DNA of 64,000 nt from Streptomyces sp. NBC_00377 (GTDB taxonomy: Bacteria; Actinomycetota; Actinomycetes; Streptomycetales; Streptomycetaceae). The notes beneath the pieces were generated by a model. The model was given only the letters and a program-made list of their open reading frames with translations. It searched no databases and was not told where the DNA came from. Location: NCBI RefSeq assembly GCF_036075115.1, contig NZ_CP107958.1:6510001-6574000 (forward strand). Reading direction: 5' to 3'. The position numbers and the translations under genes were made by a program. Below are positions 1-64,000 of this stretch, one piece after another. Position 1 is the first letter of the stretch, and each line of letters begins with the position of its first letter.

Positions 1-1878
1 ATGGGCGTCCCAGGCCAGGATGTGCGCGGCGATCGCCTCACGTTCCGACTGCCAGTCCGAGGACGGGTGCATGCCGGGCGTACCGCCGCTGAGCACGGAA
101 CGGTACCCGGCGAGAGTTTCCGAACTGCCGTCGAGGTCGTCGTAGATCTCCTCGCCGAGCACCTCCAGTGCGGAACGCAGGATCTGTCGCGTCGTCCGGT
201 AGCTGAGGCTGAGCTTCGCGGACCGCCCGCGGATGTTGATGCCGAGACTGCCGAGTGTCACCTGGTTCTTGTAGATGCGCTGGTGGGTGTCGCCGACCAG
301 GAACAGGTCGTCCGTGTCACGGGCCGTCATCGCGCGCAGCATCTTCCAGTGTGCGGGGCGCAGGTCCTGCGCCTCGTCGACCACGATGTGCCGGTAACGG
401 TAGCGCAGCCAGCCACCGGAGCCGTCCTGGAGGTGGATGTTGTCCAGGCCGCCCGCTTCCTCCCGCCGGCGCTCGATTGCGCGGATGCGCTGTTCCCGCC
501 CTATCTCGAGGCGAGCGGCGCGCTCGGCCACCTGGTCCCACGTCTGGCGTCCGAGCCGGTCCAGACGCTGGGTGAAGCGCTCGGCGAGTTGCCAGACGGC
601 GGCTCGTTCCGCCCGGCCCACGTTCTTTCCCCGTCCGGCGCGGCGGGCGCGGAAATAGTCAGTGCGAGTGCCGACGGCCTGTCCGAGGATGACCTGCGTC
701 CACTCGTCGTGGAGGAATTCCGCGTCCCAGCCACTCTCGCCGAGCTCGTCGAGCATCGCCCGCCATTCCCTCACGGCCTGGCTGTCGTCGATGGTCTGTT
801 TACGGCTGCCCGGCTCGGCTTCTCGCACAACCCGTAGAGCGAGTTGGTCGACGTGGCTGACCTCCACCCGCGACAGCAGTTGCTCGCCGCCCAGTTCCAG
901 GAGCCGGGAACGCAGATCCGAGGCGAGGTTCTTGTTGTAGGTGGTCAGCAGCACGGGCTTGGTGTGGCCGGGCGGCAGCTGGGACACGAGGTGGCGGACG
1001 CGGTGCAGGGCGACGATCGTCTTGCCGGTGCCGGGGCCACCGCCGACCCTGGCGGGGCCGGAGTAGCGGCGCTCGACCAGCTTGGACTGGGCGGGGTGGA
1101 GGAAGACCTTCCAGCGACCGAAGTCCCCTGCTTCCAGTGCCTCGCGCAGGGCGTCGTCGGACGTGGTGACGACCGTGGCGGGCCGCTCGGCGGCTGTCCG
1201 GAAGTCCTCGGTGTCGACGGGGTCAGGGGCGGCGACAGGTGCGGTGACCTCGTCCCGTACCTCGTCGAAGGGCCTTCCGTCGTACAGCGCCAGCAGGACC
1301 TCACCGGTGAGCTGCGGCGCGTACTCGATCAGTCCGAGGAGCTGCTCCTCGGTGGTGAGGGTGCGGATGACCGGCACCAGGGGCTCCGCCACTCCCAGCT
1401 CGCTCAACTGCGCGTCGCTCCAGGCGGCAAACAGCGGTTGAGCTGAACGGGGCGGGGCTTCAGCGGGCGGGGCTTCAGCGGGCGCGGCCGGGACGGCGGG
1501 CGACGCTTCCTGCGGCGGAATGCGTCGCAGGATGCTGTCTTCCACCACCTGGAGGTCGACGTACTCGATGCCGCCGGTGACGTGGTTGATCCCGTAGGCG
1601 AGCCGGTCGTAGACCTCCTTACGGTGCTTGACCGAGACGATGAGCCAGTCGTCCTCGGCCAGCCGGAGCAGCAGAGCCCGGTACTCGTCGTTGATGCGCG
1701 CGGACCAGATCCGGCTGTCGCCCTTGAGCTGCTTGAGTTTCAGCCCGGGGGTGCGCGGGTTGTCCTTGAATTTGTGCTGGAAATCGAACAGGGCGCCCTT
1801 GACCGTGCGCGGCAGCCGGAGGATCTCCTTGTCCGCCTTGTCGAGCAGGCGCAGCGTCACGCCCCCGGTCTTCGTCAT
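1..1878 (-). CDS. UvrD/REP-type helicase with RelE-like N-terminal domain (partial, runs off left edge)
   Basis: This superfamily 1 helicase is open for 626 codons and its C-terminus lies beyond position 1. Residues 1 to about 85 look like a RelE/ParE toxin fold: an L-K-G-D-S-R-I-W-S-A-R segment, then I-N-D-E-Y-R-A-L and a V-S-V-K-H-R strand. The helicase core follows: Walker A GGPGTGKT at about 280-287, Walker B VVDEAQD at about 499-505, GDTHQRIY (motif III) and LSYRTTRQ (motif IV). The ATG at 1878 overlaps the stop of the upstream DUF1998 helicase (ATGA) and has a GGGGAG ribosome site inside that gene, so the two are probably translationally coupled and act together on DNA. The RelE-like part may be an RNase or only a ribosome- or nucleic-acid-binding module; that function is inference. 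Confidence 0.88.
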   Translation of the reverse strand, partial: MTKTGGVTLRLLDKADKEILRLPRTVKGALFDFQHKFKDNPRTPGLKLKQLKGDSRIWSARINDEYRALLLRLAEDDWLIVSVKHRKEVYDRLAYGINHVTGGIEYVDLQVVEDSILRRIPPQEASPAVPAAPAEAPPAEAPPRSAQPLFAAWSDAQLSELGVAEPLVPVIRTLTTEEQLLGLIEYAPQLTGEVLLALYDGRPFDEVRDEVTAPVAAPDPVDTEDFRTAAERPATVVTTSDDALREALEAGDFGRWKVFLHPAQSKLVERRYSGPARVGGGPGTGKTIVALHRVRHLVSQLPPGHTKPVLLTTYNKNLASDLRSRLLELGGEQLLSRVEVSHVDQLALRVVREAEPGSRKQTIDDSQAVREWRAMLDELGESGWDAEFLHDEWTQVILGQAVGTRTDYFRARRAGRGKNVGRAERAAVWQLAERFTQRLDRLGRQTWDQVAERAARLEIGREQRIRAIERRREEAGGLDNIHLQDGSGGWLRYRYRHIVVDEAQDLRPAHWKMLRAMTARDTDDLFLVGDTHQRIYKNQVTLGSLGINIRGRSAKLSLSYRTTRQILRSALEVLGEEIYDDLDGSSETLAGYRSVLSGGTPGMHPSSDWQSEREAIAAHILAWDAH

Positions 1879-4800
1879 GCCGACTCCCCGTTGTCGTTCT
1901 TCTTCTCGTCATGCCCGGCCGTACCCGTGCCCGGTCGGCTGTGATCCGCGGGACTGTTCGATGTCCCCTCGCCGTTGATGCCGAGGCGTGCCGCGATCTC
2001 CTCCGCGCTCCACCCGGCCGCCGGTCGTACGTCCCACAGTGCGGCGGCGAAGGCACGGTCGCGGTCCTGGGCCTCGATGTCCGGTTCCTCGGCCGTGCCC
2101 TGTGGTGCCAGAACCACACCCAGCCTGGCGTTCGGCCAGGCAAGTTCGGCCTGCCAGCCGTGTTCGTCGAGTTCGTAGCCGTCCTCGGGCGCGGGGACAC
2201 CCAGTTCGGCGAGCGCGTGGGCCAGCTCGGCCAGTCCCGCCTCGTCGGGGTCCACGTACTCCAGAACCGCGTCCCATGCGCCGTCGCGCTTGGGGCGGAA
2301 CACGGAGGGGGTGTCCTCGGTCGTCCTCGCGGGCACCGCGGGCAGGCCGGTCGTGACGGCCACCGGTGGCAGGCTGTCGGTCTCCCGCTGTGTGCCATCG
2401 GCGGAAATGATGCGGGTCGAGGACAGCCACCCCGCTCCGCCGGTCACGGTGAGCACGTCGGCGGTGAAGCCGTCCAGCAGCGAGGTGGTGAGTTGTGCGC
2501 TGTCGCCTCCACCATGCTCCAGGAACTGCAACACGTTGCTCCAGTACAGCCATGCTCGCCATCGCCGCTTATGGGTCGTCTCGTCCGCGACGGCGTGGGC
2601 GCTGTCGTCCAGCAGCGTCAGCCCGGTCCAGACAGGCGGCCGGTGTCGTACGTCGGCGACCAGGACGAGCCGGCATCCGGACCGGTCCGTCGCGGTCAGG
2701 ACGCGCAGGGGCCCCTTCGGCGTGTCGGAGTGTTCGCCGCGGAGAGCCGCTTCGACGGTCCGCCCGACCGCGTCTGCTCGCACCGGTGTGTCCCGCAGGC
2801 CGGCAGTCCCGAGGAGCCCGGCGACGGCGGCTTCGGCCCGGTGGTGCCACTGCCCGGCGTCGGGGGCGCGGAGATAGGCGAGCAGCAGTTCGGCCGGGTT
2901 GACCCACACTGTCTCGGACAGTTCGCCCCGCAGGCCGCCGCGCGTGCGCTCGTAGTAAGCGCGTGCCCTCTTCTGGGCCTCATCGTCGTAGGGCTGCCAC
3001 ACCGGGTCTGCGGGAGCGATTCCGGCGTATCCGGTGTCGCGGACCCGGTTCCGCCACTCCTTTATGTCGTGGTAGGTCAGTTGGAACACCCGGAGCCCGT
3101 CCGCCCGCAACCGGGCGCGTTTTGCCGCGTCGTCCGCGAGACGGTTGTGCTCGGTGCCCGCGTGGTAGCGATATCCGTCCAGGTAGACGGCGAGCCGTGG
3201 GCCGGGTGCGTCGAGTCGCTCGAAGAGGACGTCGGGCCGGGTTCCGTCGAGTACGCGCTGCTGCGAGACCCGCCAGCTCGTGGTCGTGCCGTCACCCGTG
3301 GTCAGCCGGAGATCCAGCGCCCGTGTGCCGGCCGGAGTGGTGTACGTGTCCGCCGTCGCCCGGGACTCGGGCTGCTTGGCCCACTCCTCCAGTGTGTCGA
3401 CGAACATGACCTCCAGGTCGCTCTCCGCCTGTCGCTCCAACGGGATCTGACGGGTCGTCGAAATCCGCGAGGTCCGCCAGCGTTCACCGTCGGCGCCGAG
3501 GAGCTCGTCCAGCATGGACTGCACTTCCCGGCGGGAGACACGGTCGTAGTCCGATGGGGGCACCCTGCGCAGCAGGCACTGATGGCAGCCGTCCAGCTCT
3601 TTCTGCTGGCAGGCGCAGTTGTCGATCACCTCGCGCGCCTTGAGGAGTACCTCGCGGAAGCCGTCCGCGGACGCCAGTCGGTGAAGATAGCCCGTACCGC
3701 CGGGCAACCGGTCGTAGACGACGAGGAACCGCCGCGGGAAGTCCGCGCCGAGCTGGTCCGGGCTGTCCGGCATCGAGGCGGCGGCGATGTCGATGTGGTC
3801 GGGGTCGCCGCCGTAGCGTGCCGCGATACCGGCGAACAGCGCCGCGGTGAAGGAGGCGAGCCGTTCCCGGGCCCGGGTCACGGAGGCGGGCAGCAGGATC
3901 CGTACGGCTTCCGTGGTGAGCTCGTGGGCCAGCAGCAGCGGTACGTCCTGTCCGGCCGTCCTTTGGCCCGCTCCACGCGCGGAGCCGTGTGTCCGCCGAC
4001 GGGGGCACCACAACAGATGGTGGGCGCTGCCCTTCGTGGCTGCTGCCCCCGAGTCGGTGAGCGCGTGCTGCGGCTGGTCGACGACCGGTCGGCCCTCCGC
4101 CGTCGCGCCACCGCAGGTCGTGCACACGTAGAACGGATTGATCCGTACTTCCTCGCCGGCCAGCGGCACCGTGGAACTGCCGTCCTGCCGGTCGAGTCCC
4201 AGGTTCAGCGTTCGGATGACGGCCTTACGGGAGAAGTCCACGCCGAAGGTTGCGGTGTCGTGCCGCCAGGAGTCGATGGCCAGATGTTCGGGATCGATGT
4301 CCACGGTGGTGAGCACCGCGTACTGCCTACGGGCCCGTTCGTCGCGGTCGTCACGTACCCGGGCGTCGTCCCGCTTGTCCCGGGCGACGACCCGGCGGGG
4401 CTGAAGCACGTACTGCACGCAGCCCGCGTCGGCGATCTCCCGCCCGTCGCAGCGCGGGCAGGGGGAGGTGTCGGCCTGCGCGTTCTGGGTGCGCACGTAT
4501 CCACAGGAGGGACAGAGCCGCCACACCGACCAGGCCCGGCGCTCCGGACTGCCGATGTCCAGGGCACGCACCACGTGCTTGTAACCGTTGACGTAGAAGC
4601 TGTTGCCGGGGGCCAGTTCGGTGAGGGCTGTTTTGCGGGAGCGCTCGTAGTCGCGGGTCTCGCTGCGATGGACGCGCTCGGTACCGGCGGGTGGCCCGGC
4701 TTCTCTCGGGTTTCCTGTCTCGGACGGGTCGTCGCTGTCCGAAAGTGCCTCGGACCAGTACAGGGTGGCTTCCAGCTGGGTCGTGGTGTCGGCCAGGCTG

Positions 4801-7800
4801 TAGTTCGGCAGGAGTCCCAGTTCGACGAGTGTGCCGTGCGCGCTGGTCCGGCTCAGTTCCCGCAGCAGGTCTCCGGTGCTGCGGCGTTCGGCGAGCAGTT
4901 CCCGCCGTTCCCGGTCCTGGATCTCGTCGGTACGGGCCAGCGAGTCGACGGCCTCGTCGATCGCGGCGATCCTGCGCCGCAGTTCCTCCCGCCGCCCCGT
5001 CCAGTCCTCCTCCGCCTCTTGGAGAGCTCGTACGACGCCGTGGGCCGCGTACTTCCGGAGTTCGTCGGCGGCGTGCGTGGACACTCCGGTGTCGTCGTCG
5101 CCGTCAGGTGCGGAGGGGCCGTTCGGGGTCGGCGTGGGCGCGTCACCTCCGGGAAACAGGGTCAGGAACCGCTCGACGAGCGTCGCCCCGTGCGTCTGTG
5201 CGGCGTCCGCGAGGTCCTGGCACCAACCCGTCGTACCGAAGAGGGCGGAGGCCAGCCGGGGCACGGGCTGGAGGCGTTCGCCGTCAGCGGTGGCGAGCTC
5301 TCCGCGCGCGGCGAGGTCCAGCAGCCACGCGGTGTACTGCCGGCGCAGGATCTCCACCGCCGACAGATAGCAGCCCGGCGGCACGATGTCGCCGGCGATC
5401 ATCTCCCGAGGCTGGTCCAGGTAGTACAGGTCGCGGGCCCTGCGCCCACCGAAGGCGACGACCAGCGCGTTGCCCGTCTTGCGCCCCGCCCGGCCCGACT
5501 GCTGCACGTAGTTCGCGGGCCCCTTCGGCAGCGAGCCGATCAGTACGGCAGAGAGATCACCGATGTCGATGCCGAGTTCCAGCGTGGGGGTGCAGGACAG
5601 CACGTTCGGGTCGGTGTAGTGCGTACCGGCCCGGAAGGTCCGTTCGACCTGCTCCCGCTGTGCACGGGTCAGCATGCCGGTGTGCTCGGCCGTCACGACA
5701 CGGAAGGTGCCACCGGTCAGGTACAGCCGCCGGTAGTAGTCGTTCGTGTAGTCGCGCTCCTGAAGAGCGGCGAAGCCCGCGCCGGTGACGCTCCCGCTGC
5801 CGCCGTGCCGGTCGGTCGGCGTCGAGCGCAGCATGCCCGGCTGCGGCGGTGTCAGGTATCCCTTGCACCGGTAGCGCGGGCACGGGTGGCCGTACCAGCG
5901 GGTGCGCCGCTCCGGAGGAACGACCTGCTGCCAGCCGCAGTCCTCACACGCCACGAACGCCTTGTTGACGATCGAGTCGTCCAGCAGCCGCACCTGGATG
6001 TGGCCGGGCTGGAGACCGTACACGCGCGTGGTGCGGTCCTTCGCCGTCCGCACGCTGAGCACGTGCTCGTCGGCGAGGGCGGGCAACAGCCGACGAAGGT
6101 ACTCGGTGGCCCCGGCGGCGTCCAGCCCGAGGCAGCGGCGGGTCCAGTCCTGGAACCAGGCCTGCCGGCCGGTGATCACGTCGAACTCGGTCCGGTCCTT
6201 CTGCCCGTCGAGCAGGAATCGCGGTGGGGCGACACCTTCGGGAAAGGCGGGCATGCCGTCGGGCCGCCGCCCGCTGATGAGGAACCGGTCGGCGCCGGCC
6301 TCCCGCATCCACTGCTCCAGCCAACGGTGCCGGACCGCGCCGCGCAGCCGCAGCCGCTCCAGAAGGCCCCGCACGTAGGCGAGATACCGCTCGGGAGTCG
6401 GGAGCCCGCCCGTCATCACCATCTGGCCCGGCAGCGCGAGATGCAGATCGCGGGCGAGGTCGGTGACCCGCTCGGGGTTCTCGACGACGACCTCGGCGGC
6501 GGCCGTCCGCGTGAGCTCCAGGGTGCGGCCGAGGCGTGATCGCAGCCCGAACTCCATGACCGTGGCGAAGGCCAGCCGTTCACCGATCAGCCGCCAGGTA
6601 CGTGCATCGCCTGTGCCACGGCCCGACAACACCCGGTCGACGCCCGGTTCGTCGTGCAGATCCGGTGGAACAACGGCGGCGAGTGCCTCTGGATCGTCCA
6701 CCGAGTCCAGAACGTTGCCGATCAGGTCGTTGAGCGCGGTCGTCGCTCCCGCCTCGTCGAGATTGTGCGCAAGCAGCGACCTCAGCGAGAACTTGTACGA
6801 GGCGTTGGCGACGTACCCGGCGCGGTGCGCGGCGTCCTGCGTGGAGTCGTTGAACAGCAGCGTCTTGCGTTCCTCCGGGACCAGCGCGATGTCCCCGCCG
6901 GTGAAGAGCTGGGTGACCGTGGCCGAGGCCAGCGCGGCCTGCGCCGTACCGAGGAACCGGATGCTGTTGTCGGTGTTGCACGCCGGACAGCGGTCGTCCT
7001 TGGCCGCCTTGTCGGCGGTCTTCTTGTCCAGCAGCGCGAGGGCGAACCAGGCGTCGACCGGGTCCCCGTCGTCTCCCGCCGTCGGTAGCCGGTAGGTACC
7101 CTGCGCCCCGTCGAGCACCACCACGGAGAGCGGATCGACACCGCTGCCCGCGGGCAGGCGCCCGGCCAGTGCGTCGAGGGCCTGGCGCCGCTCCGGCTCG
7201 GTCGCCGAGATGAAGTAGCGGATGCGGCGCTTGTCCCGGCCGACGCCGGCCCGCCAGATCCGGTCCTGTGCCATGACGAGCTGCTGCGGATCGGACTCCG
7301 GGGACAGCGCGGCCCAGCCGGATCGCCCGCACGCGCGGCAGTACACGGCGGGCAGGTGCACCTGCGCGGGGCGCACCGCCGTGTCCGTGCCCGCCAGCGG
7401 CTGCGGCCGGTTCGCTCCGCCCGAGGCCCCGTAGCCCGCGGAAGAACCGTCCTCCTCGTCCGAGGGGGGAGCGGCGGCCAGGGCCGCGCGCCGGGCCTGT
7501 GCGCGGTCGTCCTCGTACCAGCGGAACTCCGGTGTCCGGCCGACCCCACGCAGCACACGTGTCACCGGCCGCACCCAGAGATGGGCCTCGACGTGCAGCA
7601 GGGGACGCGGACGTCGTTCGTCGGAGTCCGGGTCCCGGGCGGCGGAGAGCAGGGCCACGAAACGGGCCAGGGCTTGCAGCACCAGCTGCGGGTTCTCCCG
7701 GGCGGTGCGTCCCCAGGCGTATCCGAAGCGCGCGAGCCGGTCCCGCAGCCCCCACTCGTCCAGCGGCTCGCCGTCGAGCAGCGCGAGGATGCCCTGCGTG

Positions 7801-8912
7801 AAGTCGTGCCGTTTCAGCAGACGGCCGATACGGAACGCGTCGAGGCCTCGTTGCCCCAGCATGTGCGCGGCGAGCCCGTCCAGGTCCAGCTGGTCCGGCT
7901 TCGCCTCCACGCCCACGCCACCCGACGCCGCGATGACCTCCTGCGGAGTGGGTGGCTCGGGAAGCGCGTAGTCGACCTCGCCGGTGAACTCCTCGGCGGT
8001 CATCCGCTCCTCGCCGATGACCGCGTCCGCCGTGAAGGGCATGCCGAACACCTGTGCCGCCACGTCCAGGATGCCCCCGGCCGACGTGCCCGCCCGGCCC
8101 GCCCCGAGCGTCGCGGAGGTCGCCACGGGGCAGATCCGCCCGAGCGGCCGGTCCGGTTGCGTGGCGCCGACCGCTGTCGCCAGCCGCCGCAGCAGCATGG
8201 CGACGTCGGTGCCTTGGGCGCCGTCGTAGGTGTGGAACTCGTCCAGCACCACGTACGCGACGTCCGCGCCGTCCCACAGGACCCGGTCCTCACCGCGCTG
8301 CAACAGCAGGTCCAGCATCTTGTAGTTGGTGATCAGTACGTCGGGCGGGGAGACGCGCATCTCCTCGCGGCGTGTCATGACCCGCCGGAAGTCGGTGTCC
8401 GGCCGGTCGCCGATGTACAGCCCCGCGGTCACCTGGGCGAGGTCGGGCGCGGTCAGGTAGTCGCTGATGCGGCCGGCCTGGTCGGTGGCGAGCGCGTTCA
8501 TCGGGTACAGCAGTACGGCCTTCACGCCGCGCCGCCCGAGCGCCTTCTGCCGTCGGCAGTGGTCGAGCACCGGCACCAGGAACGACTCGGTCTTGCCGGA
8601 GCCGGTGCCGGTCGTCACGAGCGTCGGCTCGGCCGCCCTGCCGCCCAGCGTGCTGAGCCGCTGCCACGCCTTGGCCTGGTGCCGCCACGGCGTGAACCCG
8701 GGCCGCCACTCCAGGTGCCGCTCCCACCCGTCGTCCGCCTTGTGGAACGGCGTCCTGATGCGCAGGTACGGCCCCCGGAAGATCCCCGACTCGGGGTCTC
8801 CCAGAAACCGCTCGAGGGCCCGCCGGGTGTCGTCGTCGGCGAGCGCGTAGGTCGTCGTGAGGTACTGCGTCAGACTGCCCCGAAGCTGCGCGGCGGCCAG
8901 AGTGGGTTTCAC
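1875..8912 (-). CDS. Giant DEAD/DEAH helicase with DUF1998/MZB zinc module and C-terminal Vsr-like nuclease domain
   Basis: A 2345-residue superfamily 2 helicase. Motif I TTGTGSGKTE is at about 100-109, DEFH at 224-227, SAT follows, and the motif VI region reads QQSGRAGRK. Several CxxC pairs form zinc-ribbon-like insertions through the middle. The DUF1998/MZB cysteines (NCACQ and DGCHQC) lie near residues 1766-1779. After them, about 1890-1950, comes a segment resembling Vsr/DUF559 PD-(D/E)XK enzymes: RPDVLF, then YLDGYRYH, then R-L-R-A-D-G-L-R-V-F-Q-L. DUF1998 helicases occur in DISARM (DrmA/DrmB), Druantia (DruE) and MrfA repair; none of these is an exact match to this fusion. The GTG start has AAGGGGAG 6 bases upstream. 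Likely role: ATP-driven DNA translocation coupled to cleavage in phage defence. The nuclease assignment is from motif pattern only. Confidence 0.87.
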   Translation of the reverse strand: MKPTLAAAQLRGSLTQYLTTTYALADDDTRRALERFLGDPESGIFRGPYLRIRTPFHKADDGWERHLEWRPGFTPWRHQAKAWQRLSTLGGRAAEPTLVTTGTGSGKTESFLVPVLDHCRRQKALGRRGVKAVLLYPMNALATDQAGRISDYLTAPDLAQVTAGLYIGDRPDTDFRRVMTRREEMRVSPPDVLITNYKMLDLLLQRGEDRVLWDGADVAYVVLDEFHTYDGAQGTDVAMLLRRLATAVGATQPDRPLGRICPVATSATLGAGRAGTSAGGILDVAAQVFGMPFTADAVIGEERMTAEEFTGEVDYALPEPPTPQEVIAASGGVGVEAKPDQLDLDGLAAHMLGQRGLDAFRIGRLLKRHDFTQGILALLDGEPLDEWGLRDRLARFGYAWGRTARENPQLVLQALARFVALLSAARDPDSDERRPRPLLHVEAHLWVRPVTRVLRGVGRTPEFRWYEDDRAQARRAALAAAPPSDEEDGSSAGYGASGGANRPQPLAGTDTAVRPAQVHLPAVYCRACGRSGWAALSPESDPQQLVMAQDRIWRAGVGRDKRRIRYFISATEPERRQALDALAGRLPAGSGVDPLSVVVLDGAQGTYRLPTAGDDGDPVDAWFALALLDKKTADKAAKDDRCPACNTDNSIRFLGTAQAALASATVTQLFTGGDIALVPEERKTLLFNDSTQDAAHRAGYVANASYKFSLRSLLAHNLDEAGATTALNDLIGNVLDSVDDPEALAAVVPPDLHDEPGVDRVLSGRGTGDARTWRLIGERLAFATVMEFGLRSRLGRTLELTRTAAAEVVVENPERVTDLARDLHLALPGQMVMTGGLPTPERYLAYVRGLLERLRLRGAVRHRWLEQWMREAGADRFLISGRRPDGMPAFPEGVAPPRFLLDGQKDRTEFDVITGRQAWFQDWTRRCLGLDAAGATEYLRRLLPALADEHVLSVRTAKDRTTRVYGLQPGHIQVRLLDDSIVNKAFVACEDCGWQQVVPPERRTRWYGHPCPRYRCKGYLTPPQPGMLRSTPTDRHGGSGSVTGAGFAALQERDYTNDYYRRLYLTGGTFRVVTAEHTGMLTRAQREQVERTFRAGTHYTDPNVLSCTPTLELGIDIGDLSAVLIGSLPKGPANYVQQSGRAGRKTGNALVVAFGGRRARDLYYLDQPREMIAGDIVPPGCYLSAVEILRRQYTAWLLDLAARGELATADGERLQPVPRLASALFGTTGWCQDLADAAQTHGATLVERFLTLFPGGDAPTPTPNGPSAPDGDDDTGVSTHAADELRKYAAHGVVRALQEAEEDWTGRREELRRRIAAIDEAVDSLARTDEIQDRERRELLAERRSTGDLLRELSRTSAHGTLVELGLLPNYSLADTTTQLEATLYWSEALSDSDDPSETGNPREAGPPAGTERVHRSETRDYERSRKTALTELAPGNSFYVNGYKHVVRALDIGSPERRAWSVWRLCPSCGYVRTQNAQADTSPCPRCDGREIADAGCVQYVLQPRRVVARDKRDDARVRDDRDERARRQYAVLTTVDIDPEHLAIDSWRHDTATFGVDFSRKAVIRTLNLGLDRQDGSSTVPLAGEEVRINPFYVCTTCGGATAEGRPVVDQPQHALTDSGAAATKGSAHHLLWCPRRRTHGSARGAGQRTAGQDVPLLLAHELTTEAVRILLPASVTRARERLASFTAALFAGIAARYGGDPDHIDIAAASMPDSPDQLGADFPRRFLVVYDRLPGGTGYLHRLASADGFREVLLKAREVIDNCACQQKELDGCHQCLLRRVPPSDYDRVSRREVQSMLDELLGADGERWRTSRISTTRQIPLERQAESDLEVMFVDTLEEWAKQPESRATADTYTTPAGTRALDLRLTTGDGTTTSWRVSQQRVLDGTRPDVLFERLDAPGPRLAVYLDGYRYHAGTEHNRLADDAAKRARLRADGLRVFQLTYHDIKEWRNRVRDTGYAGIAPADPVWQPYDDEAQKRARAYYERTRGGLRGELSETVWVNPAELLLAYLRAPDAGQWHHRAEAAVAGLLGTAGLRDTPVRADAVGRTVEAALRGEHSDTPKGPLRVLTATDRSGCRLVLVADVRHRPPVWTGLTLLDDSAHAVADETTHKRRWRAWLYWSNVLQFLEHGGGDSAQLTTSLLDGFTADVLTVTGGAGWLSSTRIISADGTQRETDSLPPVAVTTGLPAVPARTTEDTPSVFRPKRDGAWDAVLEYVDPDEAGLAELAHALAELGVPAPEDGYELDEHGWQAELAWPNARLGVVLAPQGTAEEPDIEAQDRDRAFAAALWDVRPAAGWSAEEIAARLGINGEGTSNSPADHSRPGTGTAGHDEKKNDNGESA

Positions 8913-9219
8913 GACGCTCCCCTTACGTCTGCGGATCCCGGGGCGCTCGCGTGGCAGCGGTCACCCCGTGTGCTGCGGATCAACCGTATAGGGCAGGTCG
9001 GACAGTGTGTGACGGGACGGGGTACACCGGAGTCCCGTTCCCGTCGGAGGGGCCTGTGACAGCCGCGCTCCTCGCCGAACCGTGGCTGATTGGCGCCCTT
9101 TCGGGCTTTCCTCACTGGTTTCACCCTGAAGGAAAACGAAGGAAGCGCGCAGAGCGCACAGAACGCACGCACGAGAGCAAAGGAAGAGCCGAGCACGGGC
9201 AGCGCCGAGGGGGAACGCC
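8913..9219. other. Divergent intergenic region
   Basis: These 307 bases separate the minus-strand helicase start from the plus-strand beta-family gene and must carry promoters for both. I see no convincing -35/-10 pair. A TATACG hexamer on the minus strand near 8985-8990 is a weak -10 candidate. The 100 bases before the plus-strand gene are purine-rich, ending in a GAGGGGG ribosome site. No additional gene is evident. Confidence 0.5.
9012..9038. promoter_or_regulatory. Inverted repeat, possible operator in the divergent promoter region
   Basis: ACGGGAC at 9012-9018 is matched by GTCCCGT at 9032-9038, a perfect 7-base inverted repeat with a 13-base spacer. Its place between two divergent genes suits a regulator binding site, but such repeats are common in GC-rich DNA, so this is only a candidate. 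Confidence 0.3.
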
Positions 9220-10260
9220 ATGTCCGTACCGCTGTACGTTCCCGTCCTGCCGACCCGGCCGCACGCGGCGGCCGCCTACCGAGGGCTGGCGCCGGACGTA
9301 CAGCGTCGGGTCGCTCCGCTGTGGACGCTGCCACCTCGCGCCGGCATGCTGCCGAAACCGCTGGCCGAACGCATCGCCAAGGAGGCCGGTGACGTCTCCA
9401 CGGCACAGCGCCTCGGCTGCGGATGGCTGGACGCGCCCTTCGCGGACGAGGACGAAGCGGCGGTGCTGGCCGCCGTCCTGACTCCCGAGTGGTGGGATCA
9501 CCGCAACCTGCGGCCGGTCACCGGGCCGGGCCGTCCCGGCGCCCAGCAGTCACTCGCGCTCACCGCGGCCCGGCATCGAGAGGACGGACTCGGCATCCGC
9601 GTACGGCTCCCCGGCGACTGGAACGACCGCACGGCATCGGACGTCGCCGCACTGCTCGGCCGGATGCCCACAGGCCACCCGGCCGACCTGTTCCTCGACC
9701 TGGCCACCGTCCTTGCGGACCGCCCCGACGCCGCCAAGGAGGCCGTGCGAGCCCTGGACACCCTGATCCCGCTCACCTCCTGGCGCACAGTGACCGTCAT
9801 GGCCGGCGGCTTCCCCGAACCGCCCGACGACTTCCGGGAGGGCGTCCCGTACGAGGCCCCACGCACGGACTGGGAGGCCTGGCACGAGATCGGCCACAGC
9901 GAACGCCCGTACCTGCCCCGACTGCGCTACGGCGACTACGGCATCCATCCCGCCACGTACGTCACCCAGACCCCGCCCGCACGCGGCGGAGGTCCACCGT
10001 GGGGCATCCTCCGCTACACCACCGCCCGCGCCTTCCACCTGTCCAAGGTGCCGCACGGCAGGCAGTACGACGACGCCAACCGGGAAGCCGCCAGGTGCTT
10101 CACCGGTCTCGTGGAATTTCGCGGCTCGAAGGCGAGCGCGGGGGAGAGTTGGCTGCGAGACCGGTCCCGGGGTGCTGTAAGCACGGGTGCTCACACGACT
10201 TGGAACAAGATGGGGAACATTCAGCACATGACGTTCGTGGCCCGGAGTCTCGATGGCTGA
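9220..10260 (+). CDS. Beta family protein (phage beta-protein-like, PF14350 type)
   Basis: A 346-residue soluble protein. Its N-terminus (LYVPVLPTRPHAAAAY, then VAPLWTLPPR) follows the usual pattern of beta family proteins, Y-V-P-hydrophobic-L followed about 30 residues later by P-L-W/F-E/T-L-P. Length is normal for the family. The biochemical role is not established; members occur in phages and in bacterial accessory regions. The ATG has GAGGGGG upstream. It is one of the few plus-strand genes in the island, divergent from the giant helicase and convergent with the nuclease-like gene at 10,300. No signal peptide or membrane helix is visible. Confidence 0.65.
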   Translation: MSVPLYVPVLPTRPHAAAAYRGLAPDVQRRVAPLWTLPPRAGMLPKPLAERIAKEAGDVSTAQRLGCGWLDAPFADEDEAAVLAAVLTPEWWDHRNLRPVTGPGRPGAQQSLALTAARHREDGLGIRVRLPGDWNDRTASDVAALLGRMPTGHPADLFLDLATVLADRPDAAKEAVRALDTLIPLTSWRTVTVMAGGFPEPPDDFREGVPYEAPRTDWEAWHEIGHSERPYLPRLRYGDYGIHPATYVTQTPPARGGGPPWGILRYTTARAFHLSKVPHGRQYDDANREAARCFTGLVEFRGSKASAGESWLRDRSRGAVSTGAHTTWNKMGNIQHMTFVARSLDG

Positions 10261-10299
10261 GTGGTTTGCGCCGATCCGGATGACCGACCGCTATCGGGA

Positions 10300-11760
10300 T
10301 CAGGACTCGGGAAACGTCTGCTGGCCGGGAATGGGCGGAGTGGACCGGCGCTGCCTGCGCAAGCGGTTGGCGAGCGTTTTGTCATAGCCCTGGGAGTGGT
10401 TGCGCTTGTGTCGCTCCTTCACCGTTTTGCGCAGCGGGTCGGTGGCCCGCTCGACGGCGAGGACGACGGACATCCTGTCCTCCTCGGCCCGTTGCGCTCC
10501 GAGTTCCGCGAGTTGTTGGATCGTCGTTCCGACGGTGCCCACCAGTCCGTTCTTGATGAGTGCGGTGAACTCGGTGTTGGTCAGATAGCGGTCGACCTGT
10601 GGATATCCGAGCCGTCGTCCACCGTTGGGGCCCAGCGTGGCGTCATCGTTCAGAAGCAGCCGCACGTAGGGCACGGACAGGTACATGCCCGGTGCAGGGC
10701 CCGGATCGATGGTTTCCGTCAGCGGCCAGTAGGCGAGCTTCACGAAGCATGGGTCGGGACCGAGGCGCCACTCGTGGGGCATGCCTGCCGGGCGGCTGAG
10801 GGCTGCAACCCTTTCCAGCCGGTCCAGTTGACTCAACAGCCGCTTGTCGACACGGATCCATCGGTTTCTTGCCTCGTGTGGCAGGCGCTTGTACTGCACC
10901 AACACGAAGCTTTGCGTGGCCTCGTGGTAGTAGATCATGTCGGTGCCGAGGCGGGTTTCGACGTCGGTTGCGTTGACATTCGCGATCTCGATACGGCGGC
11001 CGAGGTGCTCGAAGACGCGGATGTCGCATCGGAAGGAGGAGCCCAGAGAGTTCTCCTCGTACGGGTACCCCATGGACTGGAAGACATCGTCTCCGTCGAA
11101 GAAGTGGTGCATGTCGTAGTCGATCAGCGATGGCTCGTAAGGTTCTGCGATCAAACCGGCCAGGACTGGTTCGTCACGACCAGCCGGGCGGCGCCAGGCG
11201 GCGAGCCGCGCTGGCGGAATTCCGCCGGTCACCAGAGCCAGCCGGGCAGCTTCGAGCTGCTCTTGCCATGATGCGTCCTCGGGCCGACCCTGCGGATCGA
11301 GGCGTTCCGGCGTGGCCGCTTCGCCGAGGAATTCGAGCAGCAGGCGCAGCTTCTCGTGTTGCTGGGCGAGAACAGTCAGAAGAGCTTCGGAGATCGTGTC
11401 TTGCAGGACTGTGACTTCTCTTCTCGAAGCCGCAGAGAGCGCATCCCGTACAGGGAGCGGCAGCTGCTGCCCGACGGAGTGCATCGACACGGGAACCGGA
11501 CATTCCCGCAATAGGTCCACGGTCACTCGGGAGTCGATTGCCGCCACCTTCTCTCCGCGTGGCTGTCGTACAACTCCCAGCCAGACCAGTGGGGACGTCT
11601 GGTCGGATGCGGACGGCCGTCTGACCAGCAGGGTGATCTGAGGTCGAGGATCACGTGGCAGTGAGGCGGCGGCGACAGTTTTGGTGAAGACCTGCTTCAG
11701 CCGTAACTCCATGTCGATTCGGTCGAGTTGGTCTTCACTGAGCGCTACGACGTAAACCAT
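10300..11760 (-). CDS. Hypothetical protein with PD-(D/E)XK nuclease-like motif
   Basis: 486 residues, no named family recognised. In the middle, after FRCDIRVFEHLGRRIEIANVN, the segment GTDMIYY followed about 12 residues later by VLVQYKR fits the D-x(n)-(E/Q)-x-K core of PD-(D/E)XK nucleases, with an upstream acidic residue (E or D) as the third ligand. The C-terminus is basic (RLRRQRR) and could touch nucleic acid. The start is uncertain: no good ribosome site precedes the ATG at 11,760, and an internal ATG lies 16 codons further in. It lies between the RsbW-like gene upstream and the beta-family gene downstream, which is convergent. A DNA-cutting role is inference from the motif and the neighbourhood. 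Confidence 0.55.
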   Translation of the reverse strand: MVYVVALSEDQLDRIDMELRLKQVFTKTVAAASLPRDPRPQITLLVRRPSASDQTSPLVWLGVVRQPRGEKVAAIDSRVTVDLLRECPVPVSMHSVGQQLPLPVRDALSAASRREVTVLQDTISEALLTVLAQQHEKLRLLLEFLGEAATPERLDPQGRPEDASWQEQLEAARLALVTGGIPPARLAAWRRPAGRDEPVLAGLIAEPYEPSLIDYDMHHFFDGDDVFQSMGYPYEENSLGSSFRCDIRVFEHLGRRIEIANVNATDVETRLGTDMIYYHEATQSFVLVQYKRLPHEARNRWIRVDKRLLSQLDRLERVAALSRPAGMPHEWRLGPDPCFVKLAYWPLTETIDPGPAPGMYLSVPYVRLLLNDDATLGPNGGRRLGYPQVDRYLTNTEFTALIKNGLVGTVGTTIQQLAELGAQRAEEDRMSVVLAVERATDPLRKTVKERHKRNHSQGYDKTLANRLRRQRRSTPPIPGQQTFPES

Positions 11761-11781
11761 GCACGGAGAGTACGCGAGGCA

Positions 11782-12300
11782 TCACGGGTACTCGCATGTG
11801 GGTGAACGGCCGCCGAGAGGGCACCGCACCTCGGCCCAGACTGTCTTGCCGGGAGCGCCGTGGCGCGATGCGGTCCCCCACTCGTCGGCCAGCGCTGCGA
11901 CCAGCATCAGGCCCCGGCCGGACTCTGCCTCGACAGGCGGTTCATTGGGGGATAGCGGCGGTACGCGTTCCGTGCGAGTGTCGGACACCTCAACCCGAAG
12001 AGCCGCCTCTCCGGCGATGAGCCGCACCTCGAAGTCCCGTCCGGGCACGTGACCGTGGCGCACGGCGTTGGCGGTCAGCTCCGCCGTGATGAGGGTCAGC
12101 GTGTCGTTGGCGGTGGATGCGTGGGGGTGCCCCCACGCATCGAGCCGGTCCGCGACCAGGCGGCGGGCGAGGCGGGCACCGCGCGGTGTTGAGCTGAAGC
12201 GCATCGTGAACTCGTCCTTCGTGGTGCCCATTTCTGCCGCACCACGCTTCGCGGTCACTGCCATGGACGTGGGGGCGTGCTCACTGTTCATGGCGCCCAC
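11782..12300 (-). CDS. RsbW-like ATP-binding protein (HATPase_c_2 family)
   Basis: 172 residues with GHKL ATPase motifs: an N-box-like ELTANAVRHG stretch, the V-S-D-T-R segment that corresponds to the G1 box, and E-S-G-R-G-L-M-L-V (G2 box). This is the family of anti-sigma-factor kinases and stand-alone ATP-binding regulators that is greatly expanded in Streptomyces. It normally binds or phosphorylates a protein partner; no sigma factor or anti-anti-sigma gene is next to it, so the target is unknown. It sits 21 bases upstream of the nuclease-like gene in the same direction and could regulate the surrounding unit. The ATG at 12,291 is an alternative start. Confidence 0.8.
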   Translation of the reverse strand: MGAMNSEHAPTSMAVTAKRGAAEMGTTKDEFTMRFSSTPRGARLARRLVADRLDAWGHPHASTANDTLTLITAELTANAVRHGHVPGRDFEVRLIAGEAALRVEVSDTRTERVPPLSPNEPPVEAESGRGLMLVAALADEWGTASRHGAPGKTVWAEVRCPLGGRSPTCEYP

Positions 12301-12409
12301 GCTGCCGGGTGCCCCCTGCTGTGCCCAGACCCGACGCGCACACAGCGACGCGCCGTAGGCGACGGTGTGTTTCGTGTACGCGGCGGTCTGCGGCGGTGAG
12401 TTCCTGGAT

Positions 12410-13822
12410 CTACTCCCCGTACTCCCTCAGCAGCTTGTTGAGGTTGCGGATCTTGTCCACGTCGCGCTTCGGTAGAGGGTCGCTGCTGTTGAAGTGCATG
12501 ACGTTGTTGCGGATCTTGCGGATCTCATCGAGCCGCTCGATGAACACCTTGCGGTCGAGCGGCCATCCGAGTTGCTCCCACAGCTCGGGGTTCTCCAGTA
12601 CGCGTTTGTAGTCGCCGACGGTCATGTCGCCGAAGGACTTGATGCGTTCGCCCTTCGAGTCGCAGAGTTTGGTGACCTCGGGCAGGGTGAAGGCGCCCGC
12701 GATGACCTGCCTCAGCCTGCGGTCCATCTCCCCGATCAGGAGGAAGTGTCCCGCCAGATCGCCGTACGCCTGGGCCACGTCGGCGGCGGTGACAATGCCG
12801 GCGATGGCGTTCCGCTGGTCCCTGACGAGGATGAAGTCGTGCTCGGCCAGTGTGGGCAGGACGTCGATCAGGTCATGGTCGTAGCGGACGTCCCGCGCGT
12901 CCACGATGGCTTGCGAGAGGTGGGCGTCGGGGTCGGCGTGCCGGGCACGAGCTATCGATTTCCAAGAGACGGATCTCGCCAGGCTGTGCGGACCGGCGAG
13001 GACGGGCAGTTGGGAGAAATCGTGGAGCACCATCAGCGTGATGACCTCCTCGAAGGTGGCGGTCGGCTTGACGCTGACGACACCGCCGAGGGCGGACGGG
13101 AGGGTGCCGACGGTCAGCCCGGTCTCGCGTGCCTCCTGCTCTTCGGACGTGCCGACCGGCACTGTGACGGTCGCTGGGGACCCGGCGAGAGGAATGTCCT
13201 CGGTGTCCTCTTCCGCGGCTCTGACGAGGTGGACCGTGGCGGTCAGGGGGACCTTGTCGAACTCGGGCGAAGTGATGAGGCTGTGGTTGGCGAGTTCGGC
13301 TTCGATCTGCTCGTTGACAAGTCCTCGGCCGGTCGCGCCCCACCAGCCCAGCAGCTCCTGTACGGAGATGGTGAGCGGACTTCCTGCCTCGGCCGACTCA
13401 CGTGCCTTCTTCAGTCGGGCGTGGCGCTCGCTGGGGGACAGCGACGTCTGTCGCTCCTCCTCCGGTTCCGCGGGCTCGGCTTCCTCGGCGGCGCGATCCA
13501 GCAGTTCCTGGCGCAACTGCGTAAGGAATCTGCCGTCGTCCACCTGCCACGCCTCCCATCCGTCGAACGTCCCGTACCCGACAGCGACCGTGGCTGCTTT
13601 GGACGGCGAACGGAACTCTTCCCCGTCCGCGAGCCGGATCCATCCCCGGGAGGTGACCGTGGCGTCGTGTTTCTCGCCCATCCGGGGTCGAACGAACGAC
13701 AGGCGCTGGCCTTCCGCCAGAAGCCCGGCGCTGAGCAGATCGGTGAGGGTCACTCGCCGTCCGTCCAGGAGGTAGCGGGCGCGGGACTGCGTCTCTGCGG
13801 GACCGGCGGTGGAATCAGTCAT
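12410..13822 (-). CDS. RAMA - CBS - CBS - HEPN domain protein
   Basis: 470 residues with an unusual modular order. Residues about 12-100 read as a RAMA (restriction enzyme adenine methylase associated) domain: YLLDGRRVTLTDLL, then a G-E-E-F-R-S-P-S-K-A-A segment and an F-D-G-W-E-A-W end. Two CBS repeats follow at about 240-370 (SQLPVL and IAGIVTAADVA are the recognisable ends). The C-terminal 100 residues are helical and contain RNNVMH at 438-443, the R-x4-H signature of HEPN RNases. RAMA is predicted to read modified DNA, CBS pairs bind adenosyl ligands, and HEPN domains often cut RNA in toxin systems. Together they suggest a modification-sensing, ligand-gated RNase effector (inference). The ATG at 13,822 follows GCAGGTGAC. 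An upstream extension of 87 codons has no coding character. Confidence 0.75.
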   Translation of the reverse strand: MTDSTAGPAETQSRARYLLDGRRVTLTDLLSAGLLAEGQRLSFVRPRMGEKHDATVTSRGWIRLADGEEFRSPSKAATVAVGYGTFDGWEAWQVDDGRFLTQLRQELLDRAAEEAEPAEPEEERQTSLSPSERHARLKKARESAEAGSPLTISVQELLGWWGATGRGLVNEQIEAELANHSLITSPEFDKVPLTATVHLVRAAEEDTEDIPLAGSPATVTVPVGTSEEQEARETGLTVGTLPSALGGVVSVKPTATFEEVITLMVLHDFSQLPVLAGPHSLARSVSWKSIARARHADPDAHLSQAIVDARDVRYDHDLIDVLPTLAEHDFILVRDQRNAIAGIVTAADVAQAYGDLAGHFLLIGEMDRRLRQVIAGAFTLPEVTKLCDSKGERIKSFGDMTVGDYKRVLENPELWEQLGWPLDRKVFIERLDEIRKIRNNVMHFNSSDPLPKRDVDKIRNLNKLLREYGE

Positions 13823-13866
13823 GTCACCTGCGCCTTTGTTGATGGAGGGGGCCAAGAGTGTCTGCT

Positions 13867-14805
13867 TCAGAGGTGGCGCCCGATGTGAGCGATGCGGATG
13901 GCCTTTTCGTCGTGAACCAGCCGGAAGTAGATGCGGCCGGCGCCACGGTTCAGATTTCCGTGCAGCTGGAAGCATTCGTCCTTGCCGTTGTCCTCCCACA
14001 TTCGGTCTTTGCGGGAGTTCTCGTGTTCCCCTCTGATGTTCGGAGCTTCCCAGTGAGGTCCTGTGGAGGAATCCGGGTCCCATTGGGCGGCGGTGGCCTC
14101 AAGTTGTCGCAGTAGCTGGCGGGCACCCTTGAACCACCGCGGATCGAGGTTCTCCAGATCATCCTTCACCCGGTCGAGGAACTGGAGATGGGGGAAGAAG
14201 TCTGCTCGCCCGGCCCAGAGTTGGGCTCCACTGGAGACGCGGTCCAGTCCTTCACGGAGAATCCAGTCCTCGTGCTCGCAGAGGTGCGCCTTCCGGGAGG
14301 TGTGCCGGACCTTGTCCGTGTACTCATCGACGACGACGTCTCCGGGCCCAGGGCCCTCCGACAACTCCTCGATGTCCAGGTCCAGCCAGGCGGTGTCCCA
14401 GTCCGAAGCCAGCGGCAGACTGAGCGCGAGCCCGTCCACCATCAAGGCCGCACGAAGTCCGTGGACGTCGACTCCCTTGAAGCGGTGCCATACGTCGTCC
14501 CGCTCGTCCGCAGCCGCTGCGTGCAGGGCGGCTGTGAAGGATGTACAGCGGTCGCGCATCCGCTGGAAGTAGAGAGCCTCTTCCTTGTTGCGGGCGTCAT
14601 TGCGCCATTCCGCGTAGTAGTAGCCCCGTGCGAGTTCCGTCTCGTCGAACGGATTCTGGGTAGCGAGGCTGATGCCGCGCAGACGCTGTAACTGCCTGAG
14701 CACGCCCACGAAGGCGCGCATGCCCTCCGAGACCTCGTCCGCCTCACACTCGGACGCACAGGACCGTTCGTTGAGAAATACATGCAGTGGCACGCCCCAC
14801 CCCAT
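13867..14805 (-). CDS. Hypothetical protein with RelE-like C-terminus, downstream of DUF262/DUF3696
   Basis: 312 residues. The N-terminus has a short beta strand and the motif HVFLNERSC, followed by a helical region. The last 60 residues end in R-I-Y-F-R-L-V-H-D-E-K-A-I-R-I-A-H-I-G-R-H, a strand pattern like the C-terminal sheet of RelE/ParE toxins. It is 61 bases downstream of the DUF3696 ATPase and probably co-transcribed, so it is the likely third component and possible effector of that unit. The start is uncertain: the ATG at 14,805 or the GTG at 14,793. The toxin fold is inferred from sequence pattern only. Confidence 0.6.
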   Translation of the reverse strand: MGWGVPLHVFLNERSCASECEADEVSEGMRAFVGVLRQLQRLRGISLATQNPFDETELARGYYYAEWRNDARNKEEALYFQRMRDRCTSFTAALHAAAADERDDVWHRFKGVDVHGLRAALMVDGLALSLPLASDWDTAWLDLDIEELSEGPGPGDVVVDEYTDKVRHTSRKAHLCEHEDWILREGLDRVSSGAQLWAGRADFFPHLQFLDRVKDDLENLDPRWFKGARQLLRQLEATAAQWDPDSSTGPHWEAPNIRGEHENSRKDRMWEDNGKDECFQLHGNLNRGAGRIYFRLVHDEKAIRIAHIGRHL

Positions 14806-14866
14806 TCCTGTTCCGTGCCTGCGGCCCCGACCCCCCGGGGCGCGTTCGTCGACTCCATGCGCCTGC

Positions 14867-16006
14867 TCAGTCGAGCAGCTGGTCGAGGGAGTTCTCCCAC
14901 TCGTCGAAGAAGCCCTGCGGCCACTCGGAGAGCCGCCCGTCCGGCCCGATCACCGGGCTGACGACTTCCGACGTCTGGTCCTTGCGGCGGAAGTAGTGCA
15001 CGGCCGTCGCGTCGGTGCTCAGCAACCCCTGCTTGACGCGAAGGCGCAGCCCGTTGAGGACGTGGTCGCTGTGTGTCTCCATCACGATCTGCGCCCCGCT
15101 CGCCGCCGCCGCACTCGCCAGGTACGCCATCCAGGTCTGACCCTGCGGATGCAGATGCGCCTCCGGGTTCTCCAGCAGGATCAGCGAGCCGGGCTTGGCC
15201 GACAGACAGGCGACAACGATCGGCAGGGCGTAGGTGAGTCCGAACCCGACGTTGGTGGGCCGGTAGCTGTTGGAGGCGAACGCACCGGAGCCGAAGCTGT
15301 AGCTGAGCCGGACCGCGTCCGTGCCGGCGATGTCCTGCGCCTTCAAGGTCACCCCCGGGCACAACTTCTGCATCCACGCCTGGGTCTGCCCGAGGAGACT
15401 GGAGGACGAGACGTCCGAGAGGATGAGCGGACCCGCCGTGACGGGTTCGTCCTGGTGGGTGCGTAGGTAGTTGACGGTGTGTTCGCCGTTGGCGCCGAGA
15501 AAACCGCGGGTGGTGACGGCGTGGTGCGAACGGGGGTAACTGACCTGGGGGGAGACCCGGTCGGCCTTGAGGTATTGGAAGCCCGGCCCGAACAGGGTCG
15601 GCAGCAAGGCCGCCGGTTCGACGGAGGCCCGGATGTTCTTCTCGTCGTCGTGCTGGAGCAGCTTGAGGTGGTCGGCCTCCTGCTCGTAGAGCGCGGTCCA
15701 CTGCGCCGTCGCTCCGTCTCCCCGAAGCGTGAGCGCGATGTGCGGCCCGGTGTCGTCGTACGACTCGTGCCGTACATCCTGCCCGGTGCCGAGTTGCACC
15801 AGTTCGTCGTTGAGGAGCAACCCGGCATCCCGGTCACCGACCGGGGCGAGGTCGCCCGACTCGTACGACTGACGCAGCAGACCGAGGGACTGGAGTACGG
15901 AACTCTTGCCGGACGAGTTGAGTCCGGTCAGCAGGGTGAAGGGGGCCAGGCGTAGCTCCTGGCGGGCGAATGCCTTGAAATTGGTGAGCGTGAGCGACTC
16001 AAGCAT
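14867..16006 (-). CDS. AAA/ABC-type ATPase, DUF3696 family
   Basis: 379 residues, SMC/RecF-like ATPase. Walker A GLNSSGKSS is at residues 28-36, Walker B LILLENPE is followed by AHLHP, and ETHSDH supplies the switch histidine. The C-terminus has the DUF3696 hallmark E-W-P-Q-G-F-F-D-E-W. The ATG at 16,006 overlaps the end of the DUF262 gene by 8 bases, so the two are translationally coupled. DUF3696 ATPases frequently neighbour DUF262 proteins. The expected role is DNA-end or damage sensing and control of a partner nuclease; direct function is not known. Confidence 0.87.
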   Translation of the reverse strand: MLESLTLTNFKAFARQELRLAPFTLLTGLNSSGKSSVLQSLGLLRQSYESGDLAPVGDRDAGLLLNDELVQLGTGQDVRHESYDDTGPHIALTLRGDGATAQWTALYEQEADHLKLLQHDDEKNIRASVEPAALLPTLFGPGFQYLKADRVSPQVSYPRSHHAVTTRGFLGANGEHTVNYLRTHQDEPVTAGPLILSDVSSSSLLGQTQAWMQKLCPGVTLKAQDIAGTDAVRLSYSFGSGAFASNSYRPTNVGFGLTYALPIVVACLSAKPGSLILLENPEAHLHPQGQTWMAYLASAAAASGAQIVMETHSDHVLNGLRLRVKQGLLSTDATAVHYFRRKDQTSEVVSPVIGPDGRLSEWPQGFFDEWENSLDQLLD

Positions 16007-17225
16007 CCGTGTTCTCCAACACCTCGCGGATCAGGTCCTTCATGGACTGGAAGCGGTAGTTGACCTTGTCGGCGTCGCCAGTACCGGAGGAGATGGAGTC
16101 GTAGAAGTGGGGATCATCCATCAACTTCTGGAATCTCTGTTCAAGGATCAGGGCGCGGTCGCGTAGGGCAACGAGTTCTTCTGCGGTGCACCGGGCCACC
16201 GTGACCGCCTGTACCTCGAAAAGAGCCTTGTTGATCGGGTAACGGCGGGTGACCCCGCTGAACTGCTTACGGAAGGCCCGATCTCCGAGGATCAGTCGGC
16301 AGGCCCGCATCGCGCGGTAGAAGCCCTTTTCCAGATCCGCCAACTCTTGCTCCGGCAAAGAGTTGATGTCGTGCATGGTCCTGCGGAGGAAGCCGTCGAA
16401 ATCCTGTGTGACATATCGCTCGGGGGGAGTCATCGCGAACGCTAGAAAACGCAGGCAGAGTTCACGCTCCGCCATACGGGAGGGATTGACGCTGTGCCCT
16501 GTCGCCTGAAGGAAGAAGCCGCTCTCCGCCAGCTTGGCCAGCAAAGCGCGCGCCGGCCCGGGAATCAGAGCGTGCCGCAGCTCCTGCCGCGTGAGCGGCT
16601 GACCACCCGTGTTGATCCGCGCGAAGATGTTGAACCTGGCCTCCTCCGGCGTGCCCCGCCGGATGAGCAGGACGGAGAGCTCCGTCTCCATAATGCGTGT
16701 CTGCATCCGGCCCGGCAGATCCTCGAAGCGGCTGCCTTCGTACTGAGTCAGGTACTCCAGGTCTCCCAGCCGCAGTGGCTCCAGGCCTGCGGCATCGGGT
16801 TTGACGAAGCGGACGATCGTGGTGAGGCGCTGCACCCCGTCGACCACGGACCAGGACTCGTCGTCCTCCTCCGCCGCGTATAGCGTGGGCAACGCGATGC
16901 GCAGCAGCAGCGACTCGATCAACCGGCTCTGGGCTCTCTCGTTCCAGATGCCCGACTTCCGTTGGAAGTCGGGCTGCAGGTCGATCAGGCCGCGCTTCAG
17001 CCGCTGGATGACGAGGTCGACGGTGGGGTTGCGAGGATGGACCTCGATGAGTTCCGGGTCGAACGGCATCCGGCCGGCTTCGCCGATGTCCTCGACCTCG
17101 ATGCCGGTACTGCGTCCGGTATCGGTGAACTCGACCGCCACCTCTTCCGGCGGGGGCGCCGTGTGATCGTGGGAGGTGGTGTCCGACGACTGTTCCGGCT
17201 CCGGCGCGGGAGCGCTGCCGACCAA
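15999..17225 (-). CDS. DUF262 (GmrS/ParB-like) domain protein
   Basis: 408 residues. After an acidic, proline-rich N-terminal tail, the DUF262 core shows LQPDFQRKSGIWN and the signature VDGVQRLTTI, the D-G-x-Q-R motif that gives this ParB-related family its NTPase and nuclease activity in GmrSD enzymes. No DUF1524/HNH nuclease is fused, unlike the protein at 38,523. The start chosen is a TTG at 17,225 because a perfect GGAGGAG lies 7 bases upstream; no ATG fits better. It is coupled to the DUF3696 ATPase (8-base overlap). Likely role: nucleotide- or modification-dependent sensor of a three-gene defence unit. Confidence 0.85.
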   Translation of the reverse strand: MVGSAPAPEPEQSSDTTSHDHTAPPPEEVAVEFTDTGRSTGIEVEDIGEAGRMPFDPELIEVHPRNPTVDLVIQRLKRGLIDLQPDFQRKSGIWNERAQSRLIESLLLRIALPTLYAAEEDDESWSVVDGVQRLTTIVRFVKPDAAGLEPLRLGDLEYLTQYEGSRFEDLPGRMQTRIMETELSVLLIRRGTPEEARFNIFARINTGGQPLTRQELRHALIPGPARALLAKLAESGFFLQATGHSVNPSRMAERELCLRFLAFAMTPPERYVTQDFDGFLRRTMHDINSLPEQELADLEKGFYRAMRACRLILGDRAFRKQFSGVTRRYPINKALFEVQAVTVARCTAEELVALRDRALILEQRFQKLMDDPHFYDSISSGTGDADKVNYRFQSMKDLIREVLENTDA

Positions 17226-17407
17226 GATCTGCTCCTCCGCATACGTGCATGCCGTCCATGAATCGAACGTGTCCGTACAGTAGCTGATCGACTACTGCCA
17301 GCGCCTTGTGTTCTGTCCGGACGGTGCCAGTAGGGCAGGGGGACCGAGCGGCCCACACGATTCCCTCCGTGGGTCGGGGACGCCCGGTACTCCACCGTCC
17401 GAACGTG

Positions 17408-19480
17408 TCACCTTCGCTGGGCGGGCGCCGCGGGGTTGGGTACGCGTCGGTTGAACACCCACACCCCTTGCGAGTGGGTGGCCCCCATGACCCGCCCCGC
17501 GTTCCGCAGCCACGGATTGGCCCGCTGGAACGGTGCGAAGTTGTCGTTGGAGACGATCACCCCGCCGACCGCGTCGGCGATGCTGATCACCAGCGCGTCG
17601 CCCCGGCCCTCGGTTCCGGCCGGGGGCTGCACGACGGTGTTGTCGGCGATGGCCTTCTCCACGAGGGGGCGCTCCTCGGCGGAGACGTCGTGACGGAGCG
17701 TGGCGTCGACCACGACGTGGATGTCGCTGTCGGGGTGCTTGAACCGCAGCGACCGTACGGCTGCCTCCAGCGCCGCGAAGCTCGGCCTGCCGCCCGCCGT
17801 ACGGGGAGGCCGCCCGTTCCACGCGAGATTGGATCCGTCGATGACGAGCGGCGGCGCGACGGCATTGATACCGGCCGTATGGGGGCCGGAACGCGGCGGA
17901 GCGGGCTTTGCGGCGCCGTTGTTCCGGCTGCTGGCGCCTGCTTGCTGTGGATGGGTCGGGGCGGTCGCCGGGCGGGCGGTGGCCGGGGCGAGGGCGAGCA
18001 GCCGGTCGAGTTCCTTCTTCACCTCCGGCAACACGTTCCCGTCCCCGAACACCTTCACCTCGCCGTCGAGGACGACCTCACCGGTCTTCTGGAGGGTTGC
18101 CCTGACGGTCAGCAGACCTTCCTTGCTGTAGGTGTACTCCAGGTCGAAGACACCGTCCTCGGCCCTGCACCGCTCGGGGTAGGTCAGGACCAGGTCGGTC
18201 AGCTTGACGTTGTCCAGGTGGTCGACCTCACGATCGGGGTCGCCCTCCCACACCTCGACGGTCAGCTGGGAGATGTTGTCCTTCGTCGGCTCGTACGACT
18301 TCACGCGTTGCTGCGGCAGGCGCTGGTTGCGGTCGATGAGGGCGCTGAAGCTCCGCTTGCCCTCGCGGTCCTTGGTGATCGTGCCCAGGGCGTGCGTGTT
18401 GACCACCCGGATGATGCTCTTCAGCTCGCCGTCCATGGCGGCGGCACTGATCGCCGCTCCCTCTGCGACGGCGGTCATCGGGTCGCACAGGGAGGTGTCC
18501 ACGAGTTCGCAGTCGAGTGCTTCGGAGACCGCGGCGCGCACCGCCGGAATCTGACTGCTGCCACCGATCATCAGCACCGCGGTGAGGTCCTGCGGGTCGA
18601 TCCGAGCCTGCTCGAGGCATTCCTCCACCGGGTCGAGCGCACGGTTGATGAGATCCTGAATGGCCTCGGAGAACTCGTCCTGCCCGATCTCGACGGTGAC
18701 GTCGTCGGGCGTCAGGACGCGGACCGACTCCTGATGGGAGAGCAGGATCTTGGCCCGCTCGATCTCCAGGGCGAACATCCGCTTCTCGGAATCGCTCCAA
18801 CGGCCGCGCACCGGTGCCCGGTCGAGGACCATGCGGCGCAGCCGGGCGTCGATCTCCAGGCCGCCGAGCTGGTTGACGCCCCGACTCGCCTTCTCGTCGA
18901 AGAATCCGTCGTCGTGCAGCAGGAGGGTGGCGTCCATCGTGCCGCCGCCCCAGTCGAAGACCAGGAACTCGCCGTCGACCTCCATCTCGTGCGCGTAGGC
19001 GATCGCCGCCGCCGTCGGCTCGTTCAGCAGGGTGCGCACCGTGAGGCCCGCGGCGCGCGCGGCCTCACGGGTCCGGAAGCGGGCCGCCCCGGTCGCGTTG
19101 GCGGGCACGGTGATGACGGCCTCGCGGATCTCGGTCGCGGCCTCTTCCTCCGCCGCCCCCGCGATGGCGTGGAAGACACCGGCGGCGGCGGTGGTCGCAG
19201 CGAACCGCGCACCGCCCAGAGTGACGAAAGGTTCCTCGCGCAGCATCCGCTTGCACGCCTCGACGGCCTGCTCGGAGCGGAGTTTGGCCTCCCAGCCGAA
19301 CAGGGTGCCCGGCCTCAGCGAACTCGTGCCGACGACCGAGGGGTAGAGCAGCTCGAAGCCCTCACGCCGCCAGTTGGCGTCCAGCCCCTGCCCGCCGATC
19401 TCCAGGACCTCGACGTACTCGCCGTTCCACTGGGCCGCGACCGAGTTGGTGGTCCCGAAGTCGATTCCGGCTGCCGTCAT
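17408..19480 (-). CDS. Hsp70 (DnaK-like) ATPase fused to a C-terminal NYN/PIN-type RNase domain
   Basis: 690 residues. The Hsp70 ATPase domain has phosphate-1 GIDFGTTNS at 5-13, phosphate-2 VFDWGGGTMD, and the adenosine motif GGSSQIPAVR. A beta-type substrate-binding region follows. The usual helical lid is absent; in its place is a low-complexity Ala/Pro linker and, from about residue 541, a Zc3h12a/NYN-like nuclease: VIDGSN (547-551), HVVVDA, the G-R-G-D-A-L segment and VSNDNF supply the expected acidic residues. The ATG overlaps the stop of the GrpE-like gene (ATGA). This joins a chaperone switch to a predicted ribonuclease; folding-state-controlled RNA cleavage is a hypothesis. The Hsp70 call is certain; the RNase call rests on motif spacing. 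Confidence 0.88.
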   Translation of the reverse strand: MTAAGIDFGTTNSVAAQWNGEYVEVLEIGGQGLDANWRREGFELLYPSVVGTSSLRPGTLFGWEAKLRSEQAVEACKRMLREEPFVTLGGARFAATTAAAGVFHAIAGAAEEEAATEIREAVITVPANATGAARFRTREAARAAGLTVRTLLNEPTAAAIAYAHEMEVDGEFLVFDWGGGTMDATLLLHDDGFFDEKASRGVNQLGGLEIDARLRRMVLDRAPVRGRWSDSEKRMFALEIERAKILLSHQESVRVLTPDDVTVEIGQDEFSEAIQDLINRALDPVEECLEQARIDPQDLTAVLMIGGSSQIPAVRAAVSEALDCELVDTSLCDPMTAVAEGAAISAAAMDGELKSIIRVVNTHALGTITKDREGKRSFSALIDRNQRLPQQRVKSYEPTKDNISQLTVEVWEGDPDREVDHLDNVKLTDLVLTYPERCRAEDGVFDLEYTYSKEGLLTVRATLQKTGEVVLDGEVKVFGDGNVLPEVKKELDRLLALAPATARPATAPTHPQQAGASSRNNGAAKPAPPRSGPHTAGINAVAPPLVIDGSNLAWNGRPPRTAGGRPSFAALEAAVRSLRFKHPDSDIHVVVDATLRHDVSAEERPLVEKAIADNTVVQPPAGTEGRGDALVISIADAVGGVIVSNDNFAPFQRANPWLRNAGRVMGATHSQGVWVFNRRVPNPAAPAQRR

Positions 19481-20109
19481 GCTTCCTCCCCCGCCTGCAC
19501 ACCCGCGGGTCCGGCGATGCGCCGCAGCTGTCCCGCGAGAATGACCTTTCCTGTCAACTCGTCCACATAGGCCGGACTCAGCAACTCGAAGACGTCTCCC
19601 TCGCCCTCGGTCACCACGAACCGGTCGCTCTCCTCGGGCTCCGTCACCCGTAGCAGCCGCAGCTCCCGCAAGTGCGCCGTCATCGCGCCCTCGACGGTCT
19701 CGCGGCGGTCTCCCGCACGGGACCAGAGCAGCGCGTCGATCTCGGCGACCCGCCCGGCGAACTGTGCGCGGGTGCGGAACTCGTCCAGGACCGCCCTGCG
19801 CACGGCCGCGGTGAGTGCGCCTGCGGGCGGCACATCGTCGGCCTTGGCAGCTTCCAATGCCTCCGGCACGCGGGCCGCGACCCCCTTGATGACCGTCATC
19901 GCGTCGATCGGATCGGGGGGTGAGGGAGCGTCGACGACGCCGGCCTCCGCGGCCGTCACCGGGGTGTCGGCCTGCCGTTCCCTGCGGCGCTTCAGACCTC
20001 CGGGCTTGTGCGGTGCTGACGAGCCCTGCGCGCCCGGTTGCGTCTGGCCGCACGCGGGACACGGGCGGTGTGCTCGCTCTCTCTTGGGCGTCTTTTTCTG
20101 GGAGGGCAT
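19477..20109 (-). CDS. GrpE-like putative nucleotide exchange factor
   Basis: 210 residues. The basic N-terminus has one CPAC pair; a helical, charged middle could form a coiled coil. The C-terminal beta segment FELLSPAYVD followed by GKVILAGQLRR matches the pattern of the GrpE head domain (V-x-E-V-L-x-P-G-Y ... R-V-L-R-P-A). Overall identity to housekeeping GrpE is low, so the call depends on that pattern and on the 4-base overlap with an Hsp70 gene. Expected role: releasing ADP from the partner Hsp70. The ATG at 20,109 was chosen because coding character begins there. Confidence 0.55.
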   Translation of the reverse strand: MPSQKKTPKRERAHRPCPACGQTQPGAQGSSAPHKPGGLKRRRERQADTPVTAAEAGVVDAPSPPDPIDAMTVIKGVAARVPEALEAAKADDVPPAGALTAAVRRAVLDEFRTRAQFAGRVAEIDALLWSRAGDRRETVEGAMTAHLRELRLLRVTEPEESDRFVVTEGEGDVFELLSPAYVDELTGKVILAGQLRRIAGPAGVQAGEEA

Positions 20110-20167
20110 CAGGCCTGCTCTGCTTCGTTCGGTCAGGGCGGTGGGGCGGTCGACGACGTCGGCTGGT

Positions 20168-21862
20168 TCAGTGGGTGGAAGTGTGGCGATCGACGCGCGG
20201 GACGGTGGTCCGGAATTCGTCGAGCAACTCGACGGCGGCACGGGCGCGGATGGCCTCCAGCTCGCCGCCGCTGGTGACTTGCGTCCGGCGAGGCAGCGCT
20301 TCCACGGGGGGCACCAACTGGCGCGGCACCTCGGAGGGCAGGTCGTATCGCGACCGGTCGAGCGGCAGCTGGTAGAAGACGCCCCAGCCCGCCTCGCCGC
20401 GCAGCGCGCCACGGATGCGTTCCTCGGCCATGTTCAGCTCCGACTGGGCCCTTGCGTCGCCCTCGCGTTCCCGGAATATGTCGCGGCAGCGCTCCTCCCA
20501 CCCGCCGGCGCCGTGATCCAGGCCGATCTCCAGGAACGGATTGCTGAACGGACCGCGGTCGTTCCTCTTCGTCCCCCGCCAGGAACGAAGGAGCCGGACG
20601 TTGCGTTCGGCGACGGCCCCTCCCTGCGCGGCGGCCTTCTCGGCGTGCTCCTCGGCGGAGTCGAGCAGCCTGTCCCGTACCGCCGGCGAATCGAGCCGCT
20701 CGCTCTGACCGACGGCCGCGTACGCCGCGATGGCGTGGGCCTCCTGTACCAGGTCGGCGGGAACCTTGCGGTTGCCCACGCTGCTCCGGGTGAGGGAGTA
20801 GGCCTGCTGGGCCGCCGCGTCCAGGTCGCCGTCCTTCACGAGGTCGTAGGCGCGGTTCAGGGCGACGAGGGCGTAGAACGGACTCCGTCCGGCGTCGACG
20901 AGGTCCCTCGGGCGCCACAGGGCGGCCATCAGCGGCCAGAGCCCTCGGTCCTCGGTCATGCTCGGCGGCCACTGCCCTGACAGCGCGCCCGACTTGAGGT
21001 CGCGAAGCTCGATCTGCTGAGGCCGGGGCAGGGCGGCGTCGAGTGCGTCGATGGCCGTCACGTCGCCGGCCATGACGACGTCGTACAACAGGTCCCACAC
21101 GTCGTCCGGTTCCTGGCGGACGAGGGTCTCACCGCGCAGGAAGGATCGTCGGCGGAGATAGGCCTCCCACGCGAGGCGCTCGGCCTGCTCGGCGGTCACC
21201 TTGGCGGGGGCGAGGCGTGCGCGCAGATAGAGGCCTTCCCGCTCGTCCCGGCTCGTCCAGGGAGCGTCCTCGGGCATGAGGCCACCGTGGTCGATCAGAT
21301 CGTCGATGACGGACAGGGGCGCCCACGCGAGAAGCTCGTCGAGAAACCGGTTCGGCACCGGTATCGCGCCGCGTGTGGCCGCGGTCGCGAAGAGGCTGAA
21401 GGCGGGTCCGCCCGAGAGCGCGTGGGAGCGCTTGCTCATCAGGTCCAGGCTGGGCGCCGTCGAGCACAACACCCTGCACCGCTCCAGGCCCGCCTCGTTG
21501 AGCCATCGAACACCGCCGGCCCAGAGGCTCCGCAGATGGCCGAGGACCGACTCCGGCGGCAGGAGACGTAGTGCCGTTTGCACCGCGGGCAACAGGGTCT
21601 CGCGGTCAGGATCACCTTCGAGGGCCTGCGTGAGGACCGCCCGGTCCGCCTCGGGTACCCCGGCGGCGGCCACCGTCTCCGTGAGCATGGCAAGCACGGC
21701 TTCGACCGCCTCGCCGCCCCCGACGCCGAGCCAACGCCACTTGCGCTGGACGAAACCGCTCACGGCTGAGGAGCCTTGGCTCTCCCGGCGTTCACGCGCA
21801 CGTCTCAAGCGCTCTTGTTCAGCGGCCTTCGCTGCCCGACGAGCGGCGGCCGGGTCCGTCAT
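20168..21862 (-). CDS. Hypothetical Hsp70-associated protein with J-like segment lacking HPD
   Basis: 564 residues, largely helical, soluble, with a very basic first 35 residues (repeated A/K/R/E). No full-length family was recognised. Near residues 441-490 the stretch NPFLEIGLDHGAGG and the helix after it resemble helices I and II of a J domain (N-P-Y-x-x-L-G-V-x-x-x-A), ending with an M-A-E-E-R-I helix. The HPD tripeptide needed to stimulate Hsp70 is not present. The gene is 58 bases upstream of the GrpE-like gene, so it may be the third partner of the chaperone set. The ATG at 21,862 (MTDPAAAR) is preferred over a GTG three codons earlier. Confidence 0.5.
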   Translation of the reverse strand: MTDPAAARRAAKAAEQERLRRARERRESQGSSAVSGFVQRKWRWLGVGGGEAVEAVLAMLTETVAAAGVPEADRAVLTQALEGDPDRETLLPAVQTALRLLPPESVLGHLRSLWAGGVRWLNEAGLERCRVLCSTAPSLDLMSKRSHALSGGPAFSLFATAATRGAIPVPNRFLDELLAWAPLSVIDDLIDHGGLMPEDAPWTSRDEREGLYLRARLAPAKVTAEQAERLAWEAYLRRRSFLRGETLVRQEPDDVWDLLYDVVMAGDVTAIDALDAALPRPQQIELRDLKSGALSGQWPPSMTEDRGLWPLMAALWRPRDLVDAGRSPFYALVALNRAYDLVKDGDLDAAAQQAYSLTRSSVGNRKVPADLVQEAHAIAAYAAVGQSERLDSPAVRDRLLDSAEEHAEKAAAQGGAVAERNVRLLRSWRGTKRNDRGPFSNPFLEIGLDHGAGGWEERCRDIFREREGDARAQSELNMAEERIRGALRGEAGWGVFYQLPLDRSRYDLPSEVPRQLVPPVEALPRRTQVTSGGELEAIRARAAVELLDEFRTTVPRVDRHTSTH

Positions 21863-22068
21863 GTCGTACACGCCGACAGGTTATCCATGGGATCTGACAA
21901 TCCATATGGCCTCATACATATCGTGACCATGGGCGATGCGCGGATCCAGGCCACGCGGTCCGGATCCTGGTGCCACGCGAGGAGACGTGAACGGCGGTCA
22001 ATGGGCTCGTGGCCTACTCGGCATCCTGGGGCGTGGCCCCTGACCCACTCGGCTCCGTGGATCTCGTG

Positions 22069-23784
22069 TCAGTGCTCTCGTCTCTTCTGGCCCGCTTCGA
22101 TGGGGACGTGGCCCCGCCGTTGAAGTTCGTCGCGTTCCACGTCAGGGATCGCCATCGACTCGGCGAGCACGGCGGCGAGCGCGTCCACTTGAGCGTTCTC
22201 GATGTCGGAGTGGAAGAGCCACCGGATGTTCTCGTCGCGCGTGATGAGGTCGATGGCCAAGCGCGCGTTCTTGTCCTGGGTCGTCGCCGCTCGGACGTAT
22301 CGCACGTGGTCGATCGGGATGACCTGACGGATCTCGCCTTGCTCGAGGAACGTGTTCGTCCTGGCCGTGATGACGCGGCGATCCGTGACGGCCACCAGTG
22401 TCTTCGCCGCGGTCTTGTCCCTCGCCGCCGCCAGCTTCTCCTTCGCCCCGCCGAGGATCGCGGAAATCGGACCGAGGGCGTCGAGCTGGTCGGGGAAGCC
22501 GAGGACACGCAGGGTCTCGCCGTCATCGAGGAACCATTGCAGGATGCGCAGATACGGCCCGGAATCCAGCGATGTGGGTGCGCAGACGACGCCCGGCGCC
22601 CCGAGTGGAGGAGCCGGCGGCCTGAGAACGTCGGCGAGTGGCTCAATCGCTTCCAGGAGACGGGCGGAGATGTCGCGGGCCGCCTTCACGTCCTTCCGCT
22701 TCCCTGGCAGCGGCCAAGTGTCGGGTCCTGGGAGCTCGGCGATGATCCGCAGTTCTCGCGTCAGCGCGCCGACGAGGTTCGTCGTCTCGGTGAGAGCGGA
22801 GTCGAACTCCGCCCGGGTGTCGCGCGCGATGACGTCGACGAGCCGCGCCTCGTCGGCGTCATCGCGTCCAGCGGCTCTCGCCCTTCCGGCGCGCAGCGCC
22901 TGATATCCGGTCCATGCCTTGACGGAGGACAGGAGGGCGTTGGCGTCGAAGACGATCGCCTCGGCGTTCGTCTGGAGGTACTCACGGCGGCGACTCGGGT
23001 CGGCCCCCTCGATCTCTCCGACGTGACCACGGACGTTCAGCCGGTACAGCTCAAGCTGCTTGCGCAGCGAGGCCTCACTGCCCGCGACGTTGTCCCACAA
23101 GGAGGCGGGGACCGATTCGATCTCCCGCGCGTGGTCGACCGCGCGATCGATGGTGGTGACGAGCCCCGTCAGCTCGGTCCACTGCTCATTGCGGATGGCC
23201 GCGAGTACCTGGCTGGTCAGCGCGATGTTGGTCCTGACAAGACCCGTGACCTCGCTCAGCTGCATCTGAAGGCCGACCATGGCCAGCGCCGGCCCGATCG
23301 AGGCCGCGTTCTGTGCCGTGCTCACCGCAGCTACGGGGAGAAGGCGGGCCTGAGCGACTATTTTTCCGCCGAAGAAAACTGCTCCGAGGTTCGCGCCGTC
23401 CTTCACGGCAAGCGTTGCGCCGGCATTCAGCCAGGCCTGCGTCCCGGCGCCGAGCCTGTAGAGCCCCTGCACGCTGGCGAATGCGTTTCCGAGGTTGCCG
23501 GCCACGGTCGCCGTGTTTCCGATCGCGGCGAGGAGCGTGGATATCTGCTTGCGGTCGACAGCCGGCACGATTCCGAAGTCGAGCAGATCGGCCCTCAGTT
23601 CCGCGGGAACCTCACCGCAGACGACAGCAACCCCTGGAAGTACCTCCACCAGAACCGTCGATACCGTCGTCGAGTCGATGTCGGAGTCAGGTGTCGGATC
23701 GTCCGCAGCAGGTGAGTCGGCGGTATCGCTTTGGCCGTTCTCCTCAGGCTCGGCGATCTCCATCGAGTCCGAAAGGTCCTGCAT
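22069..23784 (-). CDS. Hypothetical protein with PH-like C-terminal domain
   Basis: 571 residues, not recognised as a whole. The first 45 residues are acidic and disordered. A Gly/Ala-rich, moderately hydrophobic region at about 85-190 has no clear membrane helices, and a charged helical middle follows. Near residues 450-545 a beta-rich segment (TLVAVTDRRVITART, IRQVIPIDHVRYVR, then D-L-I-T-R-D) fits bacterial PH-like domains of the YokE/bPH type, which often bind proteins or membranes. The ATG is supported by GGGGGAGGA 5 bases upstream. It is the first minus-strand gene after the regulator cassette and 206 bases upstream of the J-like gene, so it may lead the chaperone unit. Confidence 0.6.
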   Translation of the reverse strand: MQDLSDSMEIAEPEENGQSDTADSPAADDPTPDSDIDSTTVSTVLVEVLPGVAVVCGEVPAELRADLLDFGIVPAVDRKQISTLLAAIGNTATVAGNLGNAFASVQGLYRLGAGTQAWLNAGATLAVKDGANLGAVFFGGKIVAQARLLPVAAVSTAQNAASIGPALAMVGLQMQLSEVTGLVRTNIALTSQVLAAIRNEQWTELTGLVTTIDRAVDHAREIESVPASLWDNVAGSEASLRKQLELYRLNVRGHVGEIEGADPSRRREYLQTNAEAIVFDANALLSSVKAWTGYQALRAGRARAAGRDDADEARLVDVIARDTRAEFDSALTETTNLVGALTRELRIIAELPGPDTWPLPGKRKDVKAARDISARLLEAIEPLADVLRPPAPPLGAPGVVCAPTSLDSGPYLRILQWFLDDGETLRVLGFPDQLDALGPISAILGGAKEKLAAARDKTAAKTLVAVTDRRVITARTNTFLEQGEIRQVIPIDHVRYVRAATTQDKNARLAIDLITRDENIRWLFHSDIENAQVDALAAVLAESMAIPDVERDELQRRGHVPIEAGQKRREH

Positions 23785-24318
23785 GCGATTCCTCCCCCAA
23801 GAGCGCGCAACGGCCGGACGGCGTCGGCGTTCGCTGCCGAAGTCTACGGCTCGACATGCCGCGGCCTAGCTCGAATCCATCAAGCTGATCCCGGACCTGG
23901 CTGGTGCCGGGCGTGGGTGCACCGGCGGCGCGGGACCGCTTCCGCGCCGCCCGAAGCCGCCTGGGAATCCTTCCTGCGGACGGGGTCCTAATGCCCCGCA
24001 GTTCCTTCTAAGTGGGGGTGACGGGACGTCGAGGGGCAGCCGGGTGGCCTGTTGTCTTCCCAGCTCGGCACCGGGGCGCGGGAACCCGTGACACGGTGGC
24101 CCGTGATGTCCTTCAAAGCCCTTGGGGAAACTACCGACCCCACCAAACCCGGCCTGGGCGGGCGCGAGTTGGGGTGCCACCCGTTCGAGTGACGAGGCCG
24201 TCAGGTGGTCGCGCGGGTGGGGTACGGTCGCCGCACACAACCACAGACAGAGAACGGCCCCCGGCAGGACGGCAATCCCGGCGAGGGCCTGACCACACAG
24301 GAAGAATCCCGCTTCCCA
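23785..24318. other. Intergenic region between divergent genes
   Basis: 534 bases without a convincing gene. It must hold the promoter of the minus-strand gene starting at 23,784 and that of the helix-turn-helix gene at 24,319. A TACGGT hexamer near 24,223 is a possible plus-strand -10. A short GC stem (GGCCC at 24,256 and GGGCC at 24,285) lies in the leader of the plus-strand gene. Nothing else is supported. Confidence 0.45.
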
Positions 24319-25341
24319 ATGGCTGACCCGCAGTCTAACGCGGCTGTGTCCGCGTACCCGTTGCCCGAGCGGCACTCTCCGCCCGCGCCTCCGGAGCTCC
24401 CGCCGGACGCGCCCCGCGCCGGAGTCCTCCACGTACGGCACCGCCACACCGAGCGCTACACCGTCGTCGGCAACCACTTGGCCCAGCACCCTCGCCTCTC
24501 CGCCACGGCGATCGGCATCGGCGTGCACATCCAGTCCCTGCCGGACGGCGCTTCCGTGACCATCAAGGCGCTGAGCCTGCGCTTTCCGGAGGGCGAGGTG
24601 ACGATCGGCAAGGCGCTGCGGGAACTGGAGGCGGCCGGGTATCTGGTCCGTCGCCGGGTGCCGCTCGGGGGTGGGCGTATCGCCACGCGTACGTTCTTTC
24701 TCGATCACCCGGGGGTGGGGGTAGCACGAGCCTCGGTGCGGGGCGGCGGTTCGGGGGCGGCTGTTGCTGCTGTCCCGACCTATGCGGTGGCCGGGGATGA
24801 GCGTGAGGTTCTGTCTGCACCGGGGCCGGGAGCTGTTCCGGCGGCAGCGGAGGTCTCGCGGTCGGACTCGGCGCAGGCTTCTTCTGGACGTACGAGGCGT
24901 GCGGCACCCGAACCCGTCGCGGCGTCCACCGGCCCGGCGGCCGACCTGCTCGCGCGGCTGCGGCTCGCCGATCCCCGGCTGCTGCTGTCCGAACGGGACG
25001 TCCAGCGGCTCGTGCCCGCTGTAGAGACCTGGCTCGCCCGTGCCGCGACGTCGGACCAGATCACCCGCACGCTCACCGCCGGCCTGCCGTCCGAGGCCGA
25101 CCCCATCCGCCACCCGGCAAGCCTCCTCGAATACCGGCTGACCACCCTTCTCCCACCGCCATTGCCAGCGGCGCCTTCCTCTACGGCGACGGTGATGTCC
25201 CCACTGCGACCAGTCCCGCTGGTCAGCTGCGACGGTTGTGAACGCGCGATCCGCACGCATGACCCGCACGCACTCTGCCGGGAGTGCCACGAACGCAAAG
25301 GCCGTCGCAAGGTCGAAGTGACCCGACGCTCGGTCGCCTGA
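24319..25341 (+). CDS. Winged-helix (MarR/DnaD-like) DNA-binding protein with C-terminal zinc ribbon
   Basis: 340 residues. After a proline-rich N-terminus, residues about 35-120 form a winged helix: HLSATAIGIGVHIQSLP-like helices, a recognition helix at VTIGKALRELEAAGYLVRR, and a wing ending in ATRTFFL. A disordered linker follows. The end carries CDGCERAI and CRECHE, a four-cysteine zinc ribbon. Proteins of this layout are common in Streptomyces next to XRE/DUF397 pairs and are presumed transcription regulators. The ATG at 24,319 has AGGAAG about 15 bases upstream, so an upstream GTG start is possible. Confidence 0.7.
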   Translation: MADPQSNAAVSAYPLPERHSPPAPPELPPDAPRAGVLHVRHRHTERYTVVGNHLAQHPRLSATAIGIGVHIQSLPDGASVTIKALSLRFPEGEVTIGKALRELEAAGYLVRRRVPLGGGRIATRTFFLDHPGVGVARASVRGGGSGAAVAAVPTYAVAGDEREVLSAPGPGAVPAAAEVSRSDSAQASSGRTRRAAPEPVAASTGPAADLLARLRLADPRLLLSERDVQRLVPAVETWLARAATSDQITRTLTAGLPSEADPIRHPASLLEYRLTTLLPPPLPAAPSSTATVMSPLRPVPLVSCDGCERAIRTHDPHALCRECHERKGRRKVEVTRRSVA

Positions 25342-25440
25342 GCACTTGTTCTGGTGAACTTTCGAGGTTCGGCGATGTGGTGACCGTGTGCTTTCTAGCG
25401 TGGGCATCGGTCGGTACGGGCGGTGGAGGTGAGCGGACGG

Positions 25441-26325
25441 GTGAGTGAACTGGTGCGGGAGCCGGACGAAACCGCGGCTGTGGACAGGGGCTCGGACGTC
25501 GAGACGGAGGCGACGGGGTCGTCGGAACCAGGGTCGGGCATCCTCCGTGTCTTCGGGCGCCAGCTGAAACGGTTCCGGCTGCGGGCGGGTCTGGAACGCA
25601 CCGAGTTCGGGTCGCGGACCGGGTACTCGGCGTCCACGATCGCGGCGTTCGAGCAGGGGAGGCGGGTGCCGTCGCCCCGGTTCATCGACGTGGCGGATGG
25701 GTTGCTGGACGCGGGTGGCGTCTTGCAGGAGATGAAGGAGGAGGTCGCGCGGGCGCAGTACCCGGCGTTCTTCCGGGATGCGGCTCGGTTGGAGGCGGAG
25801 GCGGTTGAGCTGTGGGTGTACGGAACTCTTGCGATCCCTGGCCTCCTTCAGACCGAGGAGTACATGCAGGCAGTGTTCGAGATGTGGCGCCCCCTGTTGG
25901 ATGAAGTGACGGTCCAACAGCGGGTTGCTGCACGACTGGCCCGACAGCAGGTTTTCCAGCGGAAGCCGCCTCCGTTGGTGAGCTTCGTTATCGATGAGTC
26001 GGTTCTGCGGCGGCCGCTGGGAGGTGCCGCCGTCATGCGTGGACAGCTGGAGCAGCTGCTGCTCGTTGGCACCTACCGCAACGTGGAGATCCAGATCATG
26101 CCTTTGGACAGGGAAGACAACGCAGGAGTCGATGGGCCGTTCGTCGTTCTGCACAGAGACGGTGCAGACCAAGTCGCTTACCTGGAAGCCCAGGGACGGA
26201 GCACAATCGTGAGCGAGCGAACAGAGGTTCGCGGCATCGTGTCCCGTTATGGAATTATCCGAGCGCAAGCCCTCACTCCGCGTGAGTCCATGGCTTTCAT
26301 CGCAAAGTCGCTGGGAGACGTATGA
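25441..26325 (+). CDS. XRE-family helix-turn-helix regulator with DUF5753
   Basis: 294 residues. The HTH is at about residues 40-95 ([12 protein letters not shown], then [14 protein letters not shown]). The DUF5753 region follows: [22 protein letters not shown], then [12 protein letters not shown] and VEIQIMPL. This is the Scr1-type regulator that pairs with DUF397 proteins throughout Streptomyces. The GTG at 25,441 was chosen because GGAGGTGAG sits 10 bases upstream; GTG at 25,423 is an alternative. Its stop overlaps the DUF397 gene start by 4 bases. It probably controls its own cassette; a role in the defence genes is unproven. Confidence 0.88.
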
Positions 26326-26534
26326 GCCTCGAAGAGACCGCCAACAGCTCTGACCAGCTCAACTGGTTCAAGAGCAGCTACAGCGGCGGAGCCGGTGGTG
26401 AGTGTGTGGAGGTGGCCTCCTGCACACACGGGATCCACGTGCGGGATTCCAAGGACACTGTTCGTACGGGACTGGTCGTCGGACCGGGGGCCTGGGCGAC
26501 GTTCGTCGGGTACGCCGTCGGGGAGACCGGCTGA
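26322..26534 (+). CDS. DUF397 domain protein
   Basis: 70 residues with the family signature: [19 protein letters not shown], then I-H-V-R-D-S-K and a W-A-T-F-V near the end. DUF397 proteins act as small partners of XRE/DUF5753 regulators, a pair sometimes classed as toxin-antitoxin-like but with mainly developmental and regulatory roles known. The ATGA overlap with the regulator gene indicates translational coupling. It ends 28 bases before the convergent TOPRIM gene. Confidence 0.92.
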
Positions 26535-26562
26535 GTCAGCGGCTGCACCCTGCCGTTCGGGT

Positions 26563-27189
26563 TCACACCATCCGAATTGCTGCCTTGAGGTCGTCCATGA
26601 AGGTTTGCCAGGACGGTAGTTGGGACACCGGGCCGTAGGGGTCGAGGCGTTCGAGCAACTTGTGGCGATGGTGGGGGAAACGCTTCTGGAAGCCTGCCAA
26701 GCGCCGTCCGGTACAGCCGCTTGCGGCGGCCAGGGTGTCCTTGAGGAGCTTCTTGGGGTCGACGACCTTCTCGGCTGCCACTCCGGTGGGGAGATTCAGT
26801 TTCATCCGGCCGTTCGGATTTTCGGCGACCTGCCGGATGCTCGCCTCGTCGAGGAGCAGCCATGCCTCCAGCATCCGTACGGGAACGACCGCGATGTGGG
26901 GATGGCCGGGCCATTCGGCGGCGACCGCCTTGGCGACCTCTTCCCTGCGGTCGTCGCCGGATGTCCCGTCCGCGTCCCGGTGGACGATGATCAAGTCGTA
27001 GTCGTCGCCGAACTTACGCACCTTGCGCAACTTCTCCGGGACCGCGTGGCAGGACGTGAAGCCCAGCCGACCGAAGTCCGGAGACGTGATCGAGACCGCC
27101 TTGCCGGAAGAAGCGGCGACCGCCTCGATATGCGGGACAAGCCCGTCATCGCTGGTGCCTTCGCCGGTGAACAGGATCCGCAGGGTCAC
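26563..27189 (-). CDS. DUF4276 family TOPRIM protein
   Basis: 208 residues. The N-terminal LFTGEG places the catalytic Glu at residue 10, and IIVHRDADG gives the D-x-D at 72-74; together they define the TOPRIM metal site used in OLD-family and PARIS-type nucleases. The GTG start overlaps the stop of the upstream ATPase gene (GTGA), so the two proteins are made together. This split ATPase plus TOPRIM arrangement is analogous to OLD/Gabija (fused or paired) and to PARIS (AriA/AriB, where AriB is DUF4435). It is the probable nuclease effector of the pair. Confidence 0.83.
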   Translation of the reverse strand: MTLRILFTGEGTSDDGLVPHIEAVAASSGKAVSITSPDFGRLGFTSCHAVPEKLRKVRKFGDDYDLIIVHRDADGTSGDDRREEVAKAVAAEWPGHPHIAVVPVRMLEAWLLLDEASIRQVAENPNGRMKLNLPTGVAAEKVVDPKKLLKDTLAAASGCTGRRLAGFQKRFPHHRHKLLERLDPYGPVSQLPSWQTFMDDLKAAIRMV

Positions 27190-28610
27190 GCGGCACCCCA
27201 GTCGATGAGTGTGGTCTGCGCTCCTGGCGGAGTGGTGAGGTACGGGAGGATGTCGGCTTTGGTCACGTAGTCGCGCCGTCCTTCGGTGACCCGCCAAGTG
27301 TCGTGAAGCGGGCGCAGCCGTAGCGCGCGAGCTGTCGAGCTGTCCTCTAGCCGGTGTACGGCTGTCTCCGCGAAGAGCAGGTCTTCGGGTGACACGAGCT
27401 GGACGACACCGGGGGAGTGGGTGTTGATGAGTACCTGCCGGAACGGGTTGTCCGGGCCGGGCTCGGCTGTGGGATCGACGGCGAGATCTCTGACGAGGTC
27501 GACCATGGGGATGAGGTTCGCCGGATGGATGCCGTTCTCCGGTTCCTCCATGCACACCATGCCTCGAACGGTCGGGTCCTCCAGCAGGACGCACAGTGCG
27601 AGAAAGCGCAGAGTGCCCTCGGAGAGGCTGCGGGCCGGGAGCATCATGCCGTCCGGCTCACGTACGTGGACGGTGAGTAGCTGACGTACCTCGTCCTGGT
27701 CCACTCCCAGGTCCCGGACCTGGACGCCGGTCATGTCGGACAGACGTCCGGCGACCCGTGCGTACACCTGCTCGGGATCTCCGCTGGGCGTGGTGTGCGC
27801 GACGCGGTACAGAGCGGCCGGCAGGTGTGATCCGTCGACCCCCATCACCTGTGCGTCGATGAATCGGTCGGCGCTCCGCAGAGCTGACGGCTCAAGAGCC
27901 AGTCGTCGCCAGGACTCCATCTCACGGCGAGCGGCGAGAATCGTCGGGTCGTCGCTGGAGGTGATGGTGGACACCACGGTGGCGGGAGCGCGTGAAGCGG
28001 CGGCGGGTTTCGGCTGACCCCGGCTGCCACCGTCCTGGTGGATCTTGACGATGGATTCGCCCGATGTGGCATCCGTGTCGGTCGAGATGAAGGGTGCGCC
28101 GCTGCGATGACCGGCGATGACCGCGTTGCGGAATTGGCCTGCACTGTGCGGGAAACGCAGATGCTGCTTGGCTTCACCCTTTGTGATGTGGCGCAGGTTC
28201 TCGCGGAGAAGCGTGAGCCGACCGAACCGGTCCAAGCCTGAGGGTTCCTGGTAACCGATCTCCAGCTCGTAGCGGAGGAAGGACGTCGTTGGCTTGGCGG
28301 CTCGTCCGAAGTCGTCTTCGATCGCCAGCGGCACGATCATCTCGGCCGCGAACCGCATGCGGTGATGGCCGGAGGCGAAACCCTTCCAGAAGAGGTCACG
28401 TGGATCACCGTGACGTTCTCCGTGTACGCCACGAACCTCCTGGGCGGCCTCCATCATCGACTTGTCGGCGAGCAGGGAAAGGAACTGGATCGCGTCGAAC
28501 ACGTTCGACTTGCCGGTGCCGTTCTCGCCCGCGATACAGGTGAAGGGGCCGAAATCGATGGACAGTTCCAGCAGGTTCTTGAACCCGTGGACTTCCAGTC
28601 GGGTGAGCAT
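27186..28610 (-). CDS. OLD/RecF-like AAA family ATPase
   Basis: 474 residues. Walker A GENGTGKS is at 28-35, the ABC signature region reads RSLSEGTLRFL, Walker B is MVCMEEPENGIHP, and NTHSPG carries the switch histidine. The middle is a large helical insertion, as in OLD proteins, but no TOPRIM is fused; that activity is in the next gene. Its ATG at 28,610 shares one base with the methyltransferase stop (TGATG), and its own stop overlaps the DUF4276 start. Hence methyltransferase, ATPase and TOPRIM genes form one coupled block. Likely role: sensing foreign DNA or a phage inhibitor and licensing the TOPRIM nuclease. Confidence 0.9.
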   Translation of the reverse strand: MLTRLEVHGFKNLLELSIDFGPFTCIAGENGTGKSNVFDAIQFLSLLADKSMMEAAQEVRGVHGERHGDPRDLFWKGFASGHHRMRFAAEMIVPLAIEDDFGRAAKPTTSFLRYELEIGYQEPSGLDRFGRLTLLRENLRHITKGEAKQHLRFPHSAGQFRNAVIAGHRSGAPFISTDTDATSGESIVKIHQDGGSRGQPKPAAASRAPATVVSTITSSDDPTILAARREMESWRRLALEPSALRSADRFIDAQVMGVDGSHLPAALYRVAHTTPSGDPEQVYARVAGRLSDMTGVQVRDLGVDQDEVRQLLTVHVREPDGMMLPARSLSEGTLRFLALCVLLEDPTVRGMVCMEEPENGIHPANLIPMVDLVRDLAVDPTAEPGPDNPFRQVLINTHSPGVVQLVSPEDLLFAETAVHRLEDSSTARALRLRPLHDTWRVTEGRRDYVTKADILPYLTTPPGAQTTLIDWGAA

Positions 28611-31600
28611 CAGGCATCCACCTCCAGCGAGTCGTGTGTCGCGTCGCTGCTCAGCGTAGGTGTGGAAGCGGGTGCGGGCGGGGACCAGCGACCAGCGGCG
28701 ATCTCGGCGTCCAGGCGCGCTTGGAAGTGCGCGTGAGCACCCCGCATCTCGGCTTCGCGGTCCGCCTTGTAGAAGGGCGGTTGGTATCCCTCGGGGGGCG
28801 GTGTGGTGTCCGGGCTTTCGAGATGAGCGAGGAGGGCGGGGTAGATGTCTTTGGTCTGGCCATGGCCATAGGCGTATGAGTCGCGGGCCACCCTGCGCCC
28901 ATGCGCGTCGAAGTACATCTCGGCTTCACGTTCCGCGAGTACGGGGAAGCGCCCCTTGTAGATTGCGACGATCTGATTGACGGTGATGCCGAGCCATACG
29001 GAGACAAGGGCGTCCAGCTCGACTAGGGCTGCGCGGCGCGCGTACTCGGTGCGGAGAGGCGTGGCGTGGGTCCAAGTGGACGTGAGATGCCCTGAAAGAG
29101 GTGCGAGACCAGGCCACTCCCTGGCCCAGCCTTCGTACCCGGGCCAGGTGGCGCTAAACAGTTCCTGCCAGAGGGAAGCATAGATGCCGGTCAAGCAGTT
29201 CAGGCGGAGGGTACGAAGAAGGAGAGGGTGCGCTAGGGGATGGTCGGATGTGGGGGCGGGCATGTCCGGTGCGCCCCCGGCCTGAAGATCTGCTCGCCCA
29301 GTGATGCGCAGGAGGTAGTCCAATGGCAGGGCTGCCCAGAAACCTGCGCTCAGGGCAGTCAGGCGATTATTATCCAAGGCCATGGAATGGACGGCATTGA
29401 CGTGCGCGGGTCCGGGTGGGAGAAGAGCTGCGAATAGGCTGCGCTCGCTATTGAAAGGGATCATCCGTCGCCAGGATAGGCGAAAATATTCTGTATATCG
29501 GCGGCCGTCCCAGGAGTCCTGGGCTTCCCTGTATCGATCTTGGTCGCATGCGCGCACGTAGTTCGTCTTGGGGACGAAACCGGGTTCAAGATCCGATAGA
29601 TTCAGGGGAATCCAGTCGTTATTGCTCCGACAGGGAATCTTGGGCTCCTTGGCGAATGGAAGTGCGCCACCGAAGTGAGGACCCTGAAGCACAACGTCTT
29701 CCAGGGAAGTTACAGTCTTACTAGACCAGCGGATATAGCCTTGTTCTTTTCCTGTCTTTTCGTTGTAGCCGGAGCTGATCCGGGGCCTCAAGGTGCCTAC
29801 TCGGCTTTGTGTCCGACCCAGAGCGTCGATGGCGCCTTCCTCAAGTGCCGTGACTGGGAACAGAAGCCGAGTTTGCGCGAGGGGTAGTTCGGTGTCTCCA
29901 GTCAGTCGCCGCCAGCTTCTCAATCTGTCCCTGTTCACGGAAATCAGGCGCGCACGGTGCGGCCGTAGATCCCATGCACCTCTATGTCGCACACCCGGAA
30001 CTGGCCCCGCCCCGTCGTGCCCGAAAGAATCGAGAAGTGTTTCTGGTGCAAAAAGCCAGCTCGCATGCCTGAAGGAAATCCGCTGGCGATTCCCGTAGAT
30101 ATGCAGACCAAATAGCGCGTTGTCGCTGATCTCGCTGAAGAGCTTCATCTTGTTCATGAACTGTGCGTGCAGGCGCAAGTGGGCGTATGCGGAAGCCCTG
30201 AACTGTCTTTCCTTTTCTCCGCCGAAATGAGTATCGGGATGGATTAGACCCGCTGCTCCGGACGCGCCCAGGTTGTCCCATGCTCGACACATGAATGCCC
30301 GGTAGAGGTCGGGCCGAGTGCCAGACATCAGTGGGTAAGTTGCCATACTCCCGAGCATTGCGACTGTTCCCGTGTTGGCTGTAAGCTCACCGAGAAGATA
30401 TTTGGTAGCCGTCGAGTCGACATCGGCGAGTATTTCACCCTTCCGCAATCTCCATGCTGTCGTGCTCGGCTTCTCTTCAAGTTTGAACCACGGTTCCAGC
30501 TCCGCCAGTACGGCATCTTCCAGCCAATCCGGTCGAACCCAAGGCGGATTCCCCACCTGCAAGTCATAGCCACCCCGCGCGAACACCTGCGCAAAGTCCA
30601 GTTCCCAGTGGAAGAACCCCTGCGCTCGCGCCACATCCCCCGCAGCCCCCGCCCAAGGGAACCGCAGCTCCAGCTGCTGGAAGTGCTCCATCCCCATCAG
30701 GTCCGGCAGCGCATCCTCATAAGGCTCAAGCTCCGCCAGTGACCCGAACTCCGCCACTAGCGAGTCAGCCGGGACATCCTCCGTGCCGACCAGCGACTCC
30801 GCGAACTCCAGCCAGTCGTCAAGCCCTGCCAGCGGAACCACCGCTCGCTTCCGCGCACCCCCGATGGCCTCCTTGCGGCGACCCGCACGCCGACGCTCCA
30901 CCGAGGCCGCCGTCAGCTCACCGGCCCCCGTGACCTCGCCGAAGAGGTCGGTCGTCTCCCAGGACATCAGGACGCCGGACTCGTCGGCCGCCCGCAGGCC
31001 CTCCGCCGCAGCCCCCGACGGGAGTTCGTCCGCCGCCCGCTCGTACACCGCCGCCGTACCGTCCAGCAGACCAGCCTCCTGGACCGGCCAGAACCACAGC
31101 GCGCACCACGCGTCCATCAGGGTTTTGAGGCGCCAGTAGGGGGTGTCCGGTGCCGTCAGGTCGGCGACGACCTTCTCCCGCTGGACCGCGACCTCCGGCG
31201 ACCGCAGCCAGCCGTCCTCCGCGCCCCAGACGTCGATCCGGCGCGAGATGTCCCGCTCGGAGATTTCCAGGCGTCGTACGACCAGCTCCCACAGGAACTC
31301 CACCCGCCGGGCCGCCGCCTGAAGTCGCTCGGCCTGCTTGGTAGTTGGGGTCCGTGTGATCATCTTGCGCCAGTTGCCCAGCGTCCGCGCCGCCTCCGGG
31401 GCCAGCGCCTTCGCCTCCTTCTCGGCGGCGACCGCGCCCCACTCCTTCGCGGGGAGGAGGAAGTGGTGGACGGCGTTCTCCTCGACCCGCTGCACCGACC
31501 CGCTCCGAGTCGTGCGCTCGGTCACCGTCAAGGGGAGCCCCTGGCCCGCCTCCGTCAGAGGGAAGCGTTCCGGGGTCGTGCCGAGCCAGGCCGCCTTCTT

Positions 31601-33886
31601 CAGTTTCTCCGGCGGGTAGACCTCACGCCGGCCGCCGATCAGTGAGTTGCCGCGTCGCAGGTGCAGGCCGAACCACGGGGCCTCCATGCCGGGGTGCATG
31701 GTGTTGAGCCACAGCGACACCTCCGCCAGCTCCACAGCCGTCTCGTTCAAGTCCACGCCGTAGGAGTTGTGCAGGGCGACGTACGCCTTGGCCTTCTGGA
31801 GTTCGACCGCGTACTTCTCCGTGTCGATCGGTGTGCCCAGCTCCTCCTGGCGGCGGCGCAGGTACTCCGCCGCGACCTGGTTGATGGCCTCGTTGAGGAA
31901 CGCGCCCGAGCCGAGTGCCGGCTCGCAGATCTTCCAGTCGAGCAGCTCGCGTGCCTCGGTCGTCGTGCCGTCCTGGTCCAGGCGGTGCTGGAGGGCCAGT
32001 TGGACGGTGACCTTGGTGAGCGACTCGGGGGTGTAGTACGAGGCGGAGGTCTGGCGGTCGCGGCCCGAGAGGCGGTAGACGAATGAGCCGGGGGTGTAGG
32101 TGACGCGGACGTCCTCTCCGGTCTCCTCGTCGCGGCGGTACACGAACACGTCGCGCGGATAGTCGTCGATCTTCGACTTCGGGATCAGCCAGGAACCGTC
32201 CTTCGGGTCGCCGCCCTTCGCGACCTCGTACAGATCCTCGTTGTCGGCGGCGATGAAGCCGCTGTACGACATCAGGCCCTCGTACACGGCCCCGAGCTGG
32301 TTGATGCCGAGCTGGGCGTACGAGATGAAGCCGCCGCGCTCGCCCTTCTTGCCGCGCGTGATCATCAGCAGGCGCAGCACCTTGTAGAGGGTGGCGTTCC
32401 GCAGCCGGGTGTCCAGAACACGAGCACCGATGCCGCCGCCGTCGGTGTCGTCCTCGTCCTCGTCGGTGTCGTCGTGCGGGTGCGGGATCGCGCCCAGGCC
32501 GATCAGCCGGATCGAGTCCGCCTCGAACAGCTTGGAGTGCAGCGGCTCGAAGCGCAGGCCCACGTCCTCGCTGGCCTTGGCGTCCGCTTCGACGCCGTCC
32601 GTCTCCAGGGCCGAGGGGCCGTGCGTGCGGCGGGAACGGTAGCCCTCCTGCACCTTGCGGAAGAGCAGGTCCAGTGACTCGTACAGATACGTGCCCTGCC
32701 GGGACTTCTCGTCGACGAGGTCGCGTTCGGCGATCAGTTCGCCGAGGCGGCCGAGGCCGTAGCCCTGCTGGTACTCGGGATAGTCGGCGGGCAGGATGCC
32801 CAGCTCGGGGCGGGCCTCCGCGTAGAGCAGGAACAGGACGCGGTAGAGGTAGCGGAGCGACTCGCGGGTCAACTGCTTGCCGAGGTCGCCCAGTTCGCCG
32901 ATGTCCTCGGGGCGTACGTCCTGGTCGCGCAGCCGGGCCAGGACCTCGCTCGCGATCAGCTCGACGCTCAGCCGTAGACCGTCGCGGAGTTCGCTGGAGA
33001 CGCCCACCGCATGCTTGGTGGACTTGCCGACGAGTTCGGCGAGGGGGTTCTCGCCGCCCTCCTCCGGAGTGCGCAACGAGTCCGCGCCGAACAGGGCGGC
33101 GATCGTGTCGAGTTCGCCGCCCGCCTTGGTGTCGTTGCGTTGCAGGGCCGCGTCCAGGGAGACGGCGAGATAGCGGCCCTCGCCCCACACCGTCCGGTCC
33201 GCCAGGACGACGACCCCGCCGACCAGCAGCAGCACGTAACGGGGCGCGTCCTCGCAGGCGAAGAGGAACGAGGCGAGCTTCGAGCCCGTCGGTACGGTGT
33301 TGCGGCCCTCCAGCGGCACGGGGTCCAGCAGGCGGCCGGGGCCCTCCGGGTCGAGGGCGGCGTCCGGTTCGGCGGCCCAGCCGCAGTCGACCGCGACCAG
33401 GCCCTTCTCGGCGTGCGCCACCCGCACCTCGTACGGCTGGTCGGCGCGGGTGACCGTCATAGTGCGGGGCTTGGCGTCGTAGCCGAGCGCTCGCAGGACC
33501 TCGGCGTTCAGGGCGCGAACCCGCTCGGCCCAGGCGGGGGAGTCGTATGTCGCCGAGTCGTCCTCGGTGTCCTGGGCGGCCGCCGTGCCGTCCTCGTCCT
33601 CGGGGAGCGCGAAGGAGGAACGGGCCCGGAAGTAGCGCCGGCGCAGGTCACGCAGGCCTACGCGAGGGGTGACGGGCAGGACGTCGTCGGAGTCCGGATC
33701 CCCCGACACCGTTTCCGACGTTCCTCCGGCCGCCGCCGCGGCCGCCCGTTCGGCCTCCGCCCTCGCCTCGTCCTCGCGCTGCTTCCAGGTGGCGAGCAGG
33801 CCCGACTTGAGGTCCTTGGGCAGCACCTCGGCGAGGTAGTGCGCCGAGAAGTAGTCTCCTCGGTTGACCAGGGAGTCGTACGTCAT
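28610..33886 (-). CDS. Eco57I/PglX-like adenine-specific DNA methyltransferase (large)
   Basis: 1758 residues. The N6-adenine methylase core shows YYTPESL at about 613-619, the SAM-binding motif EPALGSGAFL at about 654-663, and catalytic NPPW near 1110. An N-terminal domain of about 600 residues of PglX type precedes it, and a long target-recognition region follows. It resembles PglXI of type 3 BREX and DrmMI of class 1 DISARM in being encoded after an SNF2 helicase. It probably marks host DNA and may also take part in restriction. The coding sequence from about 30,560 to 29,330 is far less GC-rich (about 43-53 percent in sampled lines) than the rest, starting soon after NPPW, which suggests replacement of the recognition domain. 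The start ATG is preceded only by a weak AGAGA site. Confidence 0.88.
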   Translation of the reverse strand: MTYDSLVNRGDYFSAHYLAEVLPKDLKSGLLATWKQREDEARAEAERAAAAAAGGTSETVSGDPDSDDVLPVTPRVGLRDLRRRYFRARSSFALPEDEDGTAAAQDTEDDSATYDSPAWAERVRALNAEVLRALGYDAKPRTMTVTRADQPYEVRVAHAEKGLVAVDCGWAAEPDAALDPEGPGRLLDPVPLEGRNTVPTGSKLASFLFACEDAPRYVLLLVGGVVVLADRTVWGEGRYLAVSLDAALQRNDTKAGGELDTIAALFGADSLRTPEEGGENPLAELVGKSTKHAVGVSSELRDGLRLSVELIASEVLARLRDQDVRPEDIGELGDLGKQLTRESLRYLYRVLFLLYAEARPELGILPADYPEYQQGYGLGRLGELIAERDLVDEKSRQGTYLYESLDLLFRKVQEGYRSRRTHGPSALETDGVEADAKASEDVGLRFEPLHSKLFEADSIRLIGLGAIPHPHDDTDEDEDDTDGGGIGARVLDTRLRNATLYKVLRLLMITRGKKGERGGFISYAQLGINQLGAVYEGLMSYSGFIAADNEDLYEVAKGGDPKDGSWLIPKSKIDDYPRDVFVYRRDEETGEDVRVTYTPGSFVYRLSGRDRQTSASYYTPESLTKVTVQLALQHRLDQDGTTTEARELLDWKICEPALGSGAFLNEAINQVAAEYLRRRQEELGTPIDTEKYAVELQKAKAYVALHNSYGVDLNETAVELAEVSLWLNTMHPGMEAPWFGLHLRRGNSLIGGRREVYPPEKLKKAAWLGTTPERFPLTEAGQGLPLTVTERTTRSGSVQRVEENAVHHFLLPAKEWGAVAAEKEAKALAPEAARTLGNWRKMITRTPTTKQAERLQAAARRVEFLWELVVRRLEISERDISRRIDVWGAEDGWLRSPEVAVQREKVVADLTAPDTPYWRLKTLMDAWCALWFWPVQEAGLLDGTAAVYERAADELPSGAAAEGLRAADESGVLMSWETTDLFGEVTGAGELTAASVERRRAGRRKEAIGGARKRAVVPLAGLDDWLEFAESLVGTEDVPADSLVAEFGSLAELEPYEDALPDLMGMEHFQQLELRFPWAGAAGDVARAQGFFHWELDFAQVFARGGYDLQVGNPPWVRPDWLEDAVLAELEPWFKLEEKPSTTAWRLRKGEILADVDSTATKYLLGELTANTGTVAMLGSMATYPLMSGTRPDLYRAFMCRAWDNLGASGAAGLIHPDTHFGGEKERQFRASAYAHLRLHAQFMNKMKLFSEISDNALFGLHIYGNRQRISFRHASWLFAPETLLDSFGHDGAGPVPGVRHRGAWDLRPHRARLISVNRDRLRSWRRLTGDTELPLAQTRLLFPVTALEEGAIDALGRTQSRVGTLRPRISSGYNEKTGKEQGYIRWSSKTVTSLEDVVLQGPHFGGALPFAKEPKIPCRSNNDWIPLNLSDLEPGFVPKTNYVRACDQDRYREAQDSWDGRRYTEYFRLSWRRMIPFNSERSLFAALLPPGPAHVNAVHSMALDNNRLTALSAGFWAALPLDYLLRITGRADLQAGGAPDMPAPTSDHPLAHPLLLRTLRLNCLTGIYASLWQELFSATWPGYEGWAREWPGLAPLSGHLTSTWTHATPLRTEYARRAALVELDALVSVWLGITVNQIVAIYKGRFPVLAEREAEMYFDAHGRRVARDSYAYGHGQTKDIYPALLAHLESPDTTPPPEGYQPPFYKADREAEMRGAHAHFQARLDAEIAAGRWSPPAPASTPTLSSDATHDSLEVDA
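29330..30560 (-). other. Low-GC segment inside the methyltransferase gene
   Basis: Counted lines in this stretch give about 43 percent GC (29,701-29,760) and 53 percent (30,361-30,420), against 63 percent at 30,661-30,720 and about 70 percent further upstream in the same gene. The frame stays open throughout. The change begins soon after the catalytic NPPW motif, in the part that encodes the target-recognition region, and is consistent with acquisition by recombination. Confidence 0.65.
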
Positions 33887-33960
33887 GTCCGGTCTCTTCT
33901 CAGGGAATCTCAGGTCGGGGGAGCTGGCGGGCGGGGTCCGGGCCGTGGGCGGGCATCGGC

Positions 33961-36885
33961 TCAGGCCGTGGACGGCGCCGGCGCGGACGCCTCCGGGTCG
34001 GGGACCAGGACGGCGAGGACCCGCAGCAGCGGGCGGCCGGTGGTCAGCAGCGAGTCAGCCAGTGAGGCGAGCGACTTCTTCGTCCGCTCCCCGGCGAGGG
34101 TGGGCTGCTCCCAGTCGCCCAGCCGGGCCTTGTAGTCGTCGATCGGTTTGCGCAGCGGCTCGTCCCAGGCGTCGCGGTGCCGGTCGAGGAAACGCTCGGC
34201 GGCGGCCAGGGCATCGGGGATGCCGGCCTCCAGCGCGGTCGCCGGCTCGCTGTGACGCATCGGGTTGGCCATGGTCGGTCCGACCCCGGAGCGGCGCAGC
34301 AGCCCCACCATGTCGTCCTCGACCGTGCCACCTCGCGTGACGCCCATCCACTTGACGACGGTCGGCCGTCCCAGCGCGTTGGAGTAGACGCCCTGCACGA
34401 GGTACGTCGGCTCGGGCACGTCGGCCGTGATGATCAGAGCCTCCTGGCGGCCGAGACGGACCAGGACCTTGTCCGTCAGCCACTCCACGACCGGATGCAG
34501 ATCCGTGAGCAGAGAGATCTCCGGCCAGCTGGACGTGGACGACTCGCGGGCCCGCTTCAGGGAATGGTCGGCCAGCCGGCGGTTGAAGGTCACCAACAGC
34601 CGCTCGCGCAGCCGCTGTTCGCGCACGTAGTCCAGCGGAAGCGCCTTGAGGCGGTGCACCAGGTCGGTGGGCGGGCGGAAGGACAGCAGGCCCGACTCGG
34701 TGTCCCGGTGCAGGTCCAGGCTGGTGGTCGCGTCGGGGAACACCTCACGCAGCGCCTCGTCCAGGAACTCGGCGGTCGACGTGAACAACCGGGGCACCGC
34801 CGCATTGCCCGTGCTCGCACTCGCCTCGCCCGGCGCCGACGCTCCGGCACCGTTCCCGTAGGCGTCTGGCGGGTCCGTGTCCTCCGCGCCCGGTTCTGCG
34901 TCGCCCACCGACCCGAAGAAGTCTGCGAGGAAGTCGTCCATGGCCGCGTCCGCCTCGGCCTCCGCCCGGCGCGCGTCCAGCGACTCGTCCACCGTACGGC
35001 CGCGCAGCAGATCCTGGATGAGGGACTTCTCCTCGGCCTCCGCCCGGTACAGGCCCGTCACGGCCTCGGCCGTGCCCAGCGCCCGGTGCGCCTGGTCCTC
35101 CCGCTCCAGCAGCCGCTCCGCCACCACCGTGTCGTCCTTCGCCCCCTCCACCTCACTGGTGAGGATCAGCGCGCGGAACTGCGGCTGGTGCGCCTGCCCG
35201 TAACGGTCGATACGGCCGTTGCGCTGCTCGATGCGGATCAGCGACCACGGCACGTCGTAGTGGACCAGCTGGTGGCACTGGCGGTGCAGGTTGACGCCCT
35301 CGGACGCCACATCTCCGGTCAGCAGAATGCGTACGGGTGCGTCCGCCAGGCCGAAGTCCTCCACGCACTGCATCTGCTGCTCGTCCGACAGGCCGCCGTG
35401 CATCACCCGCGTCGACTCCTCGGCCGAGCGGCCCCGGAAACCGAGTGCCGCCGGCAGGACCGTACGCAGCCACTCCAGGGTCTGCACCCGTTCCGAGAAG
35501 ACCACCACCCGTGCGTCCGACTTCGGGCCGACACCGATCGCCTTCAGCTGTTCGACCAGCGCCGTGAACTTCGCGGAGTCAGCCTCCGTGAGCGGTGTCA
35601 CCAGCTCCTGGAGCGTGCGCAGCGCGGCCAGTTCGGCGCGGGTCGCCGTCGGCTCGTTCTTCTTCTCGAGCGTCTTGATGCGTGCGGATACCGTCGCCTT
35701 CAGAGCCGCGTGCGAGGACAGGAACGACTTCAGCAGCGTGTAGGGGAAGAGGGGCACACCGCTCACCGACGTGCCGTTCTCGCCTGGTAGCCAGACCGCC
35801 GCCAGCTCCTCGAAGATCTTCTCCTCGGCAGGTGTGGCCTCACACCGAACGGACTGAGAGGGGCCGCGGTCCGCCCACTGGCCCTTCATCTGCTCGCGGA
35901 CCTCGGGGCTGACCTTCGTACGGCGGATGAAGAGGTGCTCGATGTCCTCCGCGCGGTAGTGCTCCGGATCCCGGATCGCCGCCGGGTCGAGGAGGCTGAT
36001 CAACTCCGCGAACGACTTGGCGTCACCGTTGTGCGGGGTCGCCGAGGCCAGGATCAGGGCGTCGGTGCGCGGGGCGAGGATCTGCGCGAGCTGGTTGCGC
36101 AGGGAGCCGCGGTTGATCAGGTTGTGCGACTCGTCGATGACGACCGCGTCCCAGTTGATGCGCTCCAGGTGGTGCTTGTACTGGTCGGTGTTCTTCAGGG
36201 TGTCGATCGAGACGATGACCCGCTTGAAGTACGTGAACGGGTTCCGGCCCGCCGGGATCTCCCGCTGGATGCGCTCGATGCCGACCGAGTCGAGTCGTAC
36301 GAGCGGGATCGCGAACCGGGTCCACAGCTCGTGCTGGAACTGCTCCAGGACGTGCTGCGGGGTGACCACCAGGATTCGCTCGCCACGCCCCCGCCGGATC
36401 AGCTCGGCCAGCGTCAGACCGATCTCCAGGGTCTTGCCCAGACCGACCACGTCGGCGATCAGCAGCCGCGGGCGCAGGTTGCGGCCCGACAGGGCCAGCT
36501 CTGCGGGGCGGCGCTGGTAGGGGAGGGAATCGAGGAGGAACGAGTCGGCGAGGGCCAGCCGGCGCTCCGACTGCGGCAGCGCGGTCTTGCGCAGGACCGC
36601 CTCCAGGAAGAGACGGGAGCGGCGGAAGTTCGACGACTCGTCCCGGACCAGCTTCGTACGGCGGGGGTCGATCAGCTCGATCGTGTCCAGGCCGGTGAAG
36701 AACACGGCCTCCTGGTCCCGCACGAAGTCGGACACGCCGACCACGTCGACCTTCGCGCCGTCGTGCTCGGTGCGCACGGAGTTCCGCACGAGCCACACCT
36801 CGTCGCGCACGAAGACCTGCGCGCCTGCCGGAAACTGGTCCTCCCCGGAACCCACCGGTGCGGTGCTGCTCTGCTGGGCGGTCAC
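33961..36885 (-). CDS. SNF2/HepA-like helicase (DrmD/BrxHII type)
   Basis: 974 residues. Motif I GLGKT is near 146-150, DESH near 249-252, then LASATPHNG, and motif VI QRNGRIDRYGQ near 554-564, the order seen in RapA/HepA-type translocases. The N-terminus has a beta-rich segment (VFVRDEVWLVRNS) common to the defence members. The GTG at 36,885 is chosen because GGGAGG lies about 6 bases upstream; the frame continues upstream but without coding character. The methyltransferase starts 74 bases downstream. SNF2 helicase plus PglX-like methylase is the pairing found in DISARM class 1 and type 3 BREX. Role: ATP-driven DNA translocation during recognition or restriction. Confidence 0.87.
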   Translation of the reverse strand: MTAQQSSTAPVGSGEDQFPAGAQVFVRDEVWLVRNSVRTEHDGAKVDVVGVSDFVRDQEAVFFTGLDTIELIDPRRTKLVRDESSNFRRSRLFLEAVLRKTALPQSERRLALADSFLLDSLPYQRRPAELALSGRNLRPRLLIADVVGLGKTLEIGLTLAELIRRGRGERILVVTPQHVLEQFQHELWTRFAIPLVRLDSVGIERIQREIPAGRNPFTYFKRVIVSIDTLKNTDQYKHHLERINWDAVVIDESHNLINRGSLRNQLAQILAPRTDALILASATPHNGDAKSFAELISLLDPAAIRDPEHYRAEDIEHLFIRRTKVSPEVREQMKGQWADRGPSQSVRCEATPAEEKIFEELAAVWLPGENGTSVSGVPLFPYTLLKSFLSSHAALKATVSARIKTLEKKNEPTATRAELAALRTLQELVTPLTEADSAKFTALVEQLKAIGVGPKSDARVVVFSERVQTLEWLRTVLPAALGFRGRSAEESTRVMHGGLSDEQQMQCVEDFGLADAPVRILLTGDVASEGVNLHRQCHQLVHYDVPWSLIRIEQRNGRIDRYGQAHQPQFRALILTSEVEGAKDDTVVAERLLEREDQAHRALGTAEAVTGLYRAEAEEKSLIQDLLRGRTVDESLDARRAEAEADAAMDDFLADFFGSVGDAEPGAEDTDPPDAYGNGAGASAPGEASASTGNAAVPRLFTSTAEFLDEALREVFPDATTSLDLHRDTESGLLSFRPPTDLVHRLKALPLDYVREQRLRERLLVTFNRRLADHSLKRARESSTSSWPEISLLTDLHPVVEWLTDKVLVRLGRQEALIITADVPEPTYLVQGVYSNALGRPTVVKWMGVTRGGTVEDDMVGLLRRSGVGPTMANPMRHSEPATALEAGIPDALAAAERFLDRHRDAWDEPLRKPIDDYKARLGDWEQPTLAGERTKKSLASLADSLLTTGRPLLRVLAVLVPDPEASAPAPSTA

Positions 36886-37122
36886 CCGCTGCCTCCCGTG
36901 TCCGTCGTGCTGTGCTGTTGTCGCGGTCGCCGCCCGGCGCGGACCGACGTACCGCTCACGCTGTTGTACCGCTCCACTGTGCCGTATCGGCGGCAAAGCG
37001 CGTGAACCACCCTCACCGGGGCAGACCCGCAGGTCAAGGCGTCGCGGTGCGGGGAGGCCGCAGGTCGGGATTCGGCGAGGCGTGAAGGGGCGTCTCGGTG
37101 GCGCGCCTGCGCGCCGAGAGGG

Positions 37123-38403
37123 TCAGAACGCGGCACCCGCCGCGTAGGCCTCGCGCAGCTGCTGGGCCGTGCGCTTGGCCTGTGCGGAGTGGCGCAGGGA
37201 GCGGGCGGGGGGCCGACCGGTGCCATGCGCACGCCGAGGCCCGGCCTGCGCGCCACCTAGGTCCATCTCATCCTGCATGTCCCGTTTGTCGTGTGCGCTT
37301 CCCGGCAACAGAACCGTCGGGTCGGACGGGGCGGGCGGCGCGGCTGGAGATGTCTCGTGCGGCGACGTCAGCAACAGGGTGGGCTCGGCCCCCGAGGTGG
37401 GCTCGTCCGGGAACGCGGGCCGTGGCTCGTCACGGGGCAGTGTCACCGGATCGGGCGGAGCGAGGGTCGAAGGTACGACGCTGCCCGATACCGCTGCCGG
37501 CAGCAGCGTGGGAAATTCCTGCGGGGGCGCGGCGGTGTAGGTCGTGAGCCGTCGGCGAGCCTGGGCGAGTTTCATGCCCTGCGCCTCGACCAGGGCGCGG
37601 CACTGCTGGACGACCTCGGTGACCGTGGGCCGGGCTTGCGCCTGGTGGGACAGCATGGACGTCAGCAGAGGTACCAGCTCGGGCGGTGCACCGGTCAGAT
37701 CGGGAACCGTCGCGGGATCGGTCACCATGTGGAAGAGGACATGGATGTTGTTCGCCCGATACGGCAGGTGCCCCGTCGCGGCGAACAGCAGCACTGTCCC
37801 GAGTGCGTACACGTCGACGGCGCTCGTCAGCGGCTTCTCACCGTTGGCCTGCTCGGGCGGCATGCAGGACGGGGTGCCGACGACGGTGTTGGCGGCGGTG
37901 AGGGAGGCGCTCGACTCGGCGAAGACAGCGAGACCGAAGTCGATGATCTTGGGGCCGTTCGGTCCGAGAAGAATGTTCGCGGGCTTCAGGTCACGGTGCA
38001 GCAGACCCTGCTTGTGTACGTAGCCCAGGCCCTCGGCGATGGTCGCGCCGAGCGAGAGGACGAGCAGCGCGGGCAGCGGGCCGTGCGTCATCACGTGCTT
38101 GCCGAGGTCCGGTCCCTCCACGTACTCGGTCGCCAGCCACGGCTGCTCCGCGTCCGCGTCCGCATCGAGGAGCTGAGCGATCCGCGCGCCCCAGACCGTC
38201 TTCAGGATGTCGATCTCCTGCGCGAAACGCAGTCGGGACGTCGAGTCGACGACCGACGGCTTGATGACCTTCACCGCGGCGGGCTCGCCACCGGGCGACT
38301 CACCGAGATACACCTGCCCCATCCCGCCCTGCCCGATCCGGCCCAACAGCTCGAAGCCGCCGATCTGTGCGGGATCCTCGGGGCTGAGCGGCGTCGTCTG
38401 CAC
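37123..38403 (-). CDS. Soluble Hanks-type Ser/Thr protein kinase
   Basis: 426 residues. The kinase domain (about 15-275) has the glycine loop GRIGQGGMG, AVKVI, catalytic HRDLKPAN, DFGLA and the P-P-E-Q activation-loop end. A disordered Pro/Ser/Thr-rich tail follows, ending in a basic helix. No transmembrane helix is present, unlike the receptor kinases at 44-49 kb. It lies between the GmrSD gene (119 bases upstream) and the SNF2 helicase (237 bases downstream), in the same direction. Kinases occur in several anti-phage systems (PglW in type 2 BREX, Stk2), so it may phosphorylate island proteins; this is inference. The start is GTG with GAGGA upstream. Confidence 0.88.
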   Translation of the reverse strand: MQTTPLSPEDPAQIGGFELLGRIGQGGMGQVYLGESPGGEPAAVKVIKPSVVDSTSRLRFAQEIDILKTVWGARIAQLLDADADAEQPWLATEYVEGPDLGKHVMTHGPLPALLVLSLGATIAEGLGYVHKQGLLHRDLKPANILLGPNGPKIIDFGLAVFAESSASLTAANTVVGTPSCMPPEQANGEKPLTSAVDVYALGTVLLFAATGHLPYRANNIHVLFHMVTDPATVPDLTGAPPELVPLLTSMLSHQAQARPTVTEVVQQCRALVEAQGMKLAQARRRLTTYTAAPPQEFPTLLPAAVSGSVVPSTLAPPDPVTLPRDEPRPAFPDEPTSGAEPTLLLTSPHETSPAAPPAPSDPTVLLPGSAHDKRDMQDEMDLGGAQAGPRRAHGTGRPPARSLRHSAQAKRTAQQLREAYAAGAAF

Positions 38404-38522
38404 TTCTGTCCTCGGGTCGGGTCCGGCCGGTGGAAGGCGGCGAATCGGGTGGATGACAAGCTAGCCGATCAGGCCGACCGACAGGCCGGAAACCTCCTGG
38501 CCGAACCCGTGGAACGCCCACG

Positions 38523-40373
38523 TCACCTGTTGTCGAGCTCCAGCGTCACCGGGACTGCGAGCAGCTGGTCTGCCAGCGGCCAGATACTCAGAGCCAGCGA
38601 TGCGAGATGGGCGCCTCGTGCGTTGATGCGATGCTCGTTCCAGGCAGAGGCCCAGCCGTTGATCTCGGCGGTCGGCGGCGGATTGAGCAGTGTCCCGTGG
38701 GTGAGTCTAAGGAGGCTGTGCTCGCCGAGCCACTTCCGTTTGTCGTCCCAGGCCATGTTGCCCAGCGCGGGATTCAGACGGGCTGTGACCAGGGTCAGGT
38801 TGCCGAGGGTGTGAACCAGTTCGTCGCGGTCGGCGCCCTCGGAGGGATCGTCTTCGAGGGGAGGCCAGTTGTCGCGCCAGCTCTGCGGCATGACGTGCTC
38901 AATGGTCAGCTTCGCCCCGAGCTGCTCGCCGACAGGGACGGTGAGCTGCTCGGTGTGGTCCGTACGCAGCTCGTCCTCCAGCGCTTCGAGGAGGATGCGG
39001 ACGCGGTGGCGGTAGAGGCGGGTGTAGATCGGGTCTTGTTCCAGTGCGGTACGGAACTCCGTGTCCGTGGGCCACTGGCGGTGATGGCCCTGCATGGCTG
39101 AGAGCGCCTTGATGATCACCTCGTCCGCGTGCTCGGGCTGCCGGGACGCGGCTGTGACGAGGTCACGGAAGACGTTGTTGTAGTCGCGGCTGCTCAGGTT
39201 GAGGATCGCCCGGCGGACGAGGTAGCTGTCGATCGCCCGGATGGCACGGTGCCGCCGCTCCGCCGGCAGTACGGCGTCGTCGAGGCCGTACAGGAAAAGG
39301 AGCAGGGGCATCGGGGTGGAGGTCTGCATGACCTTCATTCGGTAAAGGAAACGGCCCTCGACGCCGTGCAGTGGGTGCTGGTCGATCAGGTCGTAGATCT
39401 CGGCGTACCGCGCGAGTTCGGCGAAGACGTCCTCGCTGGGAGCGCTGGCCGAGTTCAGCCAGTGCTCGAACTCCTTGAACAGGGAGGAAGCGGTGAACTC
39501 GCGCCCTGTGCGCATCGTGAGCCAGTAGGTCAGGAAGACGTCGAGGCGGCTGCGTGTGATGCGGCCGGTCGTCTGCTCGGTGCGCCACTCGTCCTGGTCG
39601 AAGGGAGCCCAGTAGGCCTTGTAGAGCCGGTCGACGTCCGCTCCGGAGTGTTCGGCGTTGCGAAAGAGCAGGTTCTTGATCAGATCCGCATGTTCCAGAG
39701 GCGTACCGCGGCTGTTGAGCGTTTCGAAGACGACCTGCGCGTCGTCGTGCTCCTCCAGGTCGATGATGACCAGACGCAGTTGCTCCCGCATCATCTGTAC
39801 GAGCGTTCCGAGGCGTTCGTGCGGCTCAGGGCATTCCGACAGCCACGCGTCGATCTCCTGCTGGAAATAGGCGACAGCCCCAGCGAGACGGCCGTCTCCT
39901 CCTTCTCCGAGCATCACGGAGCGGAACTCGTCGCGGTCGGCGTTGGTGGGCCACACTTTGTAGCGGTGGTCCGGATGCCGGCCGCTGTCGAACAGGTCCT
40001 CGTCGTTCTCCAGGAACTTGCTCAGCAGTCGCACCGACCTCTCGTGGTCGAGTGCCGTCGCCGACAGCCGGGCCGCGAACAGAAACAGCTGAAGTGTCGT
40101 GAGCCGCTGCTGGCCGTCGATGACCTGCCGGGTCTCCAGGTTCGACGAAAGGTAGGGCGTCTCGTCGAAGACCACCGCGCCCAGAAAATGCGGCGCCACC
40201 GTGTCCCCGGTCTGCGCGGCCCGTTCGACCCGCTCGACGGTGCGGCGAATGTCCTCCCACAGGGCTGCCCAGTTGTCGTCCCTGGTCCATACGTACGGCC
40301 GCTGGAACAAGGGCACCGTGTACCGGATATCCCTACCGAAGATGCGCCGCAGATCGACGGTGTCCGCTCTCAT
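38523..40373 (-). CDS. GmrSD-type restriction enzyme (DUF262 - DUF1524 fusion)
   Basis: 616 residues. The N-terminal DUF262 domain shows VPLFQRPYVW at about 19-28 and IDGQQRLTTLQ, the NTPase motif of GmrS. A helical middle leads to the C-terminal DUF1524 HNH nuclease: IEHVMPQSW, then LGNLTLV and a closing W-D-D-K. Single-chain GmrSD enzymes are type IV, modification-dependent restriction endonucleases that cut phage DNA carrying glucosylated or other modified cytosine. It is the first gene of the island on this side. The ATG at 40,373 (MRADTVDL) is favoured for its GGGGGG upstream; ATG at 40,388 would add five residues. Confidence 0.88.
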   Translation of the reverse strand: MRADTVDLRRIFGRDIRYTVPLFQRPYVWTRDDNWAALWEDIRRTVERVERAAQTGDTVAPHFLGAVVFDETPYLSSNLETRQVIDGQQRLTTLQLFLFAARLSATALDHERSVRLLSKFLENDEDLFDSGRHPDHRYKVWPTNADRDEFRSVMLGEGGDGRLAGAVAYFQQEIDAWLSECPEPHERLGTLVQMMREQLRLVIIDLEEHDDAQVVFETLNSRGTPLEHADLIKNLLFRNAEHSGADVDRLYKAYWAPFDQDEWRTEQTTGRITRSRLDVFLTYWLTMRTGREFTASSLFKEFEHWLNSASAPSEDVFAELARYAEIYDLIDQHPLHGVEGRFLYRMKVMQTSTPMPLLLFLYGLDDAVLPAERRHRAIRAIDSYLVRRAILNLSSRDYNNVFRDLVTAASRQPEHADEVIIKALSAMQGHHRQWPTDTEFRTALEQDPIYTRLYRHRVRILLEALEDELRTDHTEQLTVPVGEQLGAKLTIEHVMPQSWRDNWPPLEDDPSEGADRDELVHTLGNLTLVTARLNPALGNMAWDDKRKWLGEHSLLRLTHGTLLNPPPTAEINGWASAWNEHRINARGAHLASLALSIWPLADQLLAVPVTLELDNR

Positions 40374-40496
40374 GGCCCCCCACATCACTCGCGTTCACAC
40401 CACGGTATAGATCTCCAGGCCCGGTCTCAGGCCGATCGGTGAACCCGCCTCCCGCGAGCGGAGTGCGGCCGAATTCCATCGAACGCGCGCGGGTTT

Positions 40497-40517
40497 CCCG
40501 CAGGCGCATCCTGCGGG
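40497..40517. terminator. GC hairpin at island boundary
   Basis: CCCGCAGG at 40,497-40,504 pairs perfectly with CCTGCGGG at 40,510-40,517 across a 5-base loop. It lies between the permease stop and the GmrSD start. It could help terminate transcription coming from the permease before it enters the island. No T-run follows, as is usual in this group. Confidence 0.5.
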
Positions 40518-40551
40518 ACGGACCGGACCGTTGTCCGCCTGGACCAGACGT

Positions 40552-40579
40552 CGGCCCGGACCGACAACGGTCCGGGCCG
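40552..40579 (-). terminator. Transcription terminator of the permease gene
   Basis: A perfect 12-base stem, CGGCCCGGACCG at 40,552-40,563 with CGGTCCGGGCCG at 40,568-40,579 and loop ACAA. It begins 16 bases past the permease stop codon on the minus strand, the expected place and shape for a factor-independent terminator in a high-GC genome. Confidence 0.75.
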
Positions 40580-40594
40580 TCCCGCCCGAAATCG

Positions 40595-42061
40595 TCAGGG
40601 CAGGGGAACCGTGTCCTGCGCCCTGTTCCTCCCCGACACCCGCCCCCGTACCACCGCGAAGGCCACCACGGCGAGGGCCACCGCCGTCGACAGCACCACC
40701 TGGTCGCGGCCGCCGCCGTCTGCCGTGTCGGTGAGCATGTAGCCGAGGACGAAGGTGATGAGGGCGATGGTCGCCCAGGTCAGGTAGGGGTAGAGCCACA
40801 TCCGGACGACCAGTTTCTCCGGCGACTCCCGTTGGATGATCTTGCGCATCCGCAGCTGGGAGAAGCAGATCACCAGCCAGACGAAGAGGGCGATCGCGCC
40901 GGAGGCGTTGAGGAGGAACTGGAAGACCGTGTCGGGCCAGAGGTAGTTGAAGGCGACGGCGACGAAGCCGAAGACGACCGAGGCGAGGATGGCGGCGCGG
41001 GGGACGCCGCGCCCGGTGGTCCGGCCGAAGGCGGCCGGGGCGTCGCCTCGGCGGCCGAGCGAGAAGGCCATGCGCGAGGCGGTGTACAGGCCGGAGTTGA
41101 GGCAGGACAGCACCGAGGTCAGCACGATGGTGTTCATGATCTGGGCCGCGTGCGGGATGCCGATGGAGCTCAGGGCGGCGACGTACGAACCGTCCTTGAG
41201 GATCGCCGGGTCGTCCCAGCGCAGCAGCGACACCACGACCAGGATCGAGCCCAGGTAGAACACCGCGATCCGCCAGATCACGCTGTTGGTGGCCTTGGTG
41301 ACGGCGGCCCGCGGGTCGGCGGTCTCGCCCGCAGCCAGGGTGACGATCTCGCTGCCCATGAAGGAGAAGACGACCATCAGGACGCCGGTGAGGATCGCGC
41401 CGGGTCCGTTGGGCAGGAAGCCGCCGTGCGCGGTGAGGTTGGAGAAGCCGCTCGCCGGGTGGTCGGAGCCGGGCAGCAGCCCGAAGAGGGCGAGGCCGCC
41501 CAGCACGATGAACGCGGCGATGGCGACGACCTTGATGCCGGCGAACCAGAACTCGAACTCGCCGTAGGAGCTGACCGAGGCCAGGTTGGTCGCGGTGAGG
41601 ACGATCATGACGATCAGGGCCCAGCCCCACTGGGGCACGGCCGGGATCCAGCCGGCCAGGATCTTGGCGCCGGCGGTCGCCTCGACGGCGAGCACCACGA
41701 CCCAGAAGAACCAGTACAGCCAGCCGATGGTGAAGCCGGCCCAGCGGCCGAGCGCGCGGTCCGCGTAGGCGGAGAACGAGCCGGAGGTGGGGTTGGCCGC
41801 GGCCATCTCGCCGAGCATGCGCATCACGAGGACGACGAGGACGCCGACGAGCGCGTACGAGACGAGGATGCCGGGGCCGGCGGCGGCGATGCCGGAGCCG
41901 GAGCCGACGAACAGGCCGGCGCCGATGACGCCGCCGATCGCGATCATCGACAGGTGGCGGTTCTTGAGTCCGGCCTGAAGGCCGCCGGACCCGCCGGGCT
42001 CGCCGGATCCGCCGGACCTGCCCGGCTCGGTGGGAGGGGTTCTGGGGACGGTTGTGGTCAT
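40595..42061 (-). CDS. AAT-family amino acid permease
   Basis: 488 residues, about 12 transmembrane helices. The N-terminal signature RHLSMIAIGGVIGAGLFVGSG is that of the APC superfamily AAT group (GabP, AnsP, AroP relatives). It is a proton-coupled amino acid importer in the cytoplasmic membrane; substrate cannot be told from sequence. A Pro/Gly-rich cytosolic tail of about 30 residues precedes helix 1. The ATG at 42,061 (MTTTVPRT) is preferred; the frame extends 25 codons further but into the operator region. It is divergent from a GntR regulator, with which it shares an AT-rich promoter region. Confidence 0.88.
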   Translation of the reverse strand: MTTTVPRTPPTEPGRSGGSGEPGGSGGLQAGLKNRHLSMIAIGGVIGAGLFVGSGSGIAAAGPGILVSYALVGVLVVLVMRMLGEMAAANPTSGSFSAYADRALGRWAGFTIGWLYWFFWVVVLAVEATAGAKILAGWIPAVPQWGWALIVMIVLTATNLASVSSYGEFEFWFAGIKVVAIAAFIVLGGLALFGLLPGSDHPASGFSNLTAHGGFLPNGPGAILTGVLMVVFSFMGSEIVTLAAGETADPRAAVTKATNSVIWRIAVFYLGSILVVVSLLRWDDPAILKDGSYVAALSSIGIPHAAQIMNTIVLTSVLSCLNSGLYTASRMAFSLGRRGDAPAAFGRTTGRGVPRAAILASVVFGFVAVAFNYLWPDTVFQFLLNASGAIALFVWLVICFSQLRMRKIIQRESPEKLVVRMWLYPYLTWATIALITFVLGYMLTDTADGGGRDQVVLSTAVALAVVAFAVVRGRVSGRNRAQDTVPLP

Positions 42062-42139
42062 CTCGACATCCAGGGGAAGTGCGGACAGGGAGTAAGGACC
42101 AGGGGGGCGTCTGGAAATTAGTTCAGTACGATCCAAAAG

Positions 42140-42152
42140 AACAAGACTTGTT
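42140..42152. promoter_or_regulatory. Palindromic operator candidate for the GntR regulator
   Basis: AACAAG-A-CTTGTT is a perfect 6-1-6 palindrome inside an unusually AT-rich stretch (42,115-42,180) between the divergent permease and GntR genes. Size, symmetry and position fit a GntR/FadR-type operator controlling both directions. Binding is inferred. Confidence 0.55.
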
Positions 42153-42259
42153 TAACTGTTCACCTTGCTCTATTTTTCGTGCAGCGCGGAACCCTCTCTT
42201 CCGGGAGCCCTCTGTGGACCACACCGTGACCCCGCTCGCCAGGCCGTTAAGGTGGCGCC

Positions 42260-42958
42260 GTGGTGAATGCACCGGGCAAGTTCGGCCCCTACAGCGGCTG
42301 GGACACGCGTGTCCTGGCCGGCCGGGGCCCCACGGGAGCGGAACTCGTCCGGTCCCGGATCGCCCTGCGGGTGCGGCTGCGGTCCGTGTCGCCGGGAGAC
42401 CGGCTGCCGGACGCGGGGGTCCTCGCCGAAGAACTCGGGATCAGTGAGATCACCGTGCGCCGCGCGCTGGAGGTCATGTGCCAGGACGGCCTGCTCGACC
42501 GCCGTCGGGGCCGGGCGGGCGGGACCTTCGTCGCGGCGGACTGGGACGAGGTCGTCGCCGCGATGTACGACGCCGACGAGGCGGCCGCACTGGACTCCTT
42601 CCACCTGCTGCTCGAGTGCGGGCTCGTCGCCCACACCGCGGGCGAACTGCCGGACGGCGGGCTCGACGGGCTGCGGGCCATGGTCGAGGAGATGGACCTG
42701 GCCGACGACCCGGCCCGGCTGCTCGAACTGGAGACCCGCTTCCACCTCGACCTCGCGGAGACGCTCGGCGGCGCCGGCATCAGGGAGTTCGCCGCCGACC
42801 TCCTCGGCAAGCAGTGCCTGCTGGGGCCCGCGCCGGACCCCGCCGTCGTCCGGGCCCGCAACCGCTGCCACGCCGACCTGCTCGACGAACTCGGCCGCGG
42901 CGCGATGGACCCGGCGGTACGAGCGGTGAAGGCACACCGGCACGCCGAACCGAACTGA
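42260..42958 (+). CDS. GntR-family (FadR-type) transcriptional regulator
   Basis: 232 residues. The winged helix is at about 28-90 (GDRLPDAGVLAEELG, then ISEITVRRALEVM and D-G-L-L-D-R-R-R-G). The helical C-terminus has the FCD-like ligand domain: ELETRFHLDLAETLGG and H-A-D-L-L-D-E-L, with His and Asp residues that usually hold a metal or carboxylate ligand. It lies between two amino-acid permeases, one divergent and one 23 bases downstream, so it probably controls both in response to an amino acid or a breakdown product. The start is GTG at 42,260 or the next codon, also GTG. Confidence 0.85.
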   Translation: MVNAPGKFGPYSGWDTRVLAGRGPTGAELVRSRIALRVRLRSVSPGDRLPDAGVLAEELGISEITVRRALEVMCQDGLLDRRRGRAGGTFVAADWDEVVAAMYDADEAAALDSFHLLLECGLVAHTAGELPDGGLDGLRAMVEEMDLADDPARLLELETRFHLDLAETLGGAGIREFAADLLGKQCLLGPAPDPAVVRARNRCHADLLDELGRGAMDPAVRAVKAHRHAEPN

Positions 42959-42981
42959 CCCCCCGGAAGGGAGCTGTCGCC

Positions 42982-44451
42982 ATGTCTGACCCCGGACCCG
43001 CCGGACCGTCGCCGACGCCGGGCCCCGCCGGCGGCACCCCGCAGCGGCTGCGCGGCGGCGTCCTCGGCATGGCGGACATCGCCGCCGCCACGATGGCCAA
43101 CGTCGGCCCGGCCATGAGCTTCTTCTTCGGCTTCGCCTTCCTGGCCACCACCGCGGGCGTCGCCTCCCCGCTGACCATCGTGGCGGCGGGGGTGGCGGTC
43201 GCGCTGTTCGGCAACACGCTGGCCGAGTTCTCCCGGGCGCACCCCTCGGCGGGCAGCTTCACCACCTTCGTGGGCAAGACCTTCGGGCCGGTCAGCGCGG
43301 TGACCACGGCCCTGCTCGCCGGACTCGGCTACATCATCGCCATGGCCTCCGTGATCGCGATCTCGGGCGGGTTCATGCAGATCACCCTGCACCACTACAC
43401 CGGCGTCGACCTGCCGTGGATCCTCTGGACGCTGCTGCTGACCGGGCTGGCGGTGGTGCTGATGCTGCGCGGGATCGTGGTGTCCACCAAGTGGGCCGGC
43501 TACTTCTTCGGCGTGGAGATGCTCGTGCTGGTCGTGGTCTCGGTCGCGGCGATCGTCGAGCACCGGGGCGACCTCTCCCTCGCTCCGTTCCTGCCCTCCC
43601 ACCTCACCCACGGCGTCAAGGGCCTCGCGGCGGGCTTCCCGCTGGCGGTGTACCTGTTCATCGGCTGGGAGAACTCGGCCGCACTGGCCGAGGAGACGGA
43701 GAACCCGCGGCGCAACGTCGGCCGCGCCGTCTTCTCCTCCGTCGCGATCATGACGGTGAGCTACATCCTCTTCTCCTACGCCACCGTGACAGGCTTCGGC
43801 TACGACGTGCAGCGACTCGGCGACTCCCGGATCCCCTTCATCGACGTCGCCCAGCACACGCTGGGGGCGCTGGCGCTCCTCGCCTACCTCGGCGGCCTGA
43901 CCTCCACCCTCGGCGTGCTGATCGCGGGCATCAACTCCCAGGCGAGGCTGGTGTTCAACGCCGGACGCGAAGGGCTGCTCCCGTCCTTCTTCGGGTACGT
44001 CCATCCCACCCGCCGTACGCCGAACAACGCGATCGTCACCTTCACCGCCACCGCGCTGCTGATCATCGCGGGATGGGGCCTGGGGCATCTGTTCGGGGAC
44101 GGAGGTCAGATGAACCCGGTGGTCTTCTTCGCCGAGTCCTCCAGTCTGGGCGCGATCCTGATCCTGCTGGTCTATCTCGCGTCCAACATCGCGCTGCCGC
44201 TGTACTACCGCAGATACCGCCCGCAGGAGTTCCGGATCCTGCGGCACCTGGTGCTGCCGGCGGTCGGGGCCCTCGCCGTCCTGGTCCCGCTGTACTACCT
44301 CGCCAAGCCCGGACAGCCCGCCCCGTACAGCTGGTTCCCGTACGCGGCCGCGGCCACCCTCCTCGCGGCCGTCTGCTACGCGACGCTCCTGGTCCGACGC
44401 GACCCGGGCCTGGCCGACCGGGTGGGATCGGTCGTCGCCGACGCGGAGTGA
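42982..44451 (+). CDS. APC-superfamily amino acid permease
   Basis: 489 residues, about 12 transmembrane helices, with the conserved cytosolic loop EETENPRRNVGRAV typical of the APC group. The N-terminus (GVLGMADIAAATMANVGPAMS) differs from the permease at 40,595, so this is a different subfamily. The ATG follows GGAAGGGAG by 9 bases. It is probably co-transcribed with the GntR gene 23 bases upstream. Substrate unknown. Confidence 0.88.
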   Translation: MSDPGPAGPSPTPGPAGGTPQRLRGGVLGMADIAAATMANVGPAMSFFFGFAFLATTAGVASPLTIVAAGVAVALFGNTLAEFSRAHPSAGSFTTFVGKTFGPVSAVTTALLAGLGYIIAMASVIAISGGFMQITLHHYTGVDLPWILWTLLLTGLAVVLMLRGIVVSTKWAGYFFGVEMLVLVVVSVAAIVEHRGDLSLAPFLPSHLTHGVKGLAAGFPLAVYLFIGWENSAALAEETENPRRNVGRAVFSSVAIMTVSYILFSYATVTGFGYDVQRLGDSRIPFIDVAQHTLGALALLAYLGGLTSTLGVLIAGINSQARLVFNAGREGLLPSFFGYVHPTRRTPNNAIVTFTATALLIIAGWGLGHLFGDGGQMNPVVFFAESSSLGAILILLVYLASNIALPLYYRRYRPQEFRILRHLVLPAVGALAVLVPLYYLAKPGQPAPYSWFPYAAAATLLAAVCYATLLVRRDPGLADRVGSVVADAE

Positions 44452-44477
44452 GGACGGCGGTGACGGCCGCGGGTCGT

Positions 44478-44494
44478 CCCGCCGAGAGGGCGGG
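44478..44494. terminator. Terminator hairpin between convergent genes
   Basis: CCCGCC at 44,478-44,483 pairs with GGCGGG at 44,489-44,494, in the 58-base gap between the convergent permease and receptor-kinase genes. It can serve both strands. The stem is short, and a second weaker GC stem overlaps it. Confidence 0.45.
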
Positions 44495-44509
44495 CGCGCG
44501 GTTCCGCGG

Positions 44510-46765
44510 TCAGGAGACCGCCGCCTCCAGGTACTGGCCGAGGTAGCGGAACCTGCCGCCGGTCACCTGGTAGTCGAACATCGCGTCGTCGTTGAAGCCG
44601 TGTCCCTGCCGGTACTTGACGGTGCGGGTGATCCCGGTGTGCGCGACCTCGCGGAGCCTGCGGGCGATCGCGCCGCGCTCTCGCACCGCCGAGCCGTTCT
44701 TGTTGCAGGCATCGGCCAGGAACATCACGGCGTCGTAGGCCTCCGCTGCGTACCAGCCGGGGGCCGCGCCGAAGCGGGCGCGGTAGGCAGCGGTGAAAGC
44801 CCGGGTGGAAGGGCGGGCCGCGGGGTCCACGAACGAGGTGGCGAAGACCCAGCCGGTCGCGGCGGCGCCTGCGGCGGTGAGGAAAGCCGGACCGAAGGCC
44901 TGCTCCGTCGCCATGCCGGTTCCGGTGAATCCGGCGGCCTTGAGGGCGGATGCGAGACCGGCGGTCCGCGCCGCGTCCCCCGTGCAGATGACCGAGTCCG
45001 CTCCCGCGGACATCACCGCCGCGGCCAGCGAGGCGTAGTCGATCTTCCCGGCGGGGACGCTTTTCAGGGTGGTGTCCCGGCCGGACTTCCGCAGCCCCTG
45101 CTGGGCCAGGTCGCACAGGGTCCAGGCGGTGTCGCCCTGCGCCCGGTCGTCCACCAGGAACACGTTCCGCGCGTCGACGTGGTTGCCGAGGTAGCCGATG
45201 CAGGGGGCGGCGAGCAGACTCCTCTCGACATGCAGCGCCGCATGGGAGCGGAACTGGTTGTAGCCGAACGACCTGCCCTCGAGATTGACGTCCACCGAGA
45301 CGGACACCACCGGCATCGTCGCCTTCGTGTACGAGGCCTCCGTGCTGAGGAAGCAGGCGTCGGTGGTGGGCCCCAGCACCGCGAGGACGGCGGCGTCCTT
45401 CGTCAGCCGTCCGGCCAGGCTCCCGGCCCGGGTCGGGTCGCCGCCGTCGTCGTAGGGGATCAGCTTCAGGCGGAAGGGACGGCCGCTCTTGGCGTTGACC
45501 TGCTCGACGGCCAGCCGGGCACCGTTGAGCTGGGCGTTCCCGCTCTCCTTGTGGGCCCCGGTCAGATCACCCTGGAACGCCACGACCAGTTCCGGGCGTG
45601 GGCTCGCGCCCGACGGAGGCGCCGTCGGCGTCCCGGAGCGGGTGCTCCACCACCAGGCACCGCCGCCGCCGGCCGCAAGCACCCCGGCGGTGGAGCCGAG
45701 GCGCAGGAAGCTGCGGCGGCGGATGCCCGGCACGGCGGGCGGGGCGGCCGCGACGGCCGTCAGCGTCGCGGCTTCCGGTGACACGGGTGCTACCGGTGAC
45801 ACGGGGTTCGCGGGCGCGGACACCTGCGTCGGCTCGATGGCGCCGAGGGTGAGCACGGCGGCGGACCGGTCGTTGATCAGCCGCATGACCGGCTCGGGCA
45901 GCCAGCCGGGCGGCCCGGCGGGGCGGGCGTCCGGCCCTTCCGAGCCTTTTCCACCGGCCTCCGTCTCCCCGAGGGCCTCGCGGAGACGGGCGAGGGTGGG
46001 ACGGCGCGGCGGATCCTTGTCCAGACAGGCCCTCAGCAGCGGAGCCAGGTCGTCCGGCAGCGCGGCGGGGTCGGGATCCTCGTAGACCGTGCGCAGCAGC
46101 ATGCCGGCCGCCCCGCCGCCACCGAACGGCCGTACCCCCGTCGCGGCGAACGCCAGCACGCACCCCAGCGAGAACACGTCGCTGGGCGGGCCGATCTCCC
46201 CGCCGCGCGCCCGCGCCTGCTCGGGCGAGAGGAAGCCGGGCGAGCCGACGATCATGCCGCTGGAGGTGAGCGCCGTCGCCTCCGGGGCGCGGGCGATGCC
46301 GAAGTCGATGAGCCGTGGCCCGTCCGGGGCCAGCAGGACGTTGCCGGGCTTCACGTCGCGGTGCACGAGACCGGCCGCGTGCACCGCGTCGAGCGCCTCG
46401 GCGAGCCGGACGCCGAGCACCCGCACCGAGGCCGGGGCGAGCGGTCCGAACGTGTCCACCGTTTCGGAGAGCGACGGTCCCGGCACGAACGAGGTCGCCA
46501 GCCATGGAGTGTCGGCATCGGCGTCGGCGTCCAGCAGCGGGACCACCCAGGGGCTGTCCACCCGCCGGGCGACCTCCACCTCGCGGCGGAACCGGGCCCG
46601 GAAGCCCGGCTCGTCGGCGTACGAGGCACGGACCGTCTTGACCGCGGCGATCGCTCCGCCCGGCGCCCGCGCCAGGAAGACGACGCCCATCCCGCCCGCG
46701 CCAAGGCGCCGCAGCAGACGGTAGCGTCCGAGCCGGGAGGGGTCGCCGGCGCGCAGCGGCTCCAT
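44510..46765 (-). CDS. Receptor-like Ser/Thr kinase with extracellular branched-chain amino acid-type binding domain
   Basis: 751 residues. The kinase domain (about 12-275) has GRYRLLRRLGAGGMG, HRDVKPGN, DFGIA and S-P-E-Q. A Pro/Ala linker leads to one membrane segment near RSFLRLGSTAGVLAAGGG, followed by a periplasmic-binding fold of the Peripla_BP_6 (LivJ) family: VAFQGDLTGAHKESGNAQ, GARLAVEQVN, then VLAVLGPTTD. It is a membrane sensor that could couple an external ligand to phosphorylation. The ATG shares one base with the stop of the kinase gene upstream (TGATG), so the two paralogues are coupled. Confidence 0.88.
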   Translation of the reverse strand: MEPLRAGDPSRLGRYRLLRRLGAGGMGVVFLARAPGGAIAAVKTVRASYADEPGFRARFRREVEVARRVDSPWVVPLLDADADADTPWLATSFVPGPSLSETVDTFGPLAPASVRVLGVRLAEALDAVHAAGLVHRDVKPGNVLLAPDGPRLIDFGIARAPEATALTSSGMIVGSPGFLSPEQARARGGEIGPPSDVFSLGCVLAFAATGVRPFGGGGAAGMLLRTVYEDPDPAALPDDLAPLLRACLDKDPPRRPTLARLREALGETEAGGKGSEGPDARPAGPPGWLPEPVMRLINDRSAAVLTLGAIEPTQVSAPANPVSPVAPVSPEAATLTAVAAAPPAVPGIRRRSFLRLGSTAGVLAAGGGGAWWWSTRSGTPTAPPSGASPRPELVVAFQGDLTGAHKESGNAQLNGARLAVEQVNAKSGRPFRLKLIPYDDGGDPTRAGSLAGRLTKDAAVLAVLGPTTDACFLSTEASYTKATMPVVSVSVDVNLEGRSFGYNQFRSHAALHVERSLLAAPCIGYLGNHVDARNVFLVDDRAQGDTAWTLCDLAQQGLRKSGRDTTLKSVPAGKIDYASLAAAVMSAGADSVICTGDAARTAGLASALKAAGFTGTGMATEQAFGPAFLTAAGAAATGWVFATSFVDPAARPSTRAFTAAYRARFGAAPGWYAAEAYDAVMFLADACNKNGSAVRERGAIARRLREVAHTGITRTVKYRQGHGFNDDAMFDYQVTGGRFRYLGQYLEAAVS

Positions 46766-49203
46766 CAGACGGTGAGCGGCGCGGGGCCGCCGTACACGAA
46801 GTCACCCTGTTCGACCTGCCAGAGGAAACCCCCGGTGCCGTCGATGACCATCAGGCCGGTCCCGGCCATCTCGCCGGTCTGCTCGAAGGCGAACGCCTTC
46901 GTGATGCCTTCGTACTTCCCCGTCTGCACGGTCTTGAGCAGGTTCTCCCGGGTGCGCTTCTTCGCCGGCAGCCCGGACAGGGCCTTCAGCAGCATCCCGG
47001 TCACGTCGTACGCCTCCGCCGCGTACCGGGGTGGAGCCTCCCTGAAGCGCGCACGGTAGGAGGCGGCGAACTTCGCGGCCTCGGGCTTGCGGGTCGGGTC
47101 GACGACCGGAGCCACCATCACCCAGCCCTCGGCTGCCTCCTGAGCACCCGTCAGGAATCGTCCGTCGAGCAGGGCCGGCCCGGACACGCGCGCGCCCCGG
47201 AAGGCGCGTTGCCTCAGCGTCGCGGCGATCAGCGCGCCCCGGTCGGGCAGCCCGGCGAAGAACACGGAGTCGGCGCCCGCGGAGAGCACCGCGTCCACCG
47301 CGGTGCCGAAGTCGTGACGCATCGCGCTGACCACCTCCGGCACCGCCGGCTGCTGTGCGTTGCTCAACTGAGTACTGAGGGAAGTGCCGAGATCCGTCCC
47401 GTAATTGCCTGCCGGACGGTCGACGACAAGCCCGACCTTGCGCGAACGGGCCGTGCCACGCAGGTAGTTGCTCATGTACAGGGCGAGCACTGAGTCGGGC
47501 AGCCGTCCGAGCAGGAACGAGCGGAAGCCCTGGATGACGAGGCTGACACTGCCGGGGGACACCGCGACGACCGGCACGAGTCCGGCGTCGTACTTGGCGA
47601 GCGCCGCCTGGGCGGTCGCGTCGGTGGTCGGGCCGACCACGGCGAGGACCGCCGGGTCGTCCGCGAGCTCCGCGGCGAGCCGGGTCGAGGCCGCCGGATC
47701 GCCCTTGTCGTCGACGGCCCTGACCTTCACGGTGAACGGGGCGTCACCACGCGCGTTGAACTCGGCGACGGCGAGCCGCAGTCCGCGTTCCTGAGCCCTT
47801 CCCGACTCGCGCTGCGGGCCACTGAGGTCGCCGTGCAGCGCGAGGGTGTGCACGGGCCGTCGCGCGGCCGCGGGCTTGTCGTCCTTCGCGTCGTCGTCGC
47901 GGGTCGCCGCCCACCAGGCCGTTCCCGCACCCGCCGCGACCGCCACCGCCCCGCCTGCGAGCAGCAGGAAACGGCGTCTGCCGGTCGGTCGCGCGTCCTG
48001 CGGCCCGGACGGCGAAGCCTGGTCGGCCGAGGCCGAGGCCGAGGCCGGGTCAGGGGGCGTGTCCTGCACGTCGGAGGCGGTTTCCGGGAGGCCCCCCGCT
48101 GCCGTGCCCGGTCCCGCCGAGGCGGTGGCCGGGACCTGGGTGTGCTCGATGTCCGGCAGCGCGAGCGCGGCCGCCGACCGCTCGGCGATCAGACGGGTCA
48201 CCGCCTCGGGCAGCCACCCCACCGCCTGTTGGTCCTGTGGACCGCCGTCGGCCGCCCGCGGGTCCTGTGGACCGCCGTCGGCCGCCCGCGGGTCCTGTGG
48301 ACCGCCGTCGGCCGCCCGCGGGTCCTGTGGACCGCCGTCGGCCGCCTGCCGGTCCTGTGAACTGCCCCCGGCTGCCTGCTGGTTCGGCAGGCTGCCCTCG
48401 GTCGTCAAACGCCGCACCAGCTCCGCCGCGTCCGGACGCCGGGCCGGATCCTTCTCCAGGCAGGCCTCCACCACCTCGCGCAGCTCCGCCGGCACCCCGT
48501 CGAGGTCCGCCGGATCGTGCACGGCCCGGTAGAGCAGGGCGTCGACCGCTCCGCCGCCGAACGGCGCCCGGCCGGTCGCCGCGAACGCCAGCACACAGCC
48601 GAGGGAGAACACGTCGCTCGCCGGCCCGATGTCGTCGCCACCGGGTCCCGTGGCCTGCTCGGGCGAGAGATAGCCGGGGGTGCCGACCACCATTCCGGTC
48701 GCGGTGAGCGCCGTGTCCTCCGGCGCCCGGGCGATGCCGAAGTCGATGAGCCGCGGACCGTCATGGGCGATCAGTACATTGCCCGGCTTCAGGTCCCGGT
48801 GGACCAGCCCGGCCCGGTGCACCTCGCCCAGGGCCTGGGCCAGCCGGGTCCCGAGCAGCCGCACCCCGGGCTCCATCAGAGGTCCGTACGCGGCCACGGC
48901 CTCGCCCAGCGACGGGCCGGGTACGTACGCCGTCGCCAGCCAGGGCGCCTCGGCGTCTGCGTCGGCGTCCACCAGCGGCACCGCCCACGGGCTGTGGACC
49001 TGCCGGGCCACCTCGACCTCGCGGCGGAACCGCTCCTTGAAGCCCGGCTCCTCGGCGTACTCGGCCAGCAGCACCTTCAGCGCCACCAGGGCGCCGTTCG
49101 GGGTGCGCGCCAGGTACACGACGCCCATGCCGCCGGCGCCGAGCCGGCCGAGCAGGCGGTGGTCCGCGATACGCGCGGGGTCGGAAGAACGCAGCGGCTC
49201 CAT
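46765..49203 (-). CDS. Receptor-like Ser/Thr kinase with extracellular solute-binding domain (paralogue)
   Basis: 812 residues with the same layout as the next gene: kinase at about 10-270 (RLGAGGMGVVYLA, HRDLKPGN, DFGIA), a long linker, a membrane helix near R-R-R-F-L-L-L-A-G-G-A-V-A-V-A, and a LivJ-like domain (HTLALHGDLSGPQRESGRAQ, VLAVVGPTTD). The linker contains tandem copies of the decapeptide DGGPQDPRAA encoded by a 30-base DNA repeat. The ATG shares one base with the lipoprotein stop and its own stop shares one base with the next kinase, giving a three-gene coupled operon. The two kinases clearly arose by duplication. Confidence 0.88.
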   Translation of the reverse strand: MEPLRSSDPARIADHRLLGRLGAGGMGVVYLARTPNGALVALKVLLAEYAEEPGFKERFRREVEVARQVHSPWAVPLVDADADAEAPWLATAYVPGPSLGEAVAAYGPLMEPGVRLLGTRLAQALGEVHRAGLVHRDLKPGNVLIAHDGPRLIDFGIARAPEDTALTATGMVVGTPGYLSPEQATGPGGDDIGPASDVFSLGCVLAFAATGRAPFGGGAVDALLYRAVHDPADLDGVPAELREVVEACLEKDPARRPDAAELVRRLTTEGSLPNQQAAGGSSQDRQAADGGPQDPRAADGGPQDPRAADGGPQDPRAADGGPQDQQAVGWLPEAVTRLIAERSAAALALPDIEHTQVPATASAGPGTAAGGLPETASDVQDTPPDPASASASADQASPSGPQDARPTGRRRFLLLAGGAVAVAAGAGTAWWAATRDDDAKDDKPAAARRPVHTLALHGDLSGPQRESGRAQERGLRLAVAEFNARGDAPFTVKVRAVDDKGDPAASTRLAAELADDPAVLAVVGPTTDATAQAALAKYDAGLVPVVAVSPGSVSLVIQGFRSFLLGRLPDSVLALYMSNYLRGTARSRKVGLVVDRPAGNYGTDLGTSLSTQLSNAQQPAVPEVVSAMRHDFGTAVDAVLSAGADSVFFAGLPDRGALIAATLRQRAFRGARVSGPALLDGRFLTGAQEAAEGWVMVAPVVDPTRKPEAAKFAASYRARFREAPPRYAAEAYDVTGMLLKALSGLPAKKRTRENLLKTVQTGKYEGITKAFAFEQTGEMAGTGLMVIDGTGGFLWQVEQGDFVYGGPAPLTV
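48231..48380 (-). repeat. 30-base in-frame tandem repeat in the kinase linker
   Basis: Unit GGTCCTGTGGACCGCCGTCG plus ten more bases (48,231-48,260). Copies two and three are identical, the fourth has changes in its last bases, and a fifth is degenerate. The period is a multiple of three and encodes repeats of DGGPQDPRAA on the minus strand, so copy number can change without breaking the frame. Confidence 0.9.
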
Positions 49204-50072
49204 CAGTTCTTCCCTCCGAGCTGGTTCTTCACGCGGTCGAGCATCTTGGTGGCGGCGGCCGACGCGTACTGGCCCAACTCGTCGTTGGTATAACCCTTGG
49301 CGCCCATCACCGACACCCCCACGGTGACCGTGCCGAGCCGGGTGACGAACCAGCGGTACGTCTGTGCGCTCGTCCCGGAGAGGTACTGGCCTATCTCCAC
49401 CACCTGATCGTCGGCGTAGGTGTTGCCGCCCTGGCCGTAGGGACTGGCGGCCGACATGAGCCCGGCTATCCGCTCGTCGGTGCGGACCTGCTGGACCCGG
49501 CAGCGCAGCGCCTCCTCCAGGGTGGTGGACAACTGCTGGTCGGCCGCGGTGACGTCGGCGTGCACGGTCACCGCCGCGGTCACCTTCAGCGTTCCCCTGC
49601 CGCCCGAGCCCGGCAGTTCGCTGTAGCGGGACAGCGAGGCGAGCACACTCGAGGGAAGGGGCCGGCGCTGCCAGCGGCACTGTTGGTCGAGCACGGCGAC
49701 GGTGCCGGGGGCGCTCGCGGCCGGCTGCTGGGCACGGAAACCCGCACCCCAGTCCGCCGGCCGCAGCGCGACCGCCTGCGCCACCGTCTCGGCCCGCCGC
49801 CTCGTCCGGGGCACCTCGGCGGGGGCCGCCTCGAACGGCGACAGCGACGCGGTGCCGCCGCCCGGCGAGGAGGCGGGCGAGGAGGGCGAGCCGGACGCGG
49901 ACGGCGCCGGGGTCCGGGCGGACGCCGAAGGGCTCGGCTCTGCCGCCTTGTCGTCCCCCGCGCCGCAGCCGCCCAGCAGCACGGCTGCCGCGGCCGCCGA
50001 CGCCGCGGCCCTCAAGGGCCACGTCGCCCCCAAGGGCCAAGTCGTCCTGCGTCTGCCTGTGTTGTCGCCCAT
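49203..50072 (-). CDS. Lipoprotein, probable partner of the receptor kinases
   Basis: 289 residues. A basic N-terminus and hydrophobic stretch end in the lipobox LGGC (Cys 36), so it is anchored outside the membrane. A Ser/Pro/Ala-rich spacer follows, then a folded domain of about 190 residues with two further cysteines (QQCRW and LRCRV) that may form a disulphide. No specific family is certain; it is reminiscent of PknH-type extracellular sensor domains. It is the first gene of a coupled operon with two receptor kinases, which suggests it presents a ligand to them or shares their stimulus. Confidence 0.75.
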   Translation of the reverse strand: MGDNTGRRRTTWPLGATWPLRAAASAAAAAVLLGGCGAGDDKAAEPSPSASARTPAPSASGSPSSPASSPGGGTASLSPFEAAPAEVPRTRRRAETVAQAVALRPADWGAGFRAQQPAASAPGTVAVLDQQCRWQRRPLPSSVLASLSRYSELPGSGGRGTLKVTAAVTVHADVTAADQQLSTTLEEALRCRVQQVRTDERIAGLMSAASPYGQGGNTYADDQVVEIGQYLSGTSAQTYRWFVTRLGTVTVGVSVMGAKGYTNDELGQYASAAATKMLDRVKNQLGGKN

Positions 50073-50308
50073 GCCCGCCCCTCCGCCTCAGCGCCCCCGC
50101 TTCGCGTGCGGTGATCGTACAGAGGTACGCGAGAAGTGGACGGACGGTTCCGTGAACGGAGTTCGGTCTTCAGTGCGGCACGGCCCCCGTGGACGCGGTG
50201 GACAACTGCCGTGCGTGGCGCCGCGTCTCGCGACCGGCTGTGCCGGGGGAACGACGATGCCGTCCTCGCGGCCGCGGCGGGGCTCCCGTCTCCTCGGCCT
50301 TCCCGAGG

Positions 50309-50716
50309 TCAGGGCGCTGGTTCTTGCGTCGGCCGATCGTCCGCGCTCGCCAGGGATCGCCGCGCCACCCGTGCCAGATGCCGCGCGAAGACCGCCTCCG
50401 CCTCCGGCGTCAGGGTCCGCAGCGCCACCAGTGCCGTGATGACCACGTCGCACAGTTCGCCCTGGACGTCCTCCCACGAGTGGGTGACGCCCTTGCGGGG
50501 GTTCTGGCCGGTCGCCCCGATCACGGCCTGCGCGACCTCACCGACCTCCTCCGACAGTTTCAGCAGCCGCAGCAGCAGGCCCTCCCGGCCGCCGTGCGCC
50601 CGGTCGGCGTCCAGCCAGCTCGACAGCGCGTCGACGGTGGCCCAGAGACCGGCGGGGCCCACAGGGGCGTGGGGTCCGGTGGGCACGGACTGCGGGGGCT
50701 GCGGCTCGGTGCTCAT
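50309..50716 (-). CDS. MazG-like protein
   Basis: 135 residues. The helical core carries LSEEVGEVAQAVIG and GELCDVVITAL, the E-E-x-x-E and E-x-x-D residues that bind magnesium in MazG/all-alpha NTP pyrophosphohydrolases. The N-terminal 25 residues are disordered. It probably hydrolyses a non-canonical or excess nucleotide. It stands alone: 236 bases downstream is the lipoprotein start, so a separate transcript is likely. Confidence 0.82.
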   Translation of the reverse strand: MSTEPQPPQSVPTGPHAPVGPAGLWATVDALSSWLDADRAHGGREGLLLRLLKLSEEVGEVAQAVIGATGQNPRKGVTHSWEDVQGELCDVVITALVALRTLTPEAEAVFARHLARVARRSLASADDRPTQEPAP

Positions 50717-50780
50717 GGACGAAGCGTGTCAGGCCCACGGACCCGCAGTCCCGGCGTCCAGGGATCACGGGCCCGTGCCC

Positions 50781-50860
50781 GGAGACGGCGTCCCGCGCGG
50801 CAGGCCACCGTCCCGTGTCCGGAGGCGCCGTCCCGCGCGGCAGGCCACCGTCCCGTGTCC
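50781..50860. repeat. Two direct 40-base repeats
   Basis: 50,781-50,820 and 50,821-50,860 are adjacent copies that differ at two positions only. The last 30 bases of each unit, including GGCAGGCCACCGTCCCGTGT, are identical. They are non-coding as far as can be seen and probably arose by slippage. Confidence 0.85.
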
Positions 50861-50938
50861 GGGCGGCACGGTCTGGCTTTGCGGACCGGGCCGGAATGCG
50901 GCGTCCGAGCGGCGCGGTCCCGCTCCGCAGGCCGCAGC

Positions 50939-51002
50939 CCCGTTCTCGGGGTCGCGCAGTCCCGTTCCGGCGTCGCACAGTCCCGTTTTCGGGGTCGCGC
51001 AG
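50939..51002. repeat. Three imperfect 21-22-base repeats
   Basis: The motif CCCGTTCTCGGGGTCGCGCA recurs three times as 22-, 21- and 22-base units with a few substitutions; a worn fourth copy may follow. Each unit contains a small CCCG...CGGG inverted repeat, so the array could fold into short stems. Confidence 0.65.
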
Positions 51003-51153
51003 CTCCGCTTCCCGCGCCGGGCCGAAGGCCGAGGTGCTGCATCCGGGGGCCGCAATCCCGCGCCGGAGGGCTGGTCGGGCCGGGCCGATTCGGCGTCCGG
51101 GGCAGCGTGGGCCGGGGGGCTCTTGTCGGGCGTCCGGGGCCGCGCGGGTCCGG

Positions 51154-51699
51154 TTACTCCTCGAACAGCGCTTCCTGTTCCCCCTGTTCCCGTCGGCGCA
51201 GCCGTTTGGCGCGCATGCCGATGACCGCGGCCGTCGCCGCCGCCGTCGCGCCCAGCGCCGCCGGGACCATCCAGCCGCGGTCGACCAGGTGGCCGAGGGC
51301 GTGGTCGAGGGAGAGGCGGCCCGGGCCCGTGATGGCGAGGCCCGCGGCGGCCAGGCCCAGGGAGGCCGCGTGCTCGTAGCCGCCGTTCTGCGCGAAGAAG
51401 CCGTTGGGGAGGTGTACCGCGGAGGCGCCCGCCATCGCGCCGGCCGCGGCCGCGCCCGCCGCCGGGGTGGCCAGGCCCAGCGCCAGCAGTGTGCCGCCGC
51501 CGGCCTCCGCCAGGCCGGCCGCCGTCGCGCTGGCCTTGCCTGGTGCGTAGCCGACGGACTCCATGAACTGGCCGGTCCCTTCCAGACCGTGCCCGCCGAA
51601 CCAGCCGAACAGTTTTTGCGCGCCGTGCGCCGCCAGCACTCCGCCGGTGCCCAGTCGGAGCAGCAGCAATCCCAGATCACGTCGGTCGTAGCAGGTCAC
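51154..51699 (-). CDS. DoxX family membrane protein
   Basis: 181 residues with four hydrophobic segments and the DoxX start pattern LLLLRLGTGGVLAAHGAQKLFGWF. Family members are small membrane proteins linked to oxidoreductase or thiosulphate metabolism, but the role here is unknown. The GTG at 51,699 was chosen because GGGAG lies 7 bases upstream; the longer frame has no coding character. A basic C-terminal tail (RAKRLRRREQ) ends in the cytoplasm. Confidence 0.85.
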   Translation of the reverse strand: MTCYDRRDLGLLLLRLGTGGVLAAHGAQKLFGWFGGHGLEGTGQFMESVGYAPGKASATAAGLAEAGGGTLLALGLATPAAGAAAAGAMAGASAVHLPNGFFAQNGGYEHAASLGLAAAGLAITGPGRLSLDHALGHLVDRGWMVPAALGATAAATAAVIGMRAKRLRRREQGEQEALFEE

Positions 51700-51867
51700 G
51701 GTGACTCCCTGAGCAGAAAAGCGCGGACGTGGAAGAACGGGAACGGAACAGACAAGACAGGAGCAGCCCCCTCCGCGTTTCCACCGTCGCACCACTCACA
51801 CCCGTCCGGCCCGTCCTGGACGCCGTTCGGGTGGCGGGGCCCGGACAGCGGTGTGAGTGTGGCCCGT

Positions 51868-52194
51868 ATGGCGATCCAGACCGACAGACTCAGCGACCCG
51901 GCCGTCCGTGCCTTCGTCGCCGCCGTCAACGCCCATGACGAGGAGGCCTTCCGCAGCCTGCTCACCCCCGACGCGACCATGGCGGACGACGGCTCCGATC
52001 GTGACCTCGCCCAGTGGGCCGACCGGGAGATCTTCTCCTCGCGCGGCCACATGGACGTCACGAAGGAGTCGGACGGCGGCCGTGCCCTCCTCGCCGACTA
52101 CCGCAACGACACCTGGGGCGAGATGCGCACGAGATGGAGCTTCGTCGTCGAGGACGACGGCCGGATCTCCCGTTTCGAGACCGGTCAGGCGTAG
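51868..52194 (+). CDS. SnoaL/NTF2-like small protein
   Basis: 108 residues: a helix-rich start (VRAFVAAVNAHDEEAFRSLL followed by T-P-D-A-T-M) and a sheet ending in WSFVVEDDGRISRFETGQ, the cone-like NTF2 fold. Such proteins bind or isomerise small molecules; no active-site residues are obvious. It is divergent from the DoxX gene and ends before a strong bidirectional terminator. The ATG at 51,868 is chosen; a GTG three codons earlier is possible. Confidence 0.78.
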   Translation: MAIQTDRLSDPAVRAFVAAVNAHDEEAFRSLLTPDATMADDGSDRDLAQWADREIFSSRGHMDVTKESDGGRALLADYRNDTWGEMRTRWSFVVEDDGRISRFETGQA

Positions 52195-52222
52195 GGCCTG
52201 TCGGCGACCGGTACTCGACGGT

Positions 52223-52263
52223 GAAGGGCCGTTCACCGCCGGGAAGGCGGTCAACGGCCCTTC
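52223..52263. terminator. Bidirectional terminator between convergent genes
   Basis: An 18-base stem (52,223-52,240 with 52,246-52,263, one C/C mismatch) and a GGGAA loop. The outer arms are GAAGGGCCGTT and AACGGCCCTTC, giving an A/T-edged GC stem that works in both directions. It lies between the SnoaL-like gene and the ABC ATPase gene, 29 and 14 bases from their stops. Confidence 0.88.
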
Positions 52264-52276
52264 GGGTCGGGGTGGT

Positions 52277-52972
52277 TCACCAGGAGCGGGCGGTGGCCGC
52301 CTGTTCCGTCAGGGTGAGCTGCCCCGCCTTGATGGTGGCCAGGCGCGGGGCCCGGCGGGCGATCGACGAGTCGTGGGTGACCATGATGAACGTCAGCCCG
52401 TACTCGTGCCACAGCCCTTCGAGCACCTCCATGATCTCGTCGCGCATGCCCTCGTCGAGGTTGCCGGTGGGCTCGTCGGCGAGCAGCACCTTGGGCTTCT
52501 TGACGAGCGCGCGGGCGATCGCGACGCGCTGCTGCTGACCGCCGGAGAGTTCCGCCGGGGCGTGGGTGCGGCGCTCGCCCAGGCCGACGGAGCGCAGTGC
52601 CTCCGCGGCGCGCTCGCGCCGTTCCGCGCCCTTCACCCCGAGCGGGACGAGCGCCGTCTCGACGTTCTCCTGCGCGGTCAGGGTCGGGATGAGGTTGAAC
52701 GACTGGAAGATGATGCCGATCTTCTCGGCGCGCAGCCGGGTCAGCTTCGCCTCGCTGACGCGCGCGAGGTCGACGCCGTCCAGCTCGACGCTGCCCGCGG
52801 ACGGGCGGTCGAGGCCGCCGATCATCTGGAGCAGCGTGGACTTGCCGCCGCCCGTGGGGCCCTGGATGACGAGCTGGTCGCCGTCCGCGATCGTGAGGTC
52901 GATGCCGCGCAGCGCCTCGATCGTCTCCTTGCCGCGCGTGTAGCGCTTGGTGACGCCGGTGAGGTTGTACAT
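52277..52972 (-). CDS. ABC transporter ATP-binding protein (MacB/LolD type)
   Basis: 231 residues with all ABC motifs: Walker A GPTGGGKST, Q-loop region FQSFNLIP, signature LSGGQQQR, Walker B VLLADEPTGNLD and switch MVTHD. The E-P-T-G-N-L-D end marks the MacB/LolD/FtsE group that works with FtsX-like permeases. The matching permease is 77 bases upstream in the same direction. Likely role: mechanotransmission or export of a peptide, lipid or antibiotic. Confidence 0.92.
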   Translation of the reverse strand: MYNLTGVTKRYTRGKETIEALRGIDLTIADGDQLVIQGPTGGGKSTLLQMIGGLDRPSAGSVELDGVDLARVSEAKLTRLRAEKIGIIFQSFNLIPTLTAQENVETALVPLGVKGAERRERAAEALRSVGLGERRTHAPAELSGGQQQRVAIARALVKKPKVLLADEPTGNLDEGMRDEIMEVLEGLWHEYGLTFIMVTHDSSIARRAPRLATIKAGQLTLTEQAATARSW

Positions 52973-53049
52973 GGGGTCTCCGGGTTCTCCGTGTTCTCCG
53001 TCCTCCGCGGGGGAGTGACGGAGGATGTGACGACTGGTCGGGGCGCGGG

Positions 53050-54525
53050 TCAGGAGACGCTGCGCAGGGCGTCCGCCGGGCGCATCCGGGAGGCGCGCCA
53101 GCCGCCCATCGCGCCGGCGATCAGTCCGCCGGCGACCGCCAGGCCCACCGCGAGCGCGATCGTGGTGACGGAGACGGGGGCCGAGAGGGCGATCTCCATC
53201 GTGTTCGCCGCGGACCGCTGACCGGGGCCGCCGCCGTCCGGGCCGCCGCCCATGCCGCCACCGCCGCCGGTGCTGCCGAGCTCGGCGGTCAGCTTCGGGC
53301 TGACCGCGGTCACCGTGTAGGCGGCCGCGAGGCCCAGGCCGATGCCCAGGGCGCCGCCCAGGAGGCCGTTGACCATGGACTCGCCGACGACCTGCCGGGT
53401 CACCCGGCGGCTGGGCCAGCCGAGCGCCTTCAGGGTGCCGAACTCGCGCACCCGGCGGGACACGGCCGAGGAGGTGAGCAGCGCGGCCACCAGGAACGCG
53501 GCGACGAGGACGGCGACCGACAGCCACTTGCCGACGCTGGTCGCCAGGTTCGAGGCGGTGGAGAGGGAACCGGAGACGGTCTCGGCCAGGTCGGCGGAGG
53601 TGGTGACCGTCGTACCGGAGATGTTCTTCTGGATCGTCGCCTTGACGGTGTCGATCTGCTGGGAGTCGGTCGCCTTGACGTAGATCGTGGTGACCTGGTC
53701 CGCCGCGTCGGCGAGGGTCTGCGCCTGCTTCAGCGGCAGGAAGACGTCCGTGGCGGAGTCGCTGCTGTCGGGCGTGGCGATGCCGATGACCTTGTACTTG
53801 GTGCCGGAGATCGTCAGTGTCGAACCGACCTTGTACGACTTCTCCTTGGCGTACGACTTGCTGACGACGGCGACCTTGGCGTTCGTCTGCGCCGACGTGA
53901 ACGTCACACCCGAGGTGATCTTGGAGGTCGCCAGCGGGCCGAGGTCCTGGCCGGTGACGTCGACTCCGGCCACGGAGTACGAGTTGACGTCGAAGGAGGC
54001 GCCGCCGCCCTGGACCTGTGGGGCCGCGGTGGACCCGCCGCCGTTGCCGCCGCCGGGGCCGCCCTGACCGCCGTTGCCGCCGCTCGTGCCGGTGGAACTC
54101 TGCGCCTTGCCCTGGGTGAAGGAGCCGTCGACCTTGGTGACGTTCAGGGTGAGGGCGCCGACCGCGGCCGCCACGCCCTTCTGGCCGGCGACCTGCGTGA
54201 CGAGCGCGGCCTTCAGGGCCTGCCCGCCCTGCGTCATCACCCGGTCGGAGCTCTGTTCCGCGTCGTCGTCCTCGGACGAGGCGTCGAACTCGAATCTGGG
54301 GCCCCCGGAACTGTTGGCCGTGGGGGCCGTGCGGGCTTTGGTGACGGTCATGTCGGTGCCGAGGCCGTACAGCGACTGCAGGACCTTGTCCTGTGCCTGC
54401 GTCATGCCGGCCGACACCGAGTTGACGGTGATGACCAGCGCGATTCCGAGCGCCAGACCCAGTGCGATGACCAGGGCGGCCTTCTTGCGCCGGCCCAGTT
54501 CACGCTTGAGATAGATGCCAAACAT
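53050..54525 (-). CDS. ABC transporter permease (MacB/FtsX-like)
   Basis: 491 residues. One N-terminal membrane helix (LVIALGLALGIALVITV), a large extracellular domain of about 280 residues with a Gly-rich loop (SGGNGGQGGPGG), then three C-terminal helices including LVAAFLVAALLTSSAV and R-V-R-E-F-G-T-L-K-A-L-G-W, the FtsX-family hallmark. It forms the membrane part of the exporter with the downstream ATPase. The extracellular part probably binds the substrate or a periplasmic partner. Confidence 0.9.
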   Translation of the reverse strand: MFGIYLKRELGRRKKAALVIALGLALGIALVITVNSVSAGMTQAQDKVLQSLYGLGTDMTVTKARTAPTANSSGGPRFEFDASSEDDDAEQSSDRVMTQGGQALKAALVTQVAGQKGVAAAVGALTLNVTKVDGSFTQGKAQSSTGTSGGNGGQGGPGGGNGGGSTAAPQVQGGGASFDVNSYSVAGVDVTGQDLGPLATSKITSGVTFTSAQTNAKVAVVSKSYAKEKSYKVGSTLTISGTKYKVIGIATPDSSDSATDVFLPLKQAQTLADAADQVTTIYVKATDSQQIDTVKATIQKNISGTTVTTSADLAETVSGSLSTASNLATSVGKWLSVAVLVAAFLVAALLTSSAVSRRVREFGTLKALGWPSRRVTRQVVGESMVNGLLGGALGIGLGLAAAYTVTAVSPKLTAELGSTGGGGGMGGGPDGGGPGQRSAANTMEIALSAPVSVTTIALAVGLAVAGGLIAGAMGGWRASRMRPADALRSVS

Positions 54526-54749
54526 CCCGTTCCTCTGAGGTTCTTGGCGCCCGCTGTGGGCGCGGCCACAACCTAGGGAGGAACCTTTGAGCCGTCCTGA
54601 GTAAAGGATGTGTGAGAACTGAGAATGCGGACGGCCGTATCAGAATTCCTTGAGACAGCTGATTCCTAGGCTGTGGAGGGGCTTTTCCCAGGTGGCAGGG
54701 GTTGAGTGGGGATTTCCTTCTACCCCGGACTCCCTTGTACGGTCCCGCA

Positions 54750-55985
54750 GTGCTCGCATTCCGCCGCCCGTCCCCGGGCTCGTCGCCGTGCCTGTCCCGG
54801 CGCTCCCTGCTGGCCCTCGCGGCCGCCGTGCCTCTGACCGCCGCGCCGTTCGCCGCGGGCCCGGCCGCCGCCGTGTCCGGCGCGGCGGTCGGCGGCGCGC
54901 GGCTCGTCGCCGACGGCGTCCAGGTGAACGGGGGCACCGCCCTGCCGGGGAAGCTGACCGCCCGGGCCTGGCTGCTCGCCGACCACGACAGCGGCGAGGT
55001 GCTCGCCTCCTGCCGCGCGCATCTGCGGCTCGCGCCCGCCTCCACGCTTAAGATGCTGTTCGCGGACACGCTGCTGGACCGGTTCGGGCGCACCGAGCGC
55101 TACTCGGTGACCGAAGCGGACCTGGCCGGCATCCCGTCCGGCTCCAGCCTCGTCGGCGTGAAGGCCGGGATCACGTACACCGTCGAGCAGTTGTGGCAGG
55201 GCGTGTTCCTGCGCTCCGGGAACGACGCCGTGCAGGTGCTCGCCCGTCTGAACGGCGGGGTGGCGAGGACGGTCGCCGAGATGCAGGCGAGGGCGGCCGA
55301 CCTCCAGGCGCTCGACACCCATGTCGTCAGCCCCGACGGTTACGACCACGAGGGCCAGCTGTCGTCCGCCTACGACCTGGCCCTGTTCGCCCGGCACGGG
55401 CTGCGCAACGCCGACTTCCGCGCCTACTGCGGGACCAGGGCCGCCCGCTTCCCGGCCGGGGGCGGCGGGACCTTCCGGATCGAGAACACCGACCGGCTGC
55501 TGTCGGGCACCCACGGGGTGACTCCGTACCCGGGACTGATCGGGGTGAAGAACGGGTTCACCAGCAACGCCGGGAACACCTTCACCGGGGCCGCGACCCG
55601 GGCGGGACGCACCCTGGTCGTCAGCGTGCTGCATCCGAGGAGCGGTCACAACGCCGTCTACGAGGAGACGGCGGCGCTGCTCGACTGGGGCTTCGCGCAG
55701 GGGAGTTCGGTGCGGGCGGTGGGAACGCTGGTCGAGGCGTTGAGCGAGGGCGGGGCCAGGGCGAGCGGGCCGGGCGGGTCCGCCGGAGAGGCGCCGCATG
55801 GCGGTGCCCGGGCGTCGTCGGCGGGCGGTGGCCCGGACGGCTGGGGCGTGCTCGGCGGGGCGGCGGGAGCGGTGGCGCTGATGGGGGGCGGGACGTACGC
55901 GCTGCGCCGGCGCCGTGACGGTGGGGTGCGGCCGGTCCCGGGTGCGGTTCCTCCGGCCGACCGGGAGACACCGTCGGCCGGTTGA
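54750..55985 (+). CDS. D-alanyl-D-alanine carboxypeptidase (PBP5/DacA-like)
   Basis: 411 residues. An N-terminal signal segment ([21 protein letters not shown]) leads to the serine-hydrolase fold with STLK (98-101), SGN (156-158) and the KTG-equivalent V-K-N-G-F-T-S. The C-terminus has a Gly/Ala-rich membrane helix and an arginine-rich tail, so the enzyme is anchored outside the membrane, where it trims peptidoglycan stem peptides. The GTG at 54,750 is chosen; TTG at 54,702 would extend the protein by 16 residues and follows an AGGGG site, so the start is not settled. Confidence 0.88.
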
Positions 55986-55989
55986 CGGT

Positions 55990-56073
55990 GGGGCAGGCGT
56001 CCCACGGCGCCGGTGCGTACCTCGCGGTCCCGGCGAGGTCCACCCCCACCCGGCGCCATGGGACGCCTGCCCC
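55990..56073. terminator. Long 84-base palindrome with nested stem
   Basis: The outer arms (55,990-56,004 and 56,059-56,073) are a perfect 15-base inverted repeat. After one mismatch, eight more pairs extend the stem to 56,013/56,050. Inside the loop ACCTCGC (56,019-56,025) pairs with GCGAGGT (56,033-56,039). It starts 4 bases after the carboxypeptidase stop and so probably ends that transcript, but it is longer than a usual terminator. Confidence 0.75.
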
Positions 56074-56267
56074 TACCCCCCTGGAGATGGCTCGAGGTCG
56101 TCCCGTGCGGAACTGTCGTGCTTCAAGTGTGAAGTTCTTGTGCAGAAGAGTTGAGCATAGATCCGTCATCGGCCGCAATGGCGCGGACGGTCAAACTCCG
56201 CTTGTGCAGGTTGAGGAGTTGACTATCCGTGGGCGACCGGCGCGCCGCACACTCGCCGGCCGTTCCC

Positions 56268-57137
56268 TCAGCCACGCCCCACGTAGGGCATCGCCGTCGC
56301 CAGCACGGTCACGAACTGCACGTTCGCCTCCAGGGGAAGCTCCGCCATGTGCCGCACCGTGCGCGCCACGTCGGCGACGTCCATCACCGGTTCCGCGGCG
56401 GTCTCCCCGTTGGCCTGCAACGCGCCCGTCTGCATCCGTGCCGTCATGTCGGTGGCCGCGTTGCCGACGTCGATCTGCCCGACCGCGATGCCGTGGGCCC
56501 GGCCGTCCAGCGACAGGGACTTGGTCAGACCGGTGAGGGCGTGTTTGGTCGCCGTGTAGGGCGCCGAGAGCGGGCGGGGCGTGTGCGCGGAGACGGACCC
56601 GTTGTTGATGATCCGGCCGCCCCGGGGAACCTGGTCCTTCATCTGCCGGTACGCCCCCTGCGCGCACAGGAACGCCCCGTTGAGGTTGGTGTCCACCACG
56701 TGCCGCCAGGCGTCGTAGGGGAGTTCCTCGAACGGCACGCCGCCCGGTCCGAACGTGCCCGCGTTGTTGAACAGCAGGTCCAGCCGCCCGAAGCGCTCGC
56801 GCACGGCCCGGAAGAGGGCTGCCACCTCCTCCGGGCGTGAGACGTCCGTCCGTACGGCGAGACTCGCGCCCCCGGGGACCAGTGCGGCCGTCGCCTCCAG
56901 GGTCTCCGGGCGCCGCCCGGCGAGCGCCACCGACCAGCCCGCGCGCAGCAGTTCCACGGACACCGCGCGCCCGATCCCGGACCCGGCGCCCGTCACGAGC
57001 GCGACCCCGGCCGGGCCGGCGTTCCGATCGGTGCCGTCACTGACCTCGGTGTCCGCGCCGGCCTCGGCGTCCGCGCTGACCTCGGTGACCTGGATGGTCG
57101 TGATGTTCCCGGTGTTCCCGGTGGGCTCGGCATTCAT
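56268..57137 (-). CDS. Short-chain dehydrogenase/reductase
   Basis: 289 residues. The Rossmann motif TGAGSGIG begins at about residue 50, NNAG follows, the catalytic Ser is in N-N-G-S-V-S, and YTATK supplies Tyr and Lys. An NAD(P)-dependent oxidation or reduction is certain in kind, the substrate is not. The first 42 residues are an acidic Thr/Val/Ala-rich extension not usual for the family, so the true start could be further downstream. It is divergent from the phosphatase gene. Confidence 0.88.
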
Positions 57138-57295
57138 GGGCCCGCAGCGTACGTGAGCCCCACCGCGCGCAGCCGGTAGGCGGAACGCGCGCCTCCGCCA
57201 TCCGACTGTTGTGTACGCGCCAATCCGATGACTCCCCGGGGCCGTCCGCGGCCACTCCAATGCGTGGTGCAGCCATTCCCCAGGGGAGGACCGGA

Positions 57296-58936
57296 ATGAC
57301 ACCCGCAGCACACCAGTCCCCGTACACCCCCGAACTCCGCGCCGCAGCACGTCACTTGGGGCGCCGCCGGTTCCTGACCGGCACCGCGGCCGCCGCCGCG
57401 CTCGCCTTCACGGTGAACCTGCCCGCCGCCGGCACCGCGGCCGCCGCCGAACTCGACCCGGCACGGCTCACCGACGACCCCTTCACCCTCGGCGTCGCCT
57501 CCGGCGACCCCGGGCCCGGCTCCGTCCTCCTGTGGACCCGCCTCGCGCCCGCCCCCTACCTGGCGGACGGCGGACTGCCCGCCAAGCGCGTCACCGTCCG
57601 CTGGGAACTGGCCCGCGACGCCGGGTTCCGGCGGACCGTCAGACGCGGCACCACGCTCGCGCACCCGGAGTTCGGCCACAGCGTGCACGTGCAGGTCGAC
57701 GGCCTCGACGACGACCGCGCGTACTACTACCGCTTCAGGGCGGGCACCTGGATCAGCCGTACCGGCCGCACCCGCACCGCCCCGGGCCACGGCGCCTCGC
57801 CCGCCGCCCTCACCCTCGGGGTGGTCTCCTGCCAGCGCTACGACCAGGGTTACTTCACCGCGTACAAACACCTCGCCGAGGACGACGTGGACGTCGTCCT
57901 GCACCTCGGCGACTACCTCTACGAGTACGCCGTCAGCGGTGTGGGAGGCGCCCGCGCCTACCCGGCCGGGACCGTGCCCGCCGTCTACGGCCACGAGATG
58001 GTGACCCTGGACGACTACCGGCTCAGGTACGCGCTGTACAAGTCCGACCCCGACCTGCTGGCCGCCCACGCCGCCCACCCCTTCGTCGTCACCTGGGACG
58101 ACCACGAGACCGAGAACAACTACGCGGGCGCGGTGTCGGAGAACGACGATCCCGCCGAGGAGTTCCTGATCCGCCGGGCCGCCGCCTACCGCGCCTACTG
58201 GGAGAACCAGCCCCTGCGCCGCCCGCAGCTCCCCGACGGCCCCGACCTGCGCCTCTACCGGCGCCTGCACTGGGGCCGGCTCGCCCAGCTCGACGTCCTC
58301 GACACCCGCCAGTACCGCTCCGACCAGGCGTACGGCGACGGCTGGCAGTTCCCCGGACCCGACTCCGAGGACCCGGCCCGCACCCTCACCGGCGACGCCC
58401 AGGAGCGGTGGCTGATCGACGGCTGGCACCGCTCGCGCGCCCGGTGGAACATCGTCCCGCAGCAGGTCACCTTCGCCCGGCGGTACAACTCCACCGCCGT
58501 GCCCTCCCAGGTCTCCATGGACTCCTGGGACGGCTACCCGGCCTCCCGGACACGGGTCCTGGCGGGCGCGCAGGCCGCCGGCGTCGAGAACCTGATGGTC
58601 CTCACCGGTGACGTGCATGTGCACTACGGCTTCGACATCAAGCGCGACTTCGCGGACCAGGCGTCGAAGACGCTCGGCACGGAGATCGTCACCTCGTCGG
58701 TCTCCAGCGGCGGCAACGGCTCGCAGAAGCCCGCCAACTGGGCCACGTTCATGGCCGCCAACCCGCACCTGAAGTTCTACAACGGCCTGCGCGGCTACGC
58801 GACCGTCTCCCTCGGCCGCGACCTCGCCCGGGCCGACTTCAAGACCGTCCCGTACGTGACCCGGCAGGGCGCCCCCCTCACCACGGCCGCGTCCTTCGTG
58901 ACGGAGGTCGGCGACCAGGGGCTCAAGCCGGCCTGA
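57296..58936 (+). CDS. phoD: Tat-exported alkaline phosphatase D (PhoD family)
   Basis: 546 residues. The twin-arginine signal [15 protein letters not shown] directs folded export. The PhoD metallophosphatase core shows [33 protein letters not shown] and LTGDVHVHY, the Fe/Ca-binding residues of the family. It releases phosphate from phosphodiesters and monoesters outside the cell and is usually under PhoP control in Streptomyces; no clear PHO box was identified here. The ATG has GGGGAGGA 6 bases upstream. Confidence 0.9.
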
Positions 58937-58957
58937 CAACCGCGCGGCCCACCGCCT

Positions 58958-59944
58958 TCACGGGGCCGGCGGCCACACGTCGCCCCAGTCCGCGTCCCGG
59001 GCCGCCCGGTACAGGTCCCCGTGCTTCTTCGTCACCGTCGTACGGCTCAGCCGCTCCTCGGCCTCGCACAGGTCGAGGAGCACCTGGCCCTTGCGGATCT
59101 GCGGCCGCCTGACCACCCGGGACGAAGCGGGGGAGACGGGGAGGCGGGCGGCCGCGACATAGCTGAACTTCTCGTCCTCGTAGGGCAGCGAGCCGCCCTT
59201 GACCTGACGGTGCAGCGAGGAGCGGCTCACCCGGGCCGAGAAGTGGCACCAGTCCGTGCCCGGCACGATCGGACAGGCCGCGCTGTGCGGACAGGGCGCG
59301 GCCACCCGGAACCCCGCGGCGATCAGCCGGTCGCGGGCCTCGATCACCCGGGCGTAGCCGTCGGGGGTGCCCGGCTCGACGATCACCACGGCCTGCGCTG
59401 CCGACGCGGCGGTGTCCACGAGCGTGGCCCGGTCGGGGGCGGCCAGCTCGTTCAGGACGTACGACACGGTGACCAGGTCGACGGGGTCCAGGGTCAGCGC
59501 CGTGCCGATGCGGGCGCGCTGCCAGCGGGTGTCGCGCAGCGCCGGGTTCGCGGCGGCGACCTCGCGGCCGAGGGCCAGGGCGGGTTCCGCCCAGTCGAGC
59601 ACGGTCACCGGGCGCATCCCGGCCCAGGTGGAGCTCACCGCCCAGGTCGCCGCGCCCGTCCCGCCGCCGACGTCCGTATGACTGCGCGGCGCCCACTGCG
59701 GCACGGCGTCCGCGAACGCCTCCAGCGCCGACCGCACCGCCTCGAACGTCGCCGGCATCCGGTAGGCGGCGTACGCGGCCACGTCCGCGCGGTCACGCAG
59801 GATCGGGGCGTCGGTCGGGGTGGCGCCCCGGTAGTTGGCGATGAGCCGATCGACGGCCTGCCCGGCCTGCTTCGGCGGCAGACCGTCGAGCAGGTCCGTC
59901 AGGGCACCGCGGAGGGCCTCGGAAACGGATACGGAGACGTTCAC
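58958..59944 (-). CDS. Rsm22-family SAM-dependent methyltransferase-like protein
   Basis: 328 residues. The SAM-binding loop is DVGGGTGAATWAV; a C-P-H-S-A-A-C-P and D-W-C-H-F cluster supplies the cysteines seen in Rsm22 proteins, which bind an iron-sulphur cluster. Family members associate with the small ribosomal subunit and affect its assembly; the bacterial role is less clear. It converges with phoD, 21 bases away. Confidence 0.87.
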   Translation of the reverse strand: MNVSVSVSEALRGALTDLLDGLPPKQAGQAVDRLIANYRGATPTDAPILRDRADVAAYAAYRMPATFEAVRSALEAFADAVPQWAPRSHTDVGGGTGAATWAVSSTWAGMRPVTVLDWAEPALALGREVAAANPALRDTRWQRARIGTALTLDPVDLVTVSYVLNELAAPDRATLVDTAASAAQAVVIVEPGTPDGYARVIEARDRLIAAGFRVAAPCPHSAACPIVPGTDWCHFSARVSRSSLHRQVKGGSLPYEDEKFSYVAAARLPVSPASSRVVRRPQIRKGQVLLDLCEAEERLSRTTVTKKHGDLYRAARDADWGDVWPPAP

Positions 59945-60021
59945 CCCCGGATTTTCTCAGGTACCGGCCACTGCCCTCACCCCGCCACCCGCGCGTGCCC
60001 GTGCCACGGCCCGCACGGCGT

Positions 60022-61188
60022 TCATCGCACCGCCATCGCCATCCGCGTCCCGACCAGGGCCCGCGGCCCGCTGTCCGGCGCCCGTCGCCTCGGATGCACC
60101 GTGTTCGCCAGCAGCACCACGAACGTGTCCGTCGCCGGATCGAGCACCAGCGAGGTCCCCGTGAAGCCCGTGTGCCCGGCCGCGCCCTCGCCCGCCAGCT
60201 CGCCCATGAACCACGGCTGGTCCACCGCGAAGCCCAGCCCCGGCGGGGTCAGCAGCAGTTCCACGAAGTCGGGGCCCAGGATGCGGGCGGGACCGTACGA
60301 ACCGCCCGAGAGCAGGGTGCGGCAGAACACCGCGAGGTCGCCACCCGTCGAGAACAGCCCCGCGTGTCCGGCCACCCCGCCCAGCGACCAGGCGTTCTCG
60401 TCGTGCACGACGCCCCGGAGCATCCCCCGGTCCGCCTTCGCCCACGGGCGCCGCTGGTCCTCGGTCGCCGCCGCGCCGGGGCACGGCCCGAAGTCGGTCG
60501 AGGTCATGCCCAGCGGACGGGTGATCCCCTCCCGTACCAGGACGTCCAGCGTGCGACCGGTCAGCCGCTCCAGGAGCCGCTGGAGGAGCAGCATGTTCAG
60601 GTCCGAGTACAGGTACGAGCCCGGTGCGCCGACCGGCGTCTGCGCGCGTAGCAGGTCCCAGCGCCGGGCGTCGTCCGCGCAGTCGTACAGGGGCAGCTCG
60701 GGGCGCAGCCCGGAGGTGTGGGTGAGGAGCTGGCGCACGGTGATGCCGTGGGCGGCCGCCGCGTGGAAGTCGGGCAGATAGGCACCCACCCGCGCGTCGA
60801 TGCCGAGGGTGCCGCGCTCGATCTGCTGCACCGCCGCGACCGAGGTGAACAGTTTCGTGAGGGACGCCAGGTCGAAGGGGGTGTCGACGGTCATCGGGAT
60901 CCGCGCCCCCGCCGCGAGCTCCACCCCCGCGTCGGCCGCCGGGTCGTAGGCGGAGTACCGCACCGCCCAGCCCGCCGCCTCCCGCACGGCGATCACCGGG
61001 CCGCGCCCGGCGACCACGACGGCGCCCGCCGCCCAGGGCCGGTCGCCGGTGGTGAGGTCCACGACGTCGCGGACGAGGAGCCGCGTCTCCTCGGGGTCGA
61101 GCCCGGCCCGCTCCGGTGTGTCGACGCGCAGTCTCGGTGCGCTCAGCTCCCTGCTCCCTCCGGTCCCGCCTTCGTCCAGGGACGGCAC
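60022..61188 (-). CDS. Serine hydrolase, beta-lactamase class C family
   Basis: 388 residues. Motifs S-L-T-K (SxxK), YSDLN (Y-x-N) and HTGFTGT (KTG equivalent) define the class C/D-aminopeptidase fold. No signal peptide is visible, so it is probably cytoplasmic. Substrate unknown; esterase, peptidase or lactone hydrolase are all possible. The GTG at 61,188 is assumed; it overlaps the end of the exporter gene by 46 bases, and a non-standard start nearer the GGAGGGAG site at about 61,160 cannot be excluded. Confidence 0.83.
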   Translation of the reverse strand: MPSLDEGGTGGSRELSAPRLRVDTPERAGLDPEETRLLVRDVVDLTTGDRPWAAGAVVVAGRGPVIAVREAAGWAVRYSAYDPAADAGVELAAGARIPMTVDTPFDLASLTKLFTSVAAVQQIERGTLGIDARVGAYLPDFHAAAAHGITVRQLLTHTSGLRPELPLYDCADDARRWDLLRAQTPVGAPGSYLYSDLNMLLLQRLLERLTGRTLDVLVREGITRPLGMTSTDFGPCPGAAATEDQRRPWAKADRGMLRGVVHDENAWSLGGVAGHAGLFSTGGDLAVFCRTLLSGGSYGPARILGPDFVELLLTPPGLGFAVDQPWFMGELAGEGAAGHTGFTGTSLVLDPATDTFVVLLANTVHPRRRAPDSGPRALVGTRMAMAVR

Positions 61189-62456
61189 ATTCCCATGAAG
61201 CAGGCCGAAGCCACCAGTGCGGCAGCCAACTGGACGACGGCCATCGGGACGGCGGTGTGCTCGCCGGCGATCCCGACGAGCGGCGAGGCGATCGCGCCGA
61301 TGAGGAAGGAGGAGGTGCCGAGGAGCGCGGAGGCGGAACCGGCCGAGTGCCGGACCCGCGACAGGGCGAGGGTCTGCGCGTTCGGCAGGACGACGCCCAT
61401 CGCGGACATCAGCACGAACAGCGCGGCGGCCACCGGGGCCAGCCCGGCCTCGCCGAAGACGCCCGTCGTCATCAGCAGCAGGGCGGTCGAGGCCAGCGCG
61501 ACCGTCACGAGGCCTGCGGCCAGGACCCGGTCGAGCCGGACCCGCCCCACCAGCAGCCTGCCGTTGACCTGGCCGACCAGCACCAGCCCGATGGAGTTCG
61601 CGCCGAACAGCAGGCCGAACGTCTGCGGGGAGGCGCCGTAGATCTCCTGGACGACGAAGGGCGAGGCGCTGATGTACGCGAACAGCGCGGCGAAGGCGAA
61701 ACCGCCCGTGAGCATGTAGCCGGTGAAGGGCAGATCGCCGAGCAGCCGGCGCATCGCACGCAGGGCCTCGCCGACCCCGCCCCCATGACGCTCGGCGGCG
61801 GGCAGCGTCTCCGGGAGCCTGGTCCACACCACCACGGCCAGCAGCAGCCCCACCCCGGTGAGGAGCAGGAACACGCCCCGCCAGTCCGTCCCACGCAGGA
61901 TCTGCGCACCGATCAGCGGCGCCACGACCGGGGCCACCCCGGAGATCAGCATCAGGGTGGAGAAGAACCGTGCCATCGCCAAGCCGTCGTACAGATCGCG
62001 TACGACCGCCCGCGCGATCACGATCCCGGCCGCGCCCGCGAGCCCCTGCACCAGCCGGCAGGCGACCAGCAGCTCGACGGTCGGCGCGAGGGCGCACAGG
62101 GCCGTCGCCACGACGTAGACGGCGAGCCCGGCGAGCAGCGGGCGCCTGCGCCCCCACCGGTCGCTCATCGGGCCGACCACCAGCTGCCCGAGCGCCATAC
62201 CGGCCAGACACGCGGTCAGCGTGAGCTGGACGGTCGCGGCGGGCGCGTGCAGCGAGCGGGTCACCTCCGGCAGCGCCGGGAGGTACATGTCCATCGAGAG
62301 CGGGGGAGTGGCGGTCAGACCGCCGAGGACGAGGGTGACCAGCAGGCCCGCCCGGCGCCGGGCGGACAGGCTCGGCGCGGCCTCCCCGCCGGTGTCCCTG
62401 TCACGGTCCGTCGCCGCCCGCCGCGCCGCGCCGGGCACGGCCCCACCCTCCGGCAT
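61143..62456 (-). CDS. Bcr/CflA-type MFS drug exporter
   Basis: 437 residues, 12 membrane helices. The N-terminal half has the family pattern P-P-L-S-M-D-M-Y-L-P-A-L-P and the MFS loop GPMSDRWGRRRPLL. It is a proton-coupled exporter for drugs or sugars. The serine hydrolase overlaps its end and is probably co-translated, which suggests a detoxification pair. It is divergent from the Gfo/Idh/MocA gene. Confidence 0.9.
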   Translation of the reverse strand: MPEGGAVPGAARRAATDRDRDTGGEAAPSLSARRRAGLLVTLVLGGLTATPPLSMDMYLPALPEVTRSLHAPAATVQLTLTACLAGMALGQLVVGPMSDRWGRRRPLLAGLAVYVVATALCALAPTVELLVACRLVQGLAGAAGIVIARAVVRDLYDGLAMARFFSTLMLISGVAPVVAPLIGAQILRGTDWRGVFLLLTGVGLLLAVVVWTRLPETLPAAERHGGGVGEALRAMRRLLGDLPFTGYMLTGGFAFAALFAYISASPFVVQEIYGASPQTFGLLFGANSIGLVLVGQVNGRLLVGRVRLDRVLAAGLVTVALASTALLLMTTGVFGEAGLAPVAAALFVLMSAMGVVLPNAQTLALSRVRHSAGSASALLGTSSFLIGAIASPLVGIAGEHTAVPMAVVQLAAALVASACFMGMCRPWTKAGPEGAGS

Positions 62457-62543
62457 CCGGCCGCCCCTCCCTCTCCGACATCTGTGCGACCTATGCTCTC
62501 AGCTCGAACACACTGCTGGGACGGCATGAGGGCGGGGCAGGGT

Positions 62544-63545
62544 ATGACGACGGACACGGTGCGGTGGGGGATCCTGGCGACCGGCGGGATCGCCGCCGCG
62601 TTCACGGCGGATCTGATCGACCTGCCCGAGGCGGAGGTCGTGGCGGTCGCCTCGCGCTCCGAGGTCTCGGCGAAGGCGTTCGCCGACCGGTTCGGCATAC
62701 CCAGGGCCTACGGCGACTGGGCCGCGCTCGCCGCCGACGAGGACATCGATGTCGTCTACGTCGCCACCCCGCACGCCGCCCACCGCACCGCCGCCGGACT
62801 CTGTCTGGAGGCCGGGCGCAACGTGCTCTGCGAGAAGGCGTTCACGCTGAACCTGCGCGAGGCCGAGGAACTCGTGGCGCTGGCCCGGGAACACGACCGC
62901 TTCCTCATGGAAGCCATGTGGATGTACTGCAACCCGGTCGTCCGCCGCCTCAAGGCCCTCGTGGACGACGGCGCGATCGGCGAGGTCCGCACCGTGCAGG
63001 CCGACTTCGGCCTCGAAGGGCCCTTCCCGCCTTCGCACCGGCTGCGCGACCCCGCGCAGGGCGGCGGCGCGCTCCTCGACCTCGGCGTGTACCCGGTCTC
63101 CTTCGCCCACCTGCTGCTCGGCGCGCCCTCGGGCATCGCCGCCCAGGCCGTCCTCTCCGCCGAGGGCGTCGACCTCCAGACGGCCCTGGCCCTGTCCTGG
63201 GACTCCGGCGCGCTCGCCACCCTGCACTGCTCCCTGGTCGGCGGCACGGGCACCACCGCCTCCCTCACCGGCTCGCGCGGCCGGATCGACATCCCGTCCG
63301 GGTTCTTCCACCCCGAGCGCCTCGTCCTGCACCGCGCCGGACGCGACCCCGAGGAGTTCACGGCCGACCCGGCCGACGGTCCCCGGACGACGCTGCGGCA
63401 CGAAGCCCGCGAGGTCATGCGCGCGCTGCGGGCCGGTGAGACCGAGTCCCCGCTGGTCCCGCTGGACGGCACCCTCGCGGTCATGCGGACCCTCGACGCG
63501 GTCCGCGAGCGGATCGGGGTGCGCTACCCCGGCGAGAACGCGTAA
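62544..63545 (+). CDS. Gfo/Idh/MocA family oxidoreductase
   Basis: 333 residues. The N-terminal NAD(P)-binding fold begins WGILATGGIAAAFTADL; CEKAFTLN corresponds to the E-K-P motif (Pro is Ala here), and GGGALLDLGVYPV is the conserved segment of the C-terminal domain. It oxidises or reduces a sugar, inositol or similar alcohol. The ATG at 62,544 follows GGGGCAGGG; an in-frame ATG 6 codons earlier is less likely. Confidence 0.9.
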   Translation: MTTDTVRWGILATGGIAAAFTADLIDLPEAEVVAVASRSEVSAKAFADRFGIPRAYGDWAALAADEDIDVVYVATPHAAHRTAAGLCLEAGRNVLCEKAFTLNLREAEELVALAREHDRFLMEAMWMYCNPVVRRLKALVDDGAIGEVRTVQADFGLEGPFPPSHRLRDPAQGGGALLDLGVYPVSFAHLLLGAPSGIAAQAVLSAEGVDLQTALALSWDSGALATLHCSLVGGTGTTASLTGSRGRIDIPSGFFHPERLVLHRAGRDPEEFTADPADGPRTTLRHEAREVMRALRAGETESPLVPLDGTLAVMRTLDAVRERIGVRYPGENA

Positions 63546-63553
63546 CCGTTCAC

Positions 63554-63568
63554 GAGACGTCCCGTCTC
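63554..63568. promoter_or_regulatory. Inverted-repeat operator candidate for the TetR regulator
   Basis: GAGACG-TCC-CGTCTC is a perfect 6-3-6 inverted repeat in the 45-base gap before the TetR gene. Its size and position fit autoregulation by the TetR-family protein encoded next. Binding is inferred. Confidence 0.5.
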
Positions 63569-63590
63569 ATCCGCTTGGTACCGTCGACAC

Positions 63591-64000
63591 ATGGCCACAC
63601 AGTCCGGAAAGCCGGCCCCCGACACCACCCGCCGCAGCGAACGGTCCCGGCGCGCCATCTACGACGCCGCCCTCGCCCTCGTCGCGGAGACCGGCTATCC
63701 GAAGACCACGATCGAGGGCATCGCCGCCCGCGCCGGCGTCGGCAAGCAGACCATCTACCGGTGGTGGGGGTCGAAGGCCGACGTCCTGCTGGAGGCGTTC
63801 CTCGACCTCGGCGAACAGGCGGCGCGCGACGCCGGGGCGTCCGACCGGGGGCTCTACGCCATCCCCGACACCGGGGACCTGGCCGCCGACATCAAGGCCG
63901 TCCTGCGGGCCACCGTCGACCAGCTCACCGACCCCCGGTTCGAGGCGCCCTCCCGGGCCCTGGCCGCCGAGGGCGTGGTAGACGAACAGGTCGGCCGCGA
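63591..64000 (+). CDS. TetR/AcrR-family transcriptional regulator (partial, runs off right edge)
   Basis: 136 codons are visible. The DNA-binding domain is complete: RSRRAIYDAALALVAETGY, then TIEGIAARAGVGKQTIYRWW and S-K-A-D-V-L, the classic TetR helix-turn-helix. The ligand-binding part is cut by the window end. It is 45 bases downstream of the oxidoreductase, with its own probable operator in between. Confidence 0.92.
   Translation, partial: MATQSGKPAPDTTRRSERSRRAIYDAALALVAETGYPKTTIEGIAARAGVGKQTIYRWWGSKADVLLEAFLDLGEQAARDAGASDRGLYAIPDTGDLAADIKAVLRATVDQLTDPRFEAPSRALAAEGVVDEQVGR

What the first reader, a model, noticed from the sequence alone, without database searches (positions are those of the whole stretch)
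17408..21862. Hsp70 fused to a predicted NYN/PIN RNase, with its own GrpE-like and J-like partners
The Hsp70 keeps all ATPase motifs but has lost the helical lid and instead ends in a Zc3h12a/NYN-like domain (IDGSN at about 547-551, VVVDA, GRGDAL, VSNDNF). The two upstream genes resemble a GrpE head domain and a J domain, and GrpE-like to Hsp70 is an ATGA overlap. A client-sensing chaperone cycle that controls an RNase would be a new way to trigger abortive defence: binding of a phage protein could switch the nuclease on. I know of no described anti-phage system with this architecture.
Basis: partly seen in the sequence, partly recalled or inferred. Interest (0 to 1): 0.88.

Follow-up and report, generated by a model that had tools for sequence, protein, structure and literature searches.

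The report
Hsp70-RNase chaperone cassette in defence islands
A Streptomyces defence island carries a three-gene cassette in which a chaperone of the Hsp70 kind has its lid replaced by a predicted RNA-cutting domain, next to two partners that look like remodelled chaperone helpers, which may be a way for bacteria to sense a virus through protein quality control and answer by cutting RNA.

Summary
The observation largely holds. Window 17408-19480(-) encodes an Hsp70 (ATPase and substrate-binding beta domain kept, helical lid gone) fused to a Zc3h12a/NYN RNase domain above Pfam's cut-off. Upstream lie a GrpE-like and a TPR/J-like gene; both assignments are remote, and none of 57 J-like relatives contains HPD. 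It is not an artefact: the three genes occur together in 26 of 31 loci from named genomes and in another actinobacterial family (L193). Four catalytic acids are kept in 43 of 43 active-type domains. 23 of 41 such loci have an antiphage-type gene within three genes; 124 random genes at 19 places of the own genome gave at most 5 hits. The neighbouring system differs from locus to locus, so the trio looks like its own unit. In one branch the NYN has decayed; in its sister it is absent and the trio follows Druantia type IV genes. I read it as a chaperone switch with an exchangeable effector, here an RNase. No function has been tested. Nine literature searches listed no such system.

The parts
17408..19480 (-). 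Hsp70-NYN fusion, 690 aa: ATPase domain about 1-355, SBD-beta about 356-490, variable linker about 491-540, NYN RNase domain about 541-680
   Evidence: PF00012 and PF11977 both above cut-off; ATPase motifs aligned with two DnaKs of the same genome; D548, D592, D628, D646 kept in 43 of 43 active-type domains; domain bounds set by me
17441..17860 (-). NYN/Zc3h12a-like RNase domain (residues about 541-680)
   Evidence: PF11977 27.1 bits, cut-off 23; weak match to solved ZC3H12B/C (best E 0.1); dN/dS 0.09-0.23 in nine pairs
19477..20109 (-). GrpE-like protein, 210 aa, with a CPxCG knuckle at the N-terminus
   Evidence: No Pfam match; HHalign to canonical GrpE score 34.7, 70% probability, 0 of 100 column shuffles as high; three solved GrpEs align to model residues 111-203 at Z 4.2-4.5, among unrelated rows of like Z; model pLDDT only 63.6; with a GrpE HMM 0 of 48 single sequences beat the best shuffle
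20168..21862 (-). TPR/J-like protein, 564 aa: TPR-like repeat about 309-435 and HPD-less J-like segment about 441-495
   Evidence: Model pLDDT 89.5, nearly all helical; TPR rows; Foldseek's first hit is the TPR-J co-chaperone P58(IPK) but at E 0.14; J segment versus DnaJ profile score 22.6, 30% probability, 0 of 100 shuffles as high; no HPD in 57 relatives
19477..19480 (-). 4-base ATGA overlap of the GrpE-like stop and the Hsp70 start
   Evidence: Read; same overlap in 26 of 27 related loci
15999..17225 (-). Neighbour, not part of the unit: NsnA-like (GmrSD_N) gene
   Evidence: PADLOC NsnA 3.2e-130; beside the cassette in the window and 4 of 31 loci
14867..16006 (-). Neighbour: NsnB-like AAA ATPase
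   Evidence: PADLOC NsnB 1e-117
13867..14805 (-). Neighbour: NsnC-like
   Evidence: PADLOC NsnC 1.3e-94
12410..13816 (-). Neighbour: RAMA plus CBS, DS-11-type antiphage protein
   Evidence: NCBIfam NF053863 266.7 bits, cut-off 260; PF18755
1875..8912 (-). Neighbour further off: DruE-like helicase, 2345 aa
   Evidence: PADLOC DruE3 7.7e-85

Best explanation
A self-contained three-gene defence module in which a dedicated Hsp70 cycle gates an RNase. Shown: the fusion, the conserved ATPase and NYN active-site residues, the fixed gene order with a 4-base overlap, and a defence-rich setting in a bit more than half of the loci. Inferred: the TPR/J-like protein is the recognition arm and brings a phage product, or a host protein disturbed by infection, to the Hsp70. 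The GrpE-like protein sets how long the ADP state lasts. Because the NYN domain takes the place of the lid on a loose linker, binding or clustering of the client frees or pairs up the NYN domains, which then cut RNA and stop phage growth, probably by stopping the cell. The nuclease is the exchangeable part: in a sister branch it has decayed or gone, and where it is gone the trio follows a Druantia type IV helicase.
For: NYN above Pfam cut-off; four acids in 43 of 43 active-type domains, near-copies among them; purifying selection on NYN, dN/dS 0.09-0.23 against 0.25-1.02 for the linker; ATPase motifs kept; cassette conserved while neighbours change; 23 of 41 active-type loci have, within three genes, a member of a cluster with a PADLOC match at 1e-20 or better, against at most 5 matching genes of 124 at 19 random places; settings include Nsn genes and DS-11, DpdE/DrmMI with LeoBC/LeoA, DruE-like helicase with DpdE, SF1 helicase, type I methylase; Hsp70 tree with NYN decay in C and absence in B; the TPR/J-like gene has the highest dN/dS of the folded parts in eight of nine pairs, as a recognition arm might. 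Precedent that DnaJ/DnaK can feed phage sensing: bNACHT25 (PMC12169576, passages).
Against: No activity, defence or RNA target has been tested. No J-like relative of 57 has HPD, so the usual J stimulation cannot be assumed. The Hsp70 interdomain linker differs from DnaK's LLLDV, so ATP-driven coupling to the SBD is uncertain. 18 of 41 loci had no neighbour in a recognised cluster, and 6 of 9 unclassified neighbour proteins had no PADLOC match. Counted by protein, the skew is modest: at least 10 of 120 cluster representatives against at most 5 of 124 random genes. L039 has no J-like gene; no GrpE-like gene was called in L192. The J-like protein has no match on plasmids or phages and none was confirmed in viral contigs.
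Confidence: 0.45

Rival explanations
1. The trio is an assembly or licensing chaperone for the large helicase-based systems beside it (DruE-like, DpdE/DrmD-like, Druantia IV). The NYN domain serves to hold or trim RNA in those complexes and is not a toxin.
For: DruE-family helicases recur beside the trio: L029, L036, L037, L040, L047, L101 and L103-L111 by cluster, checked by PADLOC in L103, L036, L101, L040 and L047, and also found in L035, L192 and L194; the trio without NYN follows Druantia IV genes; the window also has a DruE-like gene.
Against: In the Nsn, Leo, SF1-helicase and type I methylase settings the partners change while the three genes stay; the four acids are kept without exception in the NYN branch.
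Confidence: 0.28
2. An RNA or ribosome quality-control unit: the Hsp70 binds RNA or nascent chains, and NYN cleaves stalled or foreign mRNA. It sits in islands as a general stress module.
For: CoCoNuT authors argue that Hsp70 homologues in RNA-targeting systems bind RNA (PMC11090510, passages); the outer relatives L195 and L196, without NYN, are flanked by genes that read as ordinary metabolism (my reading of the protein starts, no family search).
Against: More antiphage-type neighbours than at random places; patchy presence, 21 of 295 Streptomyces genomes with an NYN match, unlike a housekeeping system.
Confidence: 0.17
3. A decoy or guard that only binds phage factors; the NYN fold is mainly a docking surface.
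For: A branch keeps a decayed NYN (L102, L113-L116): D592 and D628 are lost in 5 of 5.
Against: 43 of 43 in the other branch keep all four acids.
Confidence: 0.06

Closest known systems
GAP1-N2 GTPase-centred conflict systems, HSP70/GrpE theme (Kaur et al. 2020, PMC7159879)
   Same: Predicted conflict system with HSP70, GrpE and a DnaJ- or TPR-fused protein, mostly in actinobacteria and firmicutes (passages)
   Different: Built around a GAP1-N2 GTPase and FNIII proteins; the term NYN occurs 0 times in the main text. No GTPase among the eight genes scanned in the window
CoCoNuT systems, CnuD and Hsp70-McrB fusions (PMC11090510)
   Same: Hsp70 NBD/SBD fused or linked to an RNA-targeting restriction system, often with Druantia type III and type I RM (passages)
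   Different: McrB/McrC core and HEPN RNases; their Hsp70 Walker A-like motifs are called degenerate, whereas here the ATPase motifs are kept; GrpE, DnaJ, PIN domain and NYN occur 0 times in the main text
Druantia type IV (PADLOC, PMC8565338)
   Same: The no-NYN relatives of the trio lie after DruL4 and DruE4 genes in Streptomyces
   Different: The published definition (DruE, DruF, DruL; passage) has no Hsp70 trio, and no PADLOC model matched the trio
Regnase/ZC3H12 NYN RNases
   Same: Closest solved NYN domains, sharing IDGSN and VSNDN (best E 0.1)
   Different: Eukaryotic, CCCH zinc finger instead of Hsp70 (recalled)
P58(IPK)/DNAJC3
   Same: TPR repeat followed by a C-terminal J domain (layout recalled); first Foldseek hit of the J-like model
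   Different: E 0.14, not significant; its J domain has HPD (recalled), here absent
bNACHT25, sensing through DnaJ (PMC12169576)
   Same: Phage sensing that depends on the DnaJ-DnaK cycle (passages)
   Different: Uses host DnaJ and a NACHT protein, not a dedicated Hsp70-RNase

Membership tests
Hsp70 | PF00012 ATPase and SBD core | tested here: met
   194.6 bits, cut-off 20.6; phosphate, NEPTAAA and GGSSQIP motifs aligned with DnaK
Hsp70 | Alpha-helical lid | tested here: not met
   Match ends at profile 489 of 599; residues after about 490 are linker and NYN; the fusion itself was not folded
Zc3h12a-like NYN RNase (PF11977) | Profile match above cut-off | tested here: met
   27.1 bits, cut-off 23
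Zc3h12a-like NYN RNase (PF11977) | Catalytic acids | tested here: met
   D548, D592, D628, D646 in 43 of 43 active-type rows; 5 type-C rows fail. That these are the catalytic ones is recalled plus the alignment
Zc3h12a-like NYN RNase (PF11977) | RNase activity | not testable with these tools
   Needs an assay
GrpE | PF01025 match | tested here: not met
   0 Pfam families; 0 of 48 relatives beat the best shuffle with a GrpE HMM
GrpE | GrpE head fold | tested here: inconclusive
   HHalign 70%, 0 of 100 shuffles as high; Z 4.2-4.5 to three GrpEs; Foldseek alone not significant, GrpE at rank 49; weak model
J-domain protein | HPD motif | tested here: not met
   0 of 57
J-domain protein | J fold (helices I-IV) | tested here: inconclusive
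   Helices 442-445, 455-465, 470-488, 492-495; profile score 22.6 at 30%, 0 of 100 shuffles as high; 10 of 57 relatives beat every shuffle, but none of these is a Streptomyces copy with NYN, and the window's own scores -3.7
Druantia type IV | DruE4 and DruL in the operon | tested here: not met
   Eight genes 12410-23784 scanned, none; a DruE3-like gene lies at 1875-8912
Menshen | NsnABC | tested here: not met
   NsnABC is adjacent but the trio itself has no PADLOC hit, and 27 of 31 loci lack NsnABC in the stretch held
GAP1-N2 HSP70 systems | GAP1-N2 GTPase and FNIII protein | tested here: inconclusive
   No such Pfam hit in the eight genes 12410-23784; not searched with a dedicated model
CoCoNuT | McrB GTPase with McrC | tested here: not met
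   No McrBC Pfam hit in the eight genes 12410-23784

The most novel reading that the evidence does not exclude
A full Hsp70-GrpE-J switch has been domesticated as an immune sensor that can be plugged into different effectors: an NYN RNase fused in place of the lid in one branch, a decayed NYN in another, and the Druantia type IV helicase in a third. The bacterium would thus read viral infection through a private chaperone cycle.
Probability: 0.3. Interest if true: 0.92.

Novelty: new variant of a known kind. Interest (0 to 1): 0.73.

Why it matters
If right, it gives a direct case of an Hsp70 cycle used as an antiviral trigger, with the nuclease put where the lid should be, so that client binding and effector release can be tested in one protein. 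It would also point to an overlooked part of Druantia type IV loci in Streptomyces, where the same trio appears without the RNase, and it adds a three-gene family that no PADLOC model matched.

Tried and rejected
Plain J domain: rejected, no HPD in 57 relatives and no Pfam match. Fusion as assembly artefact: rejected by independent genomes. Part of Menshen: rejected as the main reading, since NsnABC flanks only 4 of 31 loci plus the window. Carriage on plasmids or phages: no match for the J-like protein; in viral contigs one peptide pattern gave 22 stretches, none confirmed; the NYN piece was tried on plasmids only.

Fold search of the GrpE-like model gave no hit with E under 0.001. Profile searches of PDB sequences found nothing useful for either partner. 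A first profile comparison used wrongly oriented DnaJ and GrpE rows; I redid it with orientation fixed, keeping 27 of 30 rows of each family. In one search the best J hit lay at the NPYL motif in only 14 of the 43 J-like proteins that scored.

In the tree rows from 13 listed loci of near-copies were dropped, 320 aligned residues were required, and only one of two DnaKs entered, on a long branch, so the root is unsure. The family tally (110 families against 3) overstates the skew, because one helicase or kinase can match many models; no listed family matched more than 2 of the 120.

The J-like model is large, so a missing J hit excludes nothing. Promoter scan of 16900-22300: none of the sigma-70 type.
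Full report
What is there. On the minus strand, 21862 to 17408, three genes follow each other: a 564-aa protein (20168-21862), a 210-aa protein (19477-20109) and a 690-aa protein (17408-19480). The last two overlap by the four bases ATGA. The 690-aa protein matches Hsp70 (PF00012, 194.6 bits) and, at residues 544-659, the Zc3h12a-like NYN RNase family (PF11977, 27.1 bits, cut-off 23). The Hsp70 match stops at profile position 489 of 599. An alignment with two DnaKs of the same genome shows the phosphate loops, NEPTAAA and the adenosine motif kept, an SBD-beta, and no lid. The hydrophobic interdomain linker of DnaK is altered. This is the only PF11977 match found in the genome.

Is it real. In genus Streptomyces 21 of 295 genomes, own genome included, have a match to the NYN domain at E 1e-5; for four of them (G017, G026, G108, G293) the match is of the decayed type or a short piece. 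A scan of named genomes gave 31 loci. Of these, 27 have the GrpE-like gene and 26 also the J-like gene; in two of the 26 (L047, L050) the contig breaks off before the NYN part. L039 has no J-like gene, and in L029 the J-like frame is only 299 aa. Of the four loci without either partner, L053 and L054 lie at contig ends, and L055 and L056 are short NYN pieces. The 4-base overlap is found in 26 of 27. Outside Streptomyces the fusion occurs in Actinacidiphila and Peterkaempfera, in one genome of another family of the order (L101, no J-like gene detected), and in two genomes of another family of the class (L192, without a called GrpE-like gene, and L193). The GrpE-like profile was found in 29 of 293 genomes of the order. 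A phylum-wide search with the first J-like profile found 2 of 396 genomes; a class-wide search with a broader profile found 9 of 394.

The NYN domain. Of 48 proteins with the domain in my loci, 43 keep D548, D592, D628, D646, N551 and N645; the five of type C (L102, L113-L116) have lost D592 and D628. The 43 include near-copies. Nei-Gojobori dN/dS for the domain is 0.09-0.23 in nine pairs with the window, against 0.25-1.02 for the linker and 0.06-0.18 for the ATPase domain. So the active site looks under selection in the main branch.

The partners. The 210-aa protein has no Pfam match. Its family profile compared with 27 canonical GrpEs scores 34.7 (70%); 100 column shuffles average 11.8, sd 2.2, none as high. 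A second look at fold matches places three solved GrpEs on residues 111-203 with Z 4.2-4.5 and rmsd 3.4-4.1 over 71-74 residues, among unrelated rows of like or higher Z. The model is poor (pLDDT 63.6), and single sequences do not beat shuffles (0 of 48). I call it GrpE-like, unproved. The 564-aa protein folds with confidence (pLDDT 89.5) into a helical protein with TPR-like repeats. Its C-terminal segment has the helix order of a J domain; its profile scores 22.6 (30%) against DnaJ, shuffles 9.7, sd 2.5, none of 100 as high. 10 of 57 relatives beat all 1140 shuffled controls with a J HMM: L193-L196 and six of the no-NYN Streptomyces branch. No Streptomyces copy with NYN does, and the window's scores -3.7. 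HPD is absent in all 57. The best Foldseek hit is P58(IPK), a TPR-J co-chaperone, but at E 0.14.

The setting. The gene block next downstream is NsnA, NsnB, NsnC, which I know as Menshen (name recalled), then a RAMA-CBS protein of DS-11 type. The rest of the window looks like a defence island: a DruE-like helicase, an AAA ATPase of HEC-01A type, a type IIG restriction enzyme, a DrmD-like helicase and a type IV restriction enzyme. Across loci the neighbours change (clusters; one member of each cluster scanned unless said): Nsn genes beside the window and four loci; DpdE and DrmMI before and LeoBC/LeoA after the trio in L093, L094, L097, L098 (scanned in L094); DruE-like helicase with a kinase, plus DpdE, in L029, L036, L037 (scanned in L036); an SF1 helicase in L092, L099, L100 (scanned in L100); a type I methylase in others (scanned in L041).

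To measure this I took up to three genes of 100 aa or more on each side in 41 active-type loci: 197 genes, in 120 clusters. One gene per cluster hit 110 PADLOC families at 1e-20; 124 genes from 19 random places of the window's genome hit 3 families with 5 matches in all. That tally counts families, and one protein can match many. Recounted: at least 10 of the 120 representatives lie in clusters with such a match, against at most 5 of 124; by locus, 23 of 41 have such a neighbour and 18 do not, against at most 5 of 19 random places (one-sided Fisher 0.03; related loci are not independent). Of nine further unclassified neighbour proteins, three had a match at 1e-4. So more than half of the copies sit beside a known antiphage-type gene, the skew is real but moderate, and no single partner is constant.

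Relatives without the nuclease. In L103-L111 the trio has an Hsp70 of 574-588 aa without NYN and follows an 1812-1821-aa helicase that is DruE4 (2182 bits in L103); the gene before it is DruL4 (tested in L106). The published definition of Druantia type IV names DruE, DruF and DruL (passage), and no PADLOC model matched the trio. In the Hsp70 tree these B rows, with L194, are one group and the type-C rows with decayed NYN another; B and C are sisters (100/99), and L101, with an intact NYN, is their sister (99/99); L193 joins next with weak support (86/57). The simplest reading is one NYN fusion, then decay in C and loss in B. Separate gains cannot be excluded, and the root is unsure because of a long outgroup branch. 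An outer pair, L195 and L196, has a free J-like protein, a GrpE-like protein and an Hsp70 without NYN.

How it may work. The TPR/J-like protein is the likeliest recognition arm: it has the highest dN/dS of the folded parts in eight of nine pairs. The Hsp70 would hold the client, the GrpE-like protein would time release, and the NYN, tied by a loose linker where the lid should be, would be freed or paired when clients gather. RNA cleavage would then stop the phage, most likely with the cell. Every step after the anatomy is inference.

What is known. Nine literature searches were made; seven of them joined Hsp70 or DnaK with NYN, PIN, Druantia or defence words. None listed an Hsp70-NYN system by title or by the passages I opened; subscription papers are mostly missing from that library. 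The nearest ideas are the HSP70/GrpE/DnaJ theme in GAP1-N2 systems (PMC7159879, passages), CoCoNuTs (PMC11090510, passages) and DnaJ-dependent sensing by bNACHT25 (PMC12169576, passages). Passages of PMC8195603 and PMC3710099 were also opened and bear on it little; PMC12839542 held none of the terms. The kind, a chaperone-type NTPase that gates an effector, has been proposed before; this architecture and the link to Druantia IV appear new within those searches.

Noticed in passing
L103-L111; e.g. L103:202-9972: Streptomyces Druantia type IV genes (DruL4-DruE4) are followed by the J-like, GrpE-like and Hsp70 genes without NYN; no PADLOC model matched this trio.
   Followed up: partly
L102, L113, L114, L116 (Hsp70 C-terminus); L115 fragment: A branch of the same Hsp70 carries a decayed NYN domain that has lost two of the four acids.
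   Followed up: partly
L093, L094, L097, L098: Composite gene runs: DpdE and DrmMI, then the trio with NYN, then dynamin-like LeoBC/LeoA genes.
   Followed up: no
L195, L196: A free-standing 130-137-aa J-like protein with Hsp70 and GrpE-like genes in what reads as an ordinary chromosomal setting; possible ancestor of the trio.
   Followed up: partly
window 22069-23784 (-): 571-aa protein without Pfam or PADLOC match directly upstream of the trio; among the 31 named loci found only in L027 and L030.
   Followed up: no
window 1875-8912, 27186-40385 (-): Large defence island: DruE-like helicase, HEC-01A ATPase, type IIG restriction enzyme, DrmD-like helicase, type IV restriction enzyme.
   Followed up: partly
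window 24089-24318 (+): Rfam match to Streptomyces sRNA scr4677, 63.1 bits, overlapping the start of an ORF at 24205-25341.
   Followed up: no
L055:8001-8222, L056:8001-8126: Short leftover pieces of the NYN end with no trio found around them, perhaps deletion scars.
   Followed up: no
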